Part shown: in pieces, positions 1 to 42,850 of the stretch
How positions within the stretch are numbered: the first letter of the stretch is position 1
Layout of the letters: every line of letters starts with the position of its first letter
Virus record (IMG/VR): IMGVR_UViG_3300036393_000023
Coordinates: 1-42,850 of that record
DNA length: 42,850 nt
Reading direction: 5' to 3' (one strand)
From: a virus
Notes under the pieces: model-generated
Told to the model about the DNA's origin: nothing
Database searches by the model: none
The model's input: the letters and a program-made list of their open reading frames with translations, nothing else
Made by a program: the position numbers and the translations under genes

Positions 1-261
1 CTAGCCAGTCATCGCGGCCAGTTCCTTGGCGGCCGCTTCTCGCCTTTTGTCCAGGTAGGTTGCAAGGTCGACCAGGTGTACGCCCTTGGCCGTTTTCTGG
101 CTTGCGTCCATCCGGACCATCGGGAGCGGGATATCGCCGCGGCTGAGCTTCCGGACGAACTCGCGTTCGTTGAGGTGCGCAAAGTAGTCCCTGCGCACTC
201 GGTCGATTGGGATCACTGCCAGACCGTCATATTGGGCCATCAGCAGGAAGCTGGTGTTCAT
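1..261 (-). CDS. PrtN-family pyocin-activator-like regulator (possible excisionase)
   Basis: An 86-residue protein starting at the ATG at 261. Its sequence (YDGLAVIPIDRVRRDYF, then NEREFVRKLSRGDIPLP) matches the PrtN family of small winged-helix DNA-binding proteins. PrtN of Pseudomonas activates pyocin genes. In alphaproteobacterial prophages and islands such genes commonly lie beside the integrase and may act as directionality factors; that role is inferred here. It is the last gene of the leftward operon. Its start overlaps the stop of the HD gene (ATGA), which implies translational coupling. The window begins at its stop codon, so the left attachment site lies just outside. Confidence 0.85.
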   Translation of the reverse strand: MNTSFLLMAQYDGLAVIPIDRVRRDYFAHLNEREFVRKLSRGDIPLPMVRMDASQKTAKGVHLVDLATYLDKRREAAAKELAAMTG

Positions 262-854
262 GCGGCCCTCGCTTCCCAAGCCCGGGCGGCCAGGTCGCGC
301 TCGAGGTGGGTGAGGAACTGCTCTTCGGCGGCGGGCCAACTGAGGGCCTTGATGCGGGACGGCAGGCCCTTGGCCGGCATGCCGTAGGGGCAGGGGCCGT
401 TGGCGGGGTCGATAAAGCTCAGCCACTCGATCGCGGCCGCCTGGCGGTCGGCCTCGTGGATGGCGGCATATACCGACATCGACGGGTCGGGCAGGTCGAG
501 CGCCTGGCGGATGGTCGCATCGGTCTCGTGCTTGATCGCCTCGACGTGGTGACCGAAGCCTGGCAGGCGCTGCTCGATGGCCAACTGGAACGGGCGCGTC
601 AGGTCGCCCAGCAGGTATTCGTGGCCGTCGTGCAGCAGCGGATAGATCGACTGATTGCGCAGTTCGGGGTGCAGGCGCACGAAGATCTCGCGCACCAGCA
701 CAGAGTGCTGCGCATCGGTGACCGGCAGCTCGGTGTTGCCGGCCCAGCGGTTGAGCCGGGCGAGCGTGTGGGCCATGGCGCGCGGGGTGATGCGGGTGAG
801 GTCGGGGGCGCAGAGGTCGACGATTCCGGTTGGGGTGGCGATGATGATGGTCAT
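258..854 (-). CDS. HD-domain phosphohydrolase (YfbR-like)
   Basis: A 198-residue protein starting at ATG 854. Residues about 28-85 carry the HD metal site: His50, then the pair His75-Asp76 in LLHDGHEYLLGD, with Asp84 following. This is the pattern of phage homologues of YfbR, the 5'-nucleotidase family acting on deoxynucleoside monophosphates. A role in nucleotide-pool adjustment or degradation of modified nucleotides is plausible but not shown. It overlaps both neighbours by ATGA junctions in the leftward operon controlled from the promoter near 2100. The rest of the 309-codon open frame upstream is antisense noise: the family homology begins at this methionine. Confidence 0.8.
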   Translation of the reverse strand: MTIIIATPTGIVDLCAPDLTRITPRAMAHTLARLNRWAGNTELPVTDAQHSVLVREIFVRLHPELRNQSIYPLLHDGHEYLLGDLTRPFQLAIEQRLPGFGHHVEAIKHETDATIRQALDLPDPSMSVYAAIHEADRQAAAIEWLSFIDPANGPCPYGMPAKGLPSRIKALSWPAAEEQFLTHLERDLAARAWEARAA

Positions 855-1549
855 GCTGCGGCCCTCGCATGGTCGATGTTCGCCTGCTCGACGGTGAAGG
901 TGTAGGCGGCGACCCATGGGTTCCTGTCCCATGCGCCGGCGCCGTTGATATCGTCCCACAGCTGATGGTACCAGCCGCGTGGTGTGATCCATTGTGCTGG
1001 GCCGGTGAGGACCATCGGAGGCGAACTCTTGTCGGCCGTGGTGTCGCGATAGTCCGGGTCGATCGGACACCCTTCGGCAAGGCAGTCGGCTAAGCTGATG
1101 TCCTGCAGCGGCTGCACTCGCACCTCGGTGACATGCAGGGTTAGCCGGCTTGCCCACCGCGGCATGTGGATGCCCGGGTGCCATGTTCCGGTCACTCGCT
1201 GAGCCGTCTTCCCGGCGACAGGGAACTGCTCGGTCATCGCCGTGTATCCGTCGCCTTCGCTTGCCCGATACATGATTGTGGCAACGTCGTTAGCCCAGCC
1301 GTTGCAGCGCCAAGTCTCGCGGACATAGAGGTGGTCGCCCCAATTGATCCGGGGATTTGCCATAAAGCAGTTGCCGGCGGCATCGTCGAAACTGCTGTAG
1401 CCGCGCAACTCCATGTCTTCGATAGTCTCAGACGCAAGCCACTCGGTGTAGTGGACATCGGTGGTTAGTTGCCGCCTGGTCTGCGTCTTTGTTCCGGCGA
1501 GCAGTGCGCGCACCATCGGTCCGCTGAACAGGATGGGCTTGGCTGCCAT
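851..1549 (-). CDS. Conserved phage protein, ASCH/PUA-like
   Basis: A 232-residue protein opening with KPILFSGPMVRALLAGTKTQ, the typical start of a widespread phage family often labelled morphogenetic or ASCH-domain protein. ASCH domains are PUA-like folds that bind RNA or modified bases. The function in phages is unknown. Conserved aromatic stretches include NWGDHLYVRETWR and GTWHPGIHMPRWASR, as in other family members. ATG 1549 is preferred because GAGG lies about 6 bases upstream; a GTG one codon earlier is also possible. It shares the TGATG junction with the upstream gene. Confidence 0.75.
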   Translation of the reverse strand: MAAKPILFSGPMVRALLAGTKTQTRRQLTTDVHYTEWLASETIEDMELRGYSSFDDAAGNCFMANPRINWGDHLYVRETWRCNGWANDVATIMYRASEGDGYTAMTEQFPVAGKTAQRVTGTWHPGIHMPRWASRLTLHVTEVRVQPLQDISLADCLAEGCPIDPDYRDTTADKSSPPMVLTGPAQWITPRGWYHQLWDDINGAGAWDRNPWVAAYTFTVEQANIDHARAAA

Positions 1550-2067
1550 CACGCCACCTCGGACTGTCCGGCAACCACCATGGCGCCGATGGCGTAGGCG
1601 AGGTTGACCAGGTGGGTGTTGGGCGGGGCTTTGCGCAGCAGGTGGCGATCGGCGACGGCGCTGGCGGCGTCGATGTGGGCGGCGATCTCGCGGCCGGAGA
1701 AGCCGGCCTGCTGCAGCGCGGCGACGGCGCTGTCGCTGCGGCCGACCTGGCGGACCATGATGGCGGCCATGCGCTCGACGATGTCGGCTTTGGGCTTCGG
1801 GCCCGAGAACTCGTCGCCCACCTCGCGGACAAAGACGCGGTTGGCGAGCTGGCGGGCGACGGGCCCGAGTTGCTGCTGCTCGTGCACCGAGAAGCCATCG
1901 ATCAGCAGGGTGGCTTCGGTGCAGCCGTCAGGGTGCTCGGCATTGAGCCGCAGCATGGCGTCGGCCAGCTCGCGAGTGCGGCGGTCGGCAGTTTCGACGA
2001 TGCGAGAAACGTCGGGGTAGGTCGGCCGGGGCAGGGTTGCGGCGCCGGCGTGGTCTGATGCGAACAT
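1549..2067 (-). CDS. Uncharacterised early protein, first gene of leftward operon
   Basis: A 172-residue protein of unknown function. It is helix-rich and soluble, with no membrane segment and no motif I recognise. ATG 2067 is chosen because a GGAG ribosome-binding site sits about 6 bases upstream. An upstream in-frame ATG at 2079 has no such site and lies inside an inverted repeat. It is the promoter-proximal gene of the leftward early operon, under the putative PL promoter, so it should be expressed first after induction or infection. Lambda genes in this place include N and anti-host functions, but no sequence similarity supports a specific role. Confidence 0.7.
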   Translation of the reverse strand: MFASDHAGAATLPRPTYPDVSRIVETADRRTRELADAMLRLNAEHPDGCTEATLLIDGFSVHEQQQLGPVARQLANRVFVREVGDEFSGPKPKADIVERMAAIMVRQVGRSDSAVAALQQAGFSGREIAAHIDAASAVADRHLLRKAPPNTHLVNLAYAIGAMVVAGQSEVA

Positions 2068-2071
2068 CGTG

Positions 2072-2097
2072 CGCTCCATCGGTTGATCGATGGAGCG
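2072..2097. repeat. Perfect 10-bp inverted repeat at the start of the leftward transcript
   Basis: CGCTCCATCG (2072-2081) and CGATGGAGCG (2088-2097) are exact reverse complements around a 6-base spacer. The leftward promoter's -10 box is at 2099-2104, so the repeat spans roughly the first 26 transcribed bases. It could form a hairpin at the mRNA 5' end, or it could be a protein-binding dyad distinct from the repressor operators. It also buries the upstream alternative ATG of the first gene. Confidence 0.7.
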
Positions 2098-2098
2098 G

Positions 2099-2127
2099 AC
2101 GATAGGCTTGTATTTTTACACGGTCAA
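2099..2127 (-). promoter_or_regulatory. Leftward early promoter (PL-like)
   Basis: Read on the minus strand: TTGACC (2127-2122), a 17-base spacer, then TATCGT (2104-2099). Both boxes match a sigma-70 type promoter with ideal spacing. The spacer is filled by a 16-bp operator copy (2107-2122), so repressor bound there would block RNA polymerase directly. It would drive the 2067-1 operon. Confidence 0.65.
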
Positions 2128-2151
2128 TACACGATCATGCAAAAATACACG
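2107..2151. promoter_or_regulatory. Left operator cluster (OL-like)
   Basis: Two 16-bp sites resemble the perfect palindrome found next to the repressor gene (CGTGTAATCTTACACG): CTTGTATTTTTACACG at 2107-2122 (13 of 16 identical) and CATGCAAAAATACACG at 2136-2151 (11 of 16). An extra TACACG half-site lies between them (2128-2133). Centre spacing is 29 bp. The first site lies between the -35 and -10 boxes of the leftward promoter. Assignment to the 2648-3337 repressor is inferred from the shared motif. Confidence 0.7.
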
Positions 2152-2155
2152 ACGC

Positions 2156-2626
2156 TTAGCGGGCGGGCGCGAAGATGCCTTTGTTCGGCTGCGGTTCCAC
2201 AGTGGTTGGCCCTTCTTCGTCGGGTGCGCCCGGATCAATGGCTGCGCACGCGGTGCCGGTGCAGGCCAGAGAGTCTCCGAACTGGGGGAGGATCGCGGGG
2301 GTGTTATAGATGCGGGCACTTCCCGAGAGCCAGTCGCCCCAGCCGATGTTGTCGAAGGGCACGGACCCTGATTTCTGCCATGTGGCGTAAGTCTCGTCGG
2401 AGATGGCGACGCCGGAGTACGTCTTGATGAGTTCTATCGCAAAGGTCCGGGCCGGCATCCCCTTCTCGTCGGTACTGTCGCCCTTAAGGATCGACAATCC
2501 GATCTCGACCATTCGGATGTTGAGTTCGCGGTCCTTATTCTGCCACCCGAGCCAGGCGCCTCCGAAAGAGCCAGCAAAAGCCAAGACGGCCGTAGCGCCT
2601 GGGATTATCCAGTCCTTCAACTTCAT
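2156..2626 (-). CDS. Membrane-anchored protein in rexAB position
   Basis: A 156-residue protein of no recognised family. Residues about 7-26 (IIPGATAVLAFAGSFGGAWL) form one hydrophobic segment; the remainder is soluble and ends in a Pro-rich tail. ATG 2626 is supported by GGAGG six bases upstream; a TTG four codons earlier is less likely. It lies directly downstream of the repressor on the same strand and would be transcribed with it in the lysogen, the same place as lambda rexAB. A lysogenic role such as superinfection exclusion is inferred from position only. Confidence 0.75.
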   Translation of the reverse strand: MKLKDWIIPGATAVLAFAGSFGGAWLGWQNKDRELNIRMVEIGLSILKGDSTDEKGMPARTFAIELIKTYSGVAISDETYATWQKSGSVPFDNIGWGDWLSGSARIYNTPAILPQFGDSLACTGTACAAIDPGAPDEEGPTTVEPQPNKGIFAPAR

Positions 2627-2647
2627 CGACGCCTCCAACCTCGATGA

Positions 2648-3337
2648 TCAGACTCCGAACAGGTCGTTCATATCCATCACTTTGTGGACGGAAACGACGT
2701 ACTTCACCGGGATCTCGATCTTGGCGGGCGGATTGAGTTGCTCAAGCACCAGGCGGTCGGCCACGCGACGCCGCAGCAGCTTGATGTAGCCTTGGCCCGG
2801 GTCGTTCTCCCAATGTCGCGTCATCACCACAACGCTGTCGCCCGGGTTGGGCGGGCGATGCGGATGCACCATTCGCAGGGCTCCCTGAGGATGCATTGGG
2901 TCCATGGAGTCGCCCGTGACATAGATGCCATATGCGTCGCGCACGCCCGCGAGGGCTGGTGGCCGGCGGACATAGTCAACGGCAGTGGTCCCGAAGATAT
3001 GGAAGCCTTCGAACTTGTCGTCGATCAGCGAGCCGGCGGCGCTGCCCCAGACGGGTAGATCCTTCGGCATGGAGTAGGCATCCGGCAATACGATGCCAGG
3101 CGCTTCGATGAACTCGCCGCGCGGTGCCGTAGCCGCCTCACCGAGCAGCCACTCGGCAGTGGTGCCGAGGACGGTCGCGATCTTGCGCAGCGTGTCGGTC
3201 CGGGGGTTCTCGCTACGCCCGTTCAGAATGTTGGGGATAAGCGAAGGCGAACCGCCGGCCTCCACCGAGGCGCCGTTCGCTGTCTTTCCAACGGCTTCGA
3301 GGCGTTGCCTGATGCGGTCTGCTAAGGTTTCTGTCAT
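2648..3337 (-). CDS. LexA/cI-type prophage repressor (HTH + S24 peptidase)
   Basis: A 229-residue repressor. The N-terminal HTH (about 5-65) includes GGSPSLIPNILNGRSENPR, and TTAEWLLG ends the DNA-binding domain. The C-terminal S24 domain has nucleophile Ser144 in VTGDSM and general base Lys186 in YIKLLRRR. An Ala101-Gly102 bond (WGSAAG) is a credible self-cleavage site. The protein should hold the lytic promoters off and be inactivated by RecA-stimulated autocleavage, making the prophage SOS-inducible. ATG 3337 fits the family N-terminus but has no clear ribosome-binding site, so a leaderless or near-leaderless mRNA is possible. A perfect operator palindrome ends two bases upstream of the start, consistent with autoregulation. 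Confidence 0.93.
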   Translation of the reverse strand: MTETLADRIRQRLEAVGKTANGASVEAGGSPSLIPNILNGRSENPRTDTLRKIATVLGTTAEWLLGEAATAPRGEFIEAPGIVLPDAYSMPKDLPVWGSAAGSLIDDKFEGFHIFGTTAVDYVRRPPALAGVRDAYGIYVTGDSMDPMHPQGALRMVHPHRPPNPGDSVVVMTRHWENDPGQGYIKLLRRRVADRLVLEQLNPPAKIEIPVKYVVSVHKVMDMNDLFGV

Positions 3338-3338
3338 G

Positions 3339-3412
3339 CGTGTAATCTTACACGAATTGGAATCGTGTAGGTTCGTGTAAATATCCACTTGACGACCTTG
3401 TAAAAATACACG
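3339..3412. promoter_or_regulatory. Right operator cluster (OR-like)
   Basis: Between the divergent repressor and cro-position genes lie three related 16-bp sites: CGTGTAATCTTACACG at 3339-3354 (7-bp arms, perfect), CGTGTAAATATCCACT at 3374-3389, and CTTGTAAAAATACACG at 3397-3412. Centre spacings are 35 and 23 bp. A further CGTGTA half-site is at 3364-3369. The third site differs from the left operator at 2107 only in the central A/T run. The arrangement resembles a lambdoid OR controlling divergent promoters. Confidence 0.75.
3357..3394 (+). promoter_or_regulatory. Candidate rightward early promoter elements (PR-like)
   Basis: Two candidates exist. TTGGAA (3357-3362) with AAATAT (3379-3384) gives a 16-base spacer. 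TTGACG (3389-3394) sits just before the third operator but has a poor -10 match. If the second is used, transcription would begin almost at ATG 3426, which lacks a ribosome-binding site. The sequence alone does not decide between them. Confidence 0.4.
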
Positions 3413-3425
3413 AACCCTTACGGCC

Positions 3426-3704
3426 ATGAATCTCATTGGCCGCCTTCAGAAAGTGTCGGACGCCTACTGCGCGAAGGTCGATCTTCGCCGCGAGCAGGTG
3501 AGCTATCGCATCTTCGCCGATCAGCGCCGCATGGGGCTGGTGTTTGGCGGGGAGAGCGGCCTCACGGTCGCCAACTATGAGAAGGCGATGCTGTGGTTCG
3601 CCTCCAACTGGCCCGAAGCACTGCCGTGGCCGGAAGGGGTAGAGCGTCCGGAACTCGATGATGAGCCGCGGCAGGTCGCCGAGACGGCGGGAGCGGCAGC
3701 ATGA
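3426..3704 (+). CDS. Cro-position conserved phage protein
   Basis: A 92-residue protein (LIGRLQKVSDAYCAKVDL...SYRIFADQRRMGLVF...NYEKAMLWFASNWPE). The pattern is a family I know from many alphaproteobacterial prophages, always at the start of the rightward early operon opposite the repressor. The N-terminal half may be a divergent helix-turn-helix, which would suit a Cro role, but this is inference. The start has no Shine-Dalgarno sequence and the gene may be translated from a leaderless transcript. It overlaps the next open frame by ATGA. Confidence 0.8.
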   Translation: MNLIGRLQKVSDAYCAKVDLRREQVSYRIFADQRRMGLVFGGESGLTVANYEKAMLWFASNWPEALPWPEGVERPELDDEPRQVAETAGAAA

Positions 3705-4084
3705 GCGCGCACCTGGTCCAGCATGTGGCGACCTTCGACGGTGAGGATCGCTCACGCGGCAGGAGCCTGGAGCCATGGTTCTCATCGGCGGACTTCGACG
3801 CCTTGCTTGATCAGCAGAAGGGCGGCCTGCTCGATGGCGCTCAACACTGTTTCCTCCACGATGGCGGAACCGGGGGCGCCCCTGGACTGGTCTATCAGTC
3901 GAGCGGCGACAGCCCGCACCATGGTGAAGCTGCCCCCATCGGCGAGCGCGAGCTGTGCGGCAAGGTTGACGGCGAACTGAAACATCGCCCCGGCGACGCG
4001 CTGCTCTTCGTTGGACGTGTTCGGCATTGGCTCCCCCGGTTGGTCAGCTGGATCAAAGCCGCTTTCTCGCGGGGTGTCCAATGA
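3701..4084 (+). CDS. Doubtful rightward ORF overlapping an antisense gene
   Basis: A 127-codon frame whose start overlaps the preceding stop (ATGA) and whose stop overlaps the next start (ATGA), as for true genes in this operon. Against it, the middle reads like the mirror of the minus-strand gene 3782-4027: it is rich in Gly, His and Asp with little hydrophobic periodicity. Only its first 27 and last 19 codons lie clear of that gene. Either both strands are used, or this frame is incidental. Confidence 0.3.
   Translation: MSAHLVQHVATFDGEDRSRGRSLEPWFSSADFDALLDQQKGGLLDGAQHCFLHDGGTGGAPGLVYQSSGDSPHHGEAAPIGERELCGKVDGELKHRPGDALLFVGRVRHWLPRLVSWIKAAFSRGVQ
3782..4027 (-). CDS. Small helical protein, antisense within early operon
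   Basis: An 81-residue frame starting at ATG 4027, preceded by a strong GGGGGAG ribosome-binding site 3 bases upstream. Codon third positions are strongly GC-rich and the protein has regular amphipathic helix character (MFQFAVNLAAQLALADGG, ETVLSAIEQAALLLIKQG). No family is recognised. It runs opposite to the early rightward operon, so it would be read in the lysogen when PR is silent or from an antisense promoter. It pairs with a second minus-strand frame at 4206-4421. Confidence 0.55.
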   Translation of the reverse strand: MPNTSNEEQRVAGAMFQFAVNLAAQLALADGGSFTMVRAVAARLIDQSRGAPGSAIVEETVLSAIEQAALLLIKQGVEVRR

Positions 4085-4200
4085 GCGCGCCGCGGTATCG
4101 CTGGACGATCGGCGATTGGATTGCGGCGACCTGGCTGGCGGCTGCCGGCGTGGTGCTGGCCGTGATGGATTTCGCCGACCATGCGGGGTGGCTCGCATGA
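4081..4200 (+). CDS. 39-residue single-span membrane peptide
   Basis: The ATG at 4081 opens a 39-residue peptide with the hydrophobic stretch DWIAATWLAAAGVVLAVMDF, likely one membrane span, preceded by Arg residues. GC-rich third positions support coding. It overlaps the upstream frame's stop by ATGA. Small membrane peptides in early phage operons are often host-takeover or exclusion factors; no specific role can be assigned. Confidence 0.5.
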   Translation: MSAPRYRWTIGDWIAATWLAAAGVVLAVMDFADHAGWLA

Positions 4201-4205
4201 GAGCC

Positions 4206-4421
4206 TCAGCCTCGCACATCAGCATCACCAGACTGCCGGCGAGGTGCTTCCTCCTCCCTCGCCTCGTCGGCACTACTCGGGAGGGGGGCGGTAACTGCCG
4301 CCACCCCTCCCGTCTTCTCCAGCAGTTCGCGGGCCGCACGGTAATCCTGGAGGGCAACCTGCAGGCGCGACGTCACTGGAATCGCGATGGGCGGCCGATG
4401 GCCGCCGCGTCGTCTGGTCAT
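4206..4421 (-). CDS. Small unknown protein, antisense within early operon
   Basis: A 71-residue frame from ATG 4421 with a GGGGG tract about 9-10 bases upstream. The core (LQVALQDYRAARELLEKTGG) reads as a normal helix, followed by an acidic tail. It lies 178 bases upstream of the other minus-strand gene, 3782-4027, and could share a transcript with it. The opposite strand here gives only an irregular Arg-rich frame. No family is recognised. Confidence 0.45.
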   Translation of the reverse strand: MTRRRGGHRPPIAIPVTSRLQVALQDYRAARELLEKTGGVAAVTAPLPSSADEAREEEAPRRQSGDADVRG

Positions 4422-4540
4422 AGTCGTCGAGCCCCCAAGCTCTTTCGCAACGCCGGCACGTTCGCACCCGCCCTGATTTCAGTCACCCGGCGGAACGGCG
4501 CGATTTTGCCGGGCAACCGGGCAGCAAAGCGGTGAGCGCC

Positions 4541-5014
4541 ATGAACACCTCTGTTCCGATGAAGCTGAAAGCCGCGACCCGGCGCTTGATCGAGGCCTGT
4601 GGCGGGCAGGAAAGTGCAGTGCTGATCCCCGGCATGCCGATCGCCCGGCACCAGAGCTTTTCGGAAGCCGGCAGCGCGGCGCAGCCAGACCGATTCCTCC
4701 GTATCGATGTCGCGGCGCTGATGGAGCTCGATTGTGGCCAGCCGCTGGTGACGGCCGAGCTGGCGCGCGCCAGCGGGCATGTGCTGGTGCCGCTGCCGCG
4801 CATCGCCGCGCAGCGCTCGCCGCTCGGGCGGATCACCGCGCAGGCGCTCAAGGAAACCTCTGACGTGTTCTCGCGGCTCGGCGGCTTCCTCGAGGACGGC
4901 ACGCTGACGTTTGCCGAAAGCACCCAGCTCGACAAGGAAATCGACGAGGCGATCGAGAAGCTGCTGGCGCTCAAGGCGCAGGCGGATTTCGAGGCGGGGC
5001 AGGGCGCGAAATGA
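4541..5014 (+). CDS. CII/CP76-like phage regulatory protein
   Basis: A 157-residue protein. The N-terminal part (LKAATRRLIEACGGQESA ... IDVAALMELDCGQPLVTAELARASGH) matches the layout of small regulators in alphaproteobacterial phages related to the CII/CP76 group, which have a lambda-type HTH followed by a helical tail. Residues 105-157 are a charged amphipathic helix (FAESTQLDKEIDEAIEKLL) suited to oligomerisation. It may control the lysis-lysogeny choice. A GTG three codons earlier, overlapping the previous frame, is an alternative start. The gene overlaps the next by ATGA. Confidence 0.65.
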   Translation: MNTSVPMKLKAATRRLIEACGGQESAVLIPGMPIARHQSFSEAGSAAQPDRFLRIDVAALMELDCGQPLVTAELARASGHVLVPLPRIAAQRSPLGRITAQALKETSDVFSRLGGFLEDGTLTFAESTQLDKEIDEAIEKLLALKAQADFEAGQGAK

Positions 5015-5364
5015 GCGACATTCCGACCTGGGTGCGCAGAGGCCAGAAGGTCGTTTGCCTCGGCGACGACGTAAAGGTTGCGGTGCTGTCAAAGGAGCGG
5101 GGGCTGGGCGAACAATTCCCTGTCCATGGAGGCATCTACACCATTCGCTCCACCTTCTTCGCGGCCTCCGGTGAGCTTTGCATTCGCCTCGTCGAGATCA
5201 CGAACAAAAAGCACCGCTATATCGGTGGCCTGCTGGAGGTTGGCTTCGAAGCGAAAAGTTTTGAGCCGTTAGTCGACGACGCAAACACAAGCGAAGTCGA
5301 AGCCGAGATGTTTCGTGCGAGACCGCGATCAGTTTCGGCTCCCCGGGGGAGGGCCGACGCATGA
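5011..5364 (+). CDS. Conserved small early phage protein
   Basis: A 117-residue protein with a compact beta-rich centre (GEQFPVHGGIYTIR then LCIRLVEITNKK) that looks like a small SH3-like or barrel fold. Similar proteins of unknown function occur in early operons of alphaproteobacterial phages. The last 30 residues are low-complexity and Arg-rich. It overlaps both neighbours by 4 bases, so it belongs to the coupled early operon. Confidence 0.6.
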   Translation: MSDIPTWVRRGQKVVCLGDDVKVAVLSKERGLGEQFPVHGGIYTIRSTFFAASGELCIRLVEITNKKHRYIGGLLEVGFEAKSFEPLVDDANTSEVEAEMFRARPRSVSAPRGRADA

Positions 5365-6830
5365 CCTCACTCATTCGCTACGAGGCAGCGCGCGAGGCGC
5401 TGGCGGAGGCTCTGCGGGTCGACGAGGTGCTCGACGTGCGCAACGTGGCCGAGCAGATGCGGCTCTATGGCCGGCAGGCCAAGGACCGCAAGATCATCGC
5501 CGACGCAACCTCGCTGCAACTGCGGGCCGAGCGGAAGCTCGGGGTGCTGCTGATCAGCGCCAAGGAAACCGGACAGCTGGGCATCGGTCGGCCGGGCAAA
5601 TCCAACCTGGGGCCGCAGGCGACCGACAGCGACGACGGCGAAAAAGGTACCGAGGCGGTACCGTTTACCCGCGCCACGCTCGCGGAAGTGGGCGTCGACA
5701 AGAAGCTGTCGGCCAAGGCGCAGCAATGGGCGCGGCTCGGCGACGCGGATTTCGAGGCGCGGCTCGCCGAGGTGCGGGAGAAGATCGAGAGCGGCGGCGC
5801 CATTGTCGTCAACCCGCTGAAAGACCTGAGCACGGCGCAGAAGAAGGCCTCGCGGGTGACGCGTGAGGCTGAGCTCGGCCGCAAGCAGATGGCGCTGCCC
5901 GAGGCGAAGTTCGGGGTGATCCTGACGGATGACGAATGGGAGCACCGCGCCTGGTCGGACGCCGGCCTCGGCAAGGCGGCGGCCAACCACTACCCGGTTT
6001 CCAGCCTCGACGAGTTGAAGAAGCGCGACGTCGCCAGCCTCGCCGCTCCCGACACCGTGCTGTTCATGTGGTCGACGGCGCCACACCTGGCGCAGGCGAT
6101 CGAGCTGATGGCGCATCGTGGATTTGAGTACAAGACCTGCAGCATCTGGAAGAAGATCTATCCGGGTGACGGCCACGGAACTGGCTACTGGTTCTGGATC
6201 GATCACGAGATCCTCCTGGTCGGGACGCGCGGCAACCCGCCAGCGCCGGCGCCTGGCACGCAATGGCATTCGGTGATCGAGGCGCCAGTTGGCCGACACT
6301 CCGAAAAACCCGAAATCTTCTACGAGCTGATCGAGGCCTATTTCCCGACGCTGCCGAAGATCGAGCTCAACGCCCGCGTGCGTCGCGAGGGTTGGGCTCG
6401 GTGGGGATATGAGGCGCCGAGGGAGACGGTGACGGAGCGTGCCCCGGTAGAGCCTGCCGTAAACGCGGCAGGGGACGGAGACGGTCTCCGGTTGAAGGGG
6501 AACGCTGCCGTAGGTAACGCGGCAGACCAGCGCGGCGTAGGCGTGCGCGACAATGGCGCTTTGGCCGACGGGGTTTCCACACAACGCGAGGATGGCGCCT
6601 CGCCCGCTTCGCCACCGTTCCGCTTCACGCCAGCCGACGACTCCGTGCTGCGCGCCGCCTATGCGCTGCCGATCGAGCAGTTCGACCTGGCGATTGTTGC
6701 CGCCACCATCGGCTGCAGCAAGGAACAGGCCAAGAAGCGTGCCAGCTACCTGAAGCTCGGCAGCCGCGCGCGGCAGCGGGCGAAGGCCAGCGAGTACACG
6801 GCCGGTCAGCACGCGCGGGGAGAGCTGTGA
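5361..6830 (+). CDS. MT-A70-family adenine methyltransferase with fused N- and C-terminal domains
   Basis: A 489-residue protein in three parts. Residues 1-165 match an N-terminal helical module (RYEAAREALAEALRVDEV...QMRLYGRQAKDR) often fused to phage DNA-modifying enzymes. Residues about 180-355 are an MT-A70 methyltransferase: FGVILTDDEWEH, FMWSTAPHL, YKTCSIWKK, WIDHEILLVGTRG, RHSEKPEIFYELIEAYFP. The family makes N6-methyladenine. After a linker, residues 415-489 look like a helix-turn-helix (FTPADDSVLRAAYA...ATIGCSKEQAKKRASYL). The usual catalytic DPPW is DDEW here (residues 190-193), so activity is uncertain. Confidence 0.85.
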   Translation: MTSLIRYEAAREALAEALRVDEVLDVRNVAEQMRLYGRQAKDRKIIADATSLQLRAERKLGVLLISAKETGQLGIGRPGKSNLGPQATDSDDGEKGTEAVPFTRATLAEVGVDKKLSAKAQQWARLGDADFEARLAEVREKIESGGAIVVNPLKDLSTAQKKASRVTREAELGRKQMALPEAKFGVILTDDEWEHRAWSDAGLGKAAANHYPVSSLDELKKRDVASLAAPDTVLFMWSTAPHLAQAIELMAHRGFEYKTCSIWKKIYPGDGHGTGYWFWIDHEILLVGTRGNPPAPAPGTQWHSVIEAPVGRHSEKPEIFYELIEAYFPTLPKIELNARVRREGWARWGYEAPRETVTERAPVEPAVNAAGDGDGLRLKGNAAVGNAADQRGVGVRDNGALADGVSTQREDGASPASPPFRFTPADDSVLRAAYALPIEQFDLAIVAATIGCSKEQAKKRASYLKLGSRARQRAKASEYTAGQHARGEL

Positions 6831-7075
6831 TGGGTCGGCCCGCGCCTCGCATTCACGTCGCCAGTATCGCGGTCGGGCTGATCCTAGATCCGAACGGGGC
6901 GCACGAGCTCGAAGTGGCGGCGCCGCACAACATCGTTTCGATGCGCTTCACGCGCGACCAGGTCGACCAGCTGGAACAGGCGATCGCCAAGTTCAAGCGA
7001 CGGGTGACCTTCGAGGATGGGCGCTCGGGCCCTGACCTCACGGCGCGGCGGTTCATCGCCCTGGAGGAGAGCTGA
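6830..7075 (+). CDS. Small unknown early protein
   Basis: An 81-residue protein of unknown function. The sequence alternates short strands with a helix (RFTRDQVDQLEQAIAKF), as in a compact alpha/beta fold. Start ATG 6830 follows GGGGAG with 8 bases between and overlaps the methyltransferase stop (TGATG); a GTG one codon earlier is possible. It ends in a 1-base overlap with the winged-helix gene. Confidence 0.6.
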   Translation: MGRPAPRIHVASIAVGLILDPNGAHELEVAAPHNIVSMRFTRDQVDQLEQAIAKFKRRVTFEDGRSGPDLTARRFIALEES

Positions 7076-7449
7076 TGGATCTGCGCGACGAAGTCGAATT
7101 CCTGCGCGAGGAAAACCGGCAGCTGAAGGAACGGCTGGGGCTGACGCCAACCGAGCTCTTCTACGTCGAGGCGCGCAGTCGCCTTCAACTGAGCCCCTCG
7201 TTGGCTCGGGCATTGTCGGCGCTGATGGTGGTGCCGTTGATCAAGAAGGCGGCGCTGCTCGAAGCAATATCGCTGAATTGGGAGAGCCGCGAACTCAAGG
7301 GCGTCGATGTCGCCATTTGCAAGCTGCGAAAGGCGCTCGCGACGCACGGCATTGAGGTCGAAACCGTTTGGGGCGTCGGCTTCCGGATGGTTCCGGAAAT
7401 GCAGGCCAGAGCGCGACTGCTGCTCGATCAGCAGCAGGAGGCGGCGTGA
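7075..7449 (+). CDS. Winged-helix (OmpR/CtrA-type) DNA-binding protein
   Basis: A 124-residue protein. Residues 1-22 form a charged coiled coil (LRDEVEFLREENRQLKERLG). Residues 25-110 match the C-terminal winged helix of response regulators: LSPSLARALSALM, then GVDVAICKLRKALATHGIEV, then ETVWGVGFRM, the recognition helix and wing signature. No receiver domain is present. Similar receiver-less proteins occur in alphaproteobacterial prophages and may bind CtrA-like sites in host or phage promoters. The target is not known. It overlaps its neighbours in the early operon. Confidence 0.75.
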   Translation: MDLRDEVEFLREENRQLKERLGLTPTELFYVEARSRLQLSPSLARALSALMVVPLIKKAALLEAISLNWESRELKGVDVAICKLRKALATHGIEVETVWGVGFRMVPEMQARARLLLDQQQEAA

Positions 7450-8012
7450 TGTTCATCGACGCCTTCACCGGCGAGGAAACCGGCCCGATCACCCGGGCCA
7501 AGACCGACCGCAGCCACTTCGTGCGGATGGACCATCCGCCGCTCGACATGCTGTCGGGATGCTCGTGGCGGTTCCTGCTGCAGCTGGCGGCGCGGCGCTG
7601 GAACGTCGATGGAGAGCAGCTGACCGGCACGAGCCGCGATCAACTGGTTTGCGCGGCGCGGCACCATGCGATGTGGCTGCTGCGCACCCACACCCGGATG
7701 ACGCTGCCGAGGATCGGCAAGCTGTTCGGCGGGCGCGACCACACCACGGTGATATCGGGGATCGACGCACACATCGAGCGTGCCGCCGGTGTGCGGCCGT
7801 CGCCGTTCGTGTGGACGCATCAGGCGGTGCGCCGTTACTCGCGCCTGCTGGTGGACGGCAAGACGGTCGCCGCAGCCGACAAGGCGCTGGGGCTGGGCCT
7901 GACCGACCGCTGGCGCTGCCCCAGGCGGCGCGAGTTGATGCGGCAGGCGATGGGGCTCAGCCGGCAGCGGTTGGTGCTCGCCGCGCTGCGGCGCAAGGCG
8001 GCGCAGCAATGA
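7449..8012 (+). CDS. Stand-alone DnaA domain IV-like DNA-binding protein
   Basis: A 187-residue protein with the DnaA DNA-binding signature at residues 94-104 (GGRDHTTVISG; DHTT is the key box-contacting motif) preceded by RQ..helices (ARHHAMWLLRTHTRMTLPRIGKLF reads as the domain IV helix-turn-helix). There is no AAA+ ATPase domain. Residues 120-187 form a basic tail with a second helical segment. It is likely to bind 9-bp DnaA-box-like sites, either to compete with host DnaA or to mark the phage origin; the choice is inference. ATG 7449 overlaps the previous stop. Confidence 0.8.
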   Translation: MFIDAFTGEETGPITRAKTDRSHFVRMDHPPLDMLSGCSWRFLLQLAARRWNVDGEQLTGTSRDQLVCAARHHAMWLLRTHTRMTLPRIGKLFGGRDHTTVISGIDAHIERAAGVRPSPFVWTHQAVRRYSRLLVDGKTVAAADKALGLGLTDRWRCPRRRELMRQAMGLSRQRLVLAALRRKAAQQ

Positions 8013-8230
8013 GCGAGCCGGTGGTCATCGCGTGTGAAGTGATCGAGCCGCGGGTGCTGAGCCTGCTCGTCGTCGACAAGGCGCGGGTGACCGCGTGGCT
8101 GCCGCGCAGCGCCATCGGCTTCGAGGGCGAGGCACGGATCGGCGCGAAGCTGCGGATATCGATGCCGCGCGAACTGGCGATCGAGAAGGGGCTGATGGCC
8201 GAGGGTGAAGGGCAGGGGGCGCTGTTTTGA
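8009..8230 (+). CDS. Small unknown early protein
   Basis: A 73-residue protein (VVIACEVIEPRVLSLLVVD...AWLPRSAIGFEG). It looks like a small beta-barrel, but no family is recognised. ATG 8009 overlaps the DnaA-like gene's stop (ATGA), and its own stop overlaps the next gene's TTG start. Confidence 0.6.
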   Translation: MSEPVVIACEVIEPRVLSLLVVDKARVTAWLPRSAIGFEGEARIGAKLRISMPRELAIEKGLMAEGEGQGALF

Positions 8231-8532
8231 GCGAGTTCGATTCCGGCTTTGAGCAGGGCTCGATGGCCGCCGCCAACGCCATCTTCGCCTTCCTGCGCCG
8301 CGCCGGCCACGACCCGGCCGCAACGGCGGCGTTCGCCGCCTGGGAGAACGGCACGCTGGTCGAAGCGCCGGCTGACCCTACGGCGCTGGCGCCGACGCCG
8401 GCCCCGGCGCTGATCGCTCGGCAGCAGGGCTACACCGGCGACCAGTGTTCGATCTGCAGCTCGCTGCGGATGAAGCGCAACGGCTCATGCGCCGTCTGCG
8501 AGGAATGCGGAACCACGACGGGGTGCAGCTGA
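8227..8532 (+). CDS. Small protein with ribonucleotide-reductase-type C-terminal zinc ribbon
   Basis: A 101-residue protein. The N-terminal half is an alanine-rich helix plus a Pro/Ala linker. Residues 72-101 hold CSICSSLRMKRNGSCAVC followed by ECGTTTGCS, nearly identical in pattern to the C-terminal zinc ribbon of some ribonucleotide reductases. No reductase domain is present. It may interact with the host reductase or simply be a zinc-ribbon DNA-binding protein. A TTG start overlapping the previous stop (TTGA) is chosen; ATG at 8263 is an alternative. Confidence 0.6.
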   Translation: MSEFDSGFEQGSMAAANAIFAFLRRAGHDPAATAAFAAWENGTLVEAPADPTALAPTPAPALIARQQGYTGDQCSICSSLRMKRNGSCAVCEECGTTTGCS

Positions 8533-8558
8533 TGAACGCACAAGGAATCGAGAGATGA
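8532..8558 (+). CDS. 8-residue coupling mini-ORF before the clamp gene
   Basis: ATG 8532 shares TGATG with the stop of the zinc-ribbon gene and encodes MNAQGIER, ending in TGA that overlaps the clamp's ATG (ATGA). It probably relays ribosomes from the upstream gene to the clamp gene. No other function is implied. Confidence 0.4.
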   Translation: MNAQGIER

Positions 8559-9748
8559 ACGCGAAAGCTGAAGCAATCGAACAGTTTGCGATGATCGAGG
8601 GGCGGGTGCTGGCGGCGGCGCTGAAGCCGCTCTGCTTCGTCGTCGAACGGCGGACGACCTACCCGATCCTGAGCATGGTCAAGCTGGTGCTCAGCGGCTC
8701 CGCACTGACGGTGAGCGCGACCGACCTCGATATCGAGATCAGCACCACGCTCGATGTGAACGACAGCGCCGGCGACTGGCAGCTGTGCGTGAGCGCCGAG
8801 CTGCTGCGGGGCATTGCCAGGGTGGCCGGGCCGGCGCTGGTGCGGCTCAACAGGGTTGAGGCGCTGGTGCCGGGCAAGAAGGCGACCGATGCGCCGGTGC
8901 CGACGACGCAGTTGCACATCACTGTCGATGACGGGGCGGCGCACTATCAGATCGAGACGGTGCTCGACTCCGAGGGGTGGCCGAAATTTGCCGGCGAGCG
9001 CGGCGAGAAGATCGAGGGGTTCGGCAACGGGCAGTTCCCCGCGGCGCTGGCCCGGGTCGAGAGCGCCATATCGCGCGAGGAAACGCGCTATTACCTCAAC
9101 GGCATCTGCTGGAGCATCACCGACACCGATTGCTGGTTCGCTGCTACCGATGGCCACCGGCTGCTGAAGTTCACCTATGCGAAGGCCGAGGGCCGGACGA
9201 AGGCCTCGCGAATCATTCCGCGGAAGACGGTCGAGCTGCTGGTCAGGTTCTTCGCCGGCGCCGATGCGACGGTGTGGCAGGCCGGCGATAACAACCGGCT
9301 GGACATCGATATCGGGCGCTTCCGGGTTCGGACTCGCCTGGTCGAAGGGGAGTTTCCCGATATCGAGCGCGTCATCCCCAAGGAGCTGACCGCGGCGGTG
9401 ACGGTGTCGCGTCGGGATATCGAAGCGGGCATGTCGCGGCTGCGGGCGCTGCCGGCAGACGGGCGGTTATACGGCGGCGGCCAGAAGGTGCTGTTCCGTC
9501 CCGATGAAGATGGCGGCGGGCTCGTGCTCGAGGCGCGTCACCCGCAGATCGGCGTGGCTCGCACCAGTGTCGCGGCCAACTGGCCGGACGGCATCCCGAG
9601 CTTCGCGTTCAGCAGCGGCTATTTCGCCCAGATGCTCAAGGTCTGCGACGGTACGGTGCAGATCGGGGTGAAAGACGCGGCCGGCCCGGTGCGGATGATC
9701 GATGCGGACGACACGATGACGCGCGTCCTCATGCCGATGAAGGTCTGA
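8555..9748 (+). CDS. dnaN: Phage-encoded DNA polymerase III beta clamp homologue
   Basis: A 397-residue DnaN homologue with the three-fold clamp layout. Recognisable parts are the N-terminal segment (VLAAALKPLCFVVERRTTYPIL), TDLDIEI, the middle domain with YYLNGICWSI and FAATDGHRLLKF, and the EGEFPDIERVIP motif between domains two and three. The C-terminus ends MTRVLMPMKV, close to the canonical clamp terminus. It encircles DNA and tethers polymerase. Host clamps are about 370 residues, so this one is slightly long. With no phage polymerase in the window, it probably recruits host Pol III to phage DNA. Confidence 0.92.
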   Translation: MNAKAEAIEQFAMIEGRVLAAALKPLCFVVERRTTYPILSMVKLVLSGSALTVSATDLDIEISTTLDVNDSAGDWQLCVSAELLRGIARVAGPALVRLNRVEALVPGKKATDAPVPTTQLHITVDDGAAHYQIETVLDSEGWPKFAGERGEKIEGFGNGQFPAALARVESAISREETRYYLNGICWSITDTDCWFAATDGHRLLKFTYAKAEGRTKASRIIPRKTVELLVRFFAGADATVWQAGDNNRLDIDIGRFRVRTRLVEGEFPDIERVIPKELTAAVTVSRRDIEAGMSRLRALPADGRLYGGGQKVLFRPDEDGGGLVLEARHPQIGVARTSVAANWPDGIPSFAFSSGYFAQMLKVCDGTVQIGVKDAAGPVRMIDADDTMTRVLMPMKV

Positions 9749-9751
9749 GCG

Positions 9752-11737
9752 ATGAACGCGATCTCACCGGGGGCGTGGGACCTCGACAACCGCATGACCG
9801 TGGTGCTGTTCGCCGGCATGGGCGGCGGTTGCGACGGACTCGAGCAGGCGGGCTTCCATGTGCACCTGGCGGTGAACCACGACCCGATCGCCATCGCAGT
9901 GCACAAGTCGCGCCACCCGCACACCGAGCACATCCAGACCGATGTTTTCGAGGTTGACCCGCGCAAAGCCACCAAAGGGCGCGGCGTCCGGTTTCTGCAT
10001 GCCTCGCCGGACTGCACGCATTTCTCGGTGGCGAAGGGCTCGAAGCCGGTCAGCAAGCGTCGTCGATCGCTGGCATGGGTGATTATCCGCTGGCTCGGCC
10101 AGGTGCGACCCGAAGTGGTCACATTGGAGAATGTGCGCGAGATCACCACGTGGGGTCCGCTCATTGCCAAAAGGGACAAGGCCACCGGCCGCGTGCTTCG
10201 GCTCGACGGCAGTGTCGCCGGCAAGGGCGAGCGGGTGCCCGTTCAGGAACAGTGGCTGGTGCCGGATCCGCGCCACAAGGGGCGGATCTGGCGCGCGTTC
10301 TGCCGCCATGCTGCCGCGCTCGGCTACAACTTCGAATATCGGGTGATCAACTTCGCCAATCTCGGCGTGGCGACAATCCGCACCCGCCTGATGGGTGTAA
10401 TGCGCGCGGACGGGCTGCCGATTGCCTGGCCCGACCAGACGCATGCGGCTCGCAGCAAGGCCAAGGCGATGAAGCTGAAGCCATGGGTAGGCGCCCACAC
10501 GGCAATCGATTGGTCGCTGCCGATGAAATCGATCTTCGGACGGAAGAAGCCGCTGGCCGACGCCACGTTGCGGCGAATAGCGCGAGGCGTCATGCGCTTC
10601 GTGGTGAACTCACCAGACCCGTTCATCGTTCCGATCTGCCAGACGGGCAGCGTTACTGCCGGCCGATCGGTCCGAGAGCCACTGGCGACCATGACGACGG
10701 CCAAGGGTGGCGAGCTTGCGCTCGTGGTGCCGACACTGGCGGGCGCCGGTGGTAGGGCGGCCCAGACCGAGCCGCGTGACCTTCGGGAGCCGCTGAGCAC
10801 CACATCGACGAAAGAGGATCGCATCCTTTCGGCGGTTCATCTGGAGAAGTTCAGCGAGAACTCGGCGGGCCTCGACCCGCGCGACCCGCTCAACACGGTG
10901 ATGGCAGGCGGGCAGGGGCATGCGGTTGTCGCCGCCAGCCTCGTCGAGCTCGCGCACGGCAAAAGCGCCCGCGGTGGCAACAACCGCGAGAGCTCGCCGA
11001 GGGATCCGTTGAAGACCATTCACGCCGGCGGAGGCAACGAGGCGCTTGCCGCGGTCACTATGGTGCAGACCGGCTACGGCGAGCGCCAGGGGCAGGCTCC
11101 GCGTATCAAGGATATCGGCGCGCCTTTCGGCACCCAGGTCGCCGGCGGCGGCAAGGAAGCGCTGGTCGCGGCGTTCCTCGCCAAGCACAACACCGACGTG
11201 GTCGGCAACGACCTGCGCGAGCCTTTGTCGACGGTGACAACCGGCGGCGAGCGCGGCCAGACGCAGATTGCGCCGGTGATCGCTTCGCTACGCGGGTCCG
11301 CCAAGGGCGGGCGGTCGATAGAGGAGCCGCTGCCGACGCAGACCGCGGACGGCAACCACGAGATGCTGATCCTGCCGTTCCTGCAGACCTACTACGGCAG
11401 CGGCGACAACAACCACGACCCGCGCGACCCGCTGCACACCGTTACCGTCAACGACCGGCATGGCCTGGTGACGGTCGAGGTGAACGGGCAGACGATGGTG
11501 ATCACCGATATCTGCATGCGGATGCTCGACCCGCTGGAGGGCGCTCGGGCCCATGGGTTCGATCCGGCATCGCTACAGCGCGAGATCGAGGTCACCGATG
11601 CCAAGGGGCGAACGGTGCGCCGGAAGCCGAACAAAACCGAAATAGGGCACCTCGTTGGCAACAGCGTTCCCCCGCTGCCGGTGAAGCTGCTGGCGGAATT
11701 GAACGGTCATCGCGAGCTGATGGTGGCGGCAGAATGA
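9752..11737 (+). CDS. C5-cytosine DNA methyltransferase with repeat-built recognition region
   Basis: A 661-residue enzyme. Motif I is VVLFAGMGGGCDG (about 17-29). The catalytic loop is ASPDCTHFSVAKG with Cys88. Motif VI is LENVREI (about 123-129). Late motifs are at the end (MRMLDPLEGARAHGF and GHLVGNSVPP). Residues 308-570 insert about eight copies of a 30-40-residue unit beginning R(D/E)PL.T, between the catalytic core and motif IX, where target recognition normally lies. It methylates cytosine at C5, and no cognate nuclease is present, so it is likely an anti-restriction or epigenetic enzyme. Confidence 0.92.
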   Translation: MNAISPGAWDLDNRMTVVLFAGMGGGCDGLEQAGFHVHLAVNHDPIAIAVHKSRHPHTEHIQTDVFEVDPRKATKGRGVRFLHASPDCTHFSVAKGSKPVSKRRRSLAWVIIRWLGQVRPEVVTLENVREITTWGPLIAKRDKATGRVLRLDGSVAGKGERVPVQEQWLVPDPRHKGRIWRAFCRHAAALGYNFEYRVINFANLGVATIRTRLMGVMRADGLPIAWPDQTHAARSKAKAMKLKPWVGAHTAIDWSLPMKSIFGRKKPLADATLRRIARGVMRFVVNSPDPFIVPICQTGSVTAGRSVREPLATMTTAKGGELALVVPTLAGAGGRAAQTEPRDLREPLSTTSTKEDRILSAVHLEKFSENSAGLDPRDPLNTVMAGGQGHAVVAASLVELAHGKSARGGNNRESSPRDPLKTIHAGGGNEALAAVTMVQTGYGERQGQAPRIKDIGAPFGTQVAGGGKEALVAAFLAKHNTDVVGNDLREPLSTVTTGGERGQTQIAPVIASLRGSAKGGRSIEEPLPTQTADGNHEMLILPFLQTYYGSGDNNHDPRDPLHTVTVNDRHGLVTVEVNGQTMVITDICMRMLDPLEGARAHGFDPASLQREIEVTDAKGRTVRRKPNKTEIGHLVGNSVPPLPVKLLAELNGHRELMVAAE

Positions 11738-11913
11738 ACGACGCGACCAAGCAGACCATCCTCTACCTGCGCGAGCGCGCCAGCTTCTACGGGCTGCGCG
11801 CGAAAGAGCGGCGGGGCACGAAGGCAGATAGAGACATGGCGATCTCTCGCGCCTATCGGGAGGACGCGCGTGCACTCGAATCCGTCAAAGCCGACGATGA
11901 GGCTGCGGAATGA
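11734..11913 (+). CDS. Small helical protein between methyltransferase and primase
   Basis: A 59-residue charged helical protein (TILYLRERASFYGLRAKERR ... ALESVKADDEAAE). Both ends overlap neighbouring genes by ATGA, and third codon positions are GC-rich, so it is very probably translated. The function is unknown. Confidence 0.65.
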   Translation: MNDATKQTILYLRERASFYGLRAKERRGTKADRDMAISRAYREDARALESVKADDEAAE

Positions 11914-13121
11914 CGCTCCCCGCCAACCTTGCCGCGCTGCGCGATGAAGCGATGCGGACCAGCTGCGAGGGCTGGGCCATCCAGAAGCGCTGGCCGCTGG
12001 GGCGGGGCATCGACCGCGCAGGGCCGTGCCCGATGTGCGGCGGCACCGACCGTTTTGCCATCCACACCAAGAAGAACACCTTCAACTGCCGCGGCTGCGG
12101 CATCGCCGGCGCCGGGGTGATCGACCTGGTGATGGCGACCGAGGGCGTCGAGTTCATCGTGGCCTGCGAGATCATCACCGGGCGGAAGGCCGAGACGGAA
12201 ACCGACCCGGCGCGGGCCGAGCAGTTGCGGCGCGACGCGGAGGCGGCCGAGGCGAAGCGCGAGGCCGATGCAGCGCGCTATCGCGAGGAAGCGCGGAAGG
12301 CGGCCTATCGCGTGTGGCGGACCGGCTACCCGGCGCGCTGGTCATCGTCGATGCCGGGGCCGGTGGTGAGCTACCTGCGGCTGCGCGGGGTGGATTTCCC
12401 CGGGGTGACCGCGAAGGCGATCGGCGACCAGGTGAAGCTGCTCGAGCTCGATCGGCACCCGTGGAAGGAAAAGCAGGGCAACGTGTGGACCACGCTGCAC
12501 GAAGGGCCGGCGATGCTGGCGGCGGTGCAGCGGCCCGATGGGCACTTCGGCGCCATCCACATCACCTGGCTCGACCTCGAGCAGCCCAAGGGCAAGCTGG
12601 TGCTGCCGCCGATCGAGCAGGTCGACGGCGACGGCGTGGTGAAGACGATCGAGCGGCCGACCAAAAAGGTGCTGGGCGCCAAGAAGGGCGGCGCCATCCG
12701 GCTCTACACGCCGGAAAAGCCGCACCGCATGGTGATGGGCGAGGGGATCGAGACGACGTTGACGGCGCTGGCGCACGGCTATGAGCGCGACACGGCCTAT
12801 TGGGCCGGCGTCGACCTGCCCAACATGAGCGGGCGGGCGGCGCGCAGCGAAAGCGGCGGGCAGATCTGGGACCAGCCCGACCTCGCCGATGTCGACTGCT
12901 TCGTGCCGCCCGACTGGTGCGAGGAGCTGGTCTATCTCTGCGACAGCGACGAGGCGAGCAACCACACCGAGGAGAAGGTGATCCGCGGCCTGCGCCGCGC
13001 CCTGGCACTGCGTGAGGCGGCGCGGGCCGAGGGCAGGGACGTGCCGGCGCTACAGGTGAGCTATGTGCCGCCGCTGGGGGAAGGGCGAGATCTCAACGAT
13101 CTCGTGCGGGTGGGGGCATGA
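11910..13121 (+). CDS. DNA primase, zinc-finger and TOPRIM domains
   Basis: A 403-residue primase. The N-terminal zinc ribbon has Cys40, Cys43, Cys60 and Cys63 (CPMCGGTDRF, FNCRGCG). A charged linker (95-135) follows. The TOPRIM-like domain carries the glutamate in VMGEGIETTLTAL (about 275-288) and the acidic pair in YLCDSDEASN (about 343-352). It should lay down primers for phage replication with the helicase at 14110-15930; in P4 these functions are one polypeptide, here they are split. It is coupled to both neighbours by ATGA overlaps. Confidence 0.88.
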   Translation: MTLPANLAALRDEAMRTSCEGWAIQKRWPLGRGIDRAGPCPMCGGTDRFAIHTKKNTFNCRGCGIAGAGVIDLVMATEGVEFIVACEIITGRKAETETDPARAEQLRRDAEAAEAKREADAARYREEARKAAYRVWRTGYPARWSSSMPGPVVSYLRLRGVDFPGVTAKAIGDQVKLLELDRHPWKEKQGNVWTTLHEGPAMLAAVQRPDGHFGAIHITWLDLEQPKGKLVLPPIEQVDGDGVVKTIERPTKKVLGAKKGGAIRLYTPEKPHRMVMGEGIETTLTALAHGYERDTAYWAGVDLPNMSGRAARSESGGQIWDQPDLADVDCFVPPDWCEELVYLCDSDEASNHTEEKVIRGLRRALALREAARAEGRDVPALQVSYVPPLGEGRDLNDLVRVGA

Positions 13122-14113
13122 TCGAGATTCGAGAGGGCGATTGCCGGCAGTTGCTCAAGGCTATGCCCGACCGCTCGGTGCACTGCGTGGTGACCAGCCC
13201 GCCATACTTCGGGCTGCGCGACTACGGTGTTGAGGGGCAGATGGGCCTCGAGCCGACGCCGGCCGAGTTCGTCGCCGGCATGGTGGAGTTGTTCCGCGAC
13301 GTGCGTCGCGTGCTGCGCGATGACGGTACGCTTTGGTTGAACCTTGGCGACAGCTACGCAAATGACGGGAAATGGGGAGGGCACACCGGCGGTAAGCACG
13401 TCAGAGCGCTGCATGCGTCGCCGATCGGCCGCAACAAGCGCTACACCGGGTTGAAGCCCAAAGACCTGATTGGAATACCTTGGCGCGTCGCTTTTGCCCT
13501 CCAGGAGGACGGGTGGTTCCTGCGACAGGATATCGTTTGGTCGAAGCCTAACCCGATGCCGGAAAGCGTGACCGACCGCTGCACCAAGGCACACGAGTAC
13601 ATTTTCCTGATGTCGAAGGCGCCGAGGTATTTCTTCGACGCCGCGGCCATCCAGGAGCCGGTGTCGCCTAACACCCACGCCCGGTTGGCGCAGGACGTCG
13701 AGGCCCAGCGTGGCAGCGATCGCGTTCCCGGCAAGACCAATGGCCCGATGAAGGCGGTGGCCCGCAAGGTCGCGAGCGAGGGGGAGGGGATCAAGAGCAA
13801 CGCCTCATTCTACAACGCGACGGCGTTCCGGGTAGATGAGCGAAACAAACGGTCCGTCTGGACTGTCGCGACCCAGCCTTTCAAGGAAGCGCACTTTGCG
13901 ACCTTCCCGCCGGCGCTGATCGAGCCCTGCATTCTGGCCGGATGCCCTGAAGGTGGCACGGTGCTCGACCCGTTCGGCGGCGCGGGCACAACGGGCCTTG
14001 TGGCCGACCGGCTGCAGCGTAACGCCATCCTCTGTGAGTTGAACCCCGAGTACGCCGAAATTGCTCGCCGCCGCATCCGTGGTGATGCCGGGCTGTTCGG
14101 TGATGTCGCATGA
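13118..14113 (+). CDS. Beta-class DNA methyltransferase (N4-cytosine or N6-adenine)
   Basis: A 331-residue enzyme with motif IV TSPPYFGLRDYG at residues 26-37 and motif I near the C-terminus (DPFGGAGTTGLVADR, about 283-297), followed by CELNPEYAEIARRR. This IV-before-I order defines the beta class. TSPPY is found in N4-cytosine and many N6-adenine enzymes, so the modified base cannot be decided. No restriction partner is encoded. It lies between primase and helicase genes with 4-base overlaps on both sides. Confidence 0.9.
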   Translation: MIEIREGDCRQLLKAMPDRSVHCVVTSPPYFGLRDYGVEGQMGLEPTPAEFVAGMVELFRDVRRVLRDDGTLWLNLGDSYANDGKWGGHTGGKHVRALHASPIGRNKRYTGLKPKDLIGIPWRVAFALQEDGWFLRQDIVWSKPNPMPESVTDRCTKAHEYIFLMSKAPRYFFDAAAIQEPVSPNTHARLAQDVEAQRGSDRVPGKTNGPMKAVARKVASEGEGIKSNASFYNATAFRVDERNKRSVWTVATQPFKEAHFATFPPALIEPCILAGCPEGGTVLDPFGGAGTTGLVADRLQRNAILCELNPEYAEIARRRIRGDAGLFGDVA

Positions 14114-15930
14114 CCGATTCCTCCGACGACGACACCCCCAGCGATCGCGTCAAGAAGGCCATGGCCGGCAAGAAGCCGGTGACCGAGGCGCCGTTCAAGG
14201 TGATCGAGGGTGGCAAGGGCAAGACCCGGAAGCCGCGCGCCAAGAAGGCCGGCACAGGGGAGCCGCCGGCGCATGAGCACGAGCCCGATGGGCCGCAGGA
14301 CGGCGCCGAGCTCCCGCCCGATGGCGTCGGGCCCGAGGAGATGGAAAAGGCACGGCATTGCCGTGACCTCGACCAGAACGACCGCGACAACGGCCGCCGG
14401 CTGCTGATCTGGTTCGGCGACAACCTGGCTTACGTCACCGGCATGGGCTGGCTGACATGGCGCGAGACGCACTGGCAGCGCGACGAGGGCGAGCTGGGCG
14501 CGCGGCTACTGGCGCAGAACCTCGTCGACAAGATCAAGCTCGAGGCGATCGTGATCGAGGCCTCGCCGGCGCAGCAGCGGCTGCTCGATGCGGCGGCCGC
14601 GGCGCGGAAGAAGCCGGCGAACGGGCAGACGCCAGAGGACATCGCGCTGCAGCTGCGCGCCGGCAAAATCCTCGAGGCGCTGTCGAAGCGTCGATCGGAG
14701 CGGCGGAAATTCGCCGTTGGCTCGGGCAACTCGGGCAAGACCGAGGCGATGCTGAAGCAGGCCGCCAGCCTCAAATCGATCGAAGCGACGGCGCTCGATG
14801 CCGACCACAAGCAGTTCAACCTGCTCAACGGCACGCTGCGCTTCGTGAAGGTGGAGAACCCCGATTCCGACCCGGCGGCGCCGACCTTCCATTGGGAGGC
14901 GAAGTTTGAGGCGCATAATCGCACGGACATGCTGACCAAGCGCGCTGCCGTCGCCTATGACGCCGCGGCGACCTGCCCGGAGTTCGATCGGTTCCTGCTG
15001 ACGACGCAGCCCGACCAGGTGATGCGGCTGTTCCTGCAGGTGTTCCACGCCTATGCGCTGCTGCTCGGCGGCAATGACGAGCAGCGCCTGGTGTTCCATT
15101 TCGGCACCGGGGCCAACGGCAAGTCGGCCTTCCTCGAGGCGCTCGGCCGGCTGGCCGACATGTATCGCGCCGTGGTGTCGCCCGACACAATCACCGGCGA
15201 GCAGCAGCGCGACGGCAGCAAGGCCAACAGTGACATCGCGCGGCTCCACTCGAGCCGGTTCGTCACCATCGAAGAGTTGCCGCGCGGCACGCCGCTCAAG
15301 GAAAACCTGATCAAGGCGCTGACCGGCGGCACCAGGATGGTGGCGCGGTTCCTGCAGAAGGAAATCTTCGAGTTCGACCCGGTGTTCACCGCGGTGCTCT
15401 CGGGCAACGACATGCCGAACGTTTCGGGCACCGATTACGGCATCTGGCGCCGGCTGCTGCTGGTGCACTGGGGCGTGACCATCCCCGAGGCCGAGCGGCT
15501 GCCGTTCGGCGTGCTGATGGCGAAGTTCGACGCGGAACGGGCCGGGATCCTCAACTGGCTGATATCAGGCGCGCTGCGCTACCTCAACGAAGGGTTGCAG
15601 CCGTTCATCCCCGCCTCGGTGACGGCCTTCACCGAGGACTATCGCGAGGAACGCGACCATGTCGGCGTGTTCGTCAGCAGCTGCGTGATCATGGATCCCG
15701 ATCGCTCGGTGGGCGCCGGCGACATGTTCAAGGCCTATACCGACTGGTGCGAGGCCAACGGGCTGAAGCCCTGGACACAGACGGCCTTCGGCACCCGGCT
15801 GGGCGCGCTGGGCATCAAGAAGGATCGCGGCCGGCTGGTGACCTACCAGGGCGTGAAGCTGGGCGATGTGCCCACGCGCTTCGACCCCAAGACAGTGCCG
15901 CCTCGGCACGATCCGGGCTGGAGCCCCTGA
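14110..15930 (+). CDS. P4/D5-type superfamily 3 helicase
   Basis: A 606-residue replicative helicase. Residues 1-80 are a charged disordered lead. The D5_N-like domain spans about 95-300. The SF3 ATPase has Walker A FGTGANGKS (about 330-338), Walker B FVTIEELP (about 386-393), and sensor motif FTAVLSGNDMPNVSG. A C-terminal DNA-binding winged helix (AYTDWCEANGLKPWTQTAFG) follows. It would unwind the phage origin together with the separate primase. It is the last replication gene and is directly followed by the 9-bp repeat array, which supports origin recognition nearby. Confidence 0.92.
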   Translation: MTDSSDDDTPSDRVKKAMAGKKPVTEAPFKVIEGGKGKTRKPRAKKAGTGEPPAHEHEPDGPQDGAELPPDGVGPEEMEKARHCRDLDQNDRDNGRRLLIWFGDNLAYVTGMGWLTWRETHWQRDEGELGARLLAQNLVDKIKLEAIVIEASPAQQRLLDAAAAARKKPANGQTPEDIALQLRAGKILEALSKRRSERRKFAVGSGNSGKTEAMLKQAASLKSIEATALDADHKQFNLLNGTLRFVKVENPDSDPAAPTFHWEAKFEAHNRTDMLTKRAAVAYDAAATCPEFDRFLLTTQPDQVMRLFLQVFHAYALLLGGNDEQRLVFHFGTGANGKSAFLEALGRLADMYRAVVSPDTITGEQQRDGSKANSDIARLHSSRFVTIEELPRGTPLKENLIKALTGGTRMVARFLQKEIFEFDPVFTAVLSGNDMPNVSGTDYGIWRRLLLVHWGVTIPEAERLPFGVLMAKFDAERAGILNWLISGALRYLNEGLQPFIPASVTAFTEDYREERDHVGVFVSSCVIMDPDRSVGAGDMFKAYTDWCEANGLKPWTQTAFGTRLGALGIKKDRGRLVTYQGVKLGDVPTRFDPKTVPPRHDPGWSP

Positions 15931-15993
15931 GTCTCCAGCAACGCTTTTGCGTTCGCCCCCAACCCCCTCTGAGTGAAGAGAAACGGAAGTCGC

Positions 15994-16306
15994 AACTGTC
16001 GCCCCGCGCAAGCGCGGGCCGCAGACAGTTGCGAGAGTTAAGCGAGGGGCGGAATGCAACTGTCGCAACGGTGTTTCAAGCGATATTTCAACGGCTTAGC
16101 GCGATTGTGCGACAGTTGCGACAGTCTCGCGCGCGTATACTGCTGGAGGGGTGCGGGTGGTGCGCTTCTATCGGCGGGCGGCGATGATCGGATTTGGCGC
16201 TTATGACACGGGGGAACTGTCGCAACCCTCGCAACTATCGCAAGCCCTTGCCGCACCATCGCTTTCGCCGACCGACAACTGTCGCTCAACTATCGCTAAC
16301 CCTCGC
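15994..16306. repeat. Array of 9-bp repeats AACNNTCGC, candidate phage replication origin
   Basis: The 399-base gap after the helicase holds no convincing gene. It contains eight direct copies of AACNNTCGC at 15994, 16058, 16215, 16224, 16233, 16277, 16288 and 16298, and at least two inverted full copies (16031-16039, 16109-16117) plus near-copies at 16022 and 16118. Copies at 16215-16241 are three exact tandem units with no spacer; the trio at 16277-16306 uses the same three variants (TG, TA, CC) in a different order. A less GC-rich stretch (16067-16108) lies between convergent copies. Iterons beside a helicase gene suggest an origin. A short GC hairpin (CCCGCGC/GCGCGGG) is at 16003-16018. 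Confidence 0.7.
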
Positions 16307-16329
16307 AAGAGGGAGAAGGGGTACCGGAA

Positions 16330-16920
16330 ATGGATAAGAGGCCGACTGAAGTCGCCAGGCAGGGGATGGACATCGAGCACCTCGTCACCTGGGCCTTGCG
16401 GGAGCAGGGGCTGGGCTGGAGCGCGGCCTCGGGGCAGGACAATGGCTGGATGGTGCTCGGCACGCGCGTCGACACCTCGGGCTATGGCGCGCCGCCGCCC
16501 TCGGCCGCGTTGTGGACCGACGATGATGCGATGCTCGTGCGCCAGGCGATCGATGCGCTGCCCGCAGAGATAGGCGCCCTGGTGCTGCTCAACGGACGGA
16601 CCGGGATGCGGCCCGACTGGTGCGAGGAAGGCGAGGGGCAGTGGGTGCAAGAACGCGACGGGCGAGGGCGGCCCTTGTGGGACTGGGCCGACCCGGTGAA
16701 CCGGACCGGGGAGAAGCGGGCGCGCATGGTGTTCGAGGGCACGCGGCCCGAGCTGGTGCGCTTCCATCGGGCGGAATACACGGCCTGGCGCGAAGGGTTG
16801 GTGGCGCTGGTGGCGCCGCTCAACAAGGTGATGGCCTCGCACGAGGCGATCGGGCCGTTCTTTTCGGCGCGGCCTTGGGATGAGGTGAGGCCGGCGATTC
16901 TCCATGCGGTGGCCAGCTGA
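16330..16920 (+). CDS. Conserved phage protein in late-regulator (Q) position
   Basis: A 196-residue protein of unknown family, with recurring motifs DIEHLVTWALREQGLGW, TDDDAMLVRQAIDALP and VLLNGRTGMRPDW. Related genes occur in other alphaproteobacterial prophages at the junction of replication and packaging genes. It is the last early gene. A TTGACA box and a strong terminator follow immediately, the same layout as lambda Q - PR' - tR'. A late activator or antiterminator role is inferred from position only. The start is at ATG 16330, 23 bases after the last iteron; GGAG is not optimal but GAGAAGGGG lies upstream. Confidence 0.65.
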   Translation: MDKRPTEVARQGMDIEHLVTWALREQGLGWSAASGQDNGWMVLGTRVDTSGYGAPPPSAALWTDDDAMLVRQAIDALPAEIGALVLLNGRTGMRPDWCEEGEGQWVQERDGRGRPLWDWADPVNRTGEKRARMVFEGTRPELVRFHRAEYTAWREGLVALVAPLNKVMASHEAIGPFFSARPWDEVRPAILHAVAS

Positions 16921-16931
16921 GACCGTCGCAA

Positions 16932-16961
16932 TTGACAAAACGCAGCTATTTGCGGCATGTG
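16932..16961 (+). promoter_or_regulatory. Candidate late promoter
   Basis: A perfect TTGACA (16932-16937) lies 12 bases after the previous stop. The best -10 at 18 bases is CATGTG (16956-16961), a weak match, though alphaproteobacterial -10 boxes are loose. It would start transcription about 20 bases ahead of the terminator stem. Confidence 0.4.
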
Positions 16962-16986
16962 TGATGCATCCCAATAGGGAATCAGA

Positions 16987-17020
16987 CGCGCTGCCCCACC
17001 CGGGCGGCGCGTTTTGCTTT
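16987..17020 (+). terminator. Strong intrinsic terminator between early and late genes
   Basis: A 10-bp stem (left arm 16987-16996, right arm 17002-17011, one G:T pair) with a CACCC loop is followed by TTTTGCTTT. It ends the early operon and stands between a promoter-like box and the late genes, so late expression would need readthrough or another promoter downstream. Confidence 0.8.
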
Positions 17021-17068
17021 GGACCAAGAACGGTACCCGGGCGGTACCGTTTCCAGATGGTGCGCTCG

Positions 17069-17437
17069 ATGGGCAGGCTAAAGACGATGAGGCCGCTGCT
17101 CAGTATCGTGCCACCTCGTCTGGGGTTCGCCCCTGGTGATGAGAGGGCGGCGGACAAGTCCCGCAACCTGATGGCGCCATGGCGCGCCTGGTACAACACC
17201 GAGCGCTGGCGCAAGCTGCGCATGCAGGTGTTCGTGCGTGATCACTTCGTCTGTCAGCGCACCGGCGCGGTGTGTGTGGGCAAGTATCCTGCCCCGAATA
17301 GCCCCGTGGCTAACCACAAGGTGCCGCACAAGGGCAACCCGGAACTGTTCTGGGACATCAACTACATCGAGACCGTGACCAAAGAGGTCCACGACAGTCT
17401 CATTCAGGCTGAGGAGCGAGCGCTGCCGCAGAGGTAG
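17069..17437 (+). CDS. HNH endonuclease of the packaging module
   Basis: A 122-residue protein. PWRAWYNTERWRKLR and VFVRDHFVCQRTG match the N-terminal half of the phage HNH family found beside terS in cos-type HK97-like phages. The core reads ANHKVPHKGNPELFWDINYI then HDSLIQAEE. The usual DH is NH, and the Cys pair normally preceding HDS (CKxCHD) is absent (TKEVHD), so metal binding is atypical. HNH partners stimulate terminase cleavage in HK97. ATG 17069 is chosen from family length; ATG 17057 is equally possible because neither has a clear ribosome-binding site. Confidence 0.78.
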   Translation: MGRLKTMRPLLSIVPPRLGFAPGDERAADKSRNLMAPWRAWYNTERWRKLRMQVFVRDHFVCQRTGAVCVGKYPAPNSPVANHKVPHKGNPELFWDINYIETVTKEVHDSLIQAEERALPQR

Positions 17438-17512
17438 GGGGGGGCGGGAAAATCTCTGCCAGACCCACCGTTTCCCGGACCGGCGCTCCCCTCACGCGGA
17501 GATTTTTTTCTG

Positions 17513-17986
17513 ATGGACGTGGAATTTGACCTGCTCGGCGACCCCATTCCGGAGGGGTTTGGCCGTCGTGGTCGGCCGCCGCATACGCCGACCGACGAAA
17601 AGCGCAGGATTGTCATACAGTTACTGGCGTTCGGTAAGTCGGTGGAGTTCATCTCGGCCGCTCTCAGCATCACGCCGCCCACGCTGCGAAAGAATTATTT
17701 TCGGGAGCTGCGGGCGCGTGAGGAAGCCCGGGCGCGCGTCGAGGGTCGCCTGCTTTCTTCGCTGATGGCTGAGGCTGAGGCGGGCAACGTCAGCGCGATC
17801 GATAAGTACTTCAAGCGCCTCGAGCGGCACGACATGGCGCAGCTCGCCGCGATGGCAGCCAACCGGCAGCCGAGCGATGAGGATCAGCGGAAGAAGGTCG
17901 GCAAGAAGGAAGCGCGTCGCCTGGCAGCTGGTGATGTGGCCGGCATCTATGCGCCGCGGCCGGCGCCTGGGTCGAAGCCGAACTAG
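17513..17986 (+). CDS. terS: Terminase small subunit
   Basis: A 157-residue protein directly before terL. Residues 20-75 form a helix-turn-helix (GRPPHTPTDEKRRIVIQLLA ... FISAALSITPPTLRKNYF), followed by an oligomerisation helix (ARARVEGRLLSSLMAEAEAG) and a basic tail. It recognises the packaging site and loads the large subunit. The 75-base gap between the HNH gene and terS has a G-run and a T-run and is the likely place for cos or pac by analogy with HK97, although no exact cos can be defined. Confidence 0.85.
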   Translation: MDVEFDLLGDPIPEGFGRRGRPPHTPTDEKRRIVIQLLAFGKSVEFISAALSITPPTLRKNYFRELRAREEARARVEGRLLSSLMAEAEAGNVSAIDKYFKRLERHDMAQLAAMAANRQPSDEDQRKKVGKKEARRLAAGDVAGIYAPRPAPGSKPN

Positions 17987-19690
17987 ATGTTCGCTGCGCC
18001 GGAGTGGTCAACAGCCTGCCCCGACTGGCAGGAACGGATCGTCGCGCGACAGTCGCTGATCCCGTTCGAGCCGCTGTTCCCGAACCAGGCGCACGATGCG
18101 CTGGCTGTGTTTAAGTCGCTGCGCATCGTCGATGCGCCGGGACAGCCGACCTTTGGCGAAGCCTGCGAGCCCTGGGTGTTCGAGTTCGTTGGCGCCATTT
18201 TCGGCGCGTACGATGCGAATGCCGGCAAGCAGCTGATCCGGGAGTTCTTCCTGCTGATCAGCAAGAAGAACTCGAAGTCGACGATCGCCGCCGGGATCAT
18301 GGTCACGGCGCTGATTATCAACTGGCGTCACTATTCGGAGCTGCTGATCCTCGCCCCCACCCTCGAGGTGGCGAACAACAGCTTCAAGCCCGCCGCCGCG
18401 ATGGTGCGCGCCGATCCGGTGCTGGCCGAGCTGCTTCACATTCAGGACCACCTGAAGCAGATCACGCATCGCGTCACCAACGCGACGCTGACGGTCGTGG
18501 CCGCCGAGAGCGCCACGGTCGGCGGCAAGAAGGGCGCATTCGTCCTCATCGACGAGCTGTGGCTGTTCGGCGAGCGGGCCAACGCCGAGGCGATGCTGCA
18601 GGAAGCCGTCGGCGGTCAGGTGTCCCGCGACGAAGGGTTCGTCATCTTCCTCTCGACCCAGAGCGACAAGCCGCCGGCCGGGGTGTTCAAGGCCAAGCTG
18701 GACTATGCCCGCGCGGTGCGCGACGGCCAGATCATCGATCCGTCGTTCCTCGCGGTGATCTTCGAATTCCCGGCGGCCATGGTCGCCAGCAAGGCTTACC
18801 TGAAGCCGGAACATTTCTACGTCACCAACCCCAACCTGGGCCGCTCGGTCAGCGCTGATTGGCTGTTGCGTGAGCTGACCAAGGCGCTGGCGGGCGATAC
18901 CGGGAAGCAGACGTTTCTCGCTAAGCACCTAAACATTGAGATCACCCTCGGCCTCGCCGGGGATCGATGGGCCGGCGCCGACTACTGGGAAGCCGCGGTC
19001 AGTGTGGTGCGCACCCTCGAAGAGCTGATCGAGGTGTGCGAGGTCGCAGTGGTTGGCCTCGATGGTGGTGGTCTCGACGATCTGCTTGGCGCCGGCGTCA
19101 TCGGGCGCCATCGCATAACCAAGGAATGGATCCTGTGGTGCCACGCCTGGGCGCAGCTAGACGTACTGGAGCGGCGCAAGGAAATTGCGCCGCGGCTGCA
19201 TGACTTCGCGCGTGCCGGTGAGGTTACGATCTGCGAGCGCCCCACGCAGGACATCGAAGAAATCGCATATCTCTGCGAGCGACTGGCTGATGCTCAATTG
19301 CTGCCAGACGAGGCGGCCGTAGGGCTCGACCCTCAGGCAGTGGCCGCACTGGTCGATGAGCTTGCCGGCCGCAACATCACGGCCGAGCAGATGGTCGCAG
19401 TGTCGCAGGGTTTCCGCCTGGCCGGCGCTATCTGGGGCACTGAGCGCAAGCTGAAAGACGGCACGCTCAAACATTGCGGGCAGGCACTGATGAGCTGGTG
19501 CGTCGGCAATGCCAAGGTCGAGCAACGAGGGAATGCCGTGCTGATTACCAAGCAGGTAGCGGGTAAGGCGAAAATCGACCCGCTGATTGCCGCCTTCAAT
19601 GCTGTCGCCCTGATGAGCCGCAACCCGGTGGCCGCTGCAGGCGAAGGCAGTCTTGACGACTACATCGCCTCGCTCGCGGGTGCCTCATGA
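17987..19690 (+). CDS. terL: Terminase large subunit
   Basis: A 567-residue HK97-type packaging motor. The ATPase has the deviant Walker A typical of this family ([15 protein letters not shown], about 87-101), the adenine-binding region [14 protein letters not shown], and Walker [13 protein letters not shown] (about 184-195). The C-terminal nuclease has an acidic start at [14 protein letters not shown] (about 350-363) and [14 protein letters not shown]. It cuts concatemers and pumps DNA into the prohead. It starts immediately after the terS stop and overlaps portal by 4 bases. Confidence 0.95.
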
Positions 19691-20937
19691 ACCGACTGCA
19701 GAAGATGCTCGCCGGCGTGATCCTCGGGAAGGATACGACCCGGGCGTTGTCGCTGACCGAGCCGAAGTACTGGCGCAACGACACGTTCGCCGAGAACTCG
19801 GTCTCCGATGAGGCGGACGCGAAGAGCGTACTGGGATTGTCGGCCGCCTGGGCGTGCGTGAACCTGCTCGCTGGCACCATCGCGTCGTTGCCGATGATGG
19901 TCTATCGCACCGACGCCAAGGGCGTGCGGACGGTCGCCAAGGATCACCCGCTGTATCGCGTGCTGCACGATAGCCCGAACAGCCTGCAGACGGCGCTGGA
20001 CTTTTGGGAGTTCGAGCAGGCGAGCATCGAGCTGTGGGGGAACGGTTATGCCCGCAAGGTAAAGGGCGCCGGCGACATCGTGGGGCTGATCCCGGTGATG
20101 CCGAACCTGCCGCAGGTGTCGAACCTGGGCAACGGCAGGTTGCGCTACCAGTGGACCGAAAACGGGAAGGAGTTCGACCTCACCAGCGACGATATGCTGC
20201 ATATCCGCGGGTTTGGCGGCAACCCGCTGGGCGGAATGTCGACGCTGGCCTTCGGCGCCCGCACCTTCAACCTGGCGACGGCCATCAACAAGGCGGCGAG
20301 CGCCACGTTCAGGAACGGCGTTCGCCCGTCAGGCGTCCTGACTTTCGAGAAGTTCCTCTCGTCTGAGCAGCGGTCGATCATCGAGGAAAAGCTTGTGGAG
20401 AAGTTCCTCGGCGCCATGAACAGCGGGCGACCGCTTGTCCTCGAGGGTGGCACGACCTGGCAGCAGCTCAGCATCAGCCCCGAAGATGCGCAGATGCTGG
20501 AATCGCGCGGCTTTAGCGTCGAGGAAATCTGCCGCTTCTTCGGTGTGCCTCCCTTCATGATCGGGCACTCGGAAAAGTCCACCAGCTGGGGCACCGGCAT
20601 CAAGGAACAGACGCTCGGCTTCCAGAAATTCGCCCTTCGGCGCCGCGCCAAGCGGATCGAGCAGTCGATCGAGAAGCAGCTCCTCTCGGCGGAGGACCGC
20701 GCCAACGGCATCGTCGTCGAGATCTCGATGGAAGGGCTGCTGCGCGGTGCCAGCGATGAGCGGTCGACCTTCTATCAGTCGGCGCTTCAGAACGGGTGGA
20801 TGACCATCAACGAAGTCCGCCAGCTCGAGAACCTGCCGCCGGTTGCCGGTGGTGACGTGCCGCGCATGCAGTCGCAGAACCTGCCGATCACCCAGACCCC
20901 GGAGCCGAAGGCGCTCCTGGCCACGACGACGGAGTAG
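19687..20937 (+). CDS. Portal protein, HK97 family
   Basis: A 416-residue portal protein with family hallmarks: [20 protein letters not shown] near the N-terminus, [12 protein letters not shown], the stem region [18 protein letters not shown], and the [20 protein letters not shown] motif typical of HK97 portals. Twelve copies would form the dodecameric ring for DNA entry and exit. Its start overlaps terL by ATGA. The C-terminus is short and Thr-rich, within the normal range for the family. Confidence 0.95.
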
Positions 20938-20941
20938 CACC

Positions 20942-21610
20942 ATGCAGCCCATCCGGACCAAGCGAGCCGAGGTAGCCCACGCCACGAAGGACTTTGCCCT
21001 GCAGATCAAAGGCGAGGTTGGCGACGATGGCACCTTCGAGGGATACGGCTCGATCTTTGGCAACATCGACAGTTACGGCGAAAAGGTTGTCGCCGGCGCG
21101 TTCGGTGAAAGCCTGGCCCGCCACAAACGCGAGGGCACCAAGCCGCTGCTGCTGTGGCAGCACGACAGCTGGTCGCCGATCGGCGTATGGGACGACCTCG
21201 CAGAGGACGGCAAGGGCCTGTGGGGGAAGGGCCGGTTGCTGCCCGGAGTGAAGGCCGCCGACGAGGCGCTGATCCTGCTCAAGGCAGGCGCGGTGCAGGG
21301 CCTGTCGATCGGCTACCGCGAAGTCGAGACCGAGCCCGACGGGAACGTACGCCTGCTCAAGAAGCTCGACCTGCTCGAGATCAGCATCGTCTCATTCCCG
21401 GCCAACCGCCGGGCTCGTGTTGAGACGGTGAAATCCATTCTGGACGCCGGGAAGCTCCCGACGGTCCGTGAGTTCGAAGAATTCCTGCGGGATGCAGGGT
21501 TCTCGAAAGCCTTGGCAACAGCAATTGCCGCCAAGGCGACGCCGCACCTTCGGGGGGAGCCCGGCGGTGAGGCGGATGTCCGCGCCTTCCTCGAGAAGCT
21601 GCGCGGGTAA
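20942..21610 (+). CDS. Prohead maturation protease, HK97 (U35) family
   Basis: A 222-residue serine protease. FEGYGSIFGNIDSYGE near the N-terminus, LLLWQHD containing the likely catalytic His (about 76), and VQGLSIGYRE carrying the nucleophile Ser (about 121) are family motifs. The strand LDLLEISIVSFPAN follows. It removes the delta domain of the capsid protein and then itself. ATG 20942 is set by GGAG seven bases upstream; the long upstream frame is a shadow of portal. Confidence 0.92.
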   Translation: MQPIRTKRAEVAHATKDFALQIKGEVGDDGTFEGYGSIFGNIDSYGEKVVAGAFGESLARHKREGTKPLLLWQHDSWSPIGVWDDLAEDGKGLWGKGRLLPGVKAADEALILLKAGAVQGLSIGYREVETEPDGNVRLLKKLDLLEISIVSFPANRRARVETVKSILDAGKLPTVREFEEFLRDAGFSKALATAIAAKATPHLRGEPGGEADVRAFLEKLRG

Positions 21611-21643
21611 CCCTGCATACCCACACATCATTGGAGACGAACC

Positions 21644-22966
21644 ATGGCTCGCATCACGCGATTCATTGGCCTCGCCGCGCTCGCCACTGTGGCGTTCCCG
21701 GCCATGAACTACCTCGGCGCCCCGCGCGTCGCGTTCGACAAGCCCGACGGTGGCGGCTCTGGCCAGACCGTCGAGCAGCTGGCCGCCGAGATCCAGTCGA
21801 AGTTCGACAAGCAGTTCGGCGAGATCAAGGGCATCGCCACCGACGCGCTCGGCAAAGTGAAAGCCGGCGAGACGCTGACCCAGGAGACCAAGGAGAAGGC
21901 CGACGAGGCGCTCCTGAAGCTCAACGATCTCAACAAGATCAAGGAACAGGTCGCCGAGCTGATGCAGAAGCTGGCGGAAGGCGACCAGGGCGCCGGCGAA
22001 AAGGCCAAATCCCTCGGTGAAATCTTCACCAGCGACGAAAAGGTCAAGTCCTGGCTGTCGGGCGACCCGAGCTCCGGCAAGATCGATGCCCGCGTCAAGG
22101 CCACCCTCACGTCCCTGACAACCGACGCCGCCGGCTCGGTTGGCGACGCCATCGACAATACCCGTCTGCCCGGCATCCTGCCGTTGGCGCAGCGCCGGCT
22201 CTATGTCCGCGACCTCATCTCGCCCGGTCGCATGGATGGGGCATCGCTCGAGTATGTGAAGGAAACCGGCTTCACCAACAGTGCCGCGCCCGTGGCTGAA
22301 GGTGCGGCCAAGCCGGAATCTGACATCAAGCTCGATCTGGTCACCACCTCGGCCAAGGTTATCGCGCACTGGATGAAGGCTTCGAAGCAGGTGCTGAGCG
22401 ATATCAGCCAGCTTCGTTCGATCGTCGATCAGCGCCTTGTCTACGGCCTGAAGTACGTCGAAGAAACCGAACTGTTGAAGGGTGACGGCACCGGCCAGCA
22501 CCTGCTCGGCATCATCCCGCAGGCGACTGCCTATTCGGCGCCGATCTCGCTGGCTGACCTCAACATCATCGACGTTCTGCGTCTGGCGATGCTGCAGGCT
22601 GTGTTGGCGGAATACCCGGCCACGGGTCACGTGCTGAACCCGATCGACTGGACCAGCATCGAGACACTGAAGGACGGCGAAGGGCGCTATATCATCGGCA
22701 ACCCGCAGGGCACCACCTCGCCGACCCTCTGGGGTCTGCCGGTGGTCGCCACGCAGGCGATGACGGTGCGCAAATTCCTCACCGGCGCCTTCAAGCTCGG
22801 CGCCCAGGTCTTCGACCGTTGGGATGCGCGCGTCGAGGCCGGCTTCGTCAACGACGACTTCACCAAGAACCTGGTGACGATCCTCGGCGAAGAGCGCCTC
22901 GCTCTCGCGGTCTACCGTCCCGAAGCCTTCATCTACGGCGATTTCGACACCGCCCTGGCTTCGTAA
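21644..22966 (+). CDS. Major capsid protein, HK97 fold
   Basis: A 440-residue capsid protein. Residues 40-125 are a coiled-coil delta/scaffold domain (QLAAEIQSKFDKQFGEIKG, TQETKEKADEALLKLNDL), probably removed by the protease. The mature HK97 fold begins around residues 130-150 and includes LPLAQRRLYVRDLI, WMKASKQVLSDISQL, VDQRLVYGL and GLPVVATQAM. The extreme N-terminus is unusually hydrophobic (RFIGLAALATVAFPAM). GGAG ahead of ATG 21644 supports that start. A strong hairpin follows the gene. Confidence 0.95.
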   Translation: MARITRFIGLAALATVAFPAMNYLGAPRVAFDKPDGGGSGQTVEQLAAEIQSKFDKQFGEIKGIATDALGKVKAGETLTQETKEKADEALLKLNDLNKIKEQVAELMQKLAEGDQGAGEKAKSLGEIFTSDEKVKSWLSGDPSSGKIDARVKATLTSLTTDAAGSVGDAIDNTRLPGILPLAQRRLYVRDLISPGRMDGASLEYVKETGFTNSAAPVAEGAAKPESDIKLDLVTTSAKVIAHWMKASKQVLSDISQLRSIVDQRLVYGLKYVEETELLKGDGTGQHLLGIIPQATAYSAPISLADLNIIDVLRLAMLQAVLAEYPATGHVLNPIDWTSIETLKDGEGRYIIGNPQGTTSPTLWGLPVVATQAMTVRKFLTGAFKLGAQVFDRWDARVEAGFVNDDFTKNLVTILGEERLALAVYRPEAFIYGDFDTALAS

Positions 22967-22983
22967 CCGGTCGGCTGATGCTG

Positions 22984-23009
22984 AGCGGGCGGCTTCGGCC
23001 GCCCGCTTT
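22984..23009 (+). terminator. Stem-loop after the capsid gene
   Basis: A perfect 10-bp stem (22984-22993 with 22998-23007) closes a UUCG-type loop (TTCG) and is followed by only TTC. It may be a partial terminator or an mRNA stabiliser favouring high capsid expression. Confidence 0.6.
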
Positions 23010-23031
23010 CATGAGCTGAAAGGAGACCGCC

Positions 23032-23313
23032 ATGGCCAAGCTCATGAACTACCGGGTCATCCGCGAACACGGCGAATTCGCCGAAGGCGCCACGCGGACT
23101 GCCGCCCCCAACGACGTCGCGCACCTCGTGCCCAAATCGCTCGAGCTGATCGGCCCGGCCGAGGATCAGGCCGACGAGAAGGCCGACGCAGAACCCGACA
23201 AAAAAATAAGGCCCTCATCGCCAGCCCGGCGAACAAGGCCGCCAGCCGGCGGGGATCGAAGGGCAAGTAGCCCTCCGACCCGCCACAACCGGCGCGCTGC
23301 GCCAGAAAGGTAG
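23032..23313 (+). CDS. Small head-region protein with probable -1 frameshift
   Basis: The zero frame gives 93 residues. The first 58 are normal (LMNYRVIREHGEFAEGATR... DVAHLVPKSLELIGPAED). After seven A residues (23200-23206) the zero frame becomes an Arg/Pro-rich tail. In the -1 frame the same DNA reads NKALIASPANKAASRRGSKG and stops at 23270, a far more natural C-terminus. Either ribosomes slip at C AAA AAA or the run is miscounted in the assembly. AAAGGAGACC gives a good ribosome-binding site. Related small proteins follow the capsid gene in GTA-like phages; the role is unknown. Confidence 0.6.
   Translation: MAKLMNYRVIREHGEFAEGATRTAAPNDVAHLVPKSLELIGPAEDQADEKADAEPDKKIRPSSPARRTRPPAGGDRRASSPPTRHNRRAAPER
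23199..23207 (+). other. A7 slippery sequence
   Basis: CAAAAAAAT places two AAA codons in the P and A sites (23200-23205). A -1 shift restores pairing and opens a 21-codon frame ending at 23270. No clear downstream pseudoknot was worked out by eye. Confidence 0.45.
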
Positions 23314-23318
23314 TCGCC

Positions 23319-23690
23319 ATGAAGCGCTACAAAGTCCAGGCGGACGTGGCCGCCGATGGTTCCCTGACCACCTATTCCCCGCGCCTGTCTGGCCTGCTCT
23401 ATGCGGTGCATTATGTGCCCGACGGCACCACGCCGTACGACAACACCGTCGACATGACGATCACCGACGAGGCGACCGGGCAGTCCCTGGTAACCCGCAC
23501 GAACGTCTCTGCGGCTTTCGTGGCTAACCCGCGGGTTGCGACCTCCGACGCCGCCGGCACCGCTGCGCTCTACGCGGCTGGGGGCTCGTCAGTGCTGGAC
23601 CGCATCGCGCTGGCCAACACGCGCATCAAGATCGTGCTGGCGCAGGGCGGCACGTCGAAGAAGGGCGCTTTCCACTTCCTGGTGGACTGA
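23319..23690 (+). CDS. Conserved head-region protein (possible decoration protein)
   Basis: A 123-residue protein that follows a common GTA-like phage pattern: a beta-rich domain with MTITDEATGQSLVTRTNVSA, AGTAALYAAGGSSVLDRIAL and IKIVLAQGGTSKKGAFHFLV. Homologues lie between capsid and connector genes. A capsid decoration or head-completion role is plausible but unproven. It starts at ATG 23319 with AAAGG about 8 bases upstream. Confidence 0.65.
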   Translation: MKRYKVQADVAADGSLTTYSPRLSGLLYAVHYVPDGTTPYDNTVDMTITDEATGQSLVTRTNVSAAFVANPRVATSDAAGTAALYAAGGSSVLDRIALANTRIKIVLAQGGTSKKGAFHFLVD

Positions 23691-23696
23691 TCCCCA

Positions 23697-24245
23697 ATGC
23701 GCATCACGGTCACCACCCAGCCCGAACCGCTCGTCACGCTCGAGGAGGCGAAAGTCGCCTTGGGCGAGTCCGGCAGCGATCGAGATCAGCTCATCGAGAC
23801 GCTGATCCTGGCCGCACAGTCGGAACTCGACGGGCCGAAGGGCTGGGTGGGGATTTCCGTCGCCCGGCAGACGGTCGAGGTTCACTTCGACCGCTTCTGC
23901 AACAGCATGAAGCTGCCAGCCGGGCCGGTGATCGCGCCGGTCACCGTCGCCTATCTCGATGACGATGGCGCCGAGCAGCCGCTCAGCGACACGATCTACA
24001 CGCTGCTCAGCGATGATCGGCTCGTGCTCACGCCAGAAGAGCGCTGGCCCAGCACCTATTCCCGGGCCGAGGCCGTGACCGTCGAGTATGAGGTCGGCAT
24101 CGAGGACGCGAACGATCCGCGCATCGCGCTGATGAAGACGGCGATCATCCTGCACGTGCGGTTGACCCTCGACCACGAGGATCCGGAGAAGCGCCGCGAA
24201 ACCATCAACTGGCTAGTCTCGCCGCTGAAGGCTTGGTCGGTCTGA
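23697..24245 (+). CDS. Head-tail connector (HK97 gp6-like)
   Basis: A 182-residue protein. The start ITVTTQPEPLVTLEEAKVAL and helices LIETLILAAQSELDG are hallmarks of gp6-type connectors, followed by the beta insertion (VARQTVEVHFDRF, PAGPVIAPVTVAYLDDDG) and the closing helix PRIALMKTAIILHVRL. These proteins form the ring below the portal. It shares TGATG with the next gene. Confidence 0.85.
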   Translation: MRITVTTQPEPLVTLEEAKVALGESGSDRDQLIETLILAAQSELDGPKGWVGISVARQTVEVHFDRFCNSMKLPAGPVIAPVTVAYLDDDGAEQPLSDTIYTLLSDDRLVLTPEERWPSTYSRAEAVTVEYEVGIEDANDPRIALMKTAIILHVRLTLDHEDPEKRRETINWLVSPLKAWSV

Positions 24246-24583
24246 TGAAGCCCGAACGCCTCGACCGCAAGATCACCCTGCAGCGGTTCACTTGGACGCA
24301 GGACGAATACGGCGCGCCGGTGCAGGCGTGGGTCGACCTCGCCACCGTGTGGGCGAACTACAAGCCCGTGTCAGACGCCGAGAAGGTGTCAGCCGGCGAG
24401 GTGGGGGCAACTCTCTCTGCCCGGTTCACGATCCGGTACGATTCCGCGTGGGCGGACGTCTCTGCTCTCGACCGCGTCTTGTTCGAGGGGCGCACGTTTG
24501 ACGTGTTCGGCGCCAAGGAAGTCGACGGCCGTCGGCAGTTCATAGAGATCACGGCCGCCGCGCGCAGCGAGACATCGCAGTGA
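24245..24583 (+). CDS. Head-tail adaptor (phage head-tail joining family)
   Basis: A 112-residue protein. LDRKITLQRFTWTQDEYGAP and VWANYKPVSDAEKVSAGE, then ARFTIRYDSAWADVSALDRV, match the head-tail joining family (SPP1 gp16/HK97 gp7-like). It forms the stopper or adaptor ring. ATG 24245 overlaps the connector stop by one base; the next gene's GTG overlaps its own stop. Confidence 0.88.
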   Translation: MKPERLDRKITLQRFTWTQDEYGAPVQAWVDLATVWANYKPVSDAEKVSAGEVGATLSARFTIRYDSAWADVSALDRVLFEGRTFDVFGAKEVDGRRQFIEITAAARSETSQ

Positions 24584-25059
24584 AGACCACCGTCCGCGTT
24601 GAGGGCCTGAGCGAGCTTGACGCCGCGCTCGGTGACCTCGCCGAAGAGTACGGGAAGGCAGCTGGCAAGGCAGTTCTTCGCCGCGTCGCCGACAAGGCAC
24701 TGCAGCCGATGGCCGAGGCGGCCCGACAAATGGCGCCCGATGATCCGGCGACCAGCGGCAACGACCTCAAGGCTTCGATCACCGTCGGCGGGAAGCTCAC
24801 CAAGCGGCAGGCGGCGCTCGCCCGGAAGGATCAGGATAAGGCGACGGTGACCCGATACATGGGCACCGCCGACCCAGCCGGCGTACCTCAGGAGTTCGGC
24901 ACCGTGAACCACGGGCCGCAACCGTTCATGCGGCCGGCGTGGGACGCCGAAAAGGACGGCGCGCTGAAGATCGTCGCCGACGAGCTCGGGCCAGAGATTG
25001 AGAAGACGGCCGCACGCATCGCGAAACGGCGCGCGGCCAAAGCGGCAAAGGGAAGATGA
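24580..25059 (+). CDS. HK97 gp10-family tail-completion protein
   Basis: A 159-residue protein. VEGLSELDAALGDLAEEYGK at the N-terminus and VPQEFGTVNHGPQPFMRPAW are the defining motifs of the gp10 family, with helices between and a basic C-terminus. It acts at the head-tail interface or tail terminator. It uses a GTG start overlapping the adaptor stop (GTGA). Confidence 0.88.
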   Translation: MKTTVRVEGLSELDAALGDLAEEYGKAAGKAVLRRVADKALQPMAEAARQMAPDDPATSGNDLKASITVGGKLTKRQAALARKDQDKATVTRYMGTADPAGVPQEFGTVNHGPQPFMRPAWDAEKDGALKIVADELGPEIEKTAARIAKRRAAKAAKGR

Positions 25060-25262
25060 TGTTCCACACGGCGAGCCAGAGCAAAATTCCCGACGGGCCA
25101 GTGATCGGCACGCTCACCTGCAAGATGATCGATGGCACCCTGTGGCTGTTCGATGAGAACGGTCGCCGCTTGGACATGGTGCGATCGATCCAACTCAACC
25201 AATCGGCGGACGATATCACGACAGCAACGGTGGTGCTGCTGATCGACATGGATCGTGGGTGA
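25056..25262 (+). CDS. Small unknown protein in head-tail module
   Basis: A 68-residue protein (IPDGPVIGTLTCKMIDGTLWLF ends in VLLIDMDRG). No family is recognised. ATG overlaps with the genes on both sides support its place in the translated operon. The sequence is beta-strand rich and soluble. Confidence 0.55.
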   Translation: MMFHTASQSKIPDGPVIGTLTCKMIDGTLWLFDENGRRLDMVRSIQLNQSADDITTATVVLLIDMDRG

Positions 25263-25678
25263 TGGAATCCGACTTCTTCGCCATCCTCACCAGCCACGCC
25301 CCTCTCACAGCGCTGATCCCGGCGACCCGCATCACGCCTGTCCAGTACACCCAGGCGACCGGCAACCCCTGCCTTCGATATACGAAGATCGACGGCATCA
25401 CCGGGCTCCACATGCAGGGCAGCGACGGGCTATCGAGCACGCTGATGCAGATCGACGTCCGAGGCCTCAGCTTCGGCTCGGTGCTGGCGGTCCGGAATGT
25501 GCTCGTCGGCTCGCACGGGGAGGGTGGTCTGCTCCACCCCTATCGCGGCGTCAAGGGCGCGACCCAGTTCCAGCTCATCCAGCTTCGCAGTGACCGCGGC
25601 GTCCAGTTCGAGAAGCCCGGCAGCGTTGAGTACTACACCACCTCGCTCGATTTCGACGTCTGGTCGAAGGCGGCGTGA
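25262..25678 (+). CDS. Tail terminator-like protein (DUF3168)
   Basis: A 138-residue protein. The N-terminal SDFFAILTSHAPLTALIP, the central LSSTLMQIDVRG and the late YYTTSLDFDVWSK match DUF3168/gp17-type tail completion proteins, which cap the tail tube and join it to the head. ATG 25262 overlaps the previous stop; GTG one codon earlier is also open. Confidence 0.8.
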   Translation: MESDFFAILTSHAPLTALIPATRITPVQYTQATGNPCLRYTKIDGITGLHMQGSDGLSSTLMQIDVRGLSFGSVLAVRNVLVGSHGEGGLLHPYRGVKGATQFQLIQLRSDRGVQFEKPGSVEYYTTSLDFDVWSKAA

Positions 25679-25705
25679 TCCACCCCACAGCATCGGAGAC
25701 CACCC

Positions 25706-26389
25706 ATGACCGACGTCACGATCGGCTATAACAGCACGTATGAGATCTACAGCGGCGGCAACTTCGTGGCCGTCGGCGAGGTCACAGTCATCACCCCCGG
25801 CGAGGCAACGACCGATCGCGTCGAAGCCACGCATATGCAGTCGCCCGGCCGGCGCCGCGAATACATCGCCGGCATGATCGACAGCGGCGAGGCCTCGTTC
25901 GAGATCAACTGGGTGCCAGGCAATTCGACCGACACGCTGATCCGCGGACTGCTCAGCTCCGGCGCCGTGGTCGAGCACCGCATCACGTTCCCCAATGGCG
26001 TGACAGTCACCTACGACGCGGCGATCACCGGCTTCACTAAGGCCCTGCCCATCGACGACCGCATGACCGCTACCATCACCGTGGCCGTGTCGGGCGAGGA
26101 GACCTGGGGCTCGGCCGCCGCACCGGTGAACTCGGTGCTCCCGGCAATCTCGGGCATCGCCCAGGTTGGGCAGGTCATGACGGCTTGGACCGGTGTCTGG
26201 TCCGGCGCTCCGACCTTCACCTACCAGTGGAAGAACGAGGGCGTGAACATCGGCGGCGCCACCTCTTCCACCTACACCCCTGTCGTCGGCGACATAGGCG
26301 ACAACATCACCGTGACCGTGACCGCGACGAACTCGGCTGGCAGCGCCTCGGCGACCAGCATCGAGACCGCCGCCGTCATCGCCGCGTAA
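25706..26389 (+). CDS. Major tail (tube) protein with C-terminal Ig-like domain
   Basis: A 227-residue protein. Residues 1-140 resemble phage tail tube proteins (YEIYSGGNFVAVGEVTVI, EYIAGMIDSGEASFEINWVP, ITGFTKALPIDDRMTATITV). Residues 143-227 form an Ig-like repeat (GVWSGAPTFTYQWKNEGVN, YTPVVGDIGDNITVTVTATN), as on lambda gpV, exposed on the tail surface and able to bind surface polysaccharides. GGAG precedes ATG 25706. Confidence 0.88.
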   Translation: MTDVTIGYNSTYEIYSGGNFVAVGEVTVITPGEATTDRVEATHMQSPGRRREYIAGMIDSGEASFEINWVPGNSTDTLIRGLLSSGAVVEHRITFPNGVTVTYDAAITGFTKALPIDDRMTATITVAVSGEETWGSAAAPVNSVLPAISGIAQVGQVMTAWTGVWSGAPTFTYQWKNEGVNIGGATSSTYTPVVGDIGDNITVTVTATNSAGSASATSIETAAVIAA

Positions 26390-26399
26390 GGGGCAGCCC

Positions 26400-26753
26400 A
26401 TGGCGAACAGGGAACGTGGCGAAGTAGACCTCGTCGTCGGCGGGGAGACTTACACGCTGCGCATGAGCCTCAACGCGGTGGCGGAGATCGAGGGGCTGCT
26501 CGACAAGGGCATCAACGAGATCGCCGCCATGGTGCGGGACCCGACCGACTTCCGGATCAGCACTTGGCGCGTGTTGCTGTGGGGCGCGCTTCGTGAGTTC
26601 CACAAGGTCTCGCTCGAGGAAGCCGGCGAGATCATGGGGCGCGCCGGAGTCGACGTCGTGGTCGATGTCGTCGGGGAAGCAATGCAGGCGGCGTTCCCTG
26701 AGGCGAAGGCCGGCGCCGAAAACCCTCAGAAGGCCAGCCGAAAGGTTGGCTGA
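26400..26753 (+). CDS. Tail assembly chaperone, GTA-gp10-like (G role)
   Basis: A 117-residue protein. GEVDLVVGGETYTLRMSLNA and VAEIEGLLDKGINEIAAMV, then ISTWRVLLWGAL, match the GTA tail chaperone family that precedes the tape measure gene. In lambda the equivalent G is extended by -1 frameshifting into GT. Here a -1 frame overlaps its end (26702-26750), so the zero-frame stop at 26753 may be bypassed in part of translation. Confidence 0.82.
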   Translation: MANRERGEVDLVVGGETYTLRMSLNAVAEIEGLLDKGINEIAAMVRDPTDFRISTWRVLLWGALREFHKVSLEEAGEIMGRAGVDVVVDVVGEAMQAAFPEAKAGAENPQKASRKVG

Positions 26754-26770
26754 GCCTCCTCCGCCACTGG

Positions 26771-27058
26771 ATGGAGGAGACGGGCGGCAAGCGGCCCGAC
26801 TTCTGGTCCAGCACCCTCAGGGAAATCGCGCTCGATCTTGAAGTAGCGGAGGCCCGCCAGCTTCGCGATGAGCGCACCCGACGGTGGCACACCTGGCACA
26901 CCGCGGCCCTGCCGAAAGGCAAGAAGTTCCCCAGTTTCAAGGACTTCATGCCTGCCGAGCAACCTGCGCCGCAGTCGCCCGGCCGGCGGCAGCAGCAGAC
27001 ACCCGAACAGCAGATGGCAATCGCAAAGCAGTGGTTGGCGGGGCGCAAGCGCCGCTGA
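26771..27058 (+). CDS. Second tail assembly chaperone (T role), likely frameshift product
   Basis: A 95-residue frame from ATG 26771. The open frame extends back to 26702 and reads PKGWLSLLRHWMEETGG before the ATG. That section plus RPDFWSSTLREIALDLEV resembles the GTA-type chaperone pattern (W..LLR..... FW.LTxREL.L). The family match starting upstream of the first ATG suggests entry by -1 frameshift from the 26400 gene, most likely at CCGAAAG (26739-26744) or CGAAAAC (26717-26723). The C-terminus is basic and Gln-rich. Confidence 0.7.
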   Translation: MEETGGKRPDFWSSTLREIALDLEVAEARQLRDERTRRWHTWHTAALPKGKKFPSFKDFMPAEQPAPQSPGRRQQQTPEQQMAIAKQWLAGRKRR

Positions 27059-27086
27059 TGACGCCTTGCCGACAACCTGGTGAACC

Positions 27087-28967
27087 ATGGCAGGCAACTC
27101 TGTAATCGGTGCGCTGCGGGTCAACCTCGGCATCGACAGCGCCGAGTTTACCGCGGGACTGAAGAAGGCACAGAGCGGCCTCGCCGGCTTCGGCAAGACC
27201 GCCGCTGTCGGGTTTGCCGCGGCAGCAACGGCGGCAGTTGCCGCCGGCACGGCTCTCGCCTTCGCCGGTAAGAGCGCGATCGACGCGGCCGACAACCTCA
27301 GCAAGGCCGCGCAGAAGGCCGGCGTCACAACCGAGGCGTTGTCGCGGCTCAAGTATGCTGCCGACTTCTCCGACGTCTCGCTGGAGACGCTTTCCGGCGG
27401 ACTGCAGAAGCTGTCGAAAAATATGGCCGACGTCGCCAGCGGCAAGGGAGGCTCGGCTGCCACGGCGCTCTCGGCGCTGGGCATCAGCGTGCAGGATGCT
27501 TCCGGCGTGCTGCGCAACTCGGATGTCGTGTTCGCAGATATTGCCGACAAGTTCTCCCGCCTCGAGGATGGCAGCACCAAGACCGCGCTCGCCATCCAGT
27601 TGTTCGGGCGTTCCGGCGCCGACCTCATTCCGCTGCTCAACAGTGGCCGCGACGGCCTTCGTCAGATGGCCGACGAATCCGACCGTCTCGGTCTCACGAT
27701 CAGCACTAGCACCGGTCGGGCCGCCGAGCAGTTCAATGACACTCTGACGAAGGTCGGAAAGATCCTCGACGGCGTGGCAATGAAGGTTGCGGAGGCCGCG
27801 CTCCCATCGCTGCAGGCACTGGCCGATATTCTTGCCTCGCCCAAGTTTGCCCAGGGCGCGCAGAGCCTGGGCGTCGCCGTGATCGATGTGCTGGTCAAGA
27901 TTGCCGAAGGCGCAGCCAACGCCGCCAACAACATCCGAATGATCGCCGACGCCCTCGGGTCTGTATCCCAGATGAGCTCGGATGGGTTGAGCGGTCGGCT
28001 GCGGGAAATCGGGCTCGCGAAACGGGACCTCGACAACCTGATCGTCACCACCCAGTCCAAGCTGGACCGTGGCGACGATCTGTTCGGAATCAACCGCGGC
28101 GCGCTTGAGGCGCAGATCACGAAGGCCAAGGACGATATCACTGCGCTGATCGGCCAGGAGCAAGAGATCCTTGCGATCCTCAAGCAGCGAGAAGACCGGC
28201 AGGCGGTAGCCGGCGGCGTCGCGGCGGTTGGTGGCGTGGGCGCCCCGGCGGCCCTCAACATGCCCACCTTCAACAACGAGGCGGCCAGCCAGGCGCTAGC
28301 CCAGCGGCTCGAAACCCTGCGTCAGTCGCTGATGAGCGAAGAGCAGGCGGAGATCGACAGCCACGCCAAGCGGCTGGCGGAAATCCAGAAGTTCTACGCC
28401 GACGGCGCGATCTCGAAGCAGGAGCAGGATTCGCTGATCGAGGCGGCGCAGCAGCAGCACGCCGATCGCATGACGGAGATTGCCAAGAAGCAGGTCGAAG
28501 AGGAAACCCGCCTTCGCGAGCAGCTGGTTGGCAACGTCGCCGGCATCTTCGGGTCGCTGTCGACGATCGCGGAATCGTTCGGCGAGAAGGGCCTTGCGGC
28601 TGCGAAGGCGTTCGGCGTGGCCGAGGCAATCGTCAACACCGCGCAGGGTATCACCAAGGCACTGGCGCAGGGTGGCATCTTCGGTTTCGTCGGAGCAGCA
28701 GCAGTGGCTGCCGCTGGCGCAGCGCAGATCAGCACCATCTTGAGCGCCACCAAGGGCAGCACATCCAAGCCATCGGTCAAGGGCAGCAGCGGCGCGTCCA
28801 CCTCGGCGCCGGCGGTGAACAACCCGGTGACGAGCGACACGGGCACCACCGTCAACCTCACCCTGCAGGGCGGCGGGCGCTACAGCCGCAACGAGCTCGA
28901 GGCGCTGTTCCGTGACATGAACGACGCCATGGGCGACGGCCTGAAGCTCAACGTGGTGGGTGCCTGA
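27087..28967 (+). CDS. Tail tape measure protein
   Basis: A 626-residue protein. The N-terminal VIGALRVNLGIDSAEFTAGL and the region SKAAQKAGVTTEALSRLKYA are standard for tape measure proteins. There is alpha-helical repetition, a long coiled coil (about 400-500) and a C-terminal hydrophobic segment (ITKALAQGGIFGFVGAAAVA). Length sets tail length, so the tail should be fairly short. The protein is held by the chaperones encoded just upstream and probably enters the host envelope at injection. Confidence 0.92.
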   Translation: MAGNSVIGALRVNLGIDSAEFTAGLKKAQSGLAGFGKTAAVGFAAAATAAVAAGTALAFAGKSAIDAADNLSKAAQKAGVTTEALSRLKYAADFSDVSLETLSGGLQKLSKNMADVASGKGGSAATALSALGISVQDASGVLRNSDVVFADIADKFSRLEDGSTKTALAIQLFGRSGADLIPLLNSGRDGLRQMADESDRLGLTISTSTGRAAEQFNDTLTKVGKILDGVAMKVAEAALPSLQALADILASPKFAQGAQSLGVAVIDVLVKIAEGAANAANNIRMIADALGSVSQMSSDGLSGRLREIGLAKRDLDNLIVTTQSKLDRGDDLFGINRGALEAQITKAKDDITALIGQEQEILAILKQREDRQAVAGGVAAVGGVGAPAALNMPTFNNEAASQALAQRLETLRQSLMSEEQAEIDSHAKRLAEIQKFYADGAISKQEQDSLIEAAQQQHADRMTEIAKKQVEEETRLREQLVGNVAGIFGSLSTIAESFGEKGLAAAKAFGVAEAIVNTAQGITKALAQGGIFGFVGAAAVAAAGAAQISTILSATKGSTSKPSVKGSSGASTSAPAVNNPVTSDTGTTVNLTLQGGGRYSRNELEALFRDMNDAMGDGLKLNVVGA

Positions 28968-29794
28968 TGGGTATCGTCGTTTCCGGCGCCTTCGCCCTCT
29001 CGCAGCTCACCGCCGAGAACGCGGACTATCCGATCGCGGGGTACGACAATCTCGCCACCGTCGACACGCTGACAACGAGCGAGGAGGACGCGAGCTTCCC
29101 GGCGACCAACCTCGCCAACCCTGCCTCCAACCTGGTGTGGAAGTCCGACAGCACGGCCGACCAGTACGTGACGGTGCTGTTCGGGGCCGAGGTCGAGGTC
29201 GATTACATCGCGGTGGCCCGCCACAATTTCGGATCCGGGCAGGTTCAGGTGACGGTCCAGGGGCTGCCGTTCGGCGGCAATCCGGCCGTTGACGGCGATT
29301 GGGATGATCTGGTCGAGGCGAACCTGCTCGCCAATGACTGGCCGGCGCTGTGGCGCTTCGTGCCCACCAACCTGATCGGGGTTCGGCTGAAGCTGGAACC
29401 CGGTTCGGTCGAGCCGCAGGCGGCGGTGCTCTATGTCGGCAAGCTGCTTGTGTTCGAGCGCGGGGTGCAGCCCGGCCACACCCCGATCCCGTATGGACGC
29501 CGGCGTGACGTCGTCAGCCCGCGTAGCCAGTCGGGGGAATACTTGGGGCGCGTCATCTCCGGCGGCGGGCTCGGCAGCTCGGTGACGATCAGCAAGCTGT
29601 CGGCGGAGTGGTATCGCTCGACCCTCGATCCGTTCTTCGAGGTTGTCGCTGATGGGCCGTTCTTCTGGGCTTGGAGCCCGGAGCGGTACCCGTCCGAAGT
29701 CGGCTACGTCTGGCTGACCAATGATCCAGTGCCGGTGCCAGACATGCCCGGCTACATCGACATCACGATGCAGATGGAAGGGCTTCTACTGTGA
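28967..29794 (+). CDS. Distal tail protein
   Basis: A 275-residue protein after the tape measure, where distal tail genes lie. Residues 40-130 resemble a discoidin-like fold (ASFPATNLANPASNLVWKSD, ADQYVTVLFGAEVEVDYIAV). The rest is beta-rich and ends with GYIDITMQMEGLLL. Assignment is by position and general fold. ATG overlaps on both sides. Confidence 0.65.
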   Translation: MGIVVSGAFALSQLTAENADYPIAGYDNLATVDTLTTSEEDASFPATNLANPASNLVWKSDSTADQYVTVLFGAEVEVDYIAVARHNFGSGQVQVTVQGLPFGGNPAVDGDWDDLVEANLLANDWPALWRFVPTNLIGVRLKLEPGSVEPQAAVLYVGKLLVFERGVQPGHTPIPYGRRRDVVSPRSQSGEYLGRVISGGGLGSSVTISKLSAEWYRSTLDPFFEVVADGPFFWAWSPERYPSEVGYVWLTNDPVPVPDMPGYIDITMQMEGLLL

Positions 29795-32325
29795 GCGAGC
29801 CCAACTACGAGCTGACCTATGTCGAGATCGATGTCGACTATTGCTCGCTGACCTACGGTGTTGCGCCGTGCACGGCGTCGATCCCCGGCACCGGCACGGC
29901 CAAGTGCTTTAACACGCGCGCGTCGTGTCAGGACCTGGGCAACTTCACCAACATCCCGGTGACGCTCCGCTTCGCCGTGGCGTCGTCTTTCCGTCCGCTC
30001 GATATCGAGGTCGAGGCCGCGAACATCGAGAGCGTCAGCTACTCGCCGACGATCATTTCGCTGGGAGAGAACCTGGGCCAGCGCTCGTCGCTGACCGTGA
30101 CGTTCAAGGATCAACGGCATAGCGACACCGGCCCCGCCGGGGACAAGTATCTCGCCGATCGCGACTACAATCCCTACGAGCAGGGGACCTACTGGGGCAA
30201 GTTCCGCACTCGGCAGCAGTTCTTACGCGGCCGTCCGCTGCGGCTGATCCAAGGGACGGTGGGGCAGACCCTCGCCGAGATGGACACTCGGCACTTCATA
30301 GTCGAGAGCTTCGATGGTCCCGGCCTCGACGGCATGTTCACCATCACCGCCAAGGACGTGCTGAAGCTCGCCGATGCCGATCGCGCGCAGGCGCCGTTGT
30401 TGTCGCAAGGCTCGCTGACTGCCGACATCAACAGCGCGGTGACGGCTGCCGTTCTGGCTCCGGTTGGCATCGGCAACAGTTCCTACCCAGCCTCGGGCTA
30501 TCTCAATATCGGCGGCAAGGAGATCGTGGCTTTCACCCGGTCGGGCGACAACCTGACGATCACCCGAGCGCAGTTCGGCACGGAGGCCACGGACCACAAG
30601 GCGGGCGACCGCTGCCAGGTGTGCCTGATCTACGATGCCGAAGACCCGGCCGACGTCATCGCCGATCTCTTCGAAAACTATGCCTCGATCCCGTCGAGCG
30701 CGATTCCGCTGGCGAGTTGGCAGGCGGAGACGGCGGCCTATTATCGGCGGCTGGTGTCCGCGTGCATCGCCGAACCGACATCGGTCAACAAGCTGGTGTC
30801 CGAGCTCATCGTGCAGTGTGGCCTCGCGATCTGGCCCGATGACGTTGAGAACATCATCCGCTTGCAGGTGCTGCGCAACATCGCCACGGACGCCGAGCGG
30901 TTCGACGACAGCAACATCGTGGCGCAGTCGCTGCGGGTGCGAGAGCAGCCCGAGAAGCGCATCTCACAGGTCTGGACGTTCTTCGGGCTCAAGACGCCGC
31001 TGCTGCCGCTTGACGATACCTCGAGCTATCGGTCCAGCGCGCGGCTCGTGGACCTAGACGCCGAAGAGAACTACGGCCAACCCGCCATCAGAAAAATCTT
31101 CAGCCGGTGGATACCCGCCGGCGGGCTAACCATCGCGCAGCGCACCAACCAGATCCAGTTGGGTCGCTATGTCAAAGCGCCCCGCGCCTTCAGCTACAGC
31201 CTGTTCCGGCGCGGCGCCGATACGCCGGAGCTCGGGGAGGGTTGCCGAGTTCTCGGGCTGCCTATGCAGGACCTGACTGGGGCCTATGAGAACGTCCCTG
31301 CGCAGATCACCCGGCTCAACCCCGGCGTGGGCCTCTGGGAGGTCGAGGCCACCGAGGTGCTGTTCAATAGCGCCTATGACGAGGGCGACGGCACGCCCAC
31401 GGTGATCTTCGATGCCAACGAGTTGAACGTCGATCTGCTGACCCGGTTCGAGGACTTGTTCCCGCCGGCGGAGCACGGCGACACGGTCGACTTCTATGTC
31501 AACGAGGGAGTGATTATCGGGTCAAGTTCGACTGGTGCCACCGCGATGACGGTGGGCAACTGGCCGACGCAGGCAGTGACAGGCAACCGCACGAGCGGGT
31601 CGCCGATCGTCTCCGGGCTCAGCGTCGACACGGCGACATGGGCTGCGGTCGGGCAGCGGGTGTTCGGAACCGGCATCCCGGCCGGGGCCAAGATCCTCAC
31701 CGTCGACAGCTCAAGCCAGATCACGCTTGACGCGAACGCTTCGTCGGGTGCCGGCACCAGCACGGCGCTGACGGTGCACACAGTGATCATCAACCTCTAC
31801 CTTCGAGGTCGAATTCAGGGGAAGGGCGGCAACGGCGGGCAGGGTGGGACAGCGTTCAATACCACGGCCGGCGACGGTAGCCCGGGGCAGGCAGGCGGCC
31901 TCGCGTTGTATTCTCGCTATGGGGTCAACCTGTTTCTCGACGTGGGCGATGCCGAGGTTTTCGGCGGCGGCGGTGGTGGCGGTGGCGCCTCGGTATGGTT
32001 CTACTCGCTGGGAGACGGCGGTGGTGGCGGAGCCGGCAGCGTTCCGGGCTCGGGCGGCGCCATCGGCGGCACTGCTGTCGGAGAGCAACCGGGCGCGCCA
32101 GGTACAACGGAAGCTGGCGGCTCCGGCGGTCACAATACGGGTTACGGCGGCAGCAACCCCCATGGTGGGAATGGGGGCGGTCCGGGGATCGCCGGCGCAT
32201 CAGGCACGACTTTCGGTAGCGGCTATGACGGCGGCGCCGGAGGTGCGGCTGGCGGCGCAATCGACGGCGTGAGCTACTTGGTCAAGACCGGTGTCGGCGA
32301 TATCCGCGGAACACAGGTCAACTGA
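29791..32325 (+). CDS. Tail tip/host-specificity protein with glycine-rich C-terminus
   Basis: An 844-residue protein. Residues 1-540 form a tail hub-like region with several cysteines near the start (VDYCSLTYGVAPCTASIPG) and repeated beta segments. Residues 545-660 include a linker of Thr/Ser-rich strands. Residues 670-830 are extremely glycine-rich (runs such as FGGGGGGGGAS, GDGGGGGAGS, GNGGGPG). Glycine-rich stretches of this kind form polyglycine-II helices in receptor-binding tips of other phages. The protein likely contacts the host receptor. It is the largest gene of the module and is followed by a sulfotransferase. Confidence 0.75.
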   Translation: MSEPNYELTYVEIDVDYCSLTYGVAPCTASIPGTGTAKCFNTRASCQDLGNFTNIPVTLRFAVASSFRPLDIEVEAANIESVSYSPTIISLGENLGQRSSLTVTFKDQRHSDTGPAGDKYLADRDYNPYEQGTYWGKFRTRQQFLRGRPLRLIQGTVGQTLAEMDTRHFIVESFDGPGLDGMFTITAKDVLKLADADRAQAPLLSQGSLTADINSAVTAAVLAPVGIGNSSYPASGYLNIGGKEIVAFTRSGDNLTITRAQFGTEATDHKAGDRCQVCLIYDAEDPADVIADLFENYASIPSSAIPLASWQAETAAYYRRLVSACIAEPTSVNKLVSELIVQCGLAIWPDDVENIIRLQVLRNIATDAERFDDSNIVAQSLRVREQPEKRISQVWTFFGLKTPLLPLDDTSSYRSSARLVDLDAEENYGQPAIRKIFSRWIPAGGLTIAQRTNQIQLGRYVKAPRAFSYSLFRRGADTPELGEGCRVLGLPMQDLTGAYENVPAQITRLNPGVGLWEVEATEVLFNSAYDEGDGTPTVIFDANELNVDLLTRFEDLFPPAEHGDTVDFYVNEGVIIGSSSTGATAMTVGNWPTQAVTGNRTSGSPIVSGLSVDTATWAAVGQRVFGTGIPAGAKILTVDSSSQITLDANASSGAGTSTALTVHTVIINLYLRGRIQGKGGNGGQGGTAFNTTAGDGSPGQAGGLALYSRYGVNLFLDVGDAEVFGGGGGGGGASVWFYSLGDGGGGGAGSVPGSGGAIGGTAVGEQPGAPGTTEAGGSGGHNTGYGGSNPHGGNGGGPGIAGASGTTFGSGYDGGAGGAAGGAIDGVSYLVKTGVGDIRGTQVN

Positions 32326-32326
32326 G

Positions 32327-32947
32327 ATGCATCTAGTCATCGTTTCCCCGCCCCGCGCGGGGGCGCACATGCTGCGATCGATGCTGCGGGCAGAGCCGTT
32401 GGTTGACGATATCGGCGCCTTCATCTTTCCCGATGATGGGCAGGTCGTCGATCCGCCGCCGACTTCTCGCACTGGGGATGTGCGCGCGGTCTATGAGCGT
32501 GAGCTGGCAGCGAGGCCCGGCCGGTTGCTGCTGTCGCACGTCAAGCTGATGCACGGGCACTTCGATGCGATCCGCGCGGCGGCGGACACCGGTGGGCTGT
32601 TCGTGATGCTCACACGGTGCGATCGGCTGGCACAGGCGTGCTCGCTGATCCTCGCGATGCAGCACGGGGCGTTTATCAAGCCCGCGCCCCAAGGTGCGAC
32701 AATCGCGCCAGACCCAGCACATGTGCGCTCCTTGATCGACCGGATCGCTCGTATCGAAGAGACGGGCCGGCGTTACCTCGAAGGCCTTCCGTTCGTAGAC
32801 CTCGCCTACGAGGACTTGCTGCCGGAACGCGTGGCCGCCTCGGTGCTCGAACTCACGGGCATGAAACTCACCGTCGCCGAACCCACCACCCGCAAGAGCG
32901 CGCCCCGGCTCGCCGATTTTGTGACCAATCTCTCGGAGCATTTCTGA
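32327..32947 (+). CDS. Stf0-like sulfotransferase
   Basis: A 206-residue protein. The N-terminal PPRAGAHMLRSML (8-20) corresponds to the 5'-phosphosulfate loop. Residues 95-107 (LTRCDRLAQACSL) carry the Arg and Ser of the 3'-phosphate site in the RxDxxxQAxS form typical of Stf0. The C-terminal LAYEDLLPERVAASVLELTG is the family's closing motif. It should transfer sulfate from PAPS to a hydroxyl, often on a glycolipid. Its place between tail-tip and fibre genes suggests a surface-glycan target. It starts right after the tip gene stop and overlaps the fibre gene. Confidence 0.8.
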   Translation: MHLVIVSPPRAGAHMLRSMLRAEPLVDDIGAFIFPDDGQVVDPPPTSRTGDVRAVYERELAARPGRLLLSHVKLMHGHFDAIRAAADTGGLFVMLTRCDRLAQACSLILAMQHGAFIKPAPQGATIAPDPAHVRSLIDRIARIEETGRRYLEGLPFVDLAYEDLLPERVAASVLELTGMKLTVAEPTTRKSAPRLADFVTNLSEHF

Positions 32948-33804
32948 TGGCACTCGCGCACGTCGAGTTCGATGCTACTGACGAGTCCGGCAACCTGCTC
33001 AGTAATGTGCAGGCGCGCGTGGAGCTCGAAGGCGGCGGCTTGGTCTCGATCTACTCGGACCGGGCAGGCTCGACGCCTTACAGCAACCCGCAGACCTTCG
33101 CCGACGGCAAGATCAGCTTCTATGTCGCCGGCGGGGTGTACAAGATCACGCTGACCGCAGGGGCGTTCAGCCGGGTCTTGCGCTACAAAGCGAGCGGGTT
33201 GCTGCAGGAAAAGGATGCCATATCGGCGGCGGCTGTGTCGTTCACGCCGGCGGCGGGGATTGGGGCAACAAACGTGCAGGCCGCGATTGAGGAGCTTGCT
33301 GAGGGATGGGAGGTGATTGGCAAAGACTCTGTCTTGGCCACTGCATCCTGGGTGAAGACTGGCCTATCGGCCTTCAAGAATCTTCGTCTCACCATGTCGT
33401 GGCAGCCAGCAACCGACGGCGCCATACTGTTTTTGCGCACGTCAACCAATGGCGGCACCAGCTACGACAGCGGGGCATCGGACTACACCACTCAGTTCGT
33501 GCAGGCGTACGATGCAACGGTTACCAGCGGCCGCGCCAACCAGGCCGAAATGCGTGTGTTGGCCGGTACAGGCAACGCCTCTGGCGAACTGGCGTCGACC
33601 GTGGTGACACTCTTCGATTTCAACAAGGCCCGAACATGCACTGCTGTGTCTTTGACCGCGATCATCGACGGCAGCACACTTCTCTATAAGTCGGACCGTG
33701 CGTTCAGCCGAAATAGCCAGGTGGCAAGAGATGCCATCCAACTGGTCCCCTCAGCGGGCAACATCGGCTTTCTTGAAGTGCTTCTGGAAGGAATACGCGG
33801 ATGA
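32947..33804 (+). CDS. Tail fibre-like protein
   Basis: A 285-residue protein. Residues 1-80 are a carboxypeptidase-regulatory-like beta domain (FDATDESGNLLSNVQARVEL, ISFYVAGGVYKITLTAGAF), common at fibre bases. Then comes a TPAAGIGATNVQAAIEELAE segment, a motif frequent in phage fibres before coiled repeats. The C-terminal domain (150-285) is beta-rich with Ser/Thr and Asn. GC content drops slightly in this half. It likely trimerises as a side or tip fibre. Confidence 0.72.
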   Translation: MALAHVEFDATDESGNLLSNVQARVELEGGGLVSIYSDRAGSTPYSNPQTFADGKISFYVAGGVYKITLTAGAFSRVLRYKASGLLQEKDAISAAAVSFTPAAGIGATNVQAAIEELAEGWEVIGKDSVLATASWVKTGLSAFKNLRLTMSWQPATDGAILFLRTSTNGGTSYDSGASDYTTQFVQAYDATVTSGRANQAEMRVLAGTGNASGELASTVVTLFDFNKARTCTAVSLTAIIDGSTLLYKSDRAFSRNSQVARDAIQLVPSAGNIGFLEVLLEGIRG

Positions 33805-34247
33805 AGAAGTTCGTGTCTGGCCTAGGGGAGGTCGAGATGACGGCCGACGAGGAGGCCGCTTACATCGCACAACAGGCAATTGATGAGGCCGGCTCCGTAA
33901 CGGCCTCAGATATCGAGGCTGAAAGAACGAGACGCCTGAGCGCCGGATTCGACTTCGATTTCGGTGACGATCGTGGCGTGCACCATATCGGCACCTCGGC
34001 TGCCGACATGGTCGGGTGGCAGGAAGTCACGATGCTCGCCAATGCCTATCTAGCAATGGAAGGTGGCGAGCGCCGGATTTCCATTGCTACGGACTCCGGC
34101 GCAGCGGTCGTAACTCCCCTGGAATGGCAGAGCATTCTCATCGCTGCCGCAGCCTTCAGGCAACCCATCTGGATTGCAAGCTTTGCCCTTGCTTCGCTCG
34201 ACCCCATCCCCAACGACTTCAAGGAAGATAAGTACTGGGAGGTCTAG
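33801..34247 (+). CDS. DUF4376-like tail fibre accessory protein
   Basis: A 148-residue protein. IEAERTRRLSAGFDFDFGDDRG followed by GWQEVTMLANAYLAM matches the pattern of DUF4376 domains found downstream of tail fibres, thought to aid fibre folding or cap it. The start overlaps the fibre gene by ATGA. It is the last clear gene of the late structural operon. Confidence 0.65.
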   Translation: MKKFVSGLGEVEMTADEEAAYIAQQAIDEAGSVTASDIEAERTRRLSAGFDFDFGDDRGVHHIGTSAADMVGWQEVTMLANAYLAMEGGERRISIATDSGAAVVTPLEWQSILIAAAAFRQPIWIASFALASLDPIPNDFKEDKYWEV

Positions 34248-34280
34248 CGCTCGTCGCGTTGCTGTGCGATCCATCTCTGG

Positions 34281-35231
34281 ATGCTCGGTGTCCTTCGCTT
34301 CACTTTGGCCATAGCGGTCGTGATCTATCACCTGAACCCAGCCTTCGCCGCGTTCTCCGGTGGCCTAGCGGTGTTTGGGTTCTACACTGTGTCCGGCTTT
34401 CTGGTCGCCCGGATCCTTGACGAGACCTATCAAGGACGCCCAATCGACTACCTCATCAACCGGGCACTGCGAATATATCCGGCCTACTGGGTCGTTGCCG
34501 TTGCCGGCGCGGTCCTAGCCTCGTCGGAAGGCTCACACCTGAACCCCGCTATTGCGTTACCAGGATCGGTTGCGGAGACCGTTCCTCAGTTCACGATCTT
34601 CGGCCTGCTACAGGTGCAAGGAGGGCCTATCGCAATTCGGCTTGTGCCTCCGGCGTGGTCGCTCAACATGGAGATCGTTTGGTACTTGGTGATGATCATG
34701 GCAGTGCGTCACCTTCGCACTTGGCTGATGGTCGGGCTGGCGGTCGCGGTGTGGACTACGATCACTAACGATGCGTTCGTTGCCTACAATACCTTCATCG
34801 GACCAACGTTTTGCTTCGCGCTCGGCGCTGCCGGCCATCACTATCGAGACAAGCTCCCGGCAGTTCCGTCTTGGCTGGCTTGGCCATTGCTTGCCGGGCT
34901 CATGGCTGTCAGCAGCTACTTTGTGAACCAGGTCTGGATACTGTTCCTAGCGAGCGGCTTCACGTTCCTCGTCATACTTACGCCTCGATCGAGAGGCGCT
35001 GCATCGCTCTCCATTGACAGATGGGCGGGGGCGCTCGCCTATCCGATCTTCTTGTGTCATTGGCATGTGGCCACCCTCACAGGCATGGAGCGGGGATGGC
35101 CACTATTCCTCACAAGCCTGCCCCTAATTCTCGGCGCCTCACTCCTCCTAGTTATGTTGGTGGAGCGGCCGGTGGAGCAGCATTTGAGGCGCCGTATTCG
35201 GGAGCGGCAAGCGTCGGCGCTCGCGGCCTGA
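34281..35231 (+). CDS. Membrane O-acyltransferase (acyltransferase 3 family)
   Basis: A 316-residue polytopic membrane protein with about eight to ten spans. The first span holds the conserved His17 (VVIYHL). GFYTVSGFLVARIL and RALRIYPAYWVVAVAG are hallmarks of AT3 enzymes such as OafA. PPAWSLNMEIVWYLV is the conserved WSL-E motif. These enzymes move acyl groups onto sugars of O-antigen or other surface glycans, a classic lysogenic conversion trait. Codon use is less GC-rich than in the structural genes, which suggests separate acquisition. A terminator lies about 250 bases downstream. Confidence 0.88.
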   Translation: MLGVLRFTLAIAVVIYHLNPAFAAFSGGLAVFGFYTVSGFLVARILDETYQGRPIDYLINRALRIYPAYWVVAVAGAVLASSEGSHLNPAIALPGSVAETVPQFTIFGLLQVQGGPIAIRLVPPAWSLNMEIVWYLVMIMAVRHLRTWLMVGLAVAVWTTITNDAFVAYNTFIGPTFCFALGAAGHHYRDKLPAVPSWLAWPLLAGLMAVSSYFVNQVWILFLASGFTFLVILTPRSRGAASLSIDRWAGALAYPIFLCHWHVATLTGMERGWPLFLTSLPLILGASLLLVMLVERPVEQHLRRRIRERQASALAA

Positions 35232-35479
35232 TCAACTGTCCCCTAGACCTTCGCCTCAATCTCGTCGAAGTCGCTGAACACCGCCGTCGTGGCCCGGTGG
35301 GACGGATCGATCGGCCTAGAGTACCCCAGGTCAGCCGACGGGCGATTCTGGGCCGGCGAGCGTAGCGGCTTCTTCCCCGTGAAGCCGACAGACCCCCGGC
35401 GTGCGGGGGAGCACCAGGGCTGCCTCATCCTCGGACGGGTCATCACTCGGGAATAGTCCGGCCCCATCACCGAACCTCC
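35232..35479. other. Gap after acyltransferase, no convincing gene
   Basis: About 250 bases with no clear coding unit. A minus-strand frame (35243-35512) ends in a natural-looking C-terminus (HRATTAVFSDFDEIEAKV), but its first half is Arg/Pro-rich and crosses the terminator. A GC hairpin (CCCCCG/CGGGGG, 35393-35409) lacks a T-run. It may be a relic of a small gene. Confidence 0.4.
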
Positions 35480-35507
35480 AAGGGTCATCCGCTGGGTGAC
35501 CCTTTTT
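35480..35507 (+). terminator. Intrinsic terminator before lysis cassette
   Basis: AAGGGTCA (35480-35487) pairs perfectly with TGACCCTT (35497-35504) around a 9-base loop; a run of five T covers 35503-35507. It ends the late structural/acyltransferase transcript. Confidence 0.78.
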
Positions 35508-35531
35508 GTCATCCATCACCGGAGACCACCC

Positions 35532-36647
35532 ATGAACCCCAACGTGCCCCGCGGCGCGGCGATCCTGCTCGACTTCATCTACCGCACCGAGACCGGCAAG
35601 GCCCCGCCCGACTGCTACGAGGTGATCTTCGGCCACAACCAGAGCGAGCTGCCCAAGCCGCTGACTGCGATGACGCTCGACGAGGTCGAGGCGGCACAGC
35701 CGGGCTGGACCAAGCGCTTCGGCTCCTCGGCCGCCGGCGCCGCGCAGTTCATGCGCAACACGCTCGATGCGCCCAAGACGCTGCGCGATATCGAGGGCGA
35801 GATCGGGCTGAGTGGCGCAGAGCTGTTCGATGCCGACCTGCAGGACGCCATGGCGTTCCACCTGCTGAAGCGCCGCGGCTTCTACGAATTCATCATCGGT
35901 CGCCTCAGCCCGACCGCATTCGGCAACCGGCTGGCGATGGAATGGGCATCGTTCCCCGTGCTGAGCGACATCAAGGGGGCGCACCGGCGGGTGAAGCGCG
36001 GGCAGACCTACTATGCCGGCGACGGCCGCAACAAGGTGCTGGTGAAGCCCGAGGCAGTCGAGGCGGTGCTGGCTGAGGCGCTGGCCACCCGGGCCACGGA
36101 TCCTCCGCCGGCGGAGTTCCCGCGGAAGGGGGCACGGGCCGACGAGGTGGTCGCCCAGGTGCAGCGCCGGCTGCGCGAACTCGGCTATTCCGAGGTCGGC
36201 AATGTCGATGGCGATTTCGGCACGTTGACCGAGAAAGCCATCCTGATCTTCCGTCATGACGCCGGGCTGCCGCTGAGTGGGGCGATCGACCAGCCGTTAC
36301 TGGTGGCGCTAGCCAAGGCACAGCCGCGCGAGATGCCGGCCGGCCGGGCCGAGGCCACCCCGAAGGAGGTTCGCGAGGTGGCGCCTGAGGCCAAGGCCAA
36401 CTGGTTCTCGAAGGTGGCAGGCTTCTTCGGCGCCATCACCGGCGCCTTAGTCGCCTTCGTCAACTGGATGATCGGAAGCATCGGCGAGATTCGCGACTTC
36501 GTGCAGCCGGGGCTCGACCTGCTCGCCGGCGTGCCGGTGTGGGTCTACGCCCTGGTCTTCGCCGCCGGTGCCCTGTGGCTCTACCTCAACGGTCGGAAGG
36601 GCGAGCAGGCCTCGATCGAGGCTGTGCAGGAAGGGGCGCGGCGATGA
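35532..36647 (+). CDS. Endolysin: lysozyme-like domain, peptidoglycan-binding domain, C-terminal membrane segments
   Basis: A 371-residue protein. Residues 10-145 resemble lambda R-type lytic enzymes: LLDFIYRTETG with a likely catalytic Glu (about 20) and SSAAGAAQFMRNTLD. Residues 195-260 are a PG_binding_1 domain (VQRRLRELGYSEVGNVDGDF, TEKAILIFRHDAGL). Residues 290-371 contain two hydrophobic stretches (GFFGAITGALVAFVNWMI and VWVYALVFAAGALWLYLNG). The enzyme cleaves peptidoglycan; the membrane part may anchor it or replace part of a holin. GGAG precedes ATG 35532. Confidence 0.82.
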   Translation: MNPNVPRGAAILLDFIYRTETGKAPPDCYEVIFGHNQSELPKPLTAMTLDEVEAAQPGWTKRFGSSAAGAAQFMRNTLDAPKTLRDIEGEIGLSGAELFDADLQDAMAFHLLKRRGFYEFIIGRLSPTAFGNRLAMEWASFPVLSDIKGAHRRVKRGQTYYAGDGRNKVLVKPEAVEAVLAEALATRATDPPPAEFPRKGARADEVVAQVQRRLRELGYSEVGNVDGDFGTLTEKAILIFRHDAGLPLSGAIDQPLLVALAKAQPREMPAGRAEATPKEVREVAPEAKANWFSKVAGFFGAITGALVAFVNWMIGSIGEIRDFVQPGLDLLAGVPVWVYALVFAAGALWLYLNGRKGEQASIEAVQEGARR

Positions 36648-37018
36648 GCTGCGCACTCCTCGATATCGCCTGCCACGTCCGGGGCGCCGCCTGGGAGTGG
36701 TGGGCCGAGATCGGCTGGCTCAATAAGCTGCTGATCGTCGGCGGGCTGCTGCTGATCGCGCTCGCGGCAACGCGCTCGCTGCTCTGGCTGCTGCACAAGC
36801 TCGGCGGCTGGCCGGCCGTCGCCGGCGCCATCGCGGTGATCGTCGGCCTGGTGCTGGCCATCCTGCCGCGCAAGCCGAAGGGCAGGGCGGCCGACGACTT
36901 CACCGGCGGCGAGGTGGCGGGGCGCGACGCCGCCGGCCCGTTCAAGTTCGGCCGCAAGCGCCGTCAGAAGCCGCGACCGACGATCCGCGACTGGTTCCCG
37001 AGGAGAAAAGCGCAATGA
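36644..37018 (+). CDS. Two-span membrane protein, holin candidate
   Basis: A 124-residue protein with spans at about 27-45 (KLLIVGGLLLIALAATRSL) and 56-75 (AVAGAIAVIVGLVLAILP) and a strongly basic C-terminal tail. Size, topology and position directly after the endolysin fit a class II holin. No family match is certain. ATGA overlaps with both neighbours. Confidence 0.65.
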   Translation: MSCALLDIACHVRGAAWEWWAEIGWLNKLLIVGGLLLIALAATRSLLWLLHKLGGWPAVAGAIAVIVGLVLAILPRKPKGRAADDFTGGEVAGRDAAGPFKFGRKRRQKPRPTIRDWFPRRKAQ

Positions 37019-37380
37019 CCGGTGCCGTTACCTATGAGCAGATCTTCGCACTGTTCGGCGTGCTGGTCGTCGCGGGAGGCGCCGTCGCCGGCGCGGTCGG
37101 GTTCCTGTGGCGGGTCGTTTCGCTGCTGAAGAAGCGCTACGACCTCGACCGCGAGGAACTCGAGGGCATGGTGAAGGCCAGCGAGCGCGAGCTGCAGGAT
37201 TACAAGCAGCACGTCGCCGAGACATATGCCAGCAAGGAAGGGGTGAGCGTCCAGATCGGCCGGCTGGAAACTGCAGTGAACGGCATCGCCACCAAGGTCG
37301 AGGACTCGAGCCACCGGATTACCGAGCGCATCGATCGCCTGCTCGAGGCGCGCCCATCACCTCGGCGCTCTGGCGGATGA
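37015..37380 (+). CDS. Membrane protein with coiled coil (spanin- or holin-like)
   Basis: A 121-residue protein. One span at about 10-33 (IFALFGVLVVAGGAVAGAVG) is followed by a long coiled coil (LDREELEGMVKASERELQDY, VQIGRLETAVNGIATKV). The layout is like i-spanins (Rz), although an equivalent outer-membrane lipoprotein partner is not visible. It overlaps genes on both sides in the lysis cassette. Confidence 0.6.
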   Translation: MTGAVTYEQIFALFGVLVVAGGAVAGAVGFLWRVVSLLKKRYDLDREELEGMVKASERELQDYKQHVAETYASKEGVSVQIGRLETAVNGIATKVEDSSHRITERIDRLLEARPSPRRSGG

Positions 37381-37742
37381 TCCGCACCCTTATCGCTGTC
37401 GCCTCGATCGCGGCCGTCATCCTCGGGGTGGCGGCCGCAGTGCTTTGGGCTGAGCCGGTGCGAGCCGCGCAGTGCGGCAAGGCCTCCTGGTACGGCGAGG
37501 CGCACCACGGCCGACTGATGGCCAATGGCAGGCCGTTCGACATGCATGCGCTTACGGCAGCATCGAACAGCCTGCCGCTCGGCACTCGGGCCCAGGTGAC
37601 CGCCGGCCGGCGTTCGGTGGTGGTGACGATCACCGACACCGGCGGCTTCGGGCGATACGGCCGGATCATCGACCTCAGCAAGGCAGCGTTTGCGCGCCTG
37701 GCGCCCACCGGGCAGGGGATCGTCGAGGTGTGTGTCGAGTGA
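37377..37742 (+). CDS. RlpA-like secreted protein, catalytic residues altered
   Basis: A 121-residue protein. Residues 1-31 form a signal peptide (hydrophobic core IAAVILGVAAAVLW, then EPVRAAQ). The mature part is a double-psi beta-barrel of the RlpA family: GKASWYGEAHHGRLMANG, FDMHALTAAS, LPLGTRAQV and RIIDLSKAAF. RlpA cleaves glycan strands lacking stem peptides. The Glu expected three residues before the FD aspartate is Arg52, and the expected His of TAAH is Ser63; Asp55 and Asp87 remain. The protein may bind rather than cut. It sits in the lysis cassette by ATGA overlap. Confidence 0.8.
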   Translation: MIRTLIAVASIAAVILGVAAAVLWAEPVRAAQCGKASWYGEAHHGRLMANGRPFDMHALTAASNSLPLGTRAQVTAGRRSVVVTITDTGGFGRYGRIIDLSKAAFARLAPTGQGIVEVCVE

Positions 37743-37975
37743 CCGCGAATCCTGATAGGCCGCCATCCATGCAGGACTATGACCTTCCCCAGCACGTCAT
37801 CGATGAACTGATCCGGCTGAGCAAAGAGGTCGGCTCGCCGATCGAGGATCGGCCGGAGTTTCAAGTGCTGTGGGATGAACGGCTGATCATGGGAGGCGAC
37901 AAGAAGCGCGTGCACATCACGCAGCGTGGTGTCTCCTGGCTGGAGCGCCGCGGCTTCATCAAGAGCCGGCGCTAG
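37739..37975 (+). CDS. Small winged-helix-like protein ending the lysis cassette
   Basis: A 78-residue protein using a GTG that overlaps the RlpA-like stop (GTGA), the same junction seen elsewhere in this phage; ATG 37769 is an alternative. The C-terminal RVHITQRGVSWLERRGFIKS resembles a winged-helix wing and helix. The function is unknown. Its end overlaps the convergent minus-strand gene by 17 bases. Confidence 0.55.
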   Translation: MTANPDRPPSMQDYDLPQHVIDELIRLSKEVGSPIEDRPEFQVLWDERLIMGGDKKRVHITQRGVSWLERRGFIKSRR

Positions 37976-38171
37976 GCCCTCTGACCAGCCAGAACCGTTC
38001 GTTCCGTTCGAAGGGCTCGACGTCTTCCTCGAGCCCGAACCAGCCGAGCCAGTAGCGGTATTCCTTGCGGCGCTCGGCCGGGTCGGTGCTGGCGAACGTC
38101 CAGCGCTGCACGCCCGGCTCGGGATACTCGACCCGGGGCATGCCCGGCTTGGGCAGCGCCTCAGTCGACAT
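37959..38171 (-). CDS. Small conserved hypothetical protein
   Basis: A 70-residue protein with a Trp/Tyr-rich core (VQRWTFASTDPAERRKEYRY, WLGWFGLEEDVEPFERNER). Start ATG 38171 overlaps the end of the DNA ligase gene on the same strand, so the two form a leftward pair. No family is recognised, but composition is clearly protein-like. Confidence 0.6.
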   Translation of the reverse strand: MSTEALPKPGMPRVEYPEPGVQRWTFASTDPAERRKEYRYWLGWFGLEEDVEPFERNERFWLVRGPSAGS

Positions 38172-39048
38172 GACGCAGCCCCTGGAGCGTGCCGTGCCGC
38201 AGCACGCCTTCGCCTCGAAGGTGTCGCACGGTTGCCGCCAGCCCCGGCAGCAACCAGGTCCCGCGCCGCTTCAGCGGCAGCGGCGGAGCCTCGACCGTGT
38301 TGGCCTCGACATAGGCCCAGAAGTCGTTCCGGTCCGCCGCCTTCAGCGTGATGAAGGCATCCCCCACATAGTGCAGTCCATGTTCATCGCGTCGCGCGAG
38401 GATCGCCACCGGCGCACCGCTTGGCGAGAGATCGGCGCCGATCACCTCGAACTCACCGACGGCGAAGGTTTTGGTCTTCAGCCATGTGTCGGCGTCGCCG
38501 CTCTTGTAGCGGCTGCCGCGCTTCTTGCTGACGATGCCCTCGAGGCCCATGGCGTCGATGGCGGCGAAGGCTTCGGGGCCATCCGCATGAAGCTCCTGGC
38601 TGAAGGCGAGGCGTGGAGCCGGCGCGCTCTGCAGGAGGTCGGAAAGCATGGCGCGCCGGCTCTCGATCGGCCTGCTGCGCAAGTCCTCGCCATCGAGGTG
38701 CAGCAGGTCGAAGGCGACGAAGATCAGATCCTGCGGTCGCCAGCGGATAGCCGTTGGTAAGCCCGAAAAATCGGCGGCCCCACGAGCGTCCGGCAGGTAG
38801 ACCTCGCCGTCAAGGATGGCGGAGGTACACCGCAATTGTGCCGCCGCCGAGACAATCTGGGGATACTTGCTGGTCCAGTTGGCGCCGCTGCTGCTGAAAG
38901 CCCGGGCCGTACCGGCCTCGACGTGCAGCTGGGTGCGGTAGCCGTCGAACTTCACTTCATGCAGCCACGCGTCGCCGCTCGGCGCTGTGTCGACGAGGCG
39001 CGGTTTCATGGGCTGGATATAGCGCAGGGCAGGGCGTTCAAGCAGCAT
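38161..39048 (-). CDS. ATP-dependent DNA ligase, LigD/LigC type
   Basis: A 295-residue ligase. The nucleotide-binding lysine is Lys33 in LHEVKFDGYR (motif I). SAILDGEVYLP is motif III, FVAFDLLHLDG motif IIIa, MGLEGIVSKKRGS motif IV and TWLKTKTF motif V. Residues 205-295 form the oligonucleotide-binding fold. The order is that of LigD ligase domains, without polymerase or phosphoesterase domains. It may repair nicks or help phage DNA end joining. It is transcribed leftward with the 70-residue protein, away from the lysis genes. ATG 39048 is the earliest start; ATG 39009 is possible. Confidence 0.88.
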   Translation of the reverse strand: MLLERPALRYIQPMKPRLVDTAPSGDAWLHEVKFDGYRTQLHVEAGTARAFSSSGANWTSKYPQIVSAAAQLRCTSAILDGEVYLPDARGAADFSGLPTAIRWRPQDLIFVAFDLLHLDGEDLRSRPIESRRAMLSDLLQSAPAPRLAFSQELHADGPEAFAAIDAMGLEGIVSKKRGSRYKSGDADTWLKTKTFAVGEFEVIGADLSPSGAPVAILARRDEHGLHYVGDAFITLKAADRNDFWAYVEANTVEAPPLPLKRRGTWLLPGLAATVRHLRGEGVLRHGTLQGLRHVD

Positions 39049-39266
39049 GCCGGCAATTTAGTGCGGATGCGGAAGGAATCCGAGTCGGCCTGCGATCACT
39101 GATTCGTTTTGCCGGAACCCCAAGCGGGGCGTGTCACTTTCCCCGGACAGTCAGTGAGCGTGTTGCATGCCAAAATTCCCGCATAAGCCGGGCCGCCCCG
39201 AGCGTCCGCGAGACCGTCGGCCCGGCGATCGGGCGCAGCCGCAGCCTGGTGACGGGAGAGCATCCG

Positions 39267-39365
39267 ATGACCGAGCGCGAGCTAATCGACGACATCATCG
39301 CCAAGCTGCCCGACTTGCCTCCCTCGGTGGCGGCGCGACTGCGGCAGCGGCAGAAGTTGGACTAG
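39267..39365 (+). CDS. 32-residue peptide
   Basis: ATG 39267 after GGGAGAG opens a peptide (ELIDDIIAKLPDLPPSVAAR is its core) that reads as a compact helix pair. Its stop overlaps the convergent gene's end. The short length keeps confidence low. The region 39049-39266 otherwise holds only an Arg-rich frame and no clear gene. Confidence 0.4.
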   Translation: MTERELIDDIIAKLPDLPPSVAARLRQRQKLD

Positions 39366-39808
39366 CGCCGTTCCTTCGTCCTGAACTTGTAGAGTTCGCG
39401 CGACAGCGCATCGATCAGTTTGTTCAACCCGGGCGTTCGCGTGCGATGGCGGACCTGGTCCATGATCCACGACAGGTTCTCTCTGTCGGCCGCGGCTATC
39501 GCGAAGATCGAATGAACGTCCGGATCCGCCTCTGTGGTGACACTGTCGATCTTAGCAAGGACCGCCGCCTTGTGGGCCTCGTTCGCCGCTAGCTGCGCTG
39601 CAATGGTCCGCAGTCGGGGCATGGCGTCATTGGCCGCGTTCGATGCATTTTGTTTCGAGTTGACTATGTCGCTGCCCTGCGCTTCGCCAATCTTCACCCT
39701 CCAGCGCCAGCCGCCGGTCGACGTATCTCGCACGATGGTAGCGAAGCCATCCTCGAACTCGGCCCGAAGGCCGCTTTCGTCACGCTCCCATTTCAGCCGA
39801 TCCTTCAT
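39362..39808 (-). CDS. Unknown soluble protein
   Basis: A 148-residue protein. Residues 1-45 form beta strands (AEFEDGFATIVRDTSTGGWR), and residues 55-148 are helical (DAMPRLRTIAAQLAANEAHK, DALSRELYKFRTKERR). No family is recognised. It is a single gene between the 32-residue peptide and the divergent 39913 gene, and composition supports coding. It is probably accessory (a moron). Confidence 0.6.
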   Translation of the reverse strand: MKDRLKWERDESGLRAEFEDGFATIVRDTSTGGWRWRVKIGEAQGSDIVNSKQNASNAANDAMPRLRTIAAQLAANEAHKAAVLAKIDSVTTEADPDVHSIFAIAAADRENLSWIMDQVRHRTRTPGLNKLIDALSRELYKFRTKERR

Positions 39809-39853
39809 CTAGCTAGTATGATCCGGCCCTTATGGACCGCAATCCCTCGTGGC

Positions 39854-39881
39854 TTGTTCTCATTTCGTTCACGGGTATATG
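39854..39881 (+). promoter_or_regulatory. Candidate promoter for 39913 gene
   Basis: TTGTTC (39854-39859), 16 bases, then TATATG (39876-39881), 31 bases ahead of a gene with a strong AAGGAG ribosome-binding site. This region is less GC-rich than its surroundings. Confidence 0.5.
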
Positions 39882-39912
39882 ACTCGTTGCTTCCGACGTA
39901 AAGGAGCCCGTC

Positions 39913-40101
39913 ATGTCCACCACTGTCAGCCCCTCCGACCAGATCCGCTCCCTAAAGCGGAGGTGCCCATTCTTCACGGCACACGACATCGCGATGACCA
40001 CTGGTTTTCGTCTAAGCGTCGTCGAGAACGCGCTGCGTGAGTTGCCGCAGGACACATCGGACCGCATGCCGGTCTACGCGATGAAAGAAATCGCCGACTG
40101 A
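39913..40101 (+). CDS. Small HTH-like protein
   Basis: A 62-residue protein preceded by AAGGAG nine bases upstream of its ATG. CPFFTAHDIAMTTGFRLSVV followed by ENALREL looks like a compact helix-turn-helix. It probably regulates the neighbouring accessory genes, but no target is visible. Confidence 0.6.
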   Translation: MSTTVSPSDQIRSLKRRCPFFTAHDIAMTTGFRLSVVENALRELPQDTSDRMPVYAMKEIAD

Positions 40102-40105
40102 CGCC

Positions 40106-40648
40106 GTGGACGATATCGCCAAGCTACAGCTTTCGGCTTACTCGCCGAGGGAACTCGATATCCTCTGCCGGCGGTGCAAGCGGCATGTGTCGGTGAGGAC
40201 GTCAAAACTGAACACCCGATATGGAGATCGCCCGTTGGGCGAGATTGCGCGCCTGGTGGCTGCGGACGGCAACCCGCCATGCGCACTGGCCGCAATGGGG
40301 GAGGGTTGTTCCGTTGAAGCGGTCGAGCCGCCCTTCGAGCAATGGGCGACGCTTTCGGACGCACGCCTGGGCAATTGGGCAGGCTGGCTGGCATGTGACC
40401 GGCGCCGCGCATCACTGAAGCCGGCAAAAGCCTGCCCCGGCGAGTTCGTGGTCGACGTGCACTCACTCCTGATGGTGATGCCTTACGATTTCCCGCTCTC
40501 AAAGCTGCCGCGGCACCTGAAGTGCCCCGAGTGCCAATCCGACCATGTGCTGATCAGGTGGGAGAAGCTGCAGGCGCCGGCACCGACCGCGCCGGCGGTT
40601 CGCCGATCGGCCGGCATGGGGCGGGGCGGGTTGAGGGTAGTGCGCTAG
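40106..40648 (+). CDS. Protein with two zinc-knuckle-like Cys pairs
   Basis: A 180-residue protein. CRRCKRHVSVRTSKLNTRYG near the N-terminus and LKCPECQSDHVLIRW near residue 145 each contain a CxxC pair that could together bind zinc. The GTG start at 40106 follows the previous stop after four bases. The function is unknown. Its 3' end overlaps the convergent integrase by 4 bases. Confidence 0.6.
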   Translation: MDDIAKLQLSAYSPRELDILCRRCKRHVSVRTSKLNTRYGDRPLGEIARLVAADGNPPCALAAMGEGCSVEAVEPPFEQWATLSDARLGNWAGWLACDRRRASLKPAKACPGEFVVDVHSLLMVMPYDFPLSKLPRHLKCPECQSDHVLIRWEKLQAPAPTAPAVRRSAGMGRGGLRVVR

Positions 40649-41727
40649 GATGTGGCCGTAAGGTAAGGCAGCCATTTCCAACCGGCATACTTGTCGCCAG
40701 TTGCGCGCATGTGTGTGTAGCGCTTCAGAGACTGCCACGACCGGTGGCCTGAGAACGAAGCGACCTGGGGGATAGTCTTGCCCAACTCGAACAGCCGCGA
40801 AACGCCATCGTGCCTCAGGTCGTGGAAAACCAGATCCTCGATCCCAAGCAACTGACAGGCTCTGGTGAAGTTCGCGGTGATCGCATCGGCAGAGTAGGGG
40901 AAGATGCGACCGTCTTCCGACACCGGCATCGAGTCGATGATCGCGATGGCCTCCGGCGGCAATTCGCACCACTGATCGTTGCCCGCCTTCTCCCCAGGGT
41001 GCTTCATGTCGCGGACCAAAATCCGTGCCCCTTCGCGATCGAAGTCTTCGCGCCTCAGCCGCACGATCTCGGACTCGCGCCGGGTGGAGAAGATCGCGAA
41101 GCCGGTGACCTTGCCCATCGGCAGCATGCGAGGTCGCCGTATCCGTCGATCCTCGAAGTGAGCCAAGAGTTTGTCGAGTTCGTCGAGGGTAGGGCGACGT
41201 GCCCGCTCACGGGACTTGGCGACTTGACCCAATCGCCTGAGCACGACCTGCGCATCGATCATCGCCTGCCGGCTCAGCGGAATCTTCCACGCTGGTTCGG
41301 CGACAGCAAAGACGGCCGACAGGTGCGAGATGTAGTTGCCAACCGTTGCAGCTGTGCGCCCCTCGCCGAGTTCGCCCGCGAATGCGACGATGTCGGAGCT
41401 GCCGATATCCTCTGCTGCCATGCTCGCGATGCCGTAGGTCTTTATTGACCGAAGGACCTGGGCCTTGGTGCGCCCGATTTCCTTGAGCGACTCCCTCGTG
41501 TAGCGGTCGATGGCATCGGCAAGCGTTTCGCCCTTGCGCTTGGCTCGATCAAGGCCGCCCGGTGCCCTAAGCTCGGCCTCTCGCTTTTCCAGCCACGTCG
41601 CAGCGGCCTGCCGCCGATCAAAGGTTCGCGCCTCACGGTGGACAACGGCGCCGTCTTTCTTCAGAACGATTTGCGCCGTATATCCGGTCGTGCCGTCCTT
41701 GCGCTTGCGCGGCGCTATGCTTCCCAT
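40645..41727 (-). CDS. int: Tyrosine recombinase (dusA-type prophage integrase)
   Basis: A 360-residue integrase. Residues 1-55 are an arm-binding domain (RKRKDGTTGYTAQIVLKKDG). A SAM-like core-binding domain lies at about 75-175. The catalytic domain includes RRESEIVRLRREDF and the box His302-x-x-Arg305 (FHDLRHDG), with His328 (GHRSW) and nucleophile Tyr337 (KRYTHM). It lies divergent from the 5' end of dusA, the position defining dusA-associated integrases. It catalyses insertion and, with a directionality factor, excision. ATG 41727 has AGGA upstream. Confidence 0.93.
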   Translation of the reverse strand: MGSIAPRKRKDGTTGYTAQIVLKKDGAVVHREARTFDRRQAAATWLEKREAELRAPGGLDRAKRKGETLADAIDRYTRESLKEIGRTKAQVLRSIKTYGIASMAAEDIGSSDIVAFAGELGEGRTAATVGNYISHLSAVFAVAEPAWKIPLSRQAMIDAQVVLRRLGQVAKSRERARRPTLDELDKLLAHFEDRRIRRPRMLPMGKVTGFAIFSTRRESEIVRLRREDFDREGARILVRDMKHPGEKAGNDQWCELPPEAIAIIDSMPVSEDGRIFPYSADAITANFTRACQLLGIEDLVFHDLRHDGVSRLFELGKTIPQVASFSGHRSWQSLKRYTHMRATGDKYAGWKWLPYLTATS

Positions 41728-41730
41728 ACG

Positions 41731-41765
41731 GTCCTACACGAGCTTCGCCAGTCCTACACTTGTAG
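41731..41765. repeat. Direct repeats and dyad between integrase and dusA
   Basis: GTCCTACAC occurs at 41731-41739 and 41751-41759, exactly 20 bp apart (two helical turns). The second merges into a small dyad CTACA-CT-TGTAG (41754-41765). Phased repeats beside an att site suggest integrase arm sites or a control site for int. Confidence 0.5.
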
Positions 41766-41836
41766 TACCGCACCCGAAAAATACGTCAATAAGCACCCAT
41801 ATGCACCACAACGCACCAAACCGAGAAGGCGCTGAG

Positions 41837-42850
41837 ATGCCTGCGAACGCAGGGGAGTTCGAGATTTCCAAGGCACGCCGCTTCAGCGTTGCCCCGATGA
41901 TGGACTGGACGGATCGGCATTGCCGTTATCTGCATCGGCTCCTCACGTCGCACGCGTTGCTGTTCACCGAGATGGTGACCAGCGCGGCGGTGGTGCATGG
42001 ACCGCGCGAGCGGCTGTTGGGGTTCGACCAGGTCGAGCAGCCAGTGGCGCTGCAGCTTGGCGGTTCCGATCCCAAGGAGCTGGCCGAGGCGACCCGCATC
42101 GCCACCGAGTTCGGTTATCGTGAGATCAACCTCAATGTCGGTTGTCCGTCCGACCGGGTGCAGTCGGGCCGCTTCGGTGCCTGCCTGATGGCCGAACCGG
42201 AGCTGGTCGCCGAGTGCGTCCGCGCCATGCGCGGTGCCACCGATGTGCCGGTAACGGTGAAGTGCCGCATCGGCATCGATGACCAGGACACCGAGGAGAG
42301 CCTCGATCGCTTTGCCGACGCCATGTTCGCGGCCGGCGTCGCGGCGCTCTACGTGCATGCCCGCAAGGCCTGGCTCAAGGGCCTGAGCCCCAAGGAAAAC
42401 CGCGAGATCCCGCCGCTCGACTACCCGCGTGTCTACCGCCTCGCCGAGCGGCTCAAGCCTCTGCCGGTGATAATCAATGGCGGCATCAAGACCATCAGGG
42501 ACGCCGAGGCGCACATGGCGCACATGTCCGGCGTCATGCTCGGCCGCGTCGCCTACCACGAGCCGATGCTGCTGACGCTGGTCGACGAGCGCTTCTTCGG
42601 CGCGCCGAAGCAGTCGGTCGAGCTGCGTGACGTGATGCTTGCCATGGCCGACTACGCCGAGCGCGAAATCGGCAAGGGCGCCCGCCTCAACAACATCACC
42701 CGCCATATGCTGGGGCTGGCCAACGCCCGCGCCGGCGCCCGCACCTTCCGCCAGATCCTCAGTGTCGACGCGGCCAAGCGCGGCGCAGGTCCTGAGGTGA
42801 TCATGCGGGCGTTCGACGCGCTGGAGCCGGAACTGCAGCTGGCGGTCTAG
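41837..42850 (+). CDS. dusA: tRNA-dihydrouridine synthase A
   Basis: A 337-residue chromosomal enzyme that reduces uridine to dihydrouridine in the D-loop of tRNAs (positions 20/20a in E. coli) using FMN and NADPH. FMN-site motifs are FSVAPMMDWTDRHCRYLHRL and INLNVGCPSDRVQSGRFGAC (with the catalytic Cys), then VKCRIGIDD, YVHARKAWLKGLSPKENREI split over the substrate face, and INGGIKT. ATG 41837 is preferred (GAGAAGG upstream); further upstream the frame only mirrors int. Prophage integration at the 5' end means the first codons and promoter may now be phage-derived. Confidence 0.95.
   Translation: MPANAGEFEISKARRFSVAPMMDWTDRHCRYLHRLLTSHALLFTEMVTSAAVVHGPRERLLGFDQVEQPVALQLGGSDPKELAEATRIATEFGYREINLNVGCPSDRVQSGRFGACLMAEPELVAECVRAMRGATDVPVTVKCRIGIDDQDTEESLDRFADAMFAAGVAALYVHARKAWLKGLSPKENREIPPLDYPRVYRLAERLKPLPVIINGGIKTIRDAEAHMAHMSGVMLGRVAYHEPMLLTLVDERFFGAPKQSVELRDVMLAMADYAEREIGKGARLNNITRHMLGLANARAGARTFRQILSVDAAKRGAGPEVIMRAFDALEPELQLAV
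41891..41930. other. Probable attR region inside dusA 5' end
   Basis: dusA-targeting integrases are known to recombine in the conserved 5' part of dusA, where the protein reads APMMDWTDRHCR. The corresponding bases are about 41891-41930. The matching attL is outside this window, so the core cannot be defined by repeat comparison. Confidence 0.35.

Follow-up and report, generated by a model that had tools for sequence, protein, structure and literature searches.

An array of 9-bp repeats directly 3′ of the helicase gene in a virus contig is, as judged from sequence comparison, most likely the replication origin of the phage. The window analyzed here is the whole contig of 42,850 bp. It is highly probable that the D5/SF3-type helicase encoded upstream serves as its own initiator at this origin, wherein two facing groups of helicase would be brought to the repeats by an RFX-type winged helix. 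Comparison among phages shows the array, its conservation beside the helicase gene, its independence of the terminase genes, and the covariation of its repeat unit with the wing of the helicase. An earlier note on this DNA had put the array forward as a candidate phage origin, and that proposal is strengthened by conserved facing arrays in relatives, by an annotated origin in phage A2, by precedents from SaPI/PICI and SCCmec elements, and by the covariation.

The genes upstream of the array are oriented in the same direction and encode a DnaA domain IV protein, a beta clamp, a C5 methylase, a primase, an N4/N6 methylase, and the D5_N/DUF5906 helicase (Table 1). Downstream lie genes for a phrog_9306 protein (function unknown), an HNH protein (16904), and the terminase (17513–19690). 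Both DNA methyltransferase genes are interleaved with the replication genes. The stand-alone DnaA domain IV protein is encoded directly before the beta-clamp homologue (window 7368–9748), and proteins of its kind are rare in the phages covered here, with three weak matches in isolated-phage records.

Table 1. Coordinates of features in the window and, where a record or locus is named, in related phages.
Feature	Position	Strand	Basis or remarks
DnaA domain IV protein, not conserved with the array	7368..8012	+	Bac_DnaA_C, E 1.9e-18
DNA polymerase III beta-clamp homologue, replication module	8555..9748	+	
DNA methyltransferase, C5 type	9752-11737		
Primase, presumed helicase partner	11910..13121	+	phrog_510; zinc ribbon and Toprim-like matches
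DNA methyltransferase, N4/N6 type	13118-14113		
D5_N/DUF5906 (SF3-type) helicase, 606 aa, predicted initiator	14110..15930	+	D5_N E 2.8e-20, DUF5906 E 1.7e-6
Helicase C-terminal part, RFX-type winged helix (Pox_D5)	15586..15930	+	holds wing residue R575
Hairpin from inverted unit pair, GC stem between	15990..16034	+	-32 kcal/mol, z -5.5
Iteron array, candidate phage replication origin	15994..16306	both	ten exact AACNNTCGC units and near-copies
Less GC-rich stretch between facing units, candidate melting region	~16051..16110		53-55% AT vs ~35% overall
Tandem minus pair, left arm of conserved core	16109..16126	-	AACTGTCGC, near-copy GACTGTCGC at 16118
Core between facing tandem arms	16132..16160	+	CGCGTATA, then G-rich run GGAGGGGTGCGGGTGG
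Perfect tandem trio TG-CC-TA, right arm of core	16215..16241	+	exact units
Second trio TG-TA-CC	16277..16306	+	exact units, 2- and 1-bp spacers
Second winged-helix protein	L003:12992-13933, L014:10056-10946, L015:12032-13129, L098:5902-6657, L042:4578-5318		
NusG-like protein after array, replacing the phrog_9306 protein of the window	L004:12117-12971, L006:12076-12921		judged by eye
Recent exchange	L005:1-3053 and L006:9944-12995		helicase, array, and NusG-like gene shared
26-nt 3′ cohesive overhang, RcapNL record	JQ066768.1 40464-40489 and 1-26		annotated

As the earlier note described, the array occupies a long gene-free gap after the helicase gene. This gap extends 399 bp from the helicase stop (15930) to the next start (16330); the gap at 11737–11910 is 172 bp. 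Within the array are ten exact matches to AACNNTCGC, eight on the forward strand (starts at 15994, 16058, 16215, 16224, 16233, 16277, 16288, and 16298) and two on the reverse strand (16031 and 16109), along with near-copies. Five further matches are scattered through the remaining 42.5 kb. When the 400-bp region was shuffled 5000 times under a first-order Markov model, the count averaged 0.11 and never exceeded 2. A test that presumes no pattern gave the same picture, with 118 identical strand-symmetric 7-mer pairs versus a shuffle mean of 18.8 and maximum of 53 (z 13.4). The ten copies in both orientations and the two trios of the same variants, one perfectly tandem and the other spaced, are as first described.

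Read across the gap, the order of elements is the hairpin, the less GC-rich stretch, the minus pair, the core, the plus trio, and the second plus trio. The hairpin recurs with locus-specific unit sequences in the related loci L006, L008, and L014 (z -5.6, -5.2, and -3.9, respectively). A less GC-rich stretch among facing copies, also part of the earlier description, is present as well. The two facing iteron sets are clear, but the AT content of this stretch reaches only 53 to 55%, and a G-rich core separates the tandem arms. The plan of the core, wherein CGCGTATA is followed by a G-rich run, is kept in phages with different iterons and in part in phage RcapNL. Cumulative GC skew along the window exhibits no switch at the array.

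The earlier note had proposed looking for repeat conservation in relatives, and facing arrays of ~9-bp units are indeed found in the same slot in many phages. They lie 3′ of the helicase gene in relatives with 52 to 60% helicase identity and also at 37 to 42%, and the unit varies by lineage: many carry AACCCTCGC, L008 and L013 have units with TCAC endings, and L003 has a GCTGTCC-type unit. Isolated phages with distant helicases (RcapNL, Pthi1, RR1-A, Pan4, AmM-1, and Yong805-1) have other ~9-bp units in this slot, and further arrays occur there in RcRhea, phi105, Keshu (with an 8-bp step), and the archaeal virus Blf4; the hosts of these viruses include other bacteria and an archaeon. The slots of SWEP2 and ChewyVIII contain no clear array. 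Among 177 loci, comprising 160 fetched by helicase profile plus those collected earlier, 100 carry four or more copies of a single AACNN-plus-suffix unit, and in 109 no other window of the locus is as repetitive as the slot. That the slot does not rank first in ~40% of loci is due in part to genes inserted between helicase and array.

A search for three perfect tandem units returned 21 contigs, seven of them in this group (L020, L021, L023, L027, L030, L034, and L036). Most of the others contain short tandem runs, with no helicase match in the fetched DNA. A DNA-level search of isolated phages for helicase plus array yielded only short helicase matches, to cyanophages. In the literature searched, no paper describing origins of these phages was found.

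Within the helicase, the predicted reader of the repeats is its C-terminal domain. The Pox_D5 C-terminal domain is present in each of the 27 members, and among solved structures its fold is most similar to that of the RFX1 DNA-binding domain in complex with the X-box (Z 10.0, rmsd 2.0 over 69 residues). A scan of helicase alignment columns revealed that the strongest association with unit type is that of R575, a residue of this domain that predicted structures place in the turn of the wing. RFX1 recognizes DNA in the major groove through its wing (PMC4333399, PMC8998557). A wing arginine that tracks a G fits this mode of recognition, with a predicted base contact.

The association was evaluated with 74 non-redundant loci that have confident arrays, using a wing alignment anchored on the conserved aromatic residue Y579; automatic alignment of distant wings misplaced R575 and gave a weaker correlation. 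R575 occurs together with G at base 8 of the unit in 38 loci and never without it, whereas G8 occurs without R575 in 8 loci and neither is present in 28. The phi coefficient is 0.80; outside the C-terminal domain, no column exceeds 0.60. Because 8 of the 46 G8 loci lack R575, the code is not strict. On a tree built from the ATPase part of the helicase alone, 7 of 10 base-8 changes fall on the same branch, and in the same direction, as a change at R575, where random placement by branch length gives a mean of 1.8 (P ~2e-5 for 7). Since R575 was picked from the same data that scored it, its rank against all columns is the fair measure, and the best of 1085 other residue traits reached 3 coincident changes. 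A broader and noisier set of 124 loci gave corresponding counts of 53, 4, 15, and 52 and a tree P of 0.0015. In related phages, helicase and repeats thus change together over evolution, which suggests the C-terminal tail of the helicase, and not a DnaA-like protein, as the reader of the repeats.

The DnaA domain IV protein had been advanced in the earlier note as the partner of the array, such that it would bind the units as a matched initiator. Its gene does reside in the same module, on the same strand, and encodes a clear DnaA_C domain, and phage AmM-1 has an equivalent DnaA domain just upstream of its helicase. However, the pairing is unsupported because just 2 of the 25 array-group records (several of which are fragments) contain Bac_DnaA_C and because canonical boxes are lacking nearby. 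Specifically, a scan of the window for the DnaA box (TTATNCACA) returned 3 one-mismatch matches versus 6.6 expected, none of them near the array. Although the host-type GRDHTTV motif is retained in the protein, the window has no canonical DnaA-box cluster, and tblastn found no match to the protein in related loci L003 to L017. The 9-bp unit does equal a DnaA box in length, but the proposed likeness goes no further than length, and it is R575 of the helicase that tracks the unit. We therefore regard a matched DnaA pair as exceedingly improbable. Host DnaA boxes or the host replisome may be the targets of this protein.

A different assignment for the array is a cos or pac packaging site whose units are bound by the small terminase, given that HNH, TerS, and TerL genes lie within 2 kb after it. 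The RcapNL record (JQ066768.1) places a 26-nt cohesive end inside the array region, flanked by array units, although PMC8601537 lists RcapNL as circularly permuted, in conflict with that record. Loci L005 and L006 separate the array from packaging: helicase, array, and next gene share 98.2% DNA identity over 3053 bp, after which the HNH, TerS, and TerL genes are non-homologous. The array is shared while the terminases are unrelated, and thus it goes with the helicase. The ends of RcRhea DNA are defined and carry 13-base 5′ overhangs (PMC8601537), and the ends of its record lie ~1.4 kb away from the tandem repeats. The arrays of Keshu, A2, and phi105 are found beside the helicase gene and kilobases away from either end of the record. 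The covariation of unit sequence with the helicase likewise argues against packaging, and a cos or pac site appears quite unlikely from these comparisons.

The position of the array between the replication and packaging modules would also suit an operator or promoter that controls the late operon and is recognized by the helicase or a Bro-N protein with the same winged helix. Between helicase and array, some relatives carry a gene for a Bro-N-plus-winged-helix protein, and a NusG-like gene follows the array in L004 to L006. Such Bro-N paralogues are nevertheless present in few loci, a scan of the array region for sigma-70-type promoters returned no match (host promoters may differ), and the covariation partner of the array is the replicative helicase. 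Transcriptional control as the main role of the array accordingly has a low probability, whereas a regulatory role added to that of an origin is possible.

A second protein with the RFX-type winged helix of the helicase is encoded downstream of the helicase in five loci, and its N-terminus appears Bro-N-like by eye in at least L014, L015, and L042. Its wing residue matches that of the neighboring helicase in L003, L014/L015, and L098 (Q, R, and N, respectively) and differs in L042. This second protein may read the same iterons as the helicase. One can envision the helicase–origin pairs of these phages as a large system of diversifying recognition, wherein RFX wing residues set the iteron sequence and give rise to numerous mutually exclusive replicons, with the Bro-N proteins exerting control over replication through these iterons too, but we hold this idea tentatively and consider it somewhat doubtful.

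On sequence grounds, the array of the window fits a known kind of origin, represented by SaPI/PICI elements, Cch2 of SCCmec, and phage A2. In SaPI/PICI elements the origin directly follows rep on its 3′ side, and its two iteron sets enclose an AT-rich stretch (PMC6092414). As in the rep-ori units of SaPI5 (Rep 7ola) and EcCICFT073, the window has a predicted initiator helicase with a C-terminal DNA-binding domain and an origin candidate directly 3′, with two sets of short iterons that may flank a melting stretch. The helicase matches the SaPI primase-Rep 7ola by profile (E 5e-8). Unlike these satellites, the window represents a full tailed phage with 9-bp AACNNTCGC units and a separate primase gene, its core is GC-rich, and the unit is diversified between lineages.

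For Cch2, a D5-family protein, binding assays revealed an interaction of the isolated C-terminal domain with direct repeats that lie 3′ of the Cch2 gene (PMC7581432). The helicase of the window shares the family and the position of the repeats, and here binding is predicted. Cch2 has only three 5-nt iterons (AAGTG) and lacks facing arrays on the scale seen in the window. In the record of Lactobacillus phage A2, a rep_origin is annotated in the slot 3′ of a homologous primase-helicase. The original study of that origin (Moscoso and Suarez 2000) reportedly, by its title, describes use of the A2 replication origin. The CCTCCCGT repeats of A2 also occur in both orientations directly 3′ of the gene; in contrast to the window, the unit is different, primase and helicase are in one protein, and the host is Gram-positive.

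The alpha protein of phage P4 is likewise a helicase with a C-terminal winged-helix origin-binding domain that acts at iterons (ori and crr), but P4 has other units, at two separate sites. The P4 alpha structure was not returned as a match for the window helicase, and its origin-binding domain is absent from the sequence and fold matches of the helicase, although kinship is still possible. ORF904 of pRN1 is similar in that an SF3 helicase has a C-terminal winged helix and an origin directly downstream of its gene. The pRN1 origin is a 100-nt stem-loop that lacks iterons (PMC4234260), whereas the origin candidate of the window consists of iterons.

We propose that the C-terminal RFX-type winged helix of the helicase binds the 9-bp units, with the GC end of the unit recognized by the wing such that R575 would face base 8 or the complement of that base. 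On each of the two arms a group of helicase subunits would then assemble, the groups facing each other, and these would melt the stretch between or beside them. The helicase would load as hexamers, after which the phage primase would prime synthesis and the phage beta clamp together with the host polymerase would complete replication.

What appears to be new here is the helicase–iteron covariation, the evidence for a base–residue code, and the spread of this arrangement among complete phages. Most temperate-phage origins outside the lambda-like models are unmapped, and looking for facing ~9-bp repeats on the 3′ side of a D5-type helicase gene offers a sequence rule that locates probable origins in many phages. 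R575 with base 8 provides a specific and testable recognition pair, and an arrangement of this known kind is seen in complete phages of several phyla. Orthogonal helicase–origin pairs would bear on replicon compatibility and would offer small replicons for alphaproteobacteria.

Follow-up and report, generated by a model that had tools for sequence, protein, structure and literature searches.

The locus raised the question of why a phage carries a gene for a sulfotransferase-like protein between the genes for its tail tip and its fibre, and what such an enzyme would act upon. The DNA analysed, referred to here as the window, comprises 42,850 bases and comes from IMG/VR as a virus record; the features that bear on the question are collected in Table 1. 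A first-pass annotation had described an Stf0-like enzyme with both PAPS-site motifs, encoded by a prophage, and had suggested that it could sulfate a surface glycan. The observation was confirmed by our analysis and the interpretation was partly supported.

Table 1. Coordinates of the features of the window discussed in the text
Feature	Position	Strand	Basis
Tail-tip/adhesin gene, 844 aa, glycine-rich C-terminus	29791..32325	+	phrog_11439, phrog_2056
Predicted Stf0-like PAPS sulfotransferase gene, 206 aa	32327..32947	+	ORF, Stf0 profile alignment, PAPS-site residues
Fibre gene	32947..33804	+	N-terminal ~75 residues recur 3' of tail tip in relatives
Small ORF, fibre-associated by position only	33801..34247	+	phrog_27624 (function unassigned), 3e-9
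Acyltransferase-3 (O-acetyltransferase type) gene	34281..35231	+	PF01757 5e-15; phrog_3333 O-acetyltransferase 2e-21
Terminator-like hairpin, 11 pairs and T tail	35480..35504	+	3' of acyltransferase gene
Tyrosine integrase gene	40645..41727	-	PF00589 4e-12
dusA, host tRNA-dihydrouridine synthase gene	41837..42850	+	PF01207 1e-82; adjoins integrase gene

The window encodes a lambda-type tail tube protein (PF16461, 1.5e-40), a tape measure protein, a tail-tip protein and an S24/HTH repressor, and a temperate siphophage is part of our best explanation of the locus. Prophages and islands are known to integrate at dusA (PMC4482086). As the tyrosine integrase gene adjoins dusA and the repressor is also present, the phage is most likely a dusA prophage, with dusA as the likely integration site, and the prophage status that had been proposed is supported. 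The DusA protein was at most 62% identical to any found in the 385 alphaproteobacterial genomes sampled, which would suit a host from a lineage with few sampled genomes or from outside the Alphaproteobacteria. An ATP-dependent DNA ligase gene (PF01068, 5e-25) was also observed on the minus strand at 38161-39048, with the lysis region on one side and the integrase gene on the other.

The sulfotransferase-like ORF begins with an ATG at 32327 and ends with a TGA at 32945-32947. Its junction with the tail-tip gene reads TGAGATG, in which one base separates the tail-tip TGA from the ATG, and its junction with the fibre gene reads TGATG, in which one base is common to the stop and the fibre ATG. These junctions and the exact coordinates bear out the placement of the gene within the tail-tip/fibre cluster with coupled junctions. 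Further downstream, the start of the small ORF at 33801 overlaps the fibre stop at 33804 as ATGA. The sulfotransferase-like frame is open and coding, according to its third-position GC of 0.77 and a codon-preference score of 0.197 in frame, whereas the remaining five frames score between -0.27 and 0.11. The tail-tip protein matched phrog_11439, named 'tail fiber protein' (2e-115), and phrog_2056 (5e-7), and 29 phage records matched it. The fibre gene had no Pfam or PHROG match above threshold, and its N-terminus was common to the gene in the equivalent place in 48 relatives.

Taken one sequence at a time, the evidence for a sulfotransferase was marginal, with weak Pfam and NCBIfam scores and no match among PHROGs or PDB sequences. 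The Pfam family PF09037 (Stf0) matched residues 81-182 with an E-value of 0.0057 and 16.6 bits, below its gathering cut-off of 22 bits, and a six-frame search gave the gene an E-value of 3.9e-4 (14.2 bits). The NCBIfam trehalose 2-sulfotransferase model gave 0.068. PF13469 reached only an E-value of 0.13 with Pfam, over residues 4-27, and a separate PF13469 search covering the window and 42 of its 80 viral relatives gave no match in the window at E<=1.

The identification is carried by the alignment of profiles. An Stf0 profile was built from the PF09037 proteins of alphaproteobacterial genomes (present in 15 of 289 genomes), for which the more complete 17 of the 25 matched stretches were chosen as rows. 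The window protein aligned to this profile by hhalign with a probability of 97.95%, an E-value of 3.1e-13 and a score of 85, covering residues 4-197 and 191 columns. By comparison, none of 100 shuffles scored above 20 and none of 27 other ORFs of the window, including the antisense ORF, above 18.5, and the reversed sequence scored 12.7. When the resulting 18-sequence profile was searched against the PDB, it retrieved the solved Stf0 structure 1tex (4e-43), CurM and NodH, while the protein-tyrosine sulfotransferases were far weaker by sequence, with E-values of 0.007 and above.

According to a review, the hallmarks of sulfotransferases are the Lys/Arg of the PSB loop and the Ser of the PB motif (PMC11625862). 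In the joint alignment of 18 sequences the only invariant residues were R10, G12, R97 and S106, of which the Arg and Gly fall in the PSB loop (residues 6-16) and the second Arg and the Ser in the 3'-phosphate motif (residues 92-112). Both PAPS motifs that had been proposed were recovered, the first in a diverged form, with PPRAGAHML in place of the family PRSGSTLL and without the usual Ser/Thr after the Gly. From its sequence, the protein is a diverged PAPS-type sulfotransferase that is Stf0-like, with its membership of PF09037 uncertified. It is also short, at 206 aa against the 244 positions of the PF09037 profile, and is about 20% identical to the family members.

One substitution bears on whether the chemistry is that of Stf0. 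Ala31 occupies the column of the Stf0 catalytic residue, which we take to be the Glu of EFF in 1tex, and the family rows carry Glu (10 of 17) or Ser (7 of 17) in this column. This residue, the diverged PSB loop and the lack of any conserved relative found in other phages would suit a PAPS-type fold that is inactive or that acts on a small intracellular molecule, lying beside the fibre gene by accident. We consider this unlikely, as the frame is open and coding, and the four residues invariant among the 17 family members have been kept despite an identity of about 20%, which suggests selection.

Structure prediction can be used as support only. The single-sequence model had a pLDDT of 44.6, and no sulfotransferase was among its Foldseek matches. 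An AlphaFold model from a three-sequence alignment, which contained two viral Stf0 proteins, was also of low confidence (pLDDT 46, pTM 0.46), with an order of elements that fits the strand-loop-helix and strand-turn-helix arrangement. Its first, second and third Foldseek ranks against the PDB were 1tex (E 3e-6), and tyrosylprotein sulfotransferases were among the further matches. Against viral proteins, some of the matches of this model were named sulfotransferase, and many were unnamed or nucleotide kinases.

Sequence relatives of the protein were sought more widely. No close relative was found in plasmids or, at an E limit of 0.01, in phages, and peptide-pattern searches, which demand exact short matches and would let distant relatives escape, gave 10 pattern matches in viral contigs and 77 in genome contigs, none of them confirmed. 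The 385 alphaproteobacterial genomes gave six matches at E<=0.01 and none below 0.001, which is about chance level. PF09037 was found in none of the 43 viral relatives searched (of 80) at E<=1, and tblastn with three Stf0 family proteins against 50,697 phage records gave nothing. Among open-licence full texts, no paper was found that describes a phage tail operon with an Stf0 gene.

Pattern scans of IMG/VR yielded Stf0 genes on two contigs, L123 and L124, and such genes therefore seem rare in viruses. On L124, which is unrelated to the window, the Stf0 gene (PF09037 7e-35) begins within a 445-aa ORF, four bases from its end, and this ORF itself comes after a fibre-like ORF at the end of the late gene cluster. 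Capsid-, tape-measure- and tail-like ORFs were recognised by eye upstream, and the two ORFs adjoining the Stf0 gene had no PHROG match. The Stf0 gene of L123 comes after glycosyltransferase-looking ORFs, one of them with a weak PHROG match (E 0.005). Either setting is compatible with a role connected to glycans or adhesins.

Two further observations were made on such contigs. Directly 5' of the Stf0 gene of L123 there is an ORF at 5264-5995 beginning MKTICHIGMERSGNHAIM, which recalls a sulfotransferase P-loop and had no match to Pfam or to the Stf0 profile. L131, an unrelated viral contig with an Stf0 gene, carries an ORF at 3405-4136 that looks by eye like a glycosyltransferase, within the head gene cluster.

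Whether the gene belongs to the tail module or is cargo was addressed by comparing the space between the tail-tip and fibre genes in relatives. Tail-tip loci numbered 88, from 80 viral contigs, four bacterial genomes, three phages and the window. Nine of them were truncated by the end of a contig and were excluded. Among the 79 examined, the end of the tail-tip gene was complete in 62, and a recognisable fibre N-terminus was also present in 49, namely the window and 48 relatives. Several of the 48 look like near-duplicates (L005/L011, L027/L052, L037/L040 and L042/L049), so that these are not 48 independent cases. L005 and L011 seem to be one prophage, present in an IMG/VR contig and in a Xanthobacteraceae MAG, with equal locus length, junction and fibre score.

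In 40 of these 48 relatives the fibre gene starts 3-47 bases 3' of the tail-tip stop. In the other eight the slot is 308-743 bases long; some of these inserts contain small ORFs, virion-type or unclassified, others show no clear ORF, and none of the eight is a sulfotransferase gene. The closest relative, L002, whose tail tip is 82% identical, has a 40-base gap without any gene. Because the sulfotransferase-like gene has no counterpart in the relatives, most of which have nothing between the two neighbours, it is a clean single-gene accessory insertion, similar to a moron, in an otherwise closed junction. The earlier view that the gene is not in a moron position has thus to be changed, although no promoter or terminator of its own was found for the gene.

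The gap of L002, at 12512-12551, is the longest among the relatives without an insert and resembles the 3' end of the sulfotransferase gene. A remnant of the gene was considered and was not used as evidence. Compared to shuffles, the resemblance had a p of about 0.04 when the last 45 bases were taken and of 0.47 over the gene as a whole. It could stem from a shared Shine-Dalgarno site.

A gene placed directly between two adhesin genes, with junctions coupled to both, could also serve the virion itself, by sulfating the tip or fibre, on its residues or on a glycan attached to it, ahead of assembly and thereby tuning binding or stability. The slot does hold small virion-type ORFs in L008, L009 and L018, tyrosylprotein sulfotransferases are among the structural matches of the low-confidence model, and there is a precedent in mycobacteriophages, whose enzymes have been reported to glycosylate virion proteins. 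We regard this as quite improbable, because the sequence resembles the glycan and glycolipid sulfotransferases, ahead of the protein-tyrosine enzymes, and relatives of equal tail-tip design do without the gene.

The timing of expression can be judged from the position of the gene. In the region 31900-35600, no promoter-like site was found by a scan restricted to the sigma-70 type, where 0.8 would be expected by chance. Four terminator-like sites were found against 2.5 expected, so that any one of them is weak evidence. One such match lies inside the sulfotransferase gene at 32397-32417, there is none between this gene and the fibre gene, and transcription of the tail unit may end at the hairpin 3' of the acyltransferase gene. 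The promoter scan and the hairpin suggest one late unit that comprises the tip, sulfotransferase, fibre and acyltransferase genes.

This placement bears on lysogenic conversion, in which low expression from the prophage would sulfate LPS or capsule and lead to superinfection exclusion or an altered surface. The phage is temperate, as judged from the integrase gene adjoining dusA and the repressor, and its acyltransferase belongs to the PF01757 type, which includes known converting genes, and also matches phrog_6705, named 'O-antigen acetylase'. Nevertheless, conversion is an unlikely account of the sulfotransferase gene, which sits within a same-strand row of tail genes with stop-start junctions and without a promoter-like site nearby. 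Its place in the late operon makes it less likely that a quiet lysogen expresses the gene, and a comparison of lysogen and cured strain alone may therefore miss an effect. Our analysis gave no support to the symbiosis or immune signalling that had also been suggested.

On the far side of the fibre module, the acyltransferase gene is, to judge from its family matches, a second glycan-modifying cargo gene, and no counterpart was found in the 42 viral relatives searched (of 80). In L002, a polysaccharide pyruvyl transferase gene (PF04230, 1e-13) was observed on the minus strand at 14493-15467, between the fibre and lysis genes, so that these two related phages have different glycan-modifying genes in one region. 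The presence of the acyltransferase in the gene row, and of the pyruvyl transferase 3' of the fibre in L002, supports a reading in terms of glycan modification. As to the reaction, what is known of the family points to sulfation that depends on PAPS and has a carbohydrate as its most likely substrate, and a glycan acceptor is supported by the known acceptors of Stf0-like enzymes, which are glycans or glycolipids. One of these enzymes is LpsS of Sinorhizobium, which modifies LPS and is annotated as an Stf0-family sulfotransferase (PMC12445080).

The reading that we prefer, tentatively and at somewhat less than an even chance, is that a late enzyme sulfates a host surface glycan and so alters the receptor of the neighbouring fibre. 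A single accessory sulfotransferase gene would have been inserted between the tail-tip and fibre genes of a temperate siphophage and, from its position, its translation would come late, along with that of the tail genes. The enzyme would take PAPS from the host and sulfate a hydroxyl on a surface glycan or on its lipid-linked precursor. The added charge would alter the receptor read by the neighbouring fibre, and neither the infected cell nor its debris would then be bound by sibling phages or progeny. The acyltransferase encoded beyond the fibre genes would serve that purpose as well. That the acceptor is the receptor of the fibre is something we infer, and the block to re-adsorption through surface-glycan sulfation, which had been proposed before, has circumstantial evidence in the two neighbouring glycan-modifying genes of the window and L002.

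Under receptor modification by a late enzyme, the gene would be expected to travel with the fibre, since enzyme and adhesin must match. The base composition speaks against this part of the explanation. The sulfotransferase gene has 65% GC, matching the phage, whereas the fibre gene, the next ORF and the acyltransferase gene have 58-60% GC and a codon use among the least typical, and the gene and the fibre cassette may therefore have arrived separately. That the enzyme and the fibre form one block, placing sulfate either on the host glycan read by the fibre or on the tail, with sulfation as a control of the receptor, is a proposal we think rather doubtful.

Among known systems, the protein is most similar to the Stf0 family (PF09037; trehalose 2-sulfotransferase, 1tex), which gave its best Pfam match, the near full-length profile alignment and the first Foldseek ranks, and with which it shares the RxG and R...S residues of the PAPS site. 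It differs in its sub-cut-off Pfam score, its shorter length, the absence of the Glu in the catalytic column and its low identity, and in that the gene is carried by a phage tail operon. The rhizobial enzymes LpsS and NodH (NodH PDB 9vki) are bacterial and sulfate glycans, whereas the window gene is a phage gene. LpsS is likened to it through its Stf0 annotation (PMC12445080), and NodH, which the Stf0 profile finds, has a PSB loop with the same RxG motif according to the review (PMC11625862).

Phage-borne sulfotransferases are known from marine phages and cyanophages as Sulfotransfer_3 (PF13469) genes, which belong to another family, while the window gene has the further distinction of lying between tail tip and fibre. 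The function of sulfotransferases in marine phage genomes was called unclear in a paper from 2023 (PMC10580990). The O-antigen acetylases and gtr glucosyltransferases are surface-glycan-modifying enzymes of temperate phages encoded near adhesin genes, a description that the window enzyme may share, but the window gene would add sulfate instead of an acetyl or glucosyl group and lies in a late tail row without its own promoter. Phages of the P22 type carry surface-glycan-modifying genes near their adhesin genes, and acetylation or glucosylation of surface sugars is a known means by which phages protect their receptors.

The locus is a variant of something already known, in that phages carry glycan-modifying cargo next to their adhesin genes; here the transferred group is likely to be sulfate. 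If true, receptors would be protected with another chemical currency, sulfate, and the position of the gene beside the adhesin genes gives a specific, testable guess at its acceptor.
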